Source: Macrobrachium rosenbergii
Lineage: Eukaryota > Arthropoda > Malacostraca > Decapoda > Palaemonidae
Assembly (NCBI RefSeq): GCF_040412425.1
Contig: NC_089762.1
Coordinates: forward strand, 20,026,202 to 20,090,201
Length of the DNA stretch: 64,000 nucleotides
Direction: 5' to 3'
Below are positions 1 to 64,000 of the stretch, piece by piece. A program made the translations under genes and the position numbers. Numbering within the stretch: position 1 is the first letter of the stretch; each line of letters opens with the position of its first letter. Under the pieces are notes generated by a model that saw only the letters and a list, made by a program, of their open reading frames with translations, made no database searches and was not told the DNA's origin.

Positions 1-227
1 TGTTTAACGTGAAAAATGTATCACTTGGAATGATTTAGTGTACATAAACACACACATCGCAGTATATTCTTTATCTTCATCCCATATTTTCCTATGGTTT
101 GCTATTGTCTCGTAATGATGTCTATTTTAGCATCTGACACTGGATTGACGATTATTTTAATCGCGCAACATACCATTCAAAAATAGCTGAGATGTTAGGG
201 CCCTACTCATTAGATATCGAAATTCAT

Positions 228-354
228 CTTGATATAACATTTAAATAATCGAGCCGGTACCGATTTTTCAATCCAATCCTGCAAGTCAATCTTGATATAA
301 CTTTTAAATAATCGAGCCGATAATGTTTTTTTCAATCCAATCCTGCAAGTCAAT
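228..354. repeat. Tandem duplication, 63-64 bp unit, two copies
   Basis: Unit 1 (228-290) and unit 2 (291-354) both begin CTTGATATAAC and both end CCTGCAAGTCAAT. They differ by a few substitutions and small indels around the GAGCCG segment. This is a simple head-to-tail duplication; no family was recognised. Confidence 0.85.
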
Positions 355-501
355 CAAGATTATCACTTTTGTTCATCACGAACTTAAAAATCATATGATA
401 TGTCACAACCTCGCCACGGCGTAAAATGCAATTTCACCAATATTTCTGTGGCCTGAAATACTGTCACTAACTCTCTTCCGAGTATCGATCACAATGAACA
501 T

Positions 502-544
502 GAGTTGCTTGGCGAATGAGCTTCGCCTACCGAGCGAGCAACTC
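502..544. repeat. Imperfect hairpin
   Basis: GAGTTGCT (502-509) pairs with AGCAACTC (537-544), and an inner GGCGAA (511-516) pairs with TTCGCC (522-527). The role is unknown; it may be a remnant of a terminal repeat. Confidence 0.5.
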
Positions 545-1892
545 GTTCTGAGGCAGCCAGGACACTTAGAATGCTAACCACCCCACCGAGACATCAAGGC
601 TATACGACTCTCGGCAAAGATAGGGGAAGACATAACAAATCTCATCCAGGTCATGCCTCACGTGCTCTATCGCACACTGAATAATATTTGCCGCTCCTAG
701 TTCATGAGTGTTGGAAGCAATAGAAAAGTGGCTCAGCCACTGTGAAAAAACCGAAGCTCCCTTGCTTGAGTCAAGCTAAAAAAAAAAATCAGTAAAAAAC
801 CCGGTAAATAAAAAAGTTGATTCCGCACCCAGTTTCTGACTCTTTAGTTACCAGAGGAATAAATAAACAAACAAACTGGAGATTAATGTCAAGGCCATCC
901 CCGTATTGCACTGCATATCGGTAAACTACTGCCATGCCCGGAAGACGGGTCCGAATAGCCACCAAAAATTAGAAATAACTTTTGCCCGGGGTCTTTGGAC
1001 CATACATCATCGACCCCCTAAAAAAATTCTAAGAGAAAAAGGGATAATTTTAGTAATTTTGCTTACGAATGTAATACGGCATTGTTTGATTAACTTATTC
1101 TATAATGAGTCGAAATTATAGCCATCTACACGTAAAATCATTATTTTTGTCCTGGAAAAAAATTCTTGATAAGACTGTTCAATGGCCATTTATGCAGTCA
1201 ATAAACGCTTTGTAAATACTACTCTTTCACACCTCATATCTATAAGATTGCATATAGGAGCTGATAAAAGTGGATAAAAACTGAGTACAAAAAACTTTAT
1301 CTCCAACATTCTCTTCAAGAACCCTGGACAAAATATACTTACCAAGCTCATCGTGGCATTGAAGAAGGAATCTACTCTTGAAATTTCCGAGGCCTAGATA
1401 CTGAACCAGCAAGTGTCACACTATTAAAAAGGATCAGGCAGTGATTGCAGTGTCTGAGGGTTCTCAGTTATTAAAATTTCATGAGCAAAACGTGTGTGAC
1501 CAGTCCCTAGGTAGCAAATGGCAGTTTTCTATCTCCCTGACACATGACTGTACGTACACGAGTGGGTAAACAGATTCGATTATCCCCAGCATTTTCTGGT
1601 TACTGCCAAACAAGCTGTCCCACAGGATTTGCCAAGCCTCCTTTATTTTTGTTTTGATAGAGGGGTCTGTACCTATATGTCAAAGGCATCACTCTGTTTA
1701 TGATATTTGATGTCATACTCTTCTCTGAGCTACCTTCCATCTTACACCTCATCTGCCATTCAGGGGCCATTTCCTCCCATGAGTTCTCACTCCTTCAATA
1801 TAAATTCTATATGCCTTGTGAGAAGGCTTATTAAAATTCCAACCATTGGCACTTCCATGGTAGCAATTAATTTTCTAGCTGACTGACCTGAC

Positions 1893-1955
1893 TATTATAT
1901 ATATATAATGTGTGTATGCATATATACATAATTATATATATACATATATATACAA
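1893..1955. repeat. AT/GT-rich imperfect microsatellite
   Basis: Interrupted (TA)n with TG and CATA interruptions. Low-complexity sequence. Confidence 0.7.
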
Positions 1956-2460
1956 AATTTCTTGTTTCGAAGTTAAGACATTTCCTCAAACTCGGATATA
2001 GCGCTGAATCAGGGATGAGCCCCGTGTGCAGAAAACTTCCACAACATTATTCGCTTCATACATGTACACAGAGGATTCACGGGCCTTATGCATTAATCCC
2101 TCGATACACACTTTGCTATTTCCCTCGTCTTGCACGGACTCCTCTTTCACCTTTAATTTTGTACAAAGGAACAGTTATTCCTCTCATCCGTGCCGCTTAG
2201 ACCTACCTTACGCACCTCTGACACTTTCGTTACCATATGGCAGCGTCTTCCTTGTAGTCCCATCCACTCTCGGGGTCTTCCCTTTTTTCAGTCTCTTAAT
2301 TGCCTTCCTTGTGTCCTCAACTGCCACTTTCTTAAGCCTTGTCAAACCTATACTAACCCTCTATTCCATTCTTCCATAATTCAGTATTACTTCTTTTAAA
2401 TCTCCCACATTCAACAAATCTTTGTAACTTTATTCTGTGTTTAAGAGAAATTGTTTTCTT

Positions 2461-5080
<2,620 letters not shown>

Positions 5081-5995
5081 GTCAAGCTACAACGATAAAT
5101 GCCCAGAAGTAACAGGCAAATAATAGTTAAAGAAAATGCCAAATGGTTAACAGTGAATAACATGAAGCTAAGAAAAAGAAAAGAAAAATGGAAGATCTAT
5201 GGGAAAGATCGAAAGAATCAAAGAGTAGTGTGGTCACCGTATAAAACAGCTAGAAATCATTACATCGACTTGATTATGAAAACCAAGAAAATATATTACA
5301 ATAAAATGTTTAGTGTAGAGAAAAATCCCCCAAAAAATCCATGACAATTTAACCTGAATATTGGGAACCAAGAAAGAAAAAGTTCTACCTGTTGTAACTA
5401 GTGATTACAAAAACCTGGCCGATAACTTTGTGAACTGCTTTGAAGAAAAAATTGAAAGAATCTGTCATAGTTTAGAACTGATCTCCCGGTGATTGACAAA
5501 AGCAAACAGTAAGTTTAAAGAACTGAACATGAATGACTGAAAAAACGATGAGAAAAGTAAAAAACACCTATTGTGAAAATGACCCGTTTCTCATAAGTGA
5601 TATAAGAGGCAAAAAACTTTGATCAGTTGCGGGAGCTATATTTTGATATTGTCAACATGAGTCTAGCACAGGCGTCTTTCCAAAATAGTGAAAAGGTTGC
5701 TTGTATAAAGCCGGCCTATAAAGGAAAAGGTGATAAAAAAAATCTAAGCTTCTGTAGCCAATATCGAACCTATCGTACTCATCAAAACTTATAGAAACGG
5801 AAGTTCACAAATAAACATGGAAACGCTTGAAACAACTCAACTTATACCTGATGATCAGTCAGCATACAGAAAAAACCACTTAACAGAGACTACATTGTGT
5901 GCAATTATAAATGATACGGTAGAAATTATAGCAAATGGAAAATGTGGCAATTGACGCAGTTAACCACAATCTACTGCTTGAAGACCTGAGAGCAG

Positions 5996-6785
5996 TGTAA
6001 TTATGGAAATCCTTCTTTTGAATGAAGGACAATACCTTTCATAATTGGTGGACTGAAAAAACGAATTGGTTTTCATCTTATCAATAAGTTGAATTAACCA
6101 CTCGAAATTGAGACTGTCTATGCTCGAGTGTGCATACGTAAGTGCGTAAGTTCAACCAAGTGCGCAGTTGCGTAAGCTCAACTCGCACTGTTCAAGACGT
6201 GTCTGGCGACTTGAGAGGGGAAATGGATGTAGCTCCCCTTATTTTCATTTGAAATGCCGTGTTTCTCCCTTGTAAAAGGGAACCAGTCTAGGGCATTCGT
6301 ATTACAGGAACCAGTATAGGGTATCTGTACAAGAACCAGTATAAGTACCTATGTAAGAACCAGTTCTAACAGTTATGGAAGGAACATTAGGAGTAAGTTG
6401 TTTACACCATGTAATCTACTAAGAAGCATTAAACAACCCGCGGGAGTCGGCGTTTCCCTCAACCCTAACTACAAAATGAAGACTTAAACAACCCGCGAGA
6501 GTCGGCGTTTCCCTCAACCCTAACTACAAAATGAAGACTCGTCCGTCTACGACGTCAAGTACCAGTTCAAGCTAAGAGTAGTCCGGGGTATATTAGCCTA
6601 AGCCGGTGTGTTACACTTGTTTAGCCTATGCCCAGGATTGAGTTGTTATGTATAGGCTAGTCTGAGTTAATTGTCCCAAAATGAATGGTAGCCTCCGAAT
6701 GTAAGCCAGGACAATTGACATAATATCAAGCCGCTAGTAGTAATAACAACTTGATAATTAAACAAAAAAAAAAACAAATATTACA
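5996..6785. mobile_element. Solo-LTR-like insertion in the LINE, 790 bp
   Basis: The insert starts TGTAAT and ends ATTACA, a 6-bp inverted terminal match of the TG...CA type. It is flanked by GCAG on both sides (5992-5995 and 6786-6789). Removing it rejoins the LINE RT reading frame between DLRAV and the segment leading to SYLENRN. Inside there is a 55-bp tandem duplication (6430-6484 and 6485-6539) and an A-rich run just before the end. No coding domain is present. TG...CA ends plus a 4-bp duplication fit a solo LTR, perhaps Ty3/gypsy. A short non-autonomous LTR element is the alternative. Confidence 0.7.
6430..6539. repeat. 55-bp tandem duplication inside the LTR-like insert
   Basis: Two near-identical copies, each beginning TAAACAACCCGCG and ending AAAATGAAGACT, with one G/A difference in the CCCGCGGGAG versus CCCGCGAGAG segment. 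Tandem duplications like this are common in LTR R/U5 regions. Confidence 0.9.
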
Positions 6786-7904
6786 GCAGTACGCATCGAA
6801 GATGGTGTACACAAAAGGTACAAAAGCTACTTAGAAAATAGGAACGTTACAGTGGTTATATCAAATGTGAAATCAGAAAAGAAAGACCTAATAAAAGGAG
6901 TGCCCCGAGGCAGCGTTCTGGGTCCGCTGCTATTTGGCATTTACGCAATTGAATTGTCTAGAATCCTAAATAAGCACAAGGTTAAGCATAAACTGTATGC
7001 AGATGATAGTTCTATTTTCCTGTCGAAACGGTAGAAGACACCATTAGTAAAACCGATGCAATAATGAAAGATATCAAAATATGGATGTCGGCGAAGAAAT
7101 TGAAACTTAGTGAAGACAAAACTGAGAGTATGTTATTTGGATCTGACAGTGCACCACGAAAATATGAACACTTCAAAAGAATAACTATTGGTTCGTCAAC
7201 AAGAAATATTGTAGCATCAGTGAGGAACTTAAGAGTATTTATTGATAATAAATTGTCGATGAAAAACCATAGATTGCATATTACAAAAACCTGTAACTAT
7301 CGTATTAGAAGCATTGCATTTATTAGAAAATACCTAAACGAGATACTCTGAAAACAGCAATTTGCAACCAAATACTTTCGAGGCTTGACTACTGCAACGT
7401 TATGTACTATGGTCTCCCTACTTACCTATTAAGAAAATTGAAAGGAACACAAAATAGAGCCGCCAGATTAATAAAAAGACTACGTTCCCGTGATAGAATA
7501 AACCCAGCACTAATTGAGCTACATTGGCTCCCAAGCTAGAACAGAATATAAAACACTGCTTACAGTCTTTAAAGCACTAAAATATGATGAACCAACATAT
7601 CTGAGAAACCGCTTAAGTTTCTTTAGACCCGAAACGAATATTGTAATTAGACATGCAAGTGAAGCATATAGGCTATTTGAACCTAGAACAAATTGTAAGT
7701 CAGGCGAGAGCATTTGTACACTGCGCACCAAGACTATACAACAAAATACCACCTGAAGTGAAGAGCATACAAGAAGAATGCAAATTTAAAAAGGAACTAA
7801 AGACTCTCCTATTCTGCAGGAGCTACGATACTGACGAGAAAACACTGAGAGACAATTATTATAAAAAAAATATGAGAAGCACCTAATTTTGAAAACGTAC
7901 ACGG

Positions 7905-7938
7905 GCCCTCCAGAGAGGGAATTATCCCTGTGGAGGGC
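7905..7938 (+). repeat. Hairpin at the LINE 3' end
   Basis: GCCCTCCA (7905-7912) pairs with TGGAGGGC (7931-7938), with an inner AGGGA/TCCCT stem around an ATTA loop. It lies about 20 bp past the LINE stop codon. Some LINEs keep a 3' stem-loop for RT recognition; that role is inferred here. Confidence 0.65.
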
Positions 7939-8072
7939 AGTACATAAAATCAAAGTGAAAAGTGAAACTTGTTTAAACTGTTTTGCTGGCGCCGCTGCAG
8001 AAGCTAAGCCTCAACCCTGAACTGAGTCCTAACCATACAGTATAGAAAAAACGAAAAAATGGTTTATCTAAC

Positions 8073-8077
8073 CGATG
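8073..8077. repeat. Transib target-site duplication, left copy
   Basis: CGATG immediately precedes the CACAGTG terminus and is matched by CGATG at 11655-11659 after the right terminus. Five bp is the duplication length known for Transib. Confidence 0.9.
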
Positions 8078-8115
8078 CACAGTGGGCCAGAACAGTAACC
8101 CTTTGGACAAAATTA
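8078..8115 (+). repeat. Transib 3' terminal signal, 23-RSS-like
   Basis: Heptamer CACAGTG (8078-8084), 22-bp spacer (8085-8106), then ACAAAATTA (8107-8115), which matches the V(D)J nonamer consensus ACAAAAACC at 6 of 9 positions, including the first six. The spacer is within one base of 23. The first 13 bp are identical to the other end. Confidence 0.8.
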
Positions 8116-8518
8116 TTTTTTGCTTTCAAATCCAAGTATTATTTATAATTTTCTTTTATAAACGTTTAGAGTATTGTATTTATAAGCATATTTAATAATA
8201 TGAATGATATGTTTACCCATATTTTGTGTATTAGATAAAATATATGGTTAGAACTATATAACATTTATATTTGATACCTATTTGATATTCAATGCAGAAA
8301 AGTTAAGAATATAATTATAAAAAATAAGATTATTTCTATCAAATGCTGTTTTTAAAGATTTTACAATATAATTCATTTTAATGAACGTAAAGAATAACAT
8401 TTTGGTTATACTATTATACTATAGTAATATGAATATAGAAATAAAACCATTTAATTCATTTCAAAGAAATCTAAAATAACAAGGAACTTTAACACGTATT
8501 AAGACTACATGATACAAA

Positions 8519-10487
8519 TCAAAGAGTATTTTGGACGATTAAATTTTTGCTTTCTTCAGGTAGTTCAGTTTTTACAGGTCTGTCTACTTTTCTTAGAGAA
8601 CTTATCAAGGGATCAGATGAACAAAGTAATCTTCTCATTAAATCTTCATTTGTCTTTATTCGTGACGTTTTCCTTGTGAAAGATTCCCTAAACTTCTTGA
8701 ATTCTTTATTCTTTGCTTCTTGTGCCTCCTCAGATAATATGCCAATTGGTAGACTGAAGTTGCGTATCACTGAAGCACCATGAATTAATAACCGATGCAA
8801 GCTTTGGGGATGTAGTACCAGTTATATTTTTGTACATAACATTTGGCAGTGTCCAAGCAAAACCTTTCAAATTTATCTGCATTGAAATCAAGACCAGATG
8901 ACAATGTTGATAAAATCACAAAGTTTATAAACAAAGGATTGATCGAGGCCAGTAATTTCGGATGCAATTTCTGCATTCTTGAGAAACCTGTGAGCAGTAT
9001 TTCCATCATTAGATGTACTAAAACCAGATGGTTTTGGCATATCAATTACTAAACCTACTTCATCACGAAACTTTTTTTTGAATCGATTCCTTCCTCTTAT
9101 TTACTGACTTTTCTTCAGAAGTACGTGCTTGCCATTTCTTTATATCAATTTTGTAAGATTATGTAGGCAACATTCCATGCACCTAATCAATGCGTGAAGG
9201 GTAGATAAGCCGTGTTTCAATGCTTCTTGACTTAAAGGACGGGTTTTCACTTCTTCGATGTTATTTAGGATTTTAGGAGAGGCTCCACATATAGAACAAC
9301 ACTGCATTGAATTTGTAACTGTTGATAGCGCTGCTGCCACTTTTCCATCAATCATGGTCAAACTTACGTTGTGGTGCACTAATAAATCATCGGATATTTC
9401 AGTAGGTCGTAAATTTGAAATACAGTTCTGTATAAACTGTTCTTCTTGAACTAACACTTGTCTAGTTTCTTTCGAAAACTTGAATCTAATTGGTCGACAG
9501 AAGAGTGGTGATGATGGTTTTGTGTTTTTCCTGATAACAACCTTGTTTTCAGGATTCAGTAAACTTACATTTAGCTCAAGATACCGGTACCATACTTGCT
9601 ATAAATAGACTATTTTCTGCAGCAAGATTTCTTTCAACATTAGCCGAGAGGCTTTGCTTGTAAATACTTTGTCCGGATGTTTCATCAAAACCAACTTTAC
9701 AGTCCAGGTATAACATATCAACTGCTAAGTTTTCAAGCTTCTCGAAATCGGTGATTTTCATAATTCTTTTAACTGTGTGATCAATCAAAGCCTGGAAATC
9801 TATTTCTGCATTATAATATGAAATTCTCCATTCAGAAGCAGGTGTTGGCAAGCACGCTTCTTTCGCTTCCCTGATTAAATTATAGGCTGGATAAAGTTTG
9901 CTATTTCTTTCAGTAGCTCCAGACCTTAAGAGTTGATAACATCTCTTACTTAGTGAACAATCAAATATTACCTGAGCCAATGCTTCTTCGGGAGAGTATT
10001 CATTTTTGTTACCAAAAGTTGTTTTCAATTATATATTTGAAAGCTGTTCAGCTAAATTTTTGTACCCTATTGTTTTTAAAATCTTAGATGCAGCATAAAA
10101 CATTCTTCCCGGCGAAGTAAGAAGTAGCTGTTCTGATTTACGCTTCCCTGTTTTTTCACTGGAAATCTCAAAGGTCTTGTTAGGACGACCAGGGCCTGCA
10201 TGGGCACTTTCTTTCCGCTCATATGCGATGTTATTCAACCAATCAGCATGTTTCTTTGTAAATTTAATCTTGCTCCTTTGTACAACTACCCATTTAGGTT
10301 TAAAGTTTTTGAGAAAATTAACAGATATTGACTCCGAAATTTCACTGTCATTTGTTATGCTGAAAAGAAAATCTTTCAATAGTATTTTGGCATCTTGGTC
10401 ATTAACATTTTTTATCTTTTTGCTTTTGATACCTCTATGAAGTTCTTCATAAAGATCAGAGTAAGTAATGATCACTGCTGAACCCAT
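8519..10487 (-). pseudogene. Transib/RAG1-core-like transposase, inactivated
   Basis: Minus-strand reading starts at the ATG ending at 10487. It runs through an in-frame TAA at 10029-10031, a frameshift near 9580 and further shifts near 9150, 9090, 8930 and 8790. RAG1-core/Transib landmarks appear in order: first catalytic Asp in GFDETSG (about 9684-9686); second Asp in TMIDGKV (9347-9349); CSIC zinc ligands (9287-9298), like RAG1 C727/C730; a STLHALIRCMEC segment; GNTAHRF; FNADKFERF; HRLLIH (an H-x4-H like RAG1 H937/H942); and the third acidic residue in LSEEAQEAKNKEFKKFR (about 8729-8731). RAG1 residue numbers are from family knowledge; the order and spacing are seen here. All three acidic positions survive, but the frame is broken in at least five places. 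No RAG2-like kelch gene is present. Confidence 0.85.
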
Positions 10488-10689
10488 TTTGGGATATCTT
10501 AGATTCTTAAGCTGAAAAAAAAGAATTAAACAAGATTAGCTTACAATGTAATAGAAAATAAAACTAACTAAAATAGCCTGAAGTGCTTCGTCCCCTCTTA
10601 TATAAGTACTGCTCTAAAATCACTTTCAAACATAAGGGCCTGAGCATTCTTATAGTCTCACTTTTAGTTCCATTTAAGAATTTCATTTA

Positions 10690-10830
10690 TGGGTGAGTAA
10701 CGAGAAGTGAATTTCCAGCACCAGAAGAACACTTCTCTAACTCTTCAACTGAACCAGCTGGGATCGATCTCAGAACCACAGGGTTGGGTTTTAAGTGCTT
10801 TGCCATTGACCCACTGATGATCTCTATTGC
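10690..10830 (-). repeat. Possible tRNA-derived SINE head inside Transib
   Basis: Read on the minus strand, a TCAATGGCAAAGCACTT segment is followed about 30 bp later by GAGATCGATCCCAGCTGG. This resembles the A box and B box (GRTCGATCCC-like) of a tRNA-derived SINE. No clear poly-A tail or target duplication was identified, so this is tentative. Confidence 0.35.
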
Positions 10831-11625
10831 AAATTAGGAACTGTAGTATAAGCAGTAAAGATTTCCTTATGCAATGGCTCCATGTCTTTCCTAATTTACA
10901 GGTTCTAGATATTTTCCTGCCCTAAACCAAGCAAATCCTTTGAACCTTAAAATCCAAAACTTATAGCGACCCAACCCCCTCCAACTTTTTAGGATGGGAT
11001 TTGCAACAGACCCTTTGAAAACACCACGTAGTATTAAGGTGATGAAGTACTCGTTAGCAACTATAGTCACCTTATGCCGTTTGGTTTCTCAGACTCGCCG
11101 GTTGAATGGCGCCATGATAGGGAAGGTAGCACTTCAGTTATTATTGCCCACAAAAGCTCGAAGTGCAAATTGCTGAAAAGAAAACAAATATTTTCACTTT
11201 CTACACAAGTTCTAGTATAATAAATTCCATAAGAGATACGAAGCAAATGCAAGCGAAAAAATTGCCGCACACTTGTTTTGTTAAATAAAAAATATTTTAA
11301 GTACTTTTGTAAATATCGATGTAACATGTTATACACAACATTTGAAATGTTTAGTCGCAGAAATAACATGTAGTAAACTTGCTGAAACTCTCTTATAAAC
11401 TAATGAAATACAGACCTAATATCACAGATGCTACATGCACCAATTCTGATGTAATCACTAGCATACTGGGAGAGAATGTACTTAGCCGATTGCATCTAAA
11501 AACCATAGCGCCAGTCTAACCCATACTCCTTAAATATAATAATATAATATACGGTTCCCTTTCTAAAAATTATTCTAATTTACGTTTTTAATATAATTTT
11601 GATAAAACTAAACAATAATTTTTTT

Positions 11626-11654
11626 GGTTTTTGTCCACCTCCTGGCCCACTGTG
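11626..11654 (-). repeat. Transib 5' terminal signal, 12-RSS-like
   Basis: Read on the minus strand from 11654: heptamer CACAGTG (11648-11654), 13-bp spacer (11635-11647), then a perfect consensus nonamer ACAAAAACC (11626-11634). The spacer is within one base of 12. Together with the 22-bp spacer at the opposite end this reproduces the spacing asymmetry of recombination signal pairs. Confidence 0.85.
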
Positions 11655-11659
11655 CGATG
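11655..11659. repeat. Transib target-site duplication, right copy
   Basis: CGATG directly after the CACTGTG right terminus; matches 8073-8077. Confidence 0.9.
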
Positions 11660-13320
11660 TAGGAAACTTATGGCTAACTTTCATATACATTTCCAGGTAG
11701 TAGTTACGAAGGATTTGTAGTGACTTTGTCCTCTTCTCCATTTAACGGTGTGCTAGAGGAAGTGAAAGAGGATGGAAACAATAAAGGATAGAAGCATGTA
11801 GGAATTATAAGGAATAGGTGGTAATTGATGAAAGGAAGAAGAGAGGAAATAAAAAAACGAAGAGAAATGGATTGTAAAAACTGGAAGGAAGATGTCAACT
11901 ATAAGAGTAGTTAAAAAATATACATGCAAGGGAAAGCATAATAAGAGAGACTGAGTTTATGACAAAAAGCGTCAGTAATTATTCTCTGCCGAGCTAGAGC
12001 AAATTACGAGCGCGTAAACAAGAAAAGCATAGCAGAGGATATAATATGTCGTACATATCGTGTGGGGCAGCAGAAGATATTAACCAATTTATACAGAAAA
12101 GCAGAACCAAACGAAGAATAAAAACAGAGCTATAGCAGCCAAATCAGGAAAGTAACAGAAATATAGTAGGCAATATGTTGTTTATAGAATAAAGAACAGA
12201 ACAGAAAAAAAGACATATAGCACAGAATGTGGAAGACAAGAGACATGAAACTAAATGAGCTCAGAAACGGGGACTAAGGAGCTTAGGAGGTGCCGATGCA
12301 AAGGCAAACCTCCTACGTTCCTAACTCGACTAAACGGAACTGACCTGAACGAAAATCTGTTGATGTATAGTTTAATAAATTCTAAACTTAATATAACCAA
12401 TCGACAATATGATAAGAAGAGACGTGACAAAAAGGGAAAAGCTTCGAACGGAGGAGAAAGAACTTGATAAACAGCTGCAAGGTGAGCCATACCCGAATAT
12501 TGATTATCCAAAGTTAAATAACGGGAAGAAAGCGACTGGGCGGGAAAACAACTTCGCCTATCGCGCTTATCTTGCACATTCATGTGATCAGTTCTTTTTC
12601 AATAAAGTTGTGTTTGTTGTAACTTACCAGGCGAGACTAGAGATAAATATTCCATTTTGCCATTTTTCTACAAATTGTCAGTGTCAGTTAGTGTTCAGGT
12701 AGTAGGCTAGTCAACCTCTCTTGATCAGGCTCGTCTACCGTAGGCTAGGTTAGGCTTCTAGGCTAACCGGTGCGAACATAGGCAACCTTCATGTACCCGT
12801 AATCAAGCGTTAGGTAAATCCAAGCAAAAGCTCCGCACGGACTATTACCTTGGAAATTGATTCTTCCTCCTAGCCTGTCCTTTTAGTGTTGCTGATGAAG
12901 GAGTTGGTGTTGTGTATTGTTGGTCAATTATTATTAACCTCATAGCCTATCTACCCAAAATGGTTGGGGGACCCTTTGGGAACGCAGGGTTTTGGCCGGG
13001 GGAAAACCTTGGGAGCAAGACTGGACCGCCGTGTTGTTTTTGGTAATTCTATATATTAGCTCCGCGCCTGTTTTTACCTTTTCAACTGGTTTTTTCTACA
13101 CTTTTAGGGGTTTTGATACTGACGGTGCATCTGTTTGTTGTCAGCCAAATGGAATGTCCCTTCACCGTGTTTAGTACTGGCCCGGGGGTGGTGTTGGGTA
13201 CCCATACGTTAACAAGTTATTGCACTTGCCGGATGGGATATGAACCGTTCGAAACAGACGTACCCGTGCTCTGTCTTGTGAAGATCGTGTATGGAAACCC
13301 CTTGTTGGATGGACTTCAGG
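11660..13320. other. Non-coding stretch, no gene recognised
   Basis: Open frames are short and lack known motifs. TAGGCTAGGTTAGGCTT-like runs near 12.73-12.77 kb are low complexity. Nothing else can be supported. Confidence 0.5.
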
Positions 13321-13840
13321 GGTTAATTACAGGTTAATTACACTCAAGCGCCAAAAATTAAAGGTAAATCATAATTAGCAAACCAAAAAACTGTAGAAAA
13401 AGTTAAGCTAGAAGGCAGTCGCGACAGCGGAGCTACTATATAGTTCTTCCTTGTTGTTATGGAATGGTTCCGCGCATGTGCAAGTCATTAGGGAGCCATA
13501 TGTTTAAGAAGGGATTGGCTAAGGAAACCTATTATGAAAGGAACTATACTAACCTAACGAACCCTAACCTAGCAGGCCATGTTACTTAGCTGGGGGGCTC
13601 TGCCCCTGGGCGAATGAAATTCCACTTTTTACCAAAAGCTCCCCTATAAAACTGCGCATGCATGATAGCATTCCAGGATGGCCAGCATACAATTTCTGAG
13701 GTTGATTACAGGTTAATTACAGTCGACCAACAAAAAATAATGGTAAATTCTTGATAAGCAACCAAAATGCTATAGGAAAAATCAATTTCCAAAGTAATAG
13801 CCCATGCAGAGCTATCGCTTAGTTCTACCAAGCATTAAAA
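13320..13840. repeat. Pair of diverged ~120-bp direct repeats
   Basis: A segment starting CAGGTTAATTACA at about 13331 and a second starting at about 13710 share the order of blocks: CAGGTTAATTACA, a TGGTAAAT/AGGTAAAT block, AGCAA-CCAAAA, TA(G)GAAAAA, then AGAGCT/GGAGCTA and TAGTTCT(A/T)CC. They are the same family in the same orientation, about 380 bp apart. The element type is unknown. Confidence 0.6.
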
Positions 13841-14235
13841 TGAAAAGAGCTTATTTTTAGTTTACCAGTAATGTAGAGCTAGTAATCATGCAGTTTTGGG
13901 GTCCAGATTCATTGCACTACATAAAGTCAAGATCGGCACAAAGATATATCAAATATTTATTGCGTCATGGAAAACAATGAAAAATGAGCAAAAGTATTCA
14001 GTTTGTTTCTGCCAGCTAATGGCTGTAAACCAGCTTTTAGCAACAGCTCTGATTTTGGAATTTGCCTTTCCTATTGATTTCTCTTGGTATTTGATGAAGT
14101 ATTCATGCTTTGATAGCCTTTTGGCATTATTAGATAGGGTAAGACTCTGTTTTTTTACCTTTACAGTATTGTGATTCTCTTTATAACGACTTGTGTATTT
14201 ACTGATTTTGACTTTAGTTGACTTGTTTCTTCCAA

Positions 14236-16673
14236 ATGTCAGACTCAAGTTCGACTAGCTTTAGGTATTGCAGCTAAGGCTGTAATACGTGTTTGACTAA
14301 GGAATCTTACGGTTCACATTCTATCTGCACAGATTGTAGGGGACAAATTTGTTCAGAAGACTTGCAATGTAGTGAATGTGTAGGCTGGGACAGTAAGAAG
14401 TGGAAGACTTTAAGATCTCATTTAAACAAACTGGCTAGAGATAAAAAGAGAAAAGCGACAGCCAGGCAGATTAGAAAGTCTTTAGCTAGTCAGGATCTGT
14501 TGATCATGACATTGATAATGTTAATGTCGAGATTGAAGTTCCTGTTATTTCTGTTGATCCCATACCCAGTTCTCCTGCTATGCAACCCGCTCCTTTACCC
14601 AGCTCTCTTGCCTCCAAACCCAACACCATTACCAGCCCTGAGTGTAAAATTGATAAAAAGTTCGAATTGATTGTTGAATCTATTGCGCAATTAGCCCCTT
14701 CGTTTAAGGTGTTATGGACAATAAGAGTGGTTTGGAGTGCCCTGTTGCTCCTAGTGCCAGTGCAGTGTCGGTGGAGTGCTCGATTGCGCCTAGTGTTAGT
14801 GATGTGTTGGTGGAGGAGGTGGCTGCCCGTCCTGCTGATTCTGGTAGTCGCCCCCTCGGTTGAACCTGTTGTTGAATCCCAGGTTGCAGCCAAATGCCAC
14901 TGGAAAGACGTATCCCTGGATGTGCATCGTCTTTCATCTAGCTCAGATGATTCTTCTCCCAGAGGCCAGTGGCGTTTTGTGGATGAATCACGCCCTTTGA
15001 AAAGGCATGCGGGTGATGTGTCTCATTCTCTTCCAGTGCAGTGTAAGAAATTCAAGGAACCTGTTTGCAGTCCTCTCCCGTCTTGCAGTCATTGGGACAG
15101 TCCGGAACATTTTCCTTCTGTTCCTCCCTTGGTAGAGTCAGAGAGCGGTTTCCAAGCATCCTGCTTCTCGTAAGCGCTCTTCGTCTAAGGCGTCTTCTTC
15201 TGAGCATCCTCTTGCACCCGAGACTCCTCTGGCTCCCGAGCGCCCTGCAGTGTTGGAAGCTCCCTTGACTGCTGAATGCCCGAAATTGTCTCAGTGCTCG
15301 TTGGCTCCTTGTGCTGCTGTGTCAGAGAGCCTGTCTTCTGTAGAGCGTCGCAAAGCGCCCAAGCGCCTGTTGCCGCCCATCCACTCTTTGATTCATGGTT
15401 CGCCAGCTAAGATGAAGTGCCCAGTGGCGCCCAAGCTTCCCTTGGCACCCAATCTTCTGTTGGCACCAAAACGTCACCGTGCTTATGCCGCCGACACTTT
15501 GACTCTTTGGCTGTTGTTGTTCCCCGAGCAGTTGGGCATTCTTCTGTCTTGAACTTCCATGCCTCAGGCTTTACCCTCTTCTAGCAGCAAGCACCCTCTG
15601 TGGTAGACTCGATTCACAGCAAGCTCAACAGTATTTTGAGCCTGTTGAAGAAGGCTATGCCAACCCCCCAACCTACGGACTTGGCTTTGTCTCCTGTATC
15701 CTTGGATGAGGAAGAAGTTATTGCTCAAGATGCCCGTCCTTCAGCTTATGCATCACTACTAAGGTATCTTCTTGCTACCTTCCCAAATTGCTTTTCGCCT
15801 GCAGCTCCTTCTTCGCCCGCATCGACTTTTCTTGGGGAGTCACAGTCTTCCGAGTCATCGAGACTACCCAAGTTAGGGCTTTCTTCTTCTGCCAAGAAAG
15901 CCTTGTGTGTTATTGAGGGATGGCTAGCAGAGGAGAAGAGGGAACAAGGCAGAGCCATTTTCAGCTTCCTTCTAGATTGTCCAAGATGAGGCAGCTCTCT
16001 TATGCCACAGGGGAAGCTCCTTCTGTGGGAGTTTCTGCCTCTTCCTAGGGGTACTTCTCTGGGTTGATCGATTTCTTGTAGATCTGCCTTTGTTTCAGCG
16101 AAGATCATGTTCAGTTCGACGGAGCTCTCACACCTTAAAAACTTGTTTTAGGTGTTCGAAGTGTTGAGTTTTCTCGATTGGGCAGTGGGCCCTCTTCCCT
16201 ATAAGATTAAGGACTGCTCTACCATTCCTGAAGATAGTGCCTCCGACTTGCTGGGGGTCCTCTCGTGTATCAGTAAAGGAATCAGGGATGGTTCCCAGGA
16301 ATTAGCTTTCCTTTACACAATGGGAGTTCTAAAGAAGAGAGAACTGTGGTGTTCCTACATCTCTAGGGGAGTGACTCCCTCCCAGAAGTTGGCCCTTATG
16401 TTTTCCCCGCTGGATCATCATCACCTGTTCAAGCAGGCTACAGTTCTGGAGCTTTCTTTGGATCTTCAGAAGAAGAATACGCAAGATCTTCTTGCCCAAT
16501 ACTCTAGGCGACCTAAGGAGGTGCCCGCTCATTCCTCCAGGACAGTCTCCCCGCTGCAGACTCGGCCCTTTCATGGCAGTAGACAAAGATCCCTTTCTAG
16601 ATCCTGTTCGTCCAGCAGATTTGTCTCCAGAGCCATTAAGAGATCCTCATCCTGTTCTGCCTCTCACAAGTGA
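14236..16673 (+). pseudogene. DIRS copy A gag-like ORF1, frameshifted
   Basis: It begins MSDSSSTSFRYC and then meets an in-frame TAA after YCS. A Cys-rich head follows (C-x3-C, then C-x2-C...C...C-x2-C with CTDCRGQICSEDLQCSEC), a basic helix (KKWKTLRSHLNKLARDKKRK), a Pro/Ala/Ser-rich variable region with degenerate APK/LAP repeats near 15.25-15.48 kb, an acidic segment (15.6-15.99 kb) and a conserved C-terminal domain (16152-16673). That last domain has the GVLKKRELWCSYISRGVTPSQKLALMFSPL pattern shared with copies C and E. The same start and Cys pattern appear in copies B, C and E, which fixes the start. Probably nucleic-acid-binding; no enzymatic motif is visible. Confidence 0.75.
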
Positions 16674-16679
16674 GAATTT

Positions 16680-18130
16680 TGTCCGAACTTCTGTAGGAGC
16701 CAGGCTCCTTCCCTTCTGGAAGAAGTGGAGAGAGAAGGGGCCAGAGCCCTGGATTGTCAACGTTCTGAGGGAAAGCTATTCTATTCCCCTTCAAAGAAAA
16801 GCCACCTTTAAGCAGCTCTCCAATAAGATTGTCAGCGTACTCCAAAGGGTCAAAGAAGTCTTTGGCCCTCTTAGAAGAATTGTTGTCCCTTCTCAAGAAG
16901 GGGGCGATAGAATTAGTAGAGAATGTGGGCTCTCTGGAGTTCTACAATTGTCTTTTTGTGGTGCCCAAAGCTTCAGGGGGCTGGAGGCCCTTCCTGGATG
17001 TCAGCGCATTGAATGTCTGTTCAGAAGACAGAGTTCCAGATGGAGACAAATTGAACCATCATGTCATTCATTCGCCAGGGAGACTGGTTGACATCTATTG
17101 ACATGCAGGATGCGTACTTCCACGTCCCAATACATTGGGAATTGAGGAAATTTCTGAGGTTTGTGTTTGGGAACGAAGTGTTCCAGTTCCGTGCTCTATG
17201 TTTTGGGTAATCGACGGTGCCTCAAGTATTTATCAGAGTGCTCGCTCCCTTAATGAAGTGGCTCCATGTGATGGGAATCAAGATCTCCCTTTACTTGGAC
17301 AATTGGCTACTTTGGGCCCAACTGAAAGGGTAATGTTTGGAGGACCTTCAAAAGACTCTTCTCCTAGTCCAGGAGCTGGGATTGATGATCAACGTTCACA
17401 ACGGATTCTTTATTTAGGGATGATAAAAGACTTCAGAGTTTTCAAGTTTTTCCCTCACCAAAGAGAATACAGTCTTGCCTCAAGATAGTGCCCAGATTTC
17501 TTCTTCCAGACCAATGCTCTGCCAATGAATGGATGAGTCTTCTCGGGATGTTATTGTCCCTAGAACAATTTGTACTCTTGGGCAGACTTCATATGAGACC
17601 GCTCCAATTCTTCTTAAGAATCAGTTGGGGCAGGAAAAAATACCCAGACTCTTTCGTATTCCGAGTAACTCCAGAGATAAAAGAGGATCTGTGTTGGTGG
17701 AGCTTAGAAGGAAGGTTGTCGCAAGGGAAATATTTTGTTGAACCCTTACCTAGACTTCTTCTCAGACACGTCGAACCTAGGTTGGGGAGCTCTGTTGGGA
17801 GGCAGGAAATTTCAGGGTCTTGGTCCCTGGAACAAAGAAATTGGCACATAAATGTCAGGGAGTTGGAGGCAGTTCATTTGGGGTTACAATTTTTCAAAGA
17901 AGTATACAACAAGACAATCACAGTGCACTCCGACAGTACGACTGCCTTGGCGTGTATCAAAAACTAAGGGGGACACTCTTTCTCCCTTTACGAGACAGTA
18001 AGGGATCTTCTGTTTTGGGCAGAGCAATTTCAAGTCAAGCTTCTTACTCAGTTCATTCAGGGGAAGCTCAACGTTTTGGCAGACGAGCTAAGTCGCCGAA
18101 AACAGGTGTTACCCACGGAGTGGACTCTGG
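16680..18130 (+). pseudogene. DIRS copy A reverse transcriptase / RNase H, frameshifted
   Basis: Conserved blocks in several frames: VGARLLPFWKKW, an EPWIVNVLRESYSIP segment, EFYNCLFVVPKASGGWRPFLDVSALN (about 16.93-17.0 kb), DMQDAYFHVPIHW (about 17.1 kb), LYLDNWL (17.29 kb), the thumb, then RNase H with WHINVRELEAVHLGLQFF and TVHSDSTTALACIKN (17.84-17.97 kb). The domain order is that of DIRS/Ngaro pol. The second catalytic Asp of YLDD is Asn (codon AAT at 17301-17303). Stops and shifts abolish function. Confidence 0.8.
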
Positions 18131-18479
18131 ATCCTAATGTTTGCTCGGATCTTTGGAAGTTTTGGGGGACTCCGGTCATAGACCTGTTCATGACTTCCAG
18201 AAACCATCATCTCCCTCTGTTTTGCTTGCCAGTTCCGGATCCTTTAGCATTGACAACCAATGCCATGCTTCAGGACTGGTCAAACAGTCACCTTTGTGCG
18301 TTTCCCCCCTTCAGCATGATAAGACAGGTGATCAACAAATTCCAGACTTGCCAAAATCTGTCAATGATCCTAGTGGCCCCCTTTTGGCCAATGAAGGAAT
18401 GTTCCTGGATCTTCTTGACTTCCTCGCAGACTTTTTGAGGCTGCTACCTCAAAAACCTCATCTGCTAAAACAACTCCAC

Positions 18480-19560
18480 TTCTGGCATTTTCATCATGGA
18501 TTGTCTACTCTGGTCCTGACAGGATACAGACTGTCAGGAAACTTCTTAGAAAGAAGGGGTTTTCAAGATTGGCTTCGCAAGCTATTGGTAAATGCAGGTG
18601 ACAGTCCTCTGATAGAGTATATCAGGCTAAGTGGACAATTTTCAGAGAATGGTGCAGGAAGCATAGAGTGTTGTCTTCTCAGACATCTATAGCCAAATGG
18701 CAAACTTTTCACTATATCTTAAGACCAACAGGAACCTGTCAGCCTCGATGATCAAGGGTTATAGGGCCATGTTAAGCTCTGTCTTCAGACAACAGGATTT
18801 ATCTGATCTGATTAGACCGTTTGACACTACGAGACAGAGAGAGGTATTAGCAGTGCCATGGAACCTGGACGTGGTCCTTAAATGGTTGTCTGGTCCCCGA
18901 TTTGAGCCTATGCATTCGATTTTCCTGAGAGATCTAACAAGAAAGACCCTCTTTCTAGTCGCTTTAGCAACCGCAAAATGAATCAGTGAGGTCCATGCAA
19001 TAGACAAAAGAGTGGTTTTTTCCAAAAGAATGCTATCTGTCCCTTCTCCTTGGGATTTCGAGCCAAGAATGAGTCCAGTTCCAATCCATGGCCTCGTTCC
19101 TTTGCAATTAAAAGCTTGTCTGAGATTGTAGGCCCAAATGAGGAAGAGAGAGTATTGTGTCCTGTGAGAGCTGTAAGGTTTTATCTTCACAGAACAGAGA
19201 AGATTCATGGTCCTTCAAGCGCCTTATGGTGTTCTGTTAAGAATCCTTCTTGGCCACTTTCAAGAATGCCCTGGCACTCTTCCTTAGAGACCTCATCTCG
19301 GAAACCCATTCTTCTGTTGAAGAGGAGGTTTTTCCATTGTGTAAAGTGAGAGCTCATGAAATTAGGGCTGTAGCCACTTCATTGGCGCTCAAGCGTAATT
19401 TGTCTCTCCTCGATATTGCAAGCAACTTTTTGGAAATGTAAGTCAGTCTTTTTAAACTCATTATTTGCAGGAAATTGAAACAGTTTACAATAATTGCAGT
19501 ACTTTGGGTCCAAAGTCAGTGGCTGGCATGGTGTTGGGGGAAGAAGCATAGGAAGTAATC
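18480..19560 (+). pseudogene. DIRS copy A tyrosine recombinase, catalytic Arg lost
   Basis: Tyrosine recombinases of DIRS elements integrate the circular DNA intermediate. The core-binding part has SASMIKGYRAMLSSVF (18.74 kb) and WNLDVVLKWLSG. The first catalytic Arg expected after LFLVALATAK is TGA (18979-18981). The HEIRA box (His-x-x-Arg, about 19.35 kb) and a THYLQEIET segment with the likely nucleophile Tyr (about 19.46 kb, after a shift) remain. Non-functional. Confidence 0.8.
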
Positions 19561-19918
19561 CTTCCTTCCTTTCTTCGCCTTGATTTGAGGTTGTTGAGTT
19601 TTTTAAGGGAGCCTGGGGGTACAGTGTACCAGAGTGCCCTCCAGTCCTTCGTAGTTGGGCAGTGGTTTTTAACTTTTTGTGGTATTAGGTGATGTTTATT
19701 TCATTGTCGTTTTCTCTGTACTGCGCCCTGGGCAGGGGCAACATTATTACCTTTGTCAGCAATTGGAATCATCCTTGCTACAAGGTACCCACTAACAAAG
19801 TAGGCAAGCCTCGGCTATAAAACCTCGCCACTATACGATAAGGAAAGCGCCAATAGAGGCAGTACCTTCCTGTAGCAGCTTCCTTATCTTCCTTATCAAG
19901 TAAGGAAACAACAGGCAT
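19560..19918 (+). other. DIRS copy A 3' untranslated region
   Basis: Matches the post-recombinase regions of copy D (30818-31200) and, more distantly, copy E (about 57830-58200). Shared landmarks are GGGAGCCTGGG, CTGCGCCCTGGGCAGGGGCA and CAGAGGCAGTA...CTGTAGCAGCT. It ends where copy B begins (TTTTATATAAG at 19919). Confidence 0.75.
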
Positions 19919-20258
19919 TTTTATATAAGTAATTTAACCAGTAATTACAAAGCTATTAGTTTCTTTTAACCGGCAGCTTAAAATTTTGAAATTGCGGGTC
20001 ACGCTAGTTTGTTTTGGTTATGGCAACGTAATACAAAGAGCTTCAATTTGTTTCTGCCGGCTTTGGTTGAAGGACTGTGGCTGGCAGCAGCTTGAATCTT
20101 GAAATTTATACTTTGCTGGTTGTTTGTTCTATCTACGATTGGTGAAGTATTTATTTTTGTAGCCTTTCGGCACAATTTAGATAGTGTTAGGGGAGTTTTG
20201 ATCATTGGTTCACGACTTTTTGCCCATTTTTTTGGACTTGTCTTTGTAATTTTCCATG

Positions 20259-22148
20259 ATGTCTGACACTAGTAGTTCTAGTATAGGCAGTCCCTGGTTA
20301 TCGGCTGGGTTCCGTTCCCGACAGCTTGACGATAACCATAAATCGGCGATAATAGCACTGATCCCTGGTTATCAGTGCCGATAACCGGTTATCAGCGCCG
20401 ATACTGGTGATCAGTGCTGCTGATAACCAGCGATCAGCGACGATAACCGGGAATCGGTGTCGAAAATCGGTTATTGTCGTCGCTAGACAAGCGCCGTAAA
20501 ACCGGATTGCCAATAACTGAGGCTATCCAATAACCGGGGACTGCCTGTATTAGGTATTGTAGCAAGGGCTGCAATACTAAACTTACTAAAGAACCCTACG
20601 ACTCTCACACTGTTTGTGTTCAGTGTAGGGGACCAACTTGTTCAGTTGATTTATGATGTGAGGAATGTAGTGAATAGGATATAAAGAAGTGGAAGACTTT
20701 AGATTCACATCTTAAGAAACCAGCGAGAGATAGAAAGAGGAAAGCTATTGCCAGGGAATCTAGTAAAGCCTTGGCTAGCCAGGATTCATCTGCTAAGTTG
20801 GATGCAGTTGCACCTGTAATTTCTTCCGATCCTGTTCCATCTCCTCCACCTCTGTGCAATCCCCTCCTTTACCCGGCTCTCACATTTCCAATCCCAACAC
20901 CATCATTAATTGTGCAATCGATTGCTAAATTGGTGTCATCTGTGAAAGTTTTAATGGATAAAACTGAGTCAGAGCGCCCCATGGCGCCCAGTGTTAATGC
21001 AGTGGTAGTGGAGGAGGTGGCTGTTCAGCCCGCCGATTCTCATAGGCCAAGGTCCCTGACATACTCCCCAGCACCTGGGAGGAGTCAAACTGGCAGCCTA
21101 AGGGAGGTCGGTGGGGTCTGCCCCTGAGCAGTTGCCCCCTCGGTTCAGTCTGTTGATGAATCCCAGACTGCAACCAAAGGCCGTTAGAAAGGTCTTCAAG
21201 TGAGTGTTCACTGTATGTCCTCCAGTTCTGAGGATTTTAGTCCCAGGCACTCATAGTGCTATGCCGACAAGTCGCCCACTGAAAAGGCGTGCAGTGGACT
21301 TCGAGATCTCTTCTCCTGTGCCTTGTAAGAAGGGCAAGGATTCAGCGCGCCCTCTTGCAGTCACTGGGATAGCCCGGAGCAACTATCTTTTGCTACATCA
21401 GACAACGATTGTAAATTGGCGCCAAAGCGCCTTGTGGTGCATAGATGTTCTTCGTTGCATAAGAGAACCCTCCGTCAGGAGTTGTGCGCCCAGCACCTTC
21501 ACCTCTACAATCAGCGCCCGAACGGCCAGCAACTAGCGCCGAAGCACCCAAGCTTCCGTTTACAGATGAGCGCCCACTGGCACCCGTTTGCCATCAAGTT
21601 TCGTCATTGTAGTGTCATCTCGGACAGTGTTCCTTCTTCGGCTGACCTGATTCAGAGCAAACTAGATAACATTCTAAGTTTGCTTCATAAAACTCCTCCT
21701 ACAGCTCAGACGACAGCGGACTTATCGCTTTCTCCTGTTTCTTCTGAAGAAGAGGTCGTTCCAGATCAAGATGTTCCTTCATCAGCATAGTCTGCTTTGA
21801 GGTTCCTGCTAGCGGCCTTCCCAAGCGTATTTTCACCAGCTACTCCCTCCTCTCCTGCGTCAACTTTCTTTGTAGAAGCTCCCTCAGCTGGTTCTTTGAG
21901 GTTACCGAAACTGGTTCTCTCCTCATCAGCGAAGAAGGCACTGAATGAAGTAGAAGGGTAGTTCTCTGAGAAGAGGGAGCAAGGTAAAGCAGTTTTTTGT
22001 TTCCCGCTTTCCAAGTTGTCTAGGTCGAGTCATAGGTTTTATGCAACACGAGAAGCGCCTTCCTTGGGAGTCTGCCTCCTCTCAGGGAGACTTCTCCGGC
22101 CTTATCGACTCGGCTAGGAGATCAGCTTTCACCTCAGCCAAAATTATG
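20259..22148 (+). pseudogene. DIRS copy B gag-like ORF, interrupted
   Basis: Starts MSDTSSSS. A 264-bp MITE is inserted after the eighth codon or so, then IRYCSKGCNTKLTK continues. Cys blocks CVQCRGPTCSVD...C.EC follow with an in-frame stop. The Pro-rich and acidic parts appear at 20771-21790 in shifting frames (ELIQSKLDNILSLLHK-type segment at 21.65 kb). The frame ends where copy C is inserted, corresponding to about 16.11 kb in copy A. Confidence 0.7.
20284..20547. mobile_element. Tigger/pogo-like MITE, 264 bp, TA target duplication
   Basis: Inverted ends (T/C)AGGCAGTCCC(T/C)GGTTAT at the left and ATAACCGGGGACTGCCTG at the right, with TA on both sides (20282-20283, 20548-20549). Removing the element restores the gag reading frame. 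The interior is built of repeated GATAACC/GGTTATC and CGGCG words in both orientations and has no coding capacity. TA duplication and CAG-starting ends fit the Tc1/mariner superfamily, Tigger or pogo branch. Confidence 0.8.
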
Positions 22149-22465
22149 TTTTATATAAGTAACTTACCAGATAATTACATAGCTATAATTTGTCTTTGTG
22201 ATGCAGCTCAAAATTTGAAACTGAGCAGTGAGTGTTTGGGTGTAGGCATACTGCCCCACCCACTATCGGGGAAGAATAGGTACAGTGTGCTAAAGAGCTT
22301 TTTCGTTTCTGCTGGTTAATGACTGAACCAGTTATTAGCAGCTCTTGTTTATTTTTCATGGTCGGAGTCATCTTTGGTGAAGTACTTTACACAGGCAGCT
22401 ATTTAGCTTAGTAGAATTTGGATTTTTCTTGGATTGTGACTTGTTTAATTGGAATTTTGTCCATT

Positions 22466-24880
22466 ATGTCTGGTAGTTTGCCTTTTTACTGCAGCAAAGG
22501 CTGCAAACTAGACTCACTTCTGCAAATATGACTCATACCATTTGTTGTACTTGTAGGGAACAAATTTGTTACTCTGGAATTGAATTGTGTGAATTAAAGA
22601 CTGGGAGGGTAAATGGAAGACTTTACAGACACACTAGACAAATTGCAGCGTGACTGAATCAAAAAGCTACAGCTAGGACCTTCTGTTCTTCCTAGTATAG
22701 GTCATTCTCCAGGAGTTGGTATTGATGTTATGCCTATCCCTTCAATGCCTCTGACAGCTTTTTCTCCCATTTCCAGCCCTCCAGCCTTTCCTGTCACCCT
22801 TTACCTAACTCTCATTTTGCTGAACCCAATGCCATTGCCAATTTAGAAGCACGGGTAGATAAAAAATTTAATTTACTTGTCAATACTGTTTCCCAGATTG
22901 GGAGTTCTGTGAAGGTCCTAATGGACAAATTTAATAGTGTAGTGTCAGTGAAGTGTCAGTGGAGGGGGCTGTTGTAGTGTCCCACTGATGCTCCTAGACC
23001 AAGGTCCCTGCTAAACTCCCCTTGCCAACCTGGGAGGAAGCAAACTGGCAGTCCAAGGGAGGTCGGAATTGGGTTTGCTCTCAAGGTTGTCGCCTCATCT
23101 GAGGAGCCTGTTGTCCGTCAGTCTCAGGCTGTGGAAGAACGCTGTTGGAAAGTGTGTGAATGGATGTACATGCACTATTTTCAAATGATTCAGATTCATC
23201 AAAGAAACGCAGTGACCGTTTTGCCAGAGTTTCTAGGCCATTGAAAAGGCTGGGCACTTCCTTGGATTCTGATTTGCCCCCATCTTGTAAACGAGCTGTA
23301 GAGAGAGAGAACGTAGCCCTCTCCCTTCTTGCAGTTTTTGGGAGTCGCCAGCGAGAGATTCTCGCTCCCATTCAGGTGCAAAAGTGCATTCTGACCCCAA
23401 ACGCAGTGTCTGCCAGTCCAGATTATTGGTGCCAAGAGTATGAGCGCCCAGTGACGTTAGTAGTGTGCATAGCCTAAGCACCAACTCAAAGATTGTTAGG
23501 TGTCCAGTTTTCATCTCTAGAGCGCCCAATGTCCGAGCACCCATCGAATGAGCACACTTCGTCCGAGCACCCATCGCATGGGCGCGCAGTGTCTGCCTTC
23601 CCTGTTCGTGGGTGTCCAGATTCCGAGTTAGAAGAGCTCTTGTTTGACTGCTTGGAGCGGGAACGTCAGATCACCGAGCACTCATCCATGGGGCGCCAAG
23701 TGTCCGTGGAGAATGCAACCGCTTCCAAGGAGTTAGTGTCTGCTTCAACAGCGAGTGGGCGCCCAACGTCCGTGCATCCAGTCGCTGTGGGCACCTCTCT
23801 CGAAGTCTGCCCCACTTCTAATTTCTTCATGCCCCCACAAGGAGAACTTCCAGTATCGAATGCCTCAAAAGAATTTCCCTCTGTTGCTAAAGATCCTTCT
23901 TTGGTGCCGCTTCAACTTCGGCTTGATAGAGTGTTGAGTCTCCTTCAGAAGCCAATTCCAGTAGTGCAAGACACCATGGAACCCCCAGGATCACCTGCTC
24001 TGTCCGTTGAGGAACCTGCAGAAGAGGAGCAACCTGCCTCTCATTACTCGGCACTGCTCAGTTTCTTCCTGGTCTGTTACCCGTCATTCTTCTCTCCAGT
24101 TGTCCCTTTCTCGTTGGGTTCAGCCTACTTGATGCGACAACCACCAGGTATCGCCAGACTGGCACGTATGGTGTTGTTTTCGTCGTCGAAGAAAGCTTTC
24201 AGCCGCATGGATGCCTGGCTAGCAGAGAAGAGGGAAGTCGGGAAGGTGGTGTTCTGTTCGCCTCCCTTTCGTTTGATAAGGCAGAAGTATCTGTCTTATG
24301 CAACTGGAGAAGCTCCGTCCTTGGGAGTTTCTACCTCCTCTCATGGGGACTTCTCCAGTATCATAGATGCTTTCGATTTCTGCTTTCTCGTCTGCCAGAA
24401 TTCTCTTCACAGCCTCGGAATTAGACCATCTGCTTAAGGACATCTTTAAAGTCTTTGAGATCTTTAGTTTTCTGGATTAGACGGTGGGAGCCCTAGCCAA
24501 GAGGATGGAAGATTAACGCCCTTCCAGATAAACATCAGACTGGCTGGGAGTACTGGGGTGTGCTGATAGAGCCGTAAGAGATGGAGCACTAGAGCTAGCA
24601 ACCATCTTCACAACAGGAGTCCTCAAGAAACGAGATTTGTGGTGCTCGTTCACGGCAAAGGGAGTCACCCCATCGCAACATTCTTCGCTTCTTTTTGCCC
24701 CCCTGGACAAGAATAGCTTGTTCCTCCAGAACACCCTGGAACGGGTTTCAGTGGAGCTGCAGAAGTTGGTTGACTCAGGACCTCCTCACTCAATCCACCA
24801 AAAGTACTACGTTCCCCGCACGAGCCACTACAAGCACAGCTACTAGAACGTCATCGTCCTTGCAGCAACAGCCCTTTCGA
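22466..24880 (+). pseudogene. DIRS copy C gag-like ORF
   Basis: Starts MSGSLPFYCSKGCKLD, aligned with the other copies. The Cys region is frameshifted. A long open stretch (23493-24437) holds a degenerate SEHPS/GRPxS repeat region (about 23.52-23.8 kb) and an acidic/helical part (LQLRLDRVLSLLQKP). The C-terminal domain follows at about 24.58-24.78 kb (KRDLWCSFTAKGVTPSQHSSLLFAPL). Usual gag architecture for this family, longer in the repeat region than copy A. Confidence 0.7.
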
Positions 24881-24979
24881 GGTTTTAGAGGTTGTTTCCA
24901 GTCCTGACCTAGAGCCAACCTCCGAACTTCCAGACCAACTAGAAAACCCATTAATGAGACAACACTTCAAAAATGAGAA

Positions 24980-25840
24980 AATGAGACGTACATTCTCCGT
25001 GTTCCAGTGGGAGCAAAACTTTCTAATTTCTTGACAGAATGGAACAAGAAGAATGTGGAGCCATGGGTGTAAAAGGTATTGAAAGAAGGCTATGCTATCC
25101 CTTTCAGGGAGAAACCTTCTCAACGACATGGAGGTGTCAGGAACATGGTTGCCTACCGAAAGGAAGCTCCACAGCAGTGTAAAGGAATTAAAAGCGATTC
25201 ATCTAGCTCTTCAACACTTTGCAACGCTAAACTTCCACAAGACAGTAGCGGTTCATTCGGACAGCATGACCGTCTGGCTTATATCAAGAATCAAGGAGGG
25301 ACCCATTTTTTTATGCTCTACGAAGCGACAAAGGATTTTCTTCCATGGGCAAGGAGCAACGAGACCCAATTAGTGACCCACTTCATTCAGGGCAGGATGA
25401 ATCTCCTCGCTGACGAATTGAGTCATGGCAAACAGGTTCTACTGACGGAATGGACACTCAATCCACAGGTGTGCACCGGCCTGTGGAAGCTGTGGGGAAA
25501 GCCATCAGTAGACCTGTTTGTGACGTCAAGGAACCATTGTCTTCCATTACATTGTTCCCCGGCTCCGGACCCGCAAGCATGGGCAACGGATGCCATGCTG
25601 CAGTTCTGGTCAAACCTCGACCTTTACTCCTTCCCTCCCTTCAGCATGGTGAGGGAAGTGTTAAAAAAGTTCAATGCACACAACAACGTGTCAGCTACCT
25701 CAGTCGCTCTCTTTTGGCCACACAAGGAGTGGTTCCCCGATCTGATGAGCCTTTTGTCGGACTTCCCAAGGCTACTTCCTCAGAAGAGAAGTCTTCTCGA
25801 ACAGCAGCACTTCCTCCGATTCCATCAAGGGTTATCCACT
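24980..25840 (+). pseudogene. DIRS copy C pol remnant: RT stub fused to RNase H
   Basis: NVEPWV..VLKEGYAIPFREKPSQ (RT N-terminus) is joined near 25125 directly to VSGTWLPTERKLHSSVKELKAIHLALQHF and VAVHSDS of RNase H, so roughly 0.9 kb encoding palm and fingers is absent compared with copy E. The conserved post-RNase H block follows (NLLADELSHGKQVLLTEWTLNPQVC, LWKLWGKPSVDLFVTSRN, FPPFSMVREVLKKF). The stretch 25079-25897 is one open frame. Confidence 0.75.
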
Positions 25841-26730
25841 CTCGCGCTGACAGGCTTCAGACTGTCAGGGAGCTTGTCAGAGCAAAGGGATTTTTAAGGA
25901 AAGCTGGAGAGGCTATTGCTGAGTGCAGGTGACAATCTTCCTCAGCAGTCTACCAATCCAAGTGGGCAGTTTTCCGGAAGTGGTGCCGGAAGCGAGATAT
26001 CTCCTCTTCTCAAACATCTGTAGCCCAAATCGCAGATTTTCTATTATATCTTAGAACATCGAAAGGACTCACAACATCGACCATCAAGGGTTACAGAGCG
26101 ATGTTGAGTTCAGTATTCAAACATAGAGGAGTAGACCTGTCTTCAAACCAAGACATCAGCAACTTAATCAAACATTTGAATACTATTAGGCAAGCAAAAT
26201 CCTCGGGAGTTGCTTGGAACTTGGATGTGGTCCTCAACTGGCTGTCAGGGTCGCTGTTTGAACCTTTGGATTCATCGTCACTTCAGAATCTGACGAAGAA
26301 GACATTATTCTTGATGGCACTGGCTACAGCCAAGAGAGCCAGCAAGCTTTATGCCATCGATAAAAGGATAGGTTTCTCACAAGGCAGTGCTGTATACTCG
26401 CTAATTTTGGATTTTTTGGCCAAGAATGAGGACCCAGCTAACCCTTGGTCTTGCTCCTTTTCAATCAAGAGCCTGTCAGAAGTACTAGGTCCATCCGATC
26501 AAGAGAAAGTCCCCTGTCCTGTAAGAGCTTTGAGAGTATACCTTGAAAGAACCAAAAACCGTAAAGGATCAGCCCCTAATCTTTGGTGCTCTGTGAAAAA
26601 CCCCAGCCGTCCTTTGTCCAAGAATGCATTATCATTCTTTTTAAGGTCCGTGATTTCGGAAGCACATTCAGGAGTTCAAGATTATTTACTACCCTTGTAA
26701 AGTAAAGGCTCATGAAATAGAGGTTACAAA
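25840..26730 (+). pseudogene. DIRS copy C tyrosine recombinase, 3'-truncated
   Basis: SSSAVYQSKWAVFRKWCRKRD, QIADFLLYLRTSKGLTTSTIKGYRAMLSSVF and WNLDVVLNWLSG are intact. The first catalytic Arg is present in ATAKRASKL (26335). The stretch 26101-26700 is open. It is truncated in the KAHEI box, so the second Arg and the nucleophile Tyr are missing. Confidence 0.8.
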
Positions 26731-27490
26731 ATAAAACCCTCTGCTTTCCTTAACCTACTTTATTTCCTTAAATATTACAGTGACCAAAAAACTTGATATG
26801 ATCACTATAGTTCATCAGACCTTACTCTACTCAGTCTTAATCCTATAGTTTCCCTGCCCTTCTATCAAAAGAACCTTAACCTAAAGAAAAGCTATTTCAG
26901 TCTTAATATTACCCTAAACCTAATTCTTAACCTAAATCTACAACGTAGAAATCAACTATGGTCTCTATCACGTCTTCTTCCGATTGGGAGTTAACTTGCT
27001 CAACATCAGTCAGTTGTGGATTTCGTCTGACTTTCCTTGCAGCAAATGTGTCGAGATCAGCACCTTTAAGGTTATAGAGTCATGTATGGAGGAACAGGAA
27101 GAAGAGCAGCCTGACCAAATATTTGTTTCTTTCTTGCAGTCTGGCAAGAACATGTTCCTTTATCACTTCTATGTCTTATCCTTTCTGCTATTTCAAAGAA
27201 ACTCTACCACAGTAAGTGTCCTCTGTCTTCAGTTTTTTTTTTTTTTTTCCTGTATGCTACCACACAAGGTAGGCAGATGCTTACACCTTGGGTTGAAGGG
27301 GAGCAAGCCACACTACTCTGACACATTCAGCAAACTGCAAGTAAAAACAAAAAAACAGACTTACCTAGTGTACTCCTTCTTGACATACAACAAAAAATCA
27401 AACAAAAATAAAAACATCACAACAAACAAAACAGAACAATTAATTCATGCAAACGTCTTTCATCATACAAACCCAAACTTAACCTACCAC
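26731..27490. other. Unidentified sequence between DIRS copies C and D
   Basis: This replaces the end of copy C and part of copy B/D's gag. It contains CCTTAACCTAAA-like runs and a T15 tract at 27236-27250. I found no inverted ends, target duplication or domain. It could be another insertion or filler at a deletion. Confidence 0.4.
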
Positions 27491-28010
27491 ACTGTCTCAG
27501 AGATCGGCCCTCTTCTTCTCCCCCTTGGACAAGACGCCTCTTTTTCCTCAGGCTACAGTACTAGACATTGCCTCTGACCTGCAGAAAAAGAACACTCAGG
27601 ACCTGCTCCCCCAATCTGTGAGACTCCCCAAGGATTCTTTGGCCCTTCCTCTCTTCTGCTCTCCAGTACCAGATTCCTTAGCATGGGCAACTGATGCAAT
27701 GTTGCAGGACTGGTTGGGCAAAGATCTGTATGCCTTTCCCCATTCAGTTTATTGAGATAAGTCATAAAAAAATTCTGGTCTCATCACAACCTATCCATTC
27801 TTTGCCCCCTTCTGGCCAGCAAAAGAGTGGTTCCTGGATCTGCTGGAACTTCTTGCAGACTTCCAGAGACTGCTGCCACAGAAGCAACAACTTCTCAGGC
27901 AACCCCACTTCCGACGGTTCTGCCAAAGCCTGTCTTCTCTGGCCCTAACAGGGTTCAAACTGTTAAGTAACTGCTCCGAAAGAGGGGCTTTTCAAGAGTG
28001 GCTGTAGACT
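27491..28010 (+). pseudogene. DIRS copy D gag scrap fused to post-RNase H linker
   Basis: A gag C-terminal piece (ALFFSPLDKTPLFPQATVLDIASDLQKKNTQDLLPQ in two frames) jumps at about 27640 to LALPLFCSPVPDSLAWATDAMLQDW, which lies after RNase H in complete copies. Gag end, all RT and RNase H are deleted. Confidence 0.7.
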
Positions 28011-29007
28011 CAATTGCAAAGTGCAGAAGACAGTCATCAGATAAAGTCTACCAGGCTAAGTGGTCTATCTTCAGGTCTAGGTGCAGACGAAATAACGTGT
28101 CCTCTTCTAATATCTCTGTAACAGAAATAGCGGACTTTCTTCTGTTCTTACGTTCCACTAAAGGGCTTTCCACCTTTACCATTAAAGGCTACAGAGCAGT
28201 GCTTAGCTCGGTTTTCTGCCATAGAGGAATGGACTTATCGTCTAACCAGGATTTGTCCGACCATATTAAGTCCTTTGATACTGCAAAGTTTAAAGAAAAA
28301 CCTTTGCTGTCCTGGAATTTGGACATAGTACTTAAGTGGCTGACCAGTTCACATTTTGAGCCCATGCAGTCTATCTCCTTAAGGGATCTTAGCAGAAAAC
28401 TTTTTCAGGTCTCTTTGGCCACTACCAAAAGATACAGCGAAATCCATGCTTTGGACAAAAATGTTGGATTTTCTCAGGGGAATACAGTTTGCTCCTTTTC
28501 CTTAGAATTTCTAGCCAAGAACGAATTGCCATCGAATCCATGGCCTCGTTCTTTTATGATCAAGAGCTTGTCCGAGAGAGGAGGCTCCGTCTGAAGAAGG
28601 AAGAGCTCTCTGTCCAGTAAGGGCCCTTAAGTTTTATCTTCAAAGAACAAAGGCTATTCTGGTACATCAAGGAACCTTTGGTGTTTTGTGAAATATCCCT
28701 CTTGGCCTTTGTCTAAGAATCCCCTGACGTTCTTTCTCAGGGACTTGATCTCAGAAGCCCATTCCATCGTGAGCGAAGACTCTCTCTCCTCATGCAAGGT
28801 AAAAGCCCATGAGATAAGAGCAGTTGCTAAGTCTTTGGCGTTTAAATGCAATTTATCCCTCGCGTCGATTGTGCAATCGACGTTTTGGAAGTGCAAGTCA
28901 GTGTTTGCATCTTATTATTTAAGGGATATCGAAACTATGTACGGTCAGTGCAGTAACTTGGGTCCGTTTTACTTGGCTGGCGTGGTGTTGGGGGAGGAGA
29001 TGTAGAA
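27998..29007 (+). pseudogene. DIRS copy D tyrosine recombinase, nearly intact
   Basis: Two frames (27998-28594, 28688-29005) joined by one shift near 28585 give a full-length recombinase of the family. All four signature residues are visible: Arg in TTKRYSEIHAL (28430), His and Arg in KAHEIRAVA (28808, 28817) and Tyr in FASYYLRD (about 28916). The N-terminal KVYQAKWSIFRSRC and TIKGYRAVLSSVF segments are intact. This is the least damaged recombinase in the window, carried by a copy that has no RT. Confidence 0.85.
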
Positions 29008-29026
29008 AGCAATGTCCTTTCTTTAA

Positions 29027-30813
29027 CCCTCTAACGCTGAGCCTCTGTTTACAAAAACGTCTCCTGTATGCTATGCGTTGGGAGTTAGCGCCAAGCACAG
29101 AAAAAGTTTTTTAAAAAATCACAGCACGTTTTTAGTTTTTTTAAGATTGAGTTAATTTTTGGCTCATTTTTTTGTCATTGCACCTTGAGGTTTAGTATGC
29201 AACCATCAGAAATGAAAAAAAAATATTATCATATATAAATATTGAAATATATGACCCTAAAAAAATTTTCATATATAATTGTATACAAATGAGCTGCAGA
29301 GCAAAACAGTTAAAGCTAATGGGTTATTTTTTTCTTTGTATTGTACACTAAATTGTGATGATTTTAGTATATAACAAATTGTAAAACGATCAAAGCAACA
29401 TCAGAAACTATTATCACAAAATGATGCATGAATTCGATAACCTGGGACTAAAAAAAAGTTTTTTCAAAAATTCATCATAAATCGAAATATTGTGCTAGAG
29501 ACTTCCCGTTTGTTGAAAATGAAGCTAATTGATTGACTATTATATTGCAGTTTTCGACCATTTCGTCGGGGTTAAAGTTCCAAAAGGTCCATTGTTTTTT
29601 CTATTTATCGTGATTTATATGAAAATATTTCAAAACTGATAAAGCTACTACCATGAGTTATTTTCTGTTGTATTCTACATGAAATTGCACAATTTCCTAT
29701 ATAAAAGTTTATGTAACGACTAATATAAAACGGTGCAAACATTACGACAACGTGACGAAAAGAATTTCTGAGACAAGGCCGGTTGCACTTTTGGACGTAA
29801 GGAAAAAGTTTTTTCAAAAATTCACCATAAATCGAAATATTGTGCTAGAGACATCAATTTATTGCAAAAATGAAGGTAAATGATTGAATATTACTAGAAT
29901 GTAAGAGTTTTAGCTTACAATTGCGTTTTTTCACCATTTCGGTCATTTAAAATTGACCAAGGTTGAAATTTTGGCAGTTATCGTGATGTATGTGAAAATA
30001 TTTCAAAACTGATAAAAGCTACAACCATGAGTTATTTTTGTTGTATTCTACATGAAATTGTGCACATTTTCATATATAAAAGTTTATGTAATGACTAATT
30101 TAAAACGATGAAAACATAACGACAACGTGTGAAAGAATTTTGAGATGTTCGTTAGTTATGGCGTGCAGGCGGCTGGAGTTTTTTTTTTTTTGTCAGAAAT
30201 TCACCATAAATCGAAATATTGTGCTAGAGACTTCCAATTTGTTGCAAAATGAAGGTAAATGATTGAATATTGCTAGAATGTAAGAGTTTTAGATTAACAA
30301 TTGCATTTTACCATTTCGGTCAAGTCAAAGTTGACCAAGGTTGAAATTTTGGCAGTTATCGTGTTTTATATGAAAATATTTCCAAACTGATAAAACTTGC
30401 TACAACCATGGTTTGTTTTTTGTTGTATTTTACATGAAATTGCCGATCTTTTCATATATAAAACTTTATGATAACGGCTAATATAAAACGGTGCAAAATT
30501 TCGACAAAATGACTAAAGAATTTTGAAATTTTCGATGGAGTTGAACGAGCGGACGTAAGGAAAAAGTTTTTTCAAAATTCACCATAAATCGAAATATTGT
30601 GCTAGAGACTTCCAATTTATTGCAAAATGAAGGTAAATGATTGAATATTACTAGAATGTAAAGAGTTTTAGCTTAAAATTGCTTTTTGGACCATTTAAGT
30701 TGGTCTTGTTGACCTGAAGGTTGAAATTTTTGTAGTCGCTGTTGATACGCCCGTCCTCGGCACCCAACAGACAATTTTAGTCGACGATGATATGTCCAGT
30801 CGGCGTTTAAGGG
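29027..30813. mobile_element. piggyBac-like non-autonomous element, TTAA duplication, 1787 bp
   Basis: Inverted ends CCCTCTAACGCTGA (left) and, on the other strand, CCCTTAAACGCCGA (right), flanked by TTAA on both sides (29023-29026 and 30814-30817). TTAA targets and CCC-starting ends are the piggyBac hallmark. No transposase is present. It is inserted in the 3' UTR of DIRS copy D, which resumes at 30818. The interior is mostly an array of ~370-bp repeats. Confidence 0.8.
29450..30690. repeat. Tandem array of ~350-380-bp units, nearly four copies
   Basis: The block AAAAAGTTTTTTCAAAAATTCACC (variants) followed by ATAAATCGAAATATTGTGC recurs at about 29453, 29804, 30187 and 30556. Each unit also carries AATGAAGGTAAATGATTGAATATT, GAAAATATTTC-AAACTGATAAA and ACATGAAATTG blocks. 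Satellite-like, confined to the TTAA element. Confidence 0.85.
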
Positions 30814-31277
30814 TTAATCTCTCTTCTTTTAAACTTAGGGTGCTGAGTATTTTGGGGAGCCTGGGAGTACTATGTACTTGGAGTACCCTCCAGTCCTTTG
30901 GTTTTAATGGTTGGGTATTGGTATTTGTAATTTTGTTTTTTGGTGATTATGGTGACTATATTTGCTCTGGTTATTTTGTGTGGTACTGCTCCTGGGCAGG
31001 GGGCATCTTGTTTTCTTTGTTAGCCCTCGAAAATTAGTCCATTGCTACAAAGCACCCACTAGTAGTAGGCCCTCAAGGTTTTACTGCCTCGCCTCTACTG
31101 GATAAGGTGAGCACCAACCAGAGGCAGTATCTACCTGTAGCAGCTCTCAATTCAGGTAAGGTTTAACATCATTGGTTCAGTGTTAGCAAATTTCTATTCT
31201 CAAGCTCATTACAGTATTATTAGTAATGTTTTGGGGTAGATACATCCAACCTTCCCACCTCCATTCAGTGTGGGAAT

Positions 31278-31369
31278 CAGCTATGTAATTGCTGGGTAAG
31301 TTACTTATATAAAAATGACATTTTTATAATAAAATAAAGTTTTACACATACTTACCCAGTAATCACATG
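31278..31369 (+). repeat. Internal complementary region of DIRS copy B/D
   Basis: The left half (CAGCTATGTAATT...TACTTATATAAAA) is the complement of the element's left end. The right half (ATGACATTTTTATAATAAAATAAAG...CATACTTACCCAGTAAT) is the complement of its right end. This joined complement of both termini is the DIRS hallmark. Confidence 0.8.
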
Positions 31370-31414
31370 ATTGGAGCCCGCCCGCCTCCCCTCACTTGGA
31401 CATAGGGCATAAAC

Positions 31415-31610
31415 AAATTGAAGCTCTTTGCTATGTTGTACCTCTTCTTCCCCTGGAAGTGGGTGGGGCACGTCGCCATAACCAAAACAAACTAGCGTGA
31501 CCTGCAATTTCAAAATTTTAAGCTGCTGGTTAAAAGAAACTAATAGCTATGTAATTACTGGGTAAGTATATACAGTATAAAACTTAATTTTATTATAAAA
31601 ATGTCATTTT
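31415..31610 (+). repeat. Right inverted terminal repeat of DIRS copy B/D
   Basis: Complement of 19919-20052 through several long blocks, and ends GGTAAGTATATAC...AAAATGTCAT. Confidence 0.8.
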
Positions 31611-31710
31611 TAATGCTAGCAACAATCCTTTCTATTCTCAAATTCATTACCATTATTAATGTTTTGGGGTAGATTTGTTCATGCATCCCACCTCCTGTCA
31701 ATGTGGGAAT

Positions 31711-31801
31711 CAGCAATGTAATTACGTGGTAAGTTACTTATATAAAAGGACATTTTTATGATGAAATAAAGTTTTATATTTACTTACCAAGTAATTACAT
31801 G
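31711..31801 (+). repeat. Internal complementary region of DIRS copy A
   Basis: Same two-part organisation as 31278-31369: CAGCAATGTAATTACGTGGTAAGTTACTTATATAAAA, then GACATTTTTATGATGAAATAAAG...TACTTACCAAGTAATTACATG. The right half complements copy A's right end (to 32033). Confidence 0.75.
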
Positions 31802-31814
31802 ATTGGAGTCCTCC

Positions 31815-32055
31815 CTCCTCCCCTCACATAAACATTATGGCACAAACAAATTGAATACTTTTACTACTTGTTCCTCTCTTACCCTGAAAGTGGGTGGGGT
31901 TAGCCATCTAACCAAACAAAATAGCGTGAGCCGCGAATTTCAAAATTTTTAGCTGCTGGTCAATAGAAACTATAGCAATGTAATTACTTGGTAAGTATAT
32001 ATATGAAACTTTATTTTATCATAAAAATGTCATTATTTTATCATAAAAATGTCAT
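31815..32055 (+). repeat. Right inverted terminal repeat of DIRS copy A
   Basis: Diverged from the B/D repeat but with the same order (CACAAACAAATTGAA, GCGTGAGCCGCGAATTTCAAAATTTTTAGCTGCTGG, GGTAAGTATAT). The last 22 bp, ending ATAAAAATGTCAT, are duplicated in tandem (32012-32033, 32034-32055). Confidence 0.75.
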
Positions 32056-33640
32056 GTTAAGAAATTCAACCTAAGAAATCTCCGACAATCTCACTTAGAG
32101 ATGGGAGATGGCTAAATTGACGCTGTATTTAAAATTTGGACACAGTTTAAGTGCTCACAGAAGCAGAGTTTATAGAAAAACAAGGGGAATAAAGGGGAAT
32201 GTAAATAAACAAAACATGTCATAGGGGATACGGATCCATTGAATTTTGAGAAAATTGTAAATCTCTGCTTCTGTAAGCTAACTGCTCATTCTTTCAGATT
32301 TATCAAAAAGTGGCTGCTGAAGAGCAAGAGCCCATGCCAGGTTCCTTCGTGGTACCTGGTTCTTAAACACCCACTCCACAAACACAGTTGTGGGCACACT
32401 ACACTATTGGCATGAGGTGCAGAACTTTATTCCCTTTGTTTTTTACAATCTCTGCTTCTGCAAGCAGATAAACTGCTCATTTTTTAGTAAATATACTTCT
32501 GTTTGCAGAACTATCAAAATAAGAAATTGAAATTCAGAAAGAAAACTTGAACAAACACACACAAAGAAGCAGTGAATTTGGAGCCCTAAACTGTAGGATT
32601 ACCCAAGCGTTAGACCGAAGAGAGCTTATTTTTAGCTTACCAGTATTTTACAGCTTTTACTAGGCTATCAGCTGCAGTCAATAGAATATTGATGGATAGG
32701 GTGGCCTACATGGGATTGTGGATTGGCCATTGTTTTTATGGCCACATAGTCTAGGCGGCTTACATGAACTTCCTAGGCATTTGGTTTAATGTCTAGGATA
32801 GTTAGTAGATATAAGAATTCGAAGGCACTATAGGCAATGCTTAGCTAAGGCTAACATGACACTGAGTAGTTTCTTTTGTATAGCTAGCCTATCCTTATTT
32901 AGTTTTTGGCAATGCACTTTTTATTCTTTGTATCAATTGATGTAACGTAACGTTAATGCACTGTTGCACATGCTGTGTTACTTCATACATGTCAGTCAGA
33001 ATAATCTTTTATGATAGACAAGTAAGGCTGGTAAATAATATTACTTGTTCCCACGTGTTACTATAGGCCTAAGCTACATCCCATCTTTTATTTGACATCA
33101 TTTTCTCCCCCCCATACATCAAAACCTAGTAGAAAAACCATATTTTATCAGTTTAAAATTCCTGTATTGTTGTAAATATTTGTTTTCATCATACATTTTC
33201 TGATATTGTTCTATATTTCATGCATTTTAAGCTGATATATTGTCTTTGCCAACCACTAATTTTTTTTTTTTTGGACATACCCATATAACAAACAGCTATG
33301 GGTCAGAGTGGGAAATTTATGTTTTGGATGAGGAAAAATAAAAAGTGAGTAAAGATGACTGATAGGATTAGTGAGATTTTCAAAAAATGCTTGGAAAGCT
33401 GGTGGAAAAAAAATAAATGGTTAATTTGGTAACAAGTTACAAAGAAAAAATACAAACAGAAAATCATGTACAGTACTGTAAATGTTAGTGGTTTCAGTAG
33501 GGACATATCTTTATCTAATCAAACATGTTGGGTTCTACCTGTACCTTCCCTTAACCTCTGAAAAAAAAGTGTGATATGGTACACAGCACTTAGATACATT
33601 CTAACATAGTCTAACCTCCAGATAGATGAGTTTAACTGCT
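32056..33640. other. Non-coding stretch, no gene recognised
   Basis: Contains a ~45-bp direct repeat (about 32264 and 32448: ATCTCTGCTTCTG(T/C)AAGC...AACTGCTCATT) and a second copy of the DIRS-terminus-like GAGCTTATTTTTAG(C/T)TTACCAGTA at about 32625. No open frame with recognisable domains. Confidence 0.5.
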
Positions 33641-33649
33641 GACATACAT

Positions 33650-36380
33650 TATGGGGTGACTTGGTTACTAACTCCCGGGGACACACCCTTGGGCAGTTTT
33701 TAATAGCTAATAACCTTTCTGTTTTAAACTCAGAACACCTGACACACTGTGACTCAAAAACACATGCCTTTTCTTGTCTTGATCTAGCACTAGGCTCTCC
33801 TGTGCTCCAACTAGACTTTTCATTGGTCAGTATTAGACCACTTCATAACTAGTGACCATTTCCTTACCCTTCTTTCACCTACTTCTTGTGTCCCGACTCC
33901 TAATCCTCCAAGCTGGTGCTTCAATGAAGCTGACTGGCACTCTTTTTCTACGCTCTCAGACGTGTCGATACCTCCGTGATCCTTGACATCAACCCTGGAC
34001 ATGCTTACATACTTCACCATCACTGTTCTAATCTTTGCATTAGCAGCCATTCCAAGGACCACCAGACCCTTCACATCAAAATGTGAACTCTGGCAGAACA
34101 AAGGCTGCACCAGAGCTCTGTGCATGAAATGTGCTGCTTGGTGCAGCTTTAAACGAAAAAGAAACTCTCCCGGACACCTTGCTGCCTTTATACAGTAGTT
34201 TTTTAAAAAGCCACAGCTCCATTGAAACCCACTATACATGCTTCAAGAGTCACAAGTTGGGGCCTATGTCTCCTTATTAACTTCCTCCTCCCCTATTCAG
34301 CTGTCTGGAGATGTATACACAAAATATCAGGAAAACACCACATAAAGCCCCAGTACTAAATATGGATAATAATCTTATTGCTGATGCAACAGACATAGCC
34401 AATACATTAAGTCAATATTTTAGCCGCAGATCAGTACAGGAGAACATCTCTCCTACCAGTTTAAAAACATTAAGCGCAAAACAGAAAGGAACCCAATCAA
34501 CTTTACATTATCCTCCACGAAGGACCTGACGGTATCCACAATCAAATGCTTCGACACCTTTCGGCAAATTCCATAACCTTTCTCCTATCATTATTAAGTA
34601 GAATATTGACAAAAGGCAAATTCCTCCAGAAGTGGCATGAACCCCTCATCCTCCCTTTCCTAAAACCAAATAAATCAGGAAATGCACTTCAAGATTACCA
34701 ACCAATTTCCCTAACCAGCTGCTTATGTAAATTACTAGAAAGAATGATAAATTTTTGCCTGGTGGCATTTAGAGTTAAAACAACTTCCTCTTCATCCCAA
34801 TTTGGCTACAGACAAGACAGGAGTACAGGTAACCTCTTGCACACATGGAATCTTACATCCAAAAAGCCTTTGCTTCTAAACAATCAGTTCCCCATAATTT
34901 CTTTGACTTTGGAAAAGCATATAATACCACTTGGAAATACCACATCTTACATCAACTACTTCTACTTGATATAAAGGTAATACTGTATGGGCATTTTCAT
35001 CCAATCATTCCTTAACAACTGAACCTTCTTTGTACGCATAAACCCCTCCGTTTTTTACCCTTCACTCAGTATGAAGGAGTTCCCCAAGGCAGTGTTCTTA
35101 GCACTACCTTTTTTCTTATAGCAATCAATGGTATTACTGTATAGCATCTCTGCCAGCGGGAATTAAGTCCTCTCTTTATGTAGGTGATCTTCCAATTTAT
35201 GCTGCCAGTTCTTCAATCCCTAAGCTCCACTCACTCATACAGTCTGCCGTTCTAGCTGCCTCTTCATGGGCTACTAGACATGAATTTCTTTTTTCCACTA
35301 ATAAAACATTTTCCATTTTTTTCTTTTGCTCTCTAACGGTACCTCCATCACCACTTTTGCTCTAAAATTCGCCCATACATGAAGGAATTTACCACAGTGG
35401 TAAATTCCTTCATTTACTTTTTGATTCCCGCCTTACTTGGAAGGAATAACAAAACTGGTCTCCAGTGCTTTTGCCTCCTTCAAACTTTATCCCACATTAC
35501 TTGGGGTGCTGACCACACAACGCTTCTGCACCTACAGGAACTGGGGCAGCGGTCCTCTTCCCCACCAAACTTTTCCAACTACTCTTATCACCAGTGGCAA
35601 GCTTACTTACAGCAGAACTATATGCTATTCTGTTTGCATTAAAACAGCTCCTGATCTACCCCTCATCATCCTTAGTTATTTTCATAGACTCACCTAACTC
35701 TTTAACCCTTGTCCAATCTATTGCTTTCACACATCCTATAGTCTGTGAAATTTGAGATTGGCTTTTTTGCATTTCAATGTGGAAAAAGCTGATCTGCTTC
35801 TGCTGGACCCCATTCATGTGGACTCATTGGCCTGCTCTGCAGCTATGTCGGGATGCCCACATTTCAAAACCATCCCGTATTCAGATTATTTGCCATTTTT
35901 CCATAACTACCTACTAAGTCACTGCCAGTCTTTCTGGACTAGTATCTTGAATAACAAGCTCTGCAGAGTTAAACCTACCATACTACCATGGTTAAACCCA
36001 TGTCACAAGAAAAGCCAATGGGAAACAGTGCTTGCCTGACTAAGCATCGGTCATGCAAAATCTAACACACTCCCACTTGATGAAAGGATCCCCTCCAACA
36101 CTGTATCCAACTTGTCATACCCCTCTCTCAGTCTCTCATATAATCCTTTCCTTCTCCCAACACACAGTTACACACAGCAGAGCATTTCCCAGCCTAAGCT
36201 CTTCCCCGTCCACCTCGCCTTCAAGATATTCTCAACAAATAAACATTCTTCACCAAATATGACCCATCAATCACTAACTTTGACCATACTTTATCTATAC
36301 TGTAAATAGCATAACGTAGCACCGTATGGTCTGCATGACCTGGTGCCTTGGTGGATATTAATTCAATTCAATTTTCTGTT
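33650..36380 (+). pseudogene. LINE with endonuclease end, RT and RNase H, decayed
   Basis: The endonuclease C-terminus is at 33661-33852 (NSRGHTLGQFLIANNLSVLNS, LDLALGSPVL), followed by a DHFLTLLSP-like segment. RT blocks run from about 34.5 to 35.2 kb: DGIHNQ-like, FLKPNKSGNALQDYQPISLTSC, FGYRQDRST and EGVPQGSVLS, with the catalytic box as YVGDL instead of YADD. RNase H-like traces are at about 35.60-35.75 kb (AELYAILFALKQLL, FIDSPNSL, THPIV). The tail has PYSDYLPF, NKLCRVKPTI and LTHSHLMKG...SVSHII, typical of I/jockey-group LINEs with RNase H. Stops and shifts throughout; 5'-truncated. It ends near a short ATTCA repeat at 36360. Confidence 0.85.
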
Positions 36381-36393
36381 GAATGTACATGAG

Positions 36394-36394
<1 letters not shown>

Positions 36395-36451
<57 letters not shown>
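36395..36451. repeat. (AT)n microsatellite at the LINE 3' end
   Basis: 57 bp of TA followed by (TG)5. It sits about 15-30 bp after the LINE tail, as is common for LINE-seeded microsatellites. Confidence 0.9.
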
Positions 36452-36459
<8 letters not shown>

Positions 36460-36770
36460 AATTGAAGATATCAGTTACAGCTACTGTACAGAACAGCACA
36501 TGGGTACTCATATATACAGAAAATCCTGAAAATGTGAACCATTTGGAAATATAATGAAAGAGAAAGAATATTTTTTCCATCAGCAAACGAGCATCCCCTG
36601 TTGCAAATACCTCGGACATAGTGTTATCTGAATACAAAAGTTGTCATGGGTTTTTAGGTGTACCAATACTCACTCACATGCTTGTGAGCTAGAAGCATCT
36701 TGCTTTAACTGGCTGATTTAAGTTTTGTTTGTACTTAATAAAAATCTGAAAGATTATCTTTTGTGTGCAG

Positions 36771-36943
36771 ATGCTGGTTTTGACATGCAAGGTCTCAGTT
36801 TTGAGGAAAAGAAGGCTATTCTTGCTATGGTTGAAGAATCTCGCAAGTCTGCCCAAGAGGAGGAGAATCAAAGGAAGCAGTTACAAGAAAGAGAAGACTT
36901 GATTTTGAAAGAAACACTCAATAAGTCCTCTCATGTGGAGGAA
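36771..36943 (+). CDS. Candidate host-gene exon, Glu/Lys-rich helical segment
   Basis: A pyrimidine-containing tract ends in TTTTGTGTGCAG at 36770, and GAGGAA is followed by a consensus donor GTAAGT at 36944. The 173-bp exon needs one base from the previous exon and ends on a codon boundary. It encodes DMQGLSFEEKKAILAMVEE, then a charged, probably coiled-coil stretch rich in Glu, Gln, Lys and Arg ending SSHVEE. The EEKKAILAMVEES part loosely resembles a ubiquitin-interacting motif, but the Ser spacing is off by one, so no function is claimed. The next compatible acceptor on this strand is at 58820, after retroelements. Confidence 0.5.
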
Positions 36944-39219
36944 GTAAGTATATCATAAGTATGCCAAGTTTTTGTTATATTTATGCTTACACACTGAATT
37001 ATTAAATATTCCATATTATTTGTATGCAGGGATACAGTGCCCAAGTAGTACTCAGTTACTAGCAATTTTTTTCTTTCACTGACTGCCACAAGCTTATTAA
37101 TTATGTTAGACCATTGTCCATTATACTGAGAAATAATTGTAAAGTGTACACAGGCAAAAATTGATGAAAAATTGAATATTGCAATACACTCCCGAACTCC
37201 TGAATTTGCCCTTAATCCCACCATTCAACAGCTCTCATTACCAATCGACTATTGGGAATTTTAACAGCCAGCGCATTAACGCTGCAGGTAAATCTCGTCA
37301 CTTGAGCTAACATAACAAATGGTTATAACGCTGACGCAGGTGTGCGCTGACACTCCACTTTCGTCAATTGCTTTTGTTCACGCTGCTGGAAGGTTGTTTC
37401 CTTCTGGAGTGCGAGGTTTTAATCCTATTGCCCGACTTCTCTTTGTATTTTGGACCTCTGGTGAAGATCTGGATTGTATTTACCAGTTTCTTCTGGTTTT
37501 TCTGGATATCTTCGAAGTGGAACGTCTTTTAGAATTGGATTCGCTGGTTCCCGGTCTCGATTGGTCATCATGGACTCGTTCACCTTCTACTACCATGCCT
37601 TCGGCTTCGACGTCGACCTCTACTGTCCCTATGACTGTGGATGCTGGAGCTCATTGCTTCTACTTCGTGCCAGAGACGGATGAGGACCTTGAGACACGAT
37701 AGACATTCTGTCAGGTATGTAGGAAGGTTAAATGTGATGTCCAGACTCATTGCGATGAATGTTCCAGTTGGAAGGCACAAGAGATGGAGGATTACATTCG
37801 TCATCGCAAGTCTTTGGCTAGTAAGGGCGGCAGATGTCTGTCAGATTCTCGTTGCCTCAAGTGTCTCAGGTTTCTGCTACAGATCAGTTGATTTAGCAAG
37901 TTCAGACATAGTCAGACAGATAGAGGCCAGGATTGCAAGTAGTATGGGAAATTTAATAGCTAGTCTTCTTCAACATTTCTCAGATAGGGATAGTAGTAGT
38001 GTTAGGATGTCTAATCCTTCTTCCTTTTCAGCTCCCCTGCCTGTTCCAGAACCAGCCCTAACGGGTGCTAAGGGTAATGGCAGAACCGCAAGCCTCCGAG
38101 TGGGTAGGGTCTGCCGGCCCCTTCAGTGCGGAGCAGGCAGTGAAAGTTCCCCCTACTCCCTTGTAGTATTGATAAATTTAATGTTGATAATGTTTGTCAG
38201 GATCAGGATCTAGGTGTGATAAAGGAGGATAGGTTTGGGTTAGGTAGTGAGGAGAAGGTATTAAGGGTGCAGAGTCGTTCTCCTGGACGGGTTCCGGTTT
38301 CGGGTTCGAGTGGTTTTTGTGCTCTGGCAAGAGTTTCACCTTCATCGCTTCTTTTCGGTCTGGCTCAGTCTCAAGTCAGTGTATCAGTTACGGTGGTTCT
38401 TTTGCTCCTAACTCACTTCTGACTGTTTCTGAATCTCCTACTGTAGTTTCCCCCTTCCCTGTGTTTCCTACTCCTCCATCTAGTAAGGCGGATTCTGGTG
38501 TGTCCTCTTGGCTTCTAAAAGTAGTTTGCAGGACCTGCAATTGGATGTGGTGGAATAAAGGCAGATTGCTGGGTCTTTCGACAGGTACAAACCTATGGTG
38601 AGAGGTTATTTTTCGAATAGTTTCTCTAACATTATAGAGTGTGTGACCCAGTAGTTTCCAGAATTCGTGTTGGATATGTTTCAGGATTATTGAAGGGGGG
38701 CAGATTCGGCTAACCTTCTGTCCTTTTCATTCTAAGTTTTCTTCTGGGTTATTTGTTGCTTCATCTCCTGCTCCCACATTCTGTTGCTCCTTTTTCAGTC
38801 TCCTCTTCGGCTTCTTCTTCTTCTGCTCTGGTCTTTCCTACGGCTTCCGCATCTTCCATTTTCCCTCCTTCGACTTTGGTTTTCCTCCTCTTAAGTAACT
38901 TTTTTTTTTTAATGTGTCTGCTATTCCACTGCCTCCCGCCTTTCCTTCCTCAGTACCGTCTTCTCCGGTAGGAGGAGCTTCTGGACAGGTGAAAACGCAT
39001 CATTCGCAGATTTTGGCCGCAGCCGTTTCATGTTCCATCCCTTCGGGTATGCGCAACCCCTTGCTTCCGCTCCAAGCGGCTGTTCCAGTAGTATAAGGTA
39101 GTTCACAGGGTTTGCCTGTCACTTCCAGTTTGGGTTTATGCTCCGCGGTTTTAGCAGGGCTTCTGGTACCTTCTTGAACAGTCCGTGGCTTTCATCACCT
39201 GCATTTTCCGTGGCTGTAA

Positions 39220-39300
39220 TAGAATAATTTATAATATATTCCTAATTAACTTAAAATATAAGATTCATAGAATAATTTATAATATATTCCTAATTAACTT
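39220..39300. repeat. Tandem repeat, 33-bp motif, two copies
   Basis: AGAATAATTTATAATATATTCC plus TAATTAACTTA occurs at about 39220 and again at about 39268. It lies in an AT-rich stretch within DIRS copy G's gag region, perhaps part of a small insertion. Confidence 0.75.
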
Positions 39301-39947
39301 AATTAATTCTTAGATTAACATAAGTCACTAGTTATAATTAAATTCTTAGAGAGTTTAAATAGCTTGTCTAATCCTTCGGGCCAGCCCTAGGAGAGTTGAT
39401 ATTAACTCAGTGGTCTGGTTAAACTAACGTTAAAAAAAAAGAAAAAAAAAACTCCGAGGGTAGCGTCTACCTCTTTCATTCTCCCTCCTTCTTCTTCATC
39501 TTCTTCTGTCCCTCTGCAAGCGGTTTTGTTTGCGCATTCTCCCCCAGGATTTAGCAGTGTGGGTTTGTCTACTCTCACTCGTTTTCCCCTTGGTAATAAT
39601 GGGGAATCGGCTCCGGCTTTTTCTTGGTTCAGCCTTCTCTTCTTCCCGGCAGGTTCAACTATGCGGATTCAGCTCCAGGTACCCGATTATGTGTGGGTGT
39701 GCAGCATTGTGGTTAGGGTGGTCCGCTTGCAGGCTCTTCATTGTTGTCCGGGCTTTGTTCGTGCCTCCTCCTTTGTCGGTCTTAGACCATTTGAATGTTG
39801 CGGAACAGGATTCTTATCTGGAGGTGCAGGAGATTCTGCCGGACTTAGAATGTCCCTCCAGCAGTAATGATTACGGATGCATGCTTAAGTACGTTACTTC
39901 TGCATACCCTCAAGCAAGAGCTCCGGACCTCCTGATTTAGTCAATTC

Positions 39948-39949
<2 letters not shown>

Positions 39950-39991
<42 letters not shown>
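39950..39991. repeat. Homopolymer T42 tract
   Basis: 42 consecutive T residues inside DIRS copy G. It might mark the poly-A tail of a minus-strand retroposon, or be slippage or an assembly artefact; no SINE or LINE body is recognised next to it. Confidence 0.9.
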
Positions 39992-39992
<1 letters not shown>

Positions 39993-41799
39993 ACACTTAG
40001 CCAGCTCCTGCCTCTTTTTCATGTTGGGTGGTTTGGTTCCGATTGGGTTAGACAGGCTTTGGAGGAGGCGGATGTTGTTTAGCATCGGTGGTGGCTCCTA
40101 ATAGACAGGACTCTTCTCTTCTCTCTCCGCGTGGGGCGAATTACGTAGTTCAAGGTAACCCTTCAGCAGGTGTCAGGTTGCCATTCATTGAATCGGTTGA
40201 GGCAATCCTGTCTAAGTCTCCGGCTTCATCTCGGCTCATAGAACTTCTCTTAGGGAAGCATGTACTTGGAGGATGTGTTGCGCAATCAGACTGAGGCTCT
40301 TGCGCACTCTCTCTGGATGCTGTCAGGTTTACTGTAATGGGGTTCTAAAGAGTGACGGTTATGTCCCTTCGGATCCATGGCTGTTGACAGCCTAATGAAT
40401 TTATGTCGAGGGGTCTGGCTCACCAGGCGAATGCTTTGGCTTCGTTTACGACATTTAGAGCAGGAAAGTTGAAATTTCTATCTTTGTCATCGTCCCCCTC
40501 AGTGTCCAGACGTTCTATAAGAGGGATTGCTTAAAACACCATTGTTCAGGGATGACGAACGTGGTTGCTTCTAACTCATGTCTCCAGTATCGGCAATTAT
40601 GCATCGTCGAGGGTACAGAATGTTGAGGTATCTAGACAATTGGTTGATCCTTGCCTCCTCTCTAGAGGAGCTAGTAAGAGCTAGGGAATTCTTATGGAAT
40701 TTTTAACCTGTTCATGTAGGAGGATTCTCTCTTCCTTTGAGGGTTTTCACAACCCTGGAGAGGATCCAGTCGGTCCTTCAGCAGGTAGAAGGGTTCCTGT
40801 CCAGCAGGGAACAGCCGGTACTAGCTCTCTGAATATCTCCGGATGCGCTCTCTTCAGGTATGTCTCTGGGAATCGCTTGACTTCCACAACGAGAACACAG
40901 TTATAATTGGGAGAGATTCTTGCCTTTTGGATCTTTGGTGGTCAGAAGAAGTGCATCTGACACGGGAAGGTCTATCGACTCCTCTCTTCCCAACGTTCAT
41001 CTGTACACAGATGCCTCAGATCAAGGTTGGGGAACAACCTTGGAGGAAACCCAGGCCTTGGGCCTCTAGCGGGGTTTGGGAACGAGAGGAGTCAATAAAT
41101 TTTTGGGAAAATCAAGGCTGTAAAGGAAGCCCTAAGTTGTTTTCAGTCCTAGTGCACAACAGAGTATTGGCTATGTTTAGCCGTGTCGTATCTGAAGAAC
41201 TTTGGGGCGGGGAGTGGAAACAGGCTCAACAGAACTATAGCACAGAGAGTCCTGAGAGGGTACGAAGAATGAAAAGTGTCTCTTCTTCCCCAATTTCTAT
41301 TGGAGAGTCTCAGCATACTGGCCAATTGGCTAAGTCGCTCCCATCAGCTATTGGGGGAGTGGACTTTGGCTCTGGAAGTAATATGTCAGGTTCTCTGGAA
41401 GTGGCCAGCAAATGTGGACTTGTTCACGACGTGATAAAACCCTCGTCTTCTGGTTTATTTCTTACCAATGGTGGTTCCCATGTCGATAGGCACCGATGTG
41501 ACATTACAAATTGGAATCACATGCAGGTGTATGCCTTTCCTCCATCCGGTCTCATTCATCAGGTAATAAGGAAATTGCGGGAGAGTGTCAAGACGTTTAT
41601 GATTCTAATAGCCCCCTGCTCGCCATAACACGCTTGTTTTCCGGAACTCCTAGAGCTCCCTACGGAAGTTCCGATGTCCCTACCCATGCGAAACTTCTCA
41701 GACGACCACATTCTCACCTGATTATCCAAACCTCGATGCTGTACGTAGTTGCAGGGTGACTATAGAGAGAGCCGCTAGACATTCCGGACTCCCTAAAGC

Positions 41800-42750
41800 T
41801 GTGTCTAGATAGTTTTCTTTTAGCTTGAGAAAGTCAACCCGTAAGCCTTACCAGGTTCAGCTGGACAAGGTATAGAAACTAGTGTCGTAAGGAAGGTCAT
41901 TCCATCTCTAGACCTTCCATAGCCAAAATAGCTGATTTTCTTTTATTCCTTCAGAAAGTCAGAGGTCTTGGTTATTCGGCTGTTGATGACTACTGCTCAA
42001 CGATTAGCGGTACAATTAGTTTCCACCTTCCTGAAATCTCTAGTAGTAAGACAATCAATGATTTATTACGTTCTTTTAAGATTGAACGTCCTGTCTTGCT
42101 GACTCGGGCCCCTCCGTGGGACTTGCTGGAAATATACTTCAATATTTTTCTTGCGTTCCCCTGCTTTTGAACCATTGAAACTATAACATTAAGACTGACT
42201 AAGAAGTTGCTTTTTCTTACAGCTTTAGCTTCAGCTAAAGGGTTGGGCGAGCTTCAGGTTGTTTCTAGGTTGGGTTCCTATGTGAGAAATGATACGTATT
42301 TGTCTGTCCTCCGGAATTTGTGGCGAAGACAGAGTCGGAGGTTAAAACTCTGCCTCGTTCGTATAAAGTTCTTTATCTGCAAGTGTTCATTACCGGCGAT
42401 CTAGTGGAAATATATTTATGTCCGGTGCAAGCATTAAAGTCTGTTTATCAAAGTTTGGGAAACTCCGTCCGCTTCCGCGCACACTTCTTGTCTCTCCGCG
42501 GAATCCTTCCCGTCTGCTGTCAAAGAATGCGATTAGTTACTTTCGGCGGGAGGTGATTCCCAGGCTTTTCAGGGTTGTTCTTTGTCGTCTTCAGCTCTGC
42601 ATTTCCCCGACCGCACAGTATTCGGAGTGTGTCCACTTCATCTTCCTTTCTAAGGAATTACTCAGTTCTGTCTATTCCGGAGCCAGTTACTTGGAAGTCC
42701 GTCTCAGTGTTTACTTTCTTTACTTAAGAGACGTTCGATTCACCTCATAG
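41800..42750 (+). pseudogene. DIRS copy G tyrosine recombinase
   Basis: FLLFLQKVRGLGYSAVDDYCSTISG (41.94-42.0 kb), LTKKLLFLTALASAKGLGELQ (42.2-42.26 kb), RPHSIRSV (His-x-x-Arg, about 42.61 kb) and LYLRDVRF with the candidate nucleophile Tyr (about 42.72 kb). The position of the first catalytic Arg (AK-R in other copies) reads Gly (GGG). Multiple shifts; inactive. Confidence 0.75.
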
Positions 42751-42905
42751 CGTGTAGCGGCGAAGTCTACTATCTAGGCTGTATTCATTTAGCTGAGGTG
42801 GTATTCGCATAGTGCGGAGGTTCGGGGGGTTATTCTCTTAGTCCATGTGTAGTGGCGAAGTCTATTATCTAGGGCGCATTCATTTAGCTTAGGTGGTATA
42901 TACTT
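42750..42905. repeat. Direct repeat, ~52-bp unit, two copies 94 bp apart
   Basis: TGTAG(C/T)GGCGAAGTCTA followed by a TATCTAGG...ATTCATTTAGCT block and GGTGGTAT occurs at about 42754 and 42848, just after copy G's recombinase; probably 3' non-coding sequence of that element. Confidence 0.75.
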
Positions 42906-43159
42906 AATGAGGAGATTCTTAGGTTAACCAGATAGAGGAATTCCTTTTAGTCTTTAGAATTCTTAGGCAACAGTAATAATATAATCAGATGAACTTAGGT
43001 GTAGTACGTTTTAAGTATCTTAGTCTTTGATAGTTTCCTAAGAGAGTCCAAGGGGGTGCTCTAGTAGGCTAGGCTATTTCCGGTCGGTGCTGAGATACTT
43101 CTTTGCTTGTTGATCGTTGGGCCTTATCCGAGGATCAGGAGCTCGGCACACTGCTTCAT

Positions 43160-43665
43160 TTCCCTCCATACATGAGAGGCTAAGAATAGCCACACGGGAG
43201 ATTCACCGTACTCCTCCGTACATGAGAGGTTCTGAAGAACCACATGGGAGTCGACGGACTGAGACAGTATGGACCTGACAGGCGATCAAAGTACTCTCCA
43301 GCATGTCTCATCACCAAAAGCATTGACTGAAAGGTGAGTGTATAACTAAATAGATATCCTATGCAGAAGAGATCGGTAAGCTGCCATCTCTGCGGTTGTA
43401 AAAAGGGGGTGGGCCGCAAACTTAGATGGTTCTCCTGGAGGGCCAGCGGCTCTGCACTCTGCGCTCATTCTCCTCCATATATGAGAGGTTCTGAAGAGCC
43501 ACATGGGAGGTCGGCGGACCAAGAGTACTGACCTGACTGTCGATCAAAGTACCTCGAACATGTCTTTCACTGAAAGCATTGATTGATATGGTGAGTGTAT
43601 GACTAAACGGATATTTTATGCTGAGCAAATTGGTGAGCTACCATCTCTGTGGTTGTCAAAAGGCA
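43160..43665. repeat. Tandem duplication, ~260-bp unit, two copies plus a fragment
   Basis: CTCC(G/A)TA(C/T)ATGAGAGGTTCTGAAG starts copies at about 43211 and 43470; a shorter version begins at about 43160. Both full copies continue with CACATGGGAG, GATCAAAGTAC, AGCATTGA(C/T)TGA and GTGAGTGTAT(A/G)ACTAAA. Possibly the 3' end region of DIRS copy G; no coding content. Confidence 0.8.
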
Positions 43666-43982
43666 TGCAATAGAATTGATCCCTCCTCCTGTAAATGTTG
43701 TTAATCAGGCGAATTCAGGTGTTTAGGGAGTGGATTGGTAACTGAGAGTTATTCGGGCTAGTGGGATTAAGGGCAAATTCAGGTGTTCAGGCAAGTTTTA
43801 CAATATTAGTTTTATTATGAAAACCATGAAAAAGAAGTATTCAAAATCAGTGCTTACAAATTATTTCAGTTGTCCACATTAGTACACCCCTGGTCCAATT
43901 AGTATTTAAAGTATTATATGTAAAAAAGTATTAAACATAATGGCATTATTTTTACTTAATATGAAATTCACATCTTTTGGAT

Positions 43983-44124
<142 letters not shown>

Positions 44125-44399
44125 ATGTTAAGATTAATTAAAATAGAAAACTTTTGTTGTGCTATTTTCTTGGCTTTTGCTTAAAAATCTAGAAGAATTT
44201 TCATGCATACTGGAAAGAGAGGATAGTTTGCACTGTACTGAACTAATCTAACCTTAGCTAACTTAAAAGGACTTAAAACCCATATTTATGGTTCTTTCAA
44301 AGATAACTTTTATTCGAAACTAATTTTTTGCATTTTACAATAAGATATCCTCAGTTTCAAGAACTACTGTTTATAAGCTTGTTCTGTTGTCTTGAAAGG

Positions 44400-45340
44400 A
44401 TTCTTATTTTTGCTTTGCCCACGCGCTGAAGTATGTGTGTAGGGAGGATTTCAAACTTCAGAATGAGAAACCAAGTATACAGTTCTTGCACAGATGATTT
44501 GGCTTTTTGAAGACTCCTTCAATTTCAGTGACTGGATTTGAGACCTTGAATTTCAGGAACTTTATTGAATCCATCAATGTTCTTAAAGATGGTGGAACTA
44601 TATTCTTTTTGAGAAGCAGATGTTCAAGCTTTTCATAATATGGCAGATCTGTGTCAAATGGTACTTGCCCACATTTACAGAAACTAGATATAATATTCTC
44701 CTTACAGTACAGTACTTGTAGTAGACTGACAAGAAAACCTTGGCAAAATTTACTTGAGTTATTCTGTCATCCTGTAAGTACTGTCATTCTTTAGTTTCTC
44801 CGGCCCACCACTTTTTCAAGTGGTCCACACACACAGACACATCCAGGGTTTTAAAAATGAGTTGTGTTTTGAAGTATTCCATCTGAGATATGTTCAGTTC
44901 ATGAAGCTGTTGGGCCAAGTGATAATTACTGCTGGACCTGTGCCAGTGAGTTGATACAGTGACTGGCCTGTGAACATTATTAAACCCTTTGCAAAGATAC
45001 TCAAAAAGTGTTTCATATATTATTCATTCTTTTTCAATTTTGTCCACTGTCATTAGGCTGATTCTTTTTCTAGGGTTGATTATCATGCAAGGTGGTAGCG
45101 TGCCATCTCCATGAATATTACAAACCACAGTTAATGTTGCTTTTTCAAAAGTTGACGCTTCCCCAAAAACAAGTTTTCTCCTATTATTGCCAAGACTGTT
45201 TCTTCTGTAGGGAAAGTCAAAATCGTGATTCATCCAAGTTGAAGTTTTTGGGAAGGATCTGCAAAAGCATCTAGAGCATCTGTTCCTTTGAAATAATTTA
45301 AAGCCTCTGCAAACCACTGATGGATCACTGGAACACTTGA
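44400..45340 (-). pseudogene. pogo/Tigger-like transposase remnant
   Basis: On the minus strand (5' at about 45340) the frame reads NHDFDFPYRRN, then STFEKATLTVVCNIHGDGTLPPCMI, the strand region after the first catalytic Asp in pogo/Tigger/jerky DDE transposases. Further on, in another frame, LIFKTLDVSVCVDHLKKWW corresponds to the QPLDVGVF.PLK..W segment of the family. Stops and frameshifts are frequent and no inverted ends were identified. Confidence 0.65.
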
Positions 45341-45566
45341 CATTTTTCCGGTGTTGTCAAGTGTTCTTGCTGTTATAGTAGACGCATTTTAAGAATATCA
45401 CCGCCACGCCCACATCCTCCCTACCCCACCCCTCCACCCCAGCCTTTCATGATACACTGATACAGCTGGCAGCGCTGTCCTTATCATGAGCTGGACTCCT
45501 CTACCCATCTCCGGATGGGTGGAGGGTAGGTGTTGCTTCTCTCTGCAGTCTACTACTCCTCCCTGG

Positions 45567-47550
<1,984 letters not shown>

Positions 47551-47555
47551 CAGTA

Positions 47556-47810
47556 ATGTGTATTTTTCCTAACTTGTAAACCTGGAGTTAGCTACAGTAT
47601 TTCCCATGTCAGCCACCCCTCATTCTGGTACCTGGGCCGAAAGGCAAAGTGGAGTGCAGACTGACAAGTGGGCAGGGCTTCCCTCCTGCTGTCGGTAGTT
47701 AACAACCTTGTCTGAAAATTAAACAGTTGTTCTAGTGAGCATTGGAAAGCGAAATCCTATTTATAGAACTTCAAGTTTGTATGTTAGGAAAAATATAAAT
47801 TACTTAAAAT
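47556..47810. repeat. Diverged inverted repeat pair
   Basis: GTATTTTTCCTAACTTGTAAACCTGGAGTT (about 47573-47602) is complementary, with mismatches, to AACTTCAAGTTTGTATGTTAGGAAAAATAT (about 47769-47798). The arms are ~165 bp apart, just upstream of a DIRS-like RT; they could be terminal or internal complementary repeats of that old element. Confidence 0.6.
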
Positions 47811-47918
47811 TTGCTATTTTACCATTACCATTCCCATCTTACCCTCCAGGATCTCAGGAAGCTATAGCCCTGTCAGCAGAGGCAAGGGGATGCTGGAGAA
47901 GAACATGGTGGGAGCCAT

Positions 47919-49030
47919 AGATGGTCCTCTCCCTGGTGTGGAAGATGATTGGTGGCTGACGACCTGTCATCAATCTCTCTCTGTGAAGGAGTTTGCCCTA
48001 CCAATTAGATTCAAGATGGAAGCAGCACAGGCTGTGTTGAACTTCAACAGAGAGGCTGACTTAATGATTTTAGTATATATGGAGGACATGTACTATCAGG
48101 TGCCCATATCCCACTCCTCTGAGAAGTACCTCTGCTTTCTTGCTATGAGGCTGTCTACTAGCTCAAAACTCAGTGGTTCACACTGGTGACAGCCCCTCCG
48201 GTGCTCATACATGTGCAGTTCACCTTGGTGTCAGCTTTGGCCCATTCATAGTTTTTTACAATTGCTATGTTGCCTGGATGATTGACTAGTTCTGGCGTCC
48301 TCAGAAATGCAGTTTCACCAGAACAGTGACAGTCTCCTTACATTTTGTTGTGACCTTGGAATCACAATAAACTTTGACAGTTAATCCTCGTAGATGACAC
48401 TCTTCCTGGTACAGAAGGTGATTGGTGGCTGAAGATCTGTCATCAGTCCTTTCTGTTGAAGGAGTTTGTCTTACCTTACATGCTCATATATGTGCAGTTC
48501 ACTTTGGTGTCAGCTTTGGCCCATTCACAGTTTTTTACATTTGCTATGTTACCTGGATGATTGGTGTCCTCAGAGACACAGTTGCACCAGAACAGTGACA
48601 GTCTTCCTAAATTTTGGAATGACCTTGGAATCACGATAAACTTTGACAGTTAATCCCCATTCACCTGTCATCCCAAGACAAGCTCATCCAGCATTGGCTG
48701 ACTACCTGTGTTTGCTTCAGTGCCCCTTACTGGGAGGTAAGGCCCTTGTTTGGTGGCTAGGCGACAGGAACTTCCTTGTATCAGTTCCCTTGAGCTTCCT
48801 ACTTCCACTGATGGTTCTGTTCTTAGGTGAGGTGTACACTGGGCAGCCTGCATGCCTTGGGTGTTTTTTTCAGGACGAATTTCAATTGTACTGTATATCG
48901 ACATTTTGGAAAAGTGACCAGTGCTGCTTGCCCTGCAAGCACTCTGAGATTTTTTGATAGGTCATTCTGTACTGTTCAGAAGTGAAAACATTACTGCAGT
49001 GGCCAACATCAAACAGCAACTGATATCATT
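47919..49030 (+). pseudogene. Ancient DIRS/Ngaro-like RT-RNase H remnant with internal duplication
   Basis: IRFKMEAAQAVLNFNREADLM...MEDMYYQVPISHSSEKYLCFL (47.99-48.15 kb) is a degenerate FKMET...DLKDAYFHVPIHP RT block. FTLVSALAHS and LG(I)TINFDS pieces follow. RNase H traces end with LLALQALRDFLIGHSVLFRSEN (48.91-49.0 kb). A ~260-460-bp part is duplicated (47919-48381 and 48391-48654). More divergent than copies A-E and G, so probably a third, older lineage. Confidence 0.65.
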
Positions 49031-49049
49031 AAGAACTCATCTAAACAGG

Positions 49050-49360
49050 TACCAACACAGTTCGTAGAGCATGATCGCCAACATGAAAAGGACTTCAGTT
49101 CTATACAGATGGCTATAAATCCAAAAATGTTGTTGGGTGCACTGTTGTTACCAAGAAGCTGTCTGAAGCAGCCCTGCCTCCCAAGTCTTTACTTTACAGT
49201 TTAATTGTATCAATCATTGTTCAAACTCATTAAAAAATTCATAACAAATGCCATGACTTATTATTTACAGTGCATTCTGATTCAGAAAGTGCGGTGAATG
49301 CTATATTTAATTATATTTCCTTCCATCCTGTTGTAGAGAGAACAGAGCAGTGATTGTTTC
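49050..49360 (+). pseudogene. LINE RNase H fragment
   Basis: TDGYKSKNVVGCTVV (about 49.11 kb) and, after a break, FTVHSDSESAVNAIFN..SFHPVVERTEQ (about 49.27-49.35 kb) match the Asp-Gly and SDS-x-SA patterns of LINE-encoded RNase H domains. It directly abuts the DIRS-like remnant. Short and broken. Confidence 0.6.
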
Positions 49361-50169
49361 TCATTTCAGTTCACTGTAGATCAATACATTTTTGTGGACA
49401 AAACGTCATGAAGAGTCTAAAATTGCCAGTGCAGAAAGCAGTGTTCCCCTCTCAGATGTTTACCAACATACCACTCTGTCATAGATTTCAAGGCAGGAAC
49501 TAGTTCCCCAAACTACTACATCCTAGTTCTCGTTCTGAAAGTTCGCTTTCTTTAGAAGTGATGGCTTCAAGTGTATGTTATGAACTCATTAATCAAATTC
49601 TTTTGCATTTTTGTTTATATGCTGAGTGACCTTGTGGATCTCAATACTTGTCCTTTGTTGTGAAACCCATACTTCATCTGTCTGTCCTATGATAATAAAG
49701 TATTTTAACACACTAACTCCAAAGAAAAATTTATGAAGATACAATCTATGGCTAAAACCATATAATTTGCAAATCTTATAACAACATTAAAGTGAGAGAA
49801 AAATCATGATCATGATTTTACATCAACATTTCCTGTTTTTGATGTTGGGTGTAGAAATAGTCCTCTCCATTCCTGTCATTTGCACACGTGTTCCCATCTG
49901 GTCTAGGTCTTCATCTGCGCCCTTGTTTTTCCTTGATTTTCTTGGATCTTGTCCTGCCATATCCATGTCTAGTGCTTTTTTGAGTAATTGGTCCTTCTTT
50001 TCTCAGTATATGTCCAAATTATCTCTTGAGATTGTAGTTTATTTTTCATCTGCAGGACTCTATGTCCCTATGCTGTATTCGTTTATATTGTCCCACCTGC
50101 CATGGAAAATGAATCTTAGAATTTCGAAGTCACAACTTTACACACAAAATTTTCTTATTACAAATGGGC

Positions 50170-50480
50170 AAGTGGTAGAAGATGCTGTCTCTTGAAGAAA
50201 ATAGATTAACATCTCAAAGATCAAGGTGGTTTGAACATATGAAAAGGGATGAGGAGCAGTTAGTCAGAAAAGCAGTAGATATGGAAGTATCAGGAAAAAG
50301 AACTGTTCAAAGGTCCAGAAAATCATGGAATATGGCATAAAGACCTAGACCAATTGAATTTGGTGTGTGGGAGGGCCTCTGCACAAAAGATTAAGAATAA
50401 AAAGAACCAATTTCACATGCAACCCAAACAAATATTGATGGTTATGATGATGCGTGGGTGTTACTCGCCAGCCTAGGCCA
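50170..50480 (+). pseudogene. LINE C-terminal fragment
   Basis: RLTSQRSRWFEHMKRDEEQLVRKAVDMEVSGKRTVQRSRKSW (50.2-50.33 kb) is the conserved C-terminal RLRWFGHV..R....V..M.V.G.R.RGRPKKRW motif of RTE-like and related LINEs. Only the tail is left. Confidence 0.65.
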
Positions 50481-52175
50481 AGCAACGGAACGGTATAAGA
50501 TGGCTGACGGTAATACAAAAAAAACAGAGGGAAATGGAAGATGATGATTACTGCCCTTCGGTACTCTCTTTAGTCAAGTACTGCAAGGTGTAATTTTACT
50601 CAGTTAATGATTAATTACATTTACTCAACAGTTAATAACAACTGAATAACAATAAATAAGCCGAGATTATAAAGATTCGGCAGTGCCATAACAGGTGAAA
50701 TTCCTCGTCACAGGTGGAGGGATCCAGGCAACAATGCAAGTGTGAACTGAGACTTTCTTTGGTCACTAACGATAAAGGCCTCCCTCTGGAAGAGAGAGGT
50801 GTCGAATTAACTATGGGATTGGCGAGAATTGAAGCCCTAATATAATGCAATTGAAATTATATGGATTTACTAACCATCAGCATGCCCATGAGTAGCACAG
50901 CCAATTGAAACTCGCTTATATTGCACTGTTCACAAATTGGAATTAAACTTGAGGGATTCGTTAAAAAGTTGAGAAATATTCAGTAGGAGGAAAAACAGGC
51001 TGCCAAAATACTTGAGTTTGTCTTAGGCTTACTGTAGGAGTCCAAAACGATGATCCAGTATAGGGATATCCTGAACTGAGGCCTGTCACCTGTGGGAAAA
51101 GGGTTGCCGGACCTGTGGAATAGGCGAGTCAGGAATTTACACGCCTGATCGCTACCAGAACCAAAACCAGAATGAGGACGAATTCGGGAGTGCCCGACGC
51201 CAAGGTAGGAGCACCTCAGGGTCCAATATGGCCGCTGCTTCTAGATCTTCTTCCAATCCTTGCAGAGGCTCTCCCTCAGCAACGTGTAACGAACAAAAGA
51301 TTGACGGCAGAGGGAGGGAGGGTACAAGAAAGATAAAATGAGATAATTATGCTATGTGGTCAGCCATTGCACTTTGTTTGCATGGGGGCAGCCATTTTAA
51401 GAGTGAGGGTTAACCCTGCTCGTAAAAGTGGGCATCATTCATTTACTTGGACCTTTTTGCTTTTAGACAAGATTGTTTGAACTGATGGTTTGCGTTTTTC
51501 TAGAATTAGTACAGTACTTATGATTTAGACCATTTTTGGAAGATATCTTATTTGGCTTCCTTCAGTAAAATTGATATAAAACAGGGCAGATGCTAGCACC
51601 TCTAGTACTCCAAAGTCAAGAACTAGTGCTTGCTACTGCTCTGCTGAGAAGTTTAAACATTTTATGTTAATTTTTCTTTTTAACACAATGGATAATCTGT
51701 TCTCTGAAAATTTACTGTGCAAGTTTTTGACAGTTCCAGTTTCTTCTTTTGAATGTTTGCATATTCATATTGTTTGCTGCTAATTGAGTTTAGAAGCACT
51801 GACCATATCATCATCATCATCATCATCATACTTATGATAAACTGTATCAGATTTTTTATTTATGGGGTTAGAAATAAAATGAACTCTCTTTGCGCTCATC
51901 TGTCTTGTATCCATTCTGTTCTAGGTCTACAACTTTTCTGATTATGTGCTTCTCACTTCTCGTTACATATCCAAACTATCTCAGTCTTTCCTGATTGCTG
52001 GGCACCACTTTTTTCTGCAGTATCTTCATTGCAAAATTATTTTCTCACTACATTTTAGGCATGAAATGTAGAATTTTTGTAGTCACGCCAGGTTGAAATA
52101 TCCTGTAATTTATTTGTAAATAGCCTTGCACGTATAGCAGAGAAGAATGAAGGTTTGATAGGTTAAAACTTACAG
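50480..52175. other. No gene recognised
   Basis: Apart from (ATC)8 at 51806-51829 and short AT-rich tracts, I see no domain, RNA gene or terminal repeat. Confidence 0.5.
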
Positions 52176-52187
52176 TTTTATACATGA

Positions 52188-52340
52188 ACTTACCTGTTGT
52201 TTACATATAGCTGTAATTCTTGATCTCGACAGAAAATTCAAAACTGGCGGTCCCACTAATATATGGTCAGGTGATACGACTACCCCGCCCTCTACCGGGG
52301 TACCTGGATCCATTTCCATCAACAACTAATCATATTTTCT
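52188..52340 (+). repeat. Left inverted terminal repeat of DIRS copy E
   Basis: Begins ACTTACCTGTTGTTTACATA and ends near CTAATCATATTTTC. Complementary to 58367-58517 apart from a few substitutions and a one- or two-base indel. Confidence 0.9.
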
Positions 52341-52477
52341 CTGTCGGGGCCGGCGACTAGTCGTCTGCTCCTCTTCAGGAAATTCATCGGTGCTTTTCGA
52401 TTTTTCTTTGGTGAAGTACCCACTTTTGTTGACGGTTCTGGCTTGTTTTTTGGCTTTGGTTGAGATTTTTTCTAGTT

Positions 52478-54679
52478 ATGTCTGATTCAGGATCTCAAAT
52501 TAGATATTGCGGGGGGGGTTGTAAAACTCGAATGTCTCGGTCTAACATAGACCCTCACTCTTCTTGCTCTAACTGTAGAGGGAAATTGTGCACGAATCTG
52601 GATAGATGTGATGAATGTTCGTCTTTGTCTGTGCTTGATTGGCAAAAGTTGGCTAAATATCAGGCAAAATTAAGTAAAGATAGGGCACGTAAGGCTTCGG
52701 CCAGAAGTTCCTCCCAGAGTAGGAGTAGTATTGCCTCTTGTTCTGTTCCTGTTACCCCTCCTGTTCCTATTCCTGCCCCGGAACCTGTTGTTTCCGAACC
52801 CACTACCGTGTCAGACCTTCAGGCAGAATTTGATGGTAAGATTTCGGCTCTTTTCTCTGCGATAGAGAAGATTGGCCAGGATGTGAGTGCGATGTCTAGA
52901 CATCGAAGTGTTGCGAGTGATAGTGTTGTGGAGGAGGTGACTGTTCGTCCCCCTCGTTCTCCTAGGTCAGGCCTCTGTCCGGCTCCCAGGGCTCAGGGGA
53001 GAAGACATGCCGAAAGCCGAAGGGAGGCGAGTGGGGTCTGCTCACGAGCAGTTGCTCCCTCTAACAGTCCTGTTGCGTCCCAGGCTGTTGCAGCTCGCCA
53101 TAGTAAAAGCGGCGGAAGTGTCTTCTTGTGCTTCTGTTTCGTCGAGGAGGAGTTGGAAGCAGTCAGAGTCTAGTAGGCCGCTGAAGAGACGCAGAGCTTC
53201 CTCTCCAAGTCAAGTTCCTATCAAGAGACTTTCGGCGCGTTCTCCTCTTCCGTCTTGTAGCTTTTGGGATAGCCCAGAGATCTCTTCTTCTTCAGGCAGT
53301 CCGGATGTACGTTCTACGGATCGTAAGCGAGCACGCTGGATCCTCCTGTTAGCATGCAAGTAGCGGCTTCGTTCCCGTTGGATCCCAAGTCGGCTTTTAT
53401 GCCTCCGGTTCCTGCCCCCCTTTCGCAAGAGGACAAATTGGACAAGATTTTGAGACTTTTCGAAGGTTTTAAAGCACCAGCACTTCAGGATCCTTCTGCA
53501 ACTGAGGCTCCGGTCTCTGCTCCCGCTCACGCGCCTGGCTCCGCTTCGCTTCGCGCGCCTGGCTCCGCTTCGCCGCGCGCCTGGCTCCGCTTCGATCGCG
53601 CTCCTGGCGCCACTTCCGCCCGCACCGGCCGCACTCCACGACGCTACTTTGGCGCTTGGCGCCTCTCCACAACACGTTTCAAGGCGCACAATGTTTGCGC
53701 TTCTGGCGCTACCGTGGTTTTTGGCGCCTCTTTGGCTCTCGGATCTTCTAAGGCTCCTGACTCTCTCAAGCTCATGTTTTGGATACGCTTGACGCTGGTC
53801 GGGCACTTGGCGCCTCGGTGACGTTCGCGACACTCAAGAGGATAACGCAAGTTTGGCTCCCGGAGACGTTTCTATCGCGGTGCTCCAACTGCTTCAGAGA
53901 TTCTCTCCCCAGTTTCCGATGTTTCGAAGTAGATGATGTTCCGTCTGCTCCTACATCCAACTTTAAGCATCTCTTACAACTTTTGAAGAACATTTTCAAG
54001 AAGACTTTGCTCCAGCTTCCCCTTCGTCTCCAACTACGCAGTTTGCCAAGGATTTTAAACCTCCTTCCTCTAGATTTCTGAAGCTGGTCCTGTCTGTTTC
54101 GCGAAAAGAGCTCTCCGAAGGCAAGAAGGATGGTTGAGCAAGAAAGATCTCAGGGTAAAACATCTTTCTGTTTTCCCCCTCTCAACTGTCTTTTAAGTCT
54201 CGTTCGTGGTATGAGACTGGGAAGTCTTTCCTTGGGAGACTCTGCCTCCTCTCAAGGGATTTCTCCAGCCTTGTGATTCTGCCCGTCGCTCAGCTTTTTC
54301 TTCGTCCAAAGTCGGCTTCTCGTCTTCGGAAATTGACCATCTGGTGAAGAGTTCCTATAGGATCTTGGAGATCTTTTCTTTTATTGACTGGTCTATAGGA
54401 GCCTTGAGCAGGAAAGTGAAAGTCTGTGATCTTCCCCCCAAGACTGCTACAGATCTTGATGCTATTTTGGCCTGCCTGGACAAGGCCATCACGGACGGAA
54501 CGTCAGAAATTGCCTCAGTGACTGCTACTGGCATTTTGAAGAAGAGAGCACATTGGATTTCGTTTGTCGCGAGAGGAGTCTCCAGGAACCAGAAATCTGC
54601 TCTTCTTTTTGCTCCTTTGTTTAAGGAATCCCTTTTTCCCGCCACGTTAGTTAGGGAAATTTCGGAGGCTCTCTCATGA
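52478..54679 (+). pseudogene. DIRS copy E gag-like ORF1, frameshifted
   Basis: Starts MSDSGSQIRYCGGGC, with the Cys set C-x3-C, CSNCRGKLC and CDEC that probably binds zinc. The basic helix WQKLAKYQAKLSKDRARKAS follows. The open frame runs to 53173, then shifts near 53150; later frames carry SRPLKRRRASS, DKLDKILRLFEGFK (53.43 kb), the GC-rich Ala/Pro/Arg repeat (53529-53625) and the C-terminal domain (54344-54679) with ILEIFSFIDWSIGALSRKVK and GILKKRAHWISFVARGVSRNQKSALLFAPL. The start is fixed by agreement with copies A, B and C. Confidence 0.8.
53529..53625 (+). repeat. GC-rich 21-24-bp tandem repeat in gag
   Basis: GCGCCTGGCTCCGCTTCG occurs at 53531, 53555 and 53577, with a degenerate fourth unit near 53598. 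It encodes RAPGSAS-like peptides. Its GC content stands out from the AT-rich surroundings, and the equivalent position in copies A and C has different degenerate repeats. Confidence 0.8.
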
Positions 54680-54859
54680 AGTCTACTCAAGACCTACTGG
54701 CTCATTCTTGAAAAGACCCAGGTTTTCGACTTCTCCAGTAGTACCCAAGCCTTCTTTCCCTGTATCCTCTAGGCCTTCTCGGTACTCCTTCTCGGCCCTT
54801 TTCCCGTGCTAGGGAAGAGGAAAATTCTCTTCTCATCCCCAGAAAGCTAGGGGTACCAA

Positions 54860-56310
54860 CCGATGAGTTCAAGGTCCTTCATGCGACGGTCGGAGCCAGA
54901 CTAAAGTCGTTCTGGCAAGTTTGGGAGGCCAAGGGAGCAGAACCCTGGGTGATCAACGTTCTGAGAGAAGGCTACACCATTCCCTTCTCAGAGAGTCCTC
55001 CTTTAAAGTCTTCGCCAGTAGACTTCAACGTATCATCCAGGGACTCAGAGAAACTTGTGGTGTTGGAGGAGGAAGTTACTTCCCTCCTTCAAAAGGGAGC
55101 CATAGAAGCAGTCCTCGAACCTTCATCTCCGGGGTTCTACAACCGTCTGTTTCTGGTTCCAAAATCCTCAGGAGGATGGAAACCAGTCCTCGACGTAAGC
55201 GCCTTGAACAAATTTGTGCTTCAAACACCATTCAAGATGGAAACCACACAGTCGGTTATCAATTCCCTGAAGGAAGGAGACTGGATGGTGTCCCCTCGAT
55301 CTCCAGGACGCATACTTTCATGTACCTATCCATCCGAGATCAAGGAAATTCCTACGGTTTGTGTTCAGAGGCAGGGCTTTTCAATTCAGGGCTCTTTGCT
55401 TTGGCCTATCAACAGCCCCACAAGTTTTCACAAGGACGATGGCTCCAATTGCGAAATGGCTTCACTTAGAGGGAATTCACATTTCCCTTTACCTCGACGA
55501 CTGGCTGATCCGGTCTCCGTCAAAGGCCAATGCATGAAGGACCTACAAAGGACCCTTTCTCTTACCGGCGAATTGGGACTCATAGTAAATCTTCCAAAGT
55601 CACAACTCTCTCCATCTCAAGACTTGACTTATTTGGGAGTTCGGATGAACTCAGTTCTTTTCAGGTTTTTCCGACGTCTCAAAGGATCGAGAAATGCCTG
55701 CTGAAAGTGAGATACCTGATGGCAGCCAAGACTTGTTCTGCCAAGGAATGGATGAGCCTTTTAGGCACCCTCTCATCGCTAGAGATGTTCGTCAGTCTGG
55801 GAGGCTACACATGAGACCTCTTCAGTTCTTCCTACAGCAGACCTGGAACAGGAAGAAAGACACGGATTCGTTTGTTTTTCCTCTATCCACTCGAGTAAAG
55901 CAAGACCTGTCATGGTGGAACGACAGGAGCAAACAAGATCGAGGTTTGTCACTGAGACAGAGGAACCCAGACCTGATGTTGTTCTCCGACGCTTCAGACG
56001 AGGGTTGGGGAGCAACATTGGGGATCTTCAAGTGTCAGGCAATTGGTCTTCATCCCAACGGGACTGGCACATAAATGCGAAAGAGTTGAAGGCAATACAT
56101 CTAGCCTTGGAACATTTCATGCTTCTGGTGGAAAACAAAAAGATAGTAGTGCACTCGGACAACTCCACAGCTCTGGCGTACGTGAAGAAACAAGGAGGCA
56201 CTCACTCCTTCTCTCTGTTCGAGATCGCAAAAGACCTGCTTTTGTGGGCGGCAACCAAGAACATAGAGCTAGTAACTTCGCTTCATCCCGGGAGCTCTCA
56301 ACGTAAGAGC
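54860..56310 (+). pseudogene. DIRS copy E reverse transcriptase / RNase H
   Basis: VGARLKSFWQVWEAKGAEPWVINVLREGYTIP, then GFYNRLFLVPKSSGGWKPVLDVSALNKF and FKMETTQSVINSLKEGDWMVS run in one frame (54949 on). A one-base loss near 55290 shifts into DLQDAYFHVPIHP. The catalytic YLDDW is intact (TAC at 55490; Asp codons at 55496 and 55499). The thumb follows, then RNase H with LMLFSDASDEGWGATLG (about 55.98 kb), WHINAKELKAIHLALEHF (56.07-56.12 kb) and VVHSDNSTALAYVKKQGG. Another shift lies near 56.0 kb. Confidence 0.85.
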
Positions 56311-57830
56311 GGATATCCTCAGCAGGTCACTCCAGGTCATTCCGACGGAATGGACCCTCCACCAGAAAGTTTGCCAAGGCCTGTGGAAGGTTTGGGGAAC
56401 TCCCATGCTAGACCTGTTTGCAACGAGGAAAACCGCAGACTACCTCTCTTTTGCTCTCCTGTTCCAGACCCAGAAGCATTAGCGGTGGATGCCATGCTCC
56501 TGGACTGGTCGGGTCTCTTCCTTTATGCATTCCCTCCCTTCAGGATGCTGGGAGAAGTCCTGAAAAAGTTTCTGAGCACACAAAGGTGTGTCAATGATCC
56601 TAATAGCTCCATGGTGGCCAGGAAGATCATGGTTTCCAGAGCTACTGGAGAAAGTAGTGGATTGGCCAAGGAGGTTGCCATTCAGACCAGACCTTCTGTG
56701 CCAGTTGCACAGCAGAAAGTTCCACAGGAACCCGTCAGATCTAAATCTGACAGGGTTCAGACTCTCGAGCGACTCTACAGGAGGAGAGGCTTCTCTAGAA
56801 GAGTGGCGCAGGCAATGGCTAGATCAACCAGGCCCTCGTCTACAAAGGTCTATCAAGCGAAGTGGAAGCGCTTCAGGGAGTGGTGCTCCGAGTCTGGAGT
56901 GTCTTCCACTTCTACGACTCTAAGCCAGGTGGCGGATTTTCTTTTGTTTCTGCACAAGGAGAAGAAATTGGCTGTCAGCACGATTAAGGGGGTATAGGAG
57001 TATGCTGGCGGCAGTTTTCAGGAATAGAGGTATAGACCTTTCCTCGGACAAAGATATTGCAGAACTCCTTAAATCCTTTGCTACCACTAAAGGCAAATCT
57101 CTTCGTGTACTGCATTGGAATTTGGATGTGGTGCTAAAGTGGCTTACCTCCAAATCTTTTGAGCCTTTGAGTTCCTGCTCCGTTAGGAATCTAACTAAGA
57201 AAACTCTCTTTCTCTTGGCACTGGCCTCAGCAAAGAGAGTAAGTGAGATTCATGCTCTGGACAAAAGAGTTGGTTTTTGTGCGGATAAGGCTGTAGTTTC
57301 CTTCACCTTGGGTTTCCTAGCTAAGAACGAAAACCCTAGTAATCCATGGCCAAGGAATTTCCCATTGCTAGCCTATCCTCCTTGGGTGGAAGAGAAACGG
57401 AGAGACTTCTCTGTCCGGTCAGAGCATTGAAATTCTATCTGGACAGGACCAGAAGTGTAAGAGGAACTCATGATTTTTATGGTGCTCAACTAAGAACCCC
57501 AAGAACCCTCTATCTAAAAATGGGATTGCTTTCCTTTTGAAAGAACTGATTCAGGAGGCACACAAGGAATTAAGGGATGTGGATTTCCCTTAGTTAAAGT
57601 GAGGCCTCATGAAATTAGGGCTATTGCAACTTCTTTAGCCTTCAAGAAGAACATGGCTTTAAAGGACATTCTAAGTTCAACTTATTGGAGATGTTCGTCT
57701 GTTTTTGCCTCGCATTATCTGAGACAGATCCAAACCACATATGAAGACTGCAGTACGTTGGGCCCCTTTATTGCGTCTGACACGGTGATGGGCAAGGAAA
57801 CCAGAGGCTCTAGATCCTCTCCTTAGTTTC
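56310..57830 (+). pseudogene. DIRS copy E post-RNase H linker and tyrosine recombinase
   Basis: The linker keeps DLFATRKTADYLSF-like text and FPPFRMLGEVLKKF. The recombinase starts near RSTRPSSTKVYQAKWKRFREWC (56.82 kb) and is open to 56997. There an extra G in a G-run (TIKG then stop) breaks TIKGYRSMLAAVF. From 57002 it continues with Arg in LASAKRVSEIHAL (57236), a shift near 57350, His and Arg in RPHEIRAIA (57608, 57617) and Tyr in FASHYLRQ (57716). All four catalytic residues are present; the shifts at homopolymers could be sequencing errors. Confidence 0.85.
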
Positions 57831-58230
57831 CTTGGGTGCAGAAGTTTTCTTTTTGGTCGACTACTAGAGCCTTAGAGGTTAGATGGCTTAGTAGGTCTAA
57901 TTTTAATAGGTTGGTGTGAGTTTTTATGGTTGGGTGATATGATGGTGGATGCTTTGAGTACTGCGCCCTGAGCAGGGGCATTATATGCTTTGGTTGATTG
58001 TGTCGAAGACGGCTGGGCCAACAGACCTTTCTCCATATAGCAACCTGCGACTGAGCTACTAGGCCCCGCAGTTGCACTAAGGATAGCAGGTTACAGAGGC
58101 AGTAACCGAGAAAACAGCTTCCTTAGCAGGTAAGGATCCAAAGTTAAGACGTTTTTCTTAGCCTGATGATCTCAGGTTTTTTCCATTTAACACTTACAGC
58201 TGTCCATGCCCACCGCCTCAATGTGGCAAT

Positions 58231-58325
58231 CAGCTATATGTAAACAACAGGTAAGTTCATGTATAAAATGACATTTTTATAATAAAATAAGATTTTATAT
58301 CATACTTACCTGTTGTTTACATATA
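58231..58325 (+). repeat. Internal complementary region of DIRS copy E
   Basis: CAGCTATATGTAAACAACAGG...TTCATGTATAAAA complements the left end (52176-52217); ATGACATTTTTATAATAAAATAAG...CATACTTACCTG complements the right end (to 58553). The two halves meet at about 58268. Confidence 0.9.
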
Positions 58326-58366
58326 AACATTCCCACCCGCCTCCCGCAAAGGACAAGGGGACATAG

Positions 58367-58517
58367 AAAATATGATTAGTTGTTGATGGAAATGGATCCA
58401 GGTACCCCGGTAGAGGGCGGGGTAGTCGTATCACCTGACCATATATTAGCGGGACCGCCAGTTTTGAATTTTCTGTCGAGATCGAGAATTACAGCTATAT
58501 GTAAACAACAGGTAAGT
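58367..58517 (+). repeat. Right inverted terminal repeat of DIRS copy E
   Basis: Complement of 52188-52340; ends AACAACAGGTAAGT, followed by ATGATATAAAATC...AAAATGTCAT, the unpaired outer part. Confidence 0.9.
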
Positions 58518-58820
58518 ATGATATAAAATCTTATTTTATTATAAAAATGTCATCTTTATGATTAATCTCCAATTAGTGATAAATTGCTTGTTTCTCTTCT
58601 GACCAAGTAGATTTTGTAAAAGTTTATACCTATGAAGTATAAAGACTGAGTTCAATATTTTCTCATTATTTCAATGCATGGAGTAAATATGCTCACTGAG
58701 TTAATGTACTTTTTCATTTTTTATTTGCAACTAGTGTCCTTATTCAGAGCTGAACATGTTGCTTATATTGAACAAATTTAGAGGTCATCTCTTGTCTGTA
58801 AATTTTCTTTTATTTTCTAG

Positions 58821-58881
58821 GCAAAGGAAGGAAATGTTGCTGACTCCCCAGATAAGACTTTGAACAAAAGTATCACACTTG
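58821..58881 (+). CDS. Candidate host exon after a TE-filled intron
   Basis: TTTTCTTTTATTTTCTAG precedes GCAAAGGAAGG. Read in phase 0, as required by the exon ending at 36943, it gives AKEGNVADSPDKTLNKSITL and reaches a possible donor at G|GTAAAC (58882). The frame stays open to about 58993 if that donor is not used. Weakly supported; no domain. Confidence 0.35.
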
Positions 58882-59099
58882 GTAAACTCAAATCTCCTTT
58901 TTTTGTCCTGGATGGAAATAGACTGCAATGTAGATTCCAGATCTTCAACTCCAGATCTCAGCGACAGCTGCAAAGAGTCTCAGTAAATCAAGGATAGCAG
59001 TTGGAGTCGTTTGAATCAAGAAAATTGAAAAGACGTTGCACTTGCTCATCAGTCAGCCAAATGTGTCAGAAGATCTTGTTTACATGTGAAGGAAAGGCT

Positions 59100-60330
59100 C
59101 ATCTAAAATTGGAGTAGATGAGAATGTTATCAGAACTTGCATAGAAACTATTAGAGTCCTCAGAATCTGAAGATGAAGATGAAGACCAGCCATTACATTC
59201 TGTTTGTAAAAAAGTCCAAAATATGCCATGCAGTCGAATCAGTCAAAACTCAGACACTATTCATCTAAGCAAATACTGATCAGGTGCAACAACTATTAAT
59301 GATTCATGCAAGAAAAAAAAACTGTTCAGTCATTTCACCAGTGGAGCCTCTCTGAACCATCTCACAGTCTCAGAATTTCTGAGGGCTTTATGACTGTCCA
59401 AAACACCAAGATGAAAGAACCTTAAAATCCCTGTATTCTAATTTATTTCTCAGCCATCTGTTCCAAAAAAATCACATTTAAGGAGACTCATTGATAACCA
59501 GGGTAATCAGTCCATCATATCTCCTGTTGTTGGTCAGAGAAGGGCATTGCTGTTCAATGATAGGTTGTGTCTCACTAAAAACAAAGAAAAAACCATAAAA
59601 GATTCAGATTCAGAAACTCCTCATGTAGATGTCAAACTTATCCCTGCCTCTCCTGAGCTGATGTCAGATGATGAAACCAGTGAAAGTGAAATACCTTTAT
59701 CAGATAGGAAACCGCTGTTATTTAAGGATGGAAATGGCGGTCACCTTTCTCAAAAAAATAAAAGTTACAAAAGATTTAGCCAGCAGCTTGAAAATCGTTG
59801 GATTTGTTGGAAATTGATGCTAAAGAGTCCAGTAGCAGCAGGTTACAGCATCACTTTGAAAAGGTGGTTGTTGGGGAACCAGTAGGCAAGCAGCCTCTTT
59901 TCCAAGGGCTAAGTATATCTGATAGTGAAGAAGAAAGTAAAGAACAAAATAAAAATAAAGGAAAGAATTTTAATGTATTTTCTGTTTATAAGAATGATAT
60001 TTGTTAAAAGGAAGTTCCAAAACATTGAGTTTTCCAGGTTTTAAATCATGAATTTAAGAGAAAATTCTTCTATATGCATTTGACGTATTTTGAATCATTA
60101 ATCAGTATTTTGTAACTTTAGACAGTCACCAGAAAGCATTAAGTTGTAGAATGCCTTGGTCTGCTCCAATCAAAGTAGACAAAAGAGTAAAAGATTTCTT
60201 TGGACCTCCAAAGTTTTTCAAAAAGCCAGGTTGAAGATCCTCTGCTTACAGTGATGAAGAAACATCTCCAAGGGTTCTCGGCAGTCTGTTTAAAAATCCT
60301 TTTTTCTTCTTGATGAAGAATCATCTCTTC
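59100..60330 (+). pseudogene. Acidic Ser/Glu/Asp-rich coding remnants or exons, unidentified
   Basis: Several frames share the character of an acidic, disordered protein: ESSESEDEDEDQPLHS (59.16 kb), DSDSETPHVDVKLIPASPELMSDDETSESEIPLSDRKP (59.6-59.71 kb), LEIDAKESSSSRLQHHFEKVV and SISDSEEESKEQNKNKGK (59.8-59.97 kb), and WSAPIKVDKRVKDFFGPPKFFKKPG (60.16-60.23 kb). They are separated by stops and shifts. They could be exons of the same gene as 36.8 and 58.8 kb with assembly errors, or a decayed gene. Function unknown. Confidence 0.4.
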
Positions 60331-61254
60331 TAGGTGAAATACTCCCTGATATTAGTGAGGACAAAGGCATTTGGTTTGATGCTAAGAAGAGGAACACTAA
60401 GAGAAGAGCTGTCCAGCTGAGCACCTTTTGCAAATGGCTAGTTTCTCAGGCTGAACAGAAATTAAGTGTTATTAATAATGCTGTTATTCAGCAGTTAGAT
60501 GTTTTGACTTACCAGGTACAAGAGTACACTACTTAATTATCTCCAGGATTGTTGAACAGGAAGAAATACTAAAAGAATTGCCTGTCAGTTGTTAAGCGTT
60601 CAGTGACCACCAACTGAAACTTAGACTGTTTCCAGCTGAACTGGGGGAAAGGAACACTCTGAACCCAGATTGTCTCCAGCAGTTAATTGAAAAGGAATAT
60701 CAGCTGAACTTTCGCTATCTCCAGCTGTTAAACAGAAAGGAATTCTGAAAATCTTTTCTCCAGTTGGTGAACAGAAAAGTGTTCAATTTGTCCAGATTTC
60801 TCAGTTCAGGGTCTAGCATAATCTTCTGAAATGTTTTCAAAATAGAAGATAAAGTGATGAGTTCCTGCAAAAACTGAGGTTGGTCAGGATAGTAACTTTG
60901 ACCTTATTGAGGAATACTTTTTGAGCAGCCCTTTCAGTGAGGATGGCACATGATCCTTCTAGGTAATAAGTTAACATCAAAAAACCGTGTTGGGACAACT
61001 TTAGTGTCTGAGTTAAATACTGATTGTCAACCAAGTACAAGTGGTTGAAGAATTTTCCATGTTATGTTGGGGTTGGAAACAGTCTTCTGATTTAGTGATG
61101 AAGATTTTCACAGAACAGTGAAAATTCAGTTACTTTATTGGAATAAAATTTGTAGCTCTTCATTAATTGCAGAATCTTTCTCAGAACTGGTTAAAAGTAT
61201 TAGCAGGCAAATCATACTAAAGTTGAAAAGAACTCTGATGTTTTTTTAATCTAG

Positions 61255-61426
61255 AGAGTCATATTTTTTGATAAAGAATCATCTCAGAATGTTGACAGCA
61301 ACAAAGTAACTGATAACCCGAGTACAGCAAGATTTGTTGGCAGAGTGAAAAAGCAAGGAAAAAATAAGCAAGTGCAAATAAAACCAGGTCCATTGCGACT
61401 GAAAAATCAGCAGGGAAGATGTCGAG
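61255..61426 (+). CDS. Candidate exon, basic Lys/Gln-rich segment
   Basis: TTTTTTTAATCTAG precedes AGAGTC and CGAG is followed by GTAAGG (61427). The 172-bp frame is open (RVIFFDKESSQNVDSNKVTD...VKKQGKNKQVQIKPGPLRLKNQQGRCR). Lys/Arg-rich, no known domain. If real, it belongs to the acidic-protein gene upstream. Confidence 0.4.
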
Positions 61427-61429
61427 GTA

Positions 61430-64000
61430 AGGCATACAGTAGTATAGATTGTTTTCCCATCATTTCTTTTTGCAATAGTGTTGAGCTGGTATGCAATTGT
61501 AAAGCCTTATACATTGCAATATCAGAAGGACTACATTTTATCCATTTCCTCTACTATCTTTCCCTGACCACTAAACTTTTTGGTGATTGGTTCTTTTGGA
61601 ATGCAAAGTTAGGATTACAAATTGCATGAACATTAATTCTCTTTAAACAATAACTTGAATGAGTATGAAGCTTGAATGGCGACTTGCTTGTTCATCCATA
61701 AAATCAAGGAGTACTTTATTTATCTAATAAAAGGAAGATTATAGAAACACTACCATAAAAAGTAATGGGCTATGGCAGAAAATTTATAGTCACTGCTTAA
61801 ACCATTAGGATGATACTCCATCCGGTCGGGATGATTCCTGAACACTTAATCAAAAACTGTCATATAGGCTGTCAGGCCAGGTAACATGTCGCCTGACTGA
61901 AACACTTTGGGATAAATCCTGATTGGTTCTGTCTTTAGTTTTCTAAGATATTGGAAAGAGGACTTCTGCATAATATTTATGCTAGATTGCCAGTACAAGC
62001 AAGTATATGAACACAGAAGGTTGGAAACTATTATTCACATGAGATCCCTCCTTTTTCCTAGAATTCTGGTGCAGAAAAATTTAACCAGACTCAAGGGCCA
62101 TCTTCAGATCACTGAAATCAGAAGCTAATGATTACAGTAAACCCCCTGCTATAAAAAGATCAGGGAAGGATTCACGGACTCAACATGAACCAAATTGTTT
62201 TTTGTGGAACTTATCCCAAATGACTGGGGTGTGTAAAAATTTGGCTGTTTCGTTTTGTTGAGAAATATTCAAAAGAAATGTTCACAGGTCATTTTGAGGT
62301 TAGCTTTCATTTAAATACATTTTTATGATAAAAATCTTAGTCTGATTTTCAAATATTAATTTGTTCTCCTCCATACAAACCACCACCTTTACACTTTTTT
62401 ATCTTTTTCCATATACTTTCTGTGTTTGATAGTTCCTAATATACAAAACCCTCGATTTATCCTCCTCCTCCTCCTCCTCATCCTCCTCCTCCTCCTCCTC
62501 CTCTCTCGGGGAGTCTTGTTGCCCTCTTGATCATCTCCTCTGCTTGTACACAGGTCCTTGTGTCCCTATTCTGACCCTAGACTTCAGTGTTGTCTCAGGA
62601 ATAAGCGACTTTGGACAAGTTTTTTGGGAGGAAACACAGTGAGGAAGGTTGCTTCTGTTGAACATGTGCGCAATCTGACACTCTTTGGTCTATAGTCTCC
62701 TTCTTGGAAAGAGACAATTCATCTGTTGTCTCCAGATCACTGTAAAGAGATTTCTCCAACCTTGGAGGATGATCAGGATATCTTAGTCTTTCTGGGACTG
62801 ACAATCAGTGACCACATAACCTTACAGTGGAAACTCAGGGCTGGTAAAGGAAGCCCTCAGGTTTCCAGATCTTGTCCATGTTGGATCTGCTACTAAATTG
62901 AATTTTCTTAAAGAATGTATCTGTGGTCCTTCTACCAGATGAATTGAGGGTTGTCTTGATTGCTCCTTTGCCATTGGTCTGACTGATCAGGTCAATCAGC
63001 CAGCTCCCCATCTGTGCAAGGTGTCTTGATTGTTCAGTCCTGGCTTTCACCAGTCAAGATCAGTCTTCAGTAGCCTTGTGCCCCAGCTGCCTGGTTGTCC
63101 CTGTCCACTGAATGATGTAAATCACCATCTTGCCAGGGCCAGGCTGCTCCTGTTTCGGGAAGTGGCCTCAGAGCAAAAGACTGCTGTTGACAACTTCTGG
63201 TATAGTCTGTATGGTCGATGCTCATTATGCTTCCTGATTAAGCAGCCTTGCAGGATCTGTCTTCCTACCACCAAGATAGAAGATTTGGAGAATCAGAAAG
63301 AGGAGATGATAAGAAAAGAATAGTTTCTTCTTCATCTTGATCTTTGACTTTGTCTGGATATATTTCAGGTCCTCATATTCTTCCATCTGACTTAATGTTA
63401 GGCTTGAATCTTAAACAGTTTTGAAACTGCTTAATTTGAGGAAGGCTCTTCTCCCTTCTTTATGTTTAGTTTTTACAAATGCCATTCATTGAGAGGGGCT
63501 GCCAAGGGGATGTCAGGGGAGGCAGTCTTTCTCTGGGACCTCCTGGCCTTTGGACGGGAACCGAATTGATCTTTTGCCGGGTTTTCCATTTTGAGAATCA
63601 CGGGCATCAGACTCCAATTTGGTCTTCCTAATTGCCATCGGAAAAGTTCTTCTTTGACTGGTGCTGTTCAGATGTATCGACTTTGTCCTCATCACAGAAA
63701 TCTTTTAGGGAATTTTGAGCATCATCATCCTGAAAAAAGATGTTGATGAGACCTCTCAACCTTCATGGTTCAGGCACAGGAGAGAGAAAGAATCAAGACA
63801 TGTCAGATTCAGGTGATTCTTTCCTTTTAGTTCTTAATGCCAGGTAGTTTAGTTGAGTTTTGAGTCTCATGTCAATTCTGAAACAGTGCAGATAGCATTT
63901 AGACCAGGTTCTCACCCTTTCTGTGTCTTGGTCCTGAGGGTTTGATATCTGGAGAGGCAAATCAGGTTCATCTTTAGAGGTCCCATAACTCAAAATAGCT
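61430..64000. other. No gene recognised
   Basis: Holds a (CTC)n tract at 62458-62503. Frames at 62.6-63.4 kb (for example 63030-63323) show no domain I can name. Confidence 0.45.
62458..62503. repeat. (CTC)n trinucleotide repeat
   Basis: About 15 units of CTC/CCT with one CAT interruption. Confidence 0.9.

What the first reader, a model, noticed from the sequence alone, without database searches (positions are those of the whole stretch)
8078..11654. Transib transposon whose two ends imitate a 12-RSS and a 23-RSS
Seen: both termini start with CACAGTG and are bounded by the same 5 bp, CGATG. From the 11654 end, CACAGTG is followed by a 13-bp spacer and a perfect ACAAAAACC nonamer. From the 8078 end, CACAGTG is followed by a 22-bp spacer and ACAAAATTA. 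Known: V(D)J signals are heptamer CACAGTG, spacer 12 or 23 (plus or minus 1), nonamer ACAAAAACC, and RAG1 is thought to derive from Transib-like transposons. Inference: this family carries a 12/23-like pair of ends in an invertebrate Transib without RAG2, so spacer asymmetry may predate or parallel the jawed-vertebrate system.
Basis: partly seen in the sequence, partly recalled or inferred. Interest (0 to 1): 0.92.

Follow-up and report, generated by a model that had tools for sequence, protein, structure and literature searches.

The report
Prawn Transib with short-and-long RSS-like ends
An old, broken jumping gene, very likely in the giant freshwater prawn, carries at its two ends the same heptamer and A-rich block that mark antibody gene segments, 13 bases apart at one end and 22 at the other in nearly every copy read; its enzyme likely paired one short end with one long end, much as vertebrate RAG does, but asymmetric ends of this kind were already known in insect relatives.

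Summary
Window 8078-11654 is a 3577-bp Transib with a 5-bp duplication (CGATG). Of the 30 best copies read at each end, 28 five-prime ends have CACAGTG-13 bp-nonamer (26 exactly ACAAAAACC) and 28 three-prime ends CACAGTG-22 bp-ACAAAATTA or close. So it is no private indel. A second family, whose transposase shares about 45% of residues (decayed copies), keeps 13/22 with changed spacer letters; a third in the same genome is symmetric 22/22. Spacing is thus held over deep divergence but is not universal.

Limits: among the families read, the exact vertebrate nonamer occurs only at family A's 5' end; family B's and all 3' nonamers match it at 6-7 of 9. No full-length frame was seen in 21 whole copies. 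No biochemistry was tested.

Not new in kind: 12/23-like Transib ends are reported for Drosophila and Anopheles (PMC8355894, citing Kapitonov and Jurka 2005), and Subgroup II Transibs are said to include both end types and an NBD equivalent (PMC9435367). New here: a case in an inferred decapod, and 13/22 and 22/22 families compared within one genome.

The parts
8073..8077 (.). target site duplication CGATG, left
   Evidence: identical five bases at 11655-11659
8078..8084 (+). heptamer CACAGTG of the 3' end (relative to the transposase gene)
   Evidence: exact in 23 of 30 copies
8085..8106 (+). 22-bp spacer of the 3' end
   Evidence: 22 bp in 28 of 30 copies
8107..8115 (+). A-rich nonamer ACAAAATTA of the 3' end (6/9 to ACAAAAACC)
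   Evidence: exact ACAAAATTA in 25 of 30 copies
8519..10487 (-). broken Transib transposase gene: an in-frame stop and several frame changes; the three acidic motif positions (D, D, E; role recalled from RAG1 and Transib) readable
   Evidence: joined pieces 51% identical to P0001 over 99% of the query; the same D, D, E columns are invariant in 16 relatives
11626..11634 (-). nonamer ACAAAAACC of the 5' end (9/9 to the RSS consensus)
   Evidence: exact in 26 of 30 copies
11635..11647 (-). 13-bp spacer of the 5' end
   Evidence: 13 bp in 28 of 30 copies
11648..11654 (-). heptamer CACAGTG of the 5' end
   Evidence: exact in 23 of 30 copies
11655..11659 (.). target site duplication CGATG, right

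Best explanation
This is a decayed Transib cut-and-paste transposon, very likely of the giant freshwater prawn, whose ends hold a heptamer and an A-rich block 13 bp apart on the 5' side and 22 bp apart on the 3' side in nearly all copies read, and whose transposase likely gripped both blocks at each end and joined one short end with one long end before cutting. Shown: the anatomy, 5-bp duplications, family-wide spacing, the same spacing in a second family whose transposase shares about 45% of residues, and symmetric 22/22 ends in a third. Inferred: the catalytic core cuts at the heptamer, as in HzTransib and RAG1, whose folds the model of a close relative matches; an N-terminal region with a GRP motif, placed against the RAG1 nonamer-binding domain in some structural alignments and absent from the solved HzTransib chain, would bind the A-rich block; a hinge between the two would let the dimer reach 13 bp on one end and 22 bp on the other, as RAG does with 12 and 23. 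Whether unequal ends are required, merely tolerated, or only inherited by the family is not shown.
Against: The 3' nonamer is only 6/9 and alone is met by 692 of 20,000 shuffles. A profile of the GRP region found no RAG1 chain among PDB sequences, and only 10 of 30 RAG1 rows extend into it, at rmsd 4.5-9.5. A 13/22 pair differs by 9 bp, not the 11 bp of 12/23. A genome-mate family has 22/22 ends, and PMC8289069 says most Transib families are symmetric, so asymmetry is not needed by Transibs in general. The lack of same-end pairs is what common descent alone would also give. Three of four family B copies with both flanks read lack matching duplications. Host name rests on one contig-length match.
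Confidence: 0.78

Rival explanations
1. The ends are really symmetric: both carry an A-rich AAAATTATT block about 24-25 bp in, and the ACAAAAACC at 13 bp on the 5' side is an extra motif without a role.
For: In family A both consensus ends do hold AAAATTATT there, and the 5' end scores 6/9 at 22 bp.
Against: Family B's 5' ends keep the block at 13 bp (ACAAAATTA or close) and have AAATTTTGA, not an A-rich nonamer, at 22. Within family A the 22-bp run at the 5' end is less conserved (0.926 against 0.981 for the nonamer) and varies in length.
Confidence: 0.15
2. The asymmetry has no function: the 5' spacer was shortened once in an ancestor of families A and B and has been carried along by descent, the transposase being indifferent to spacing.
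For: A Transib family with 22/22 ends sits in the same genome; PMC9435367 reports both end types in Subgroup II; PMC8355894 states that mouse RAG1 alone has no 12/23 preference; copies of one family share ends by descent anyway.
Against: Both spacer lengths stayed fixed while spacer letters changed between families whose transposases now share about 45% of residues.
Confidence: 0.4
3. The 13/22 layout is a private indel or a chance motif of this one copy.
For: None found.
Against: 28 of 30 and 28 of 30 copies; 25 against 3 for the pattern control; joint chance 1 in 20,000 shuffles.
Confidence: 0.01

Closest known systems
Asymmetric Transibs of Diptera (Transib5 of Drosophila melanogaster; Transib2, N1, N2, N3 of Anopheles gambiae), as given in PMC8355894 after Kapitonov and Jurka 2005
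   Same: Transib with heptamer, nonamer and about 12 and 23 (+-1) spacers on the two ends
   Different: Host here is inferred to be a decapod; spacers are 13 and 22. Their letters were not read here (the 2005 paper is not held), so sequence kinship was not compared
HzTransib (Helicoverpa zea; PDB 6pqn-6pr5)
   Different: Solved chain matches the profile only from position 167, so lacks the N-terminal GRP region; its ends are described as symmetric with little or no nonamer likeness (PMC8289069, passages)
V(D)J recombination signals and RAG1/RAG2
   Same: CACAGTG heptamer; ACAAAAACC at the 5' end; one short and one long spacer within +-1 of 12 and 23; RAG1-like core fold of a close relative
   Different: 3' nonamer 6/9; spacer difference 9 not 11; mobile element, no RAG2-like domain found in the ORFs scanned
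RAGL transposons: ProtoRAG (27/31 spacers, PMC8289069) and AanRAGL (13-bp and 10-bp elements, 4/13 spacers, PMC9435367)
   Same: Asymmetric ends; AanRAGL's two spacers also differ by 9 bp; 5-bp duplications
   Different: They carry RAG2L and other second blocks

Membership tests
Transib superfamily | Transib-type DDE transposase | tested here: met
   joined ORF pieces 51% identical to P0001; a profile of such relatives hits HzTransib at E 4.7e-186
Transib superfamily | CACNNTG termini as inverted repeats | tested here: met
   perfect inverted repeat of 13 bp inside the element (14 with one flanking base); 23 of 30 exact heptamers at each end
Transib superfamily | 5-bp target site duplication | tested here: met
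   CGATG here; 14 of 21 paired copies identical, 7 of 21 not
Transib superfamily | active transposition | not testable with these tools
   longest ATG frame in 21 full copies is 407 residues, against about 650 expected
12/23-type asymmetric Transib | short (12+-1) and long (23+-1) spacers on opposite ends | tested here: met
   13 and 22
12/23-type asymmetric Transib | nonamer like ACAAAAACC at both ends | tested here: inconclusive
   9/9 at 5', 6/9 at 3'
RAGL transposon | RAG2-like (kelch/PHD) gene between the ends | tested here: not met
   no such Pfam domain in 14 of the element's 16 ORFs of 60 residues or more; short decayed remains could be missed
V(D)J recombination signal pair | joined by RAG under the 12/23 rule | not testable with these tools
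   needs a cleavage assay

The most novel reading that the evidence does not exclude
A RAG2-less Transib lineage runs a true two-signal pairing rule: its transposase must join one 13-bp end with one 22-bp end, a 12/23 rule held across families that share under half of their transposase residues, beside 22/22 cousins in the same genome, so the rule arose or survived outside vertebrates without RAG2.
Probability: 0.2. Interest if true: 0.75.

Novelty: new member of a known kind. Interest (0 to 1): 0.45.

Why it matters
Where the 12/23 asymmetry of V(D)J signals came from is open, and RAG2 is often given the credit for reading it. One arthropod genome that holds a 13/22 clade and a 22/22 family of the same kind of transposase gives a natural pair for asking which protein feature reads spacer length, without RAG2. 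If only tolerance is found, that too bears on whether vertebrates inherited or invented the rule.

Tried and rejected
Private-indel reading: rejected by 60 end loci. Symmetric-block reading: rejected mainly by family B. Within-family conservation as proof of function: dropped, because ends are only slightly better conserved than the 70 bp inside them and the search query itself favours conserved ends. Sequence link of the GRP region to RAG1's nonamer-binding domain: not found (best hits E 0.84-1.3, unrelated). Relatives in GTDB genomes and IMG/VR: patterns matched, none confirmed by tblastn. Family D (C9, C16): 5' CACAGTG-22-TCAAAAGTC, 3' end not found, so not called symmetric. Family C ends also have a 7/9 nonamer-like stretch at 11 bp on both sides; an idea that asymmetry arose by loss from such double-block ends was not pursued, as one family shows it. 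A 12-bp pattern scan of the genome was tried and never answered. Kapitonov and Jurka 2005 is not held; its data are quoted from PMC8355894 (passages). Other papers: PMC9435367 whole text; PMC7204232, PMC8289069, PMC6941560 passages; the rest search listings only. No listing shows a 12/23-like Transib in a decapod; some listings were cut to the best rows, and supplements were not read.

Full report
What is there. Window 8078-11654 is a 3577-bp element flanked by CGATG on both sides. Its ends are perfect inverted repeats over 13 bp (14 with one flanking base). On the minus strand lies a broken gene for a transposase; its pieces, strung together, match the intact protein P0001 over 99% of the query at 51% identity, and a profile of relatives hits the solved HzTransib at E 4.7e-186 and RAG1 more weakly. 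The 11654 end is therefore the 5' end. No RAG2-like domain was found in 14 of the element's 16 ORFs of 60 residues or more.

The ends in the family. The host genome (3.18 Gb, 78 contigs) was searched with each 123-bp end; each search listed 40 hits, of 47 and 49 candidates, and the best 30 loci of each were read, so worn ends are under-counted. By best offset, 28 of 30 5' ends have a 13-bp spacer and 26 of 30 the exact nonamer ACAAAAACC; 28 of 30 3' ends have a 22-bp spacer and 25 of 30 exactly ACAAAATTA; heptamers are exact in 23 of 30 at either end. The exceptions are one 11 and one 12 at the 5' side, both with damaged heptamers, and two 21s at the 3' side, one with an exact heptamer. Thirty 5'/3' pairs lie within 15 kb; 20 regions were fetched whole and, with the window, 14 of 21 have identical 5-bp duplications. 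The longest ATG frame in the 21 is 407 residues, and the identities printed between copies run from 85.6 to 98.3%: an old family, with no full-length frame seen.

Chance. In 20,000 dinucleotide-preserving shuffles of each consensus end, a perfect nonamer at 12+-1 arose 10 times in the 5' end, 6/9 or better at 23+-1 arose 692 times in the 3' end, and both in one pair once. The exact 13-bp signal occurs 25 times in the genome against 3 for the backwards control; by position 24 of the 25 are hits.

Beyond one family. A protein search of the genome listed 71 matches, many from other Transib families. A subfamily (L081, L082; matched stretches 75-80% identical) has, in L082, 5' CACATTG-13-ACGAAAACC and CGTCA at both sides; its 3' spacers are 22 in L081 and 23 in L082. 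The two share flanking letters at the 3' end, so they look like one duplicated insertion. Family B (11 5'-end hits; 8 3'-end hits) has 5' CACAGTG-GGCCAGCAGGTGG-ACAAAATTA: of 10 aligned copies I read 13 bp in 8, five of these with exactly ACAAAATTA; one copy has insertions and one has lost the heptamer. Its six 3' ends read have 22 bp; three of the six are one duplicated locus on C3, as are two of the ten 5' ends. Of four B copies with both flanks read, one has identical duplications (GACTG) and three do not. Family C is symmetric: 5' CACAGTG-22-ACAAAAATG and 3' CACAGTG-22-ACATAAATC, with CAGTG on both sides in both copies where both ends were read; its 5' end has 7 hits, six of them nearly full length at 99-100%. 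In a tree of 34 sequences (27 of 120 database relatives, 6 of 8 own copies read, HzTransib) A and B group with P0001-P0003, support 0.998; C and D fall elsewhere with P0016, 0.958. B shares 44.5% of residues with A copy L061 and 41.0% with the window copy; since these are decayed copies that is a lower bound (intact P0001, B's near relative, shares 49.8% with L061). Family D has a 22-bp 5' end and no 3' end found.

What this says. Spacer lengths stayed at 13 and 22 while spacer letters changed between A and B. The block at 13 bp is shared by A and B; the A-run at 22 bp in A's 5' end is not shared by B, which argues against hidden symmetry. The last three letters of the nonamer differ (ACC in A 5', TTA in A 3' and B 5', ATA in three of six B 3' ends read), so the exact RSS nonamer is a feature of one end of one family.

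Against the literature. Asymmetric 12/23-like Transibs are known in Diptera (PMC8355894). PMC9435367 reports both end types in Subgroup II; whether our family belongs to that subgroup was not tested. PMC8289069 says most Transib families are symmetric. The finding is thus a new member of a known kind, with a comparative twist. Origin (inherited or parallel) is not settled here.

Host. P0129, named Macrobrachium rosenbergii, lies on a contig of 56,530,555 bases; G000 contig C14 has that same length. Inference: giant freshwater prawn, Decapoda.

Noticed in passing
window 14278-28600, 37300-42700, 52400-57400: Many pieces of retroelements with reverse transcriptase and tyrosine-recombinase-like ORFs (DIRS-like by eye, name recalled); the RT at 54742-55704 matches prawn proteins.
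   Followed up: partly
window 8073-8077; L061-L080: Target duplications of family A lean to CAGTG (first C 11 of 14, fourth T 12 of 14, fifth G 11 of 14), the last five letters of the heptamer; both family C copies with both ends read also have CAGTG.
   Followed up: partly
L085, L086, L088: All seven hits of family C's 5' end are 99-100% identical (one partial), so it looks recently spread, although several coding matches hold many stops; the C11 copy keeps a frame of about 600 residues.
   Followed up: partly
L085:4380-4524, L088:296-340: Family C ends carry two A-rich stretches, at 11 and 22 bp from the heptamer, on both sides (7/9 each).
   Followed up: no
window 45570-45735; 2460-2604; 43986-44126: Long simple repeats: 83 GA units and TA arrays of about 70 units.
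   Followed up: no
P0047: A Transib transposase filed under a Rickettsiales MAG, probably animal DNA binned with a bacterium.
   Followed up: no
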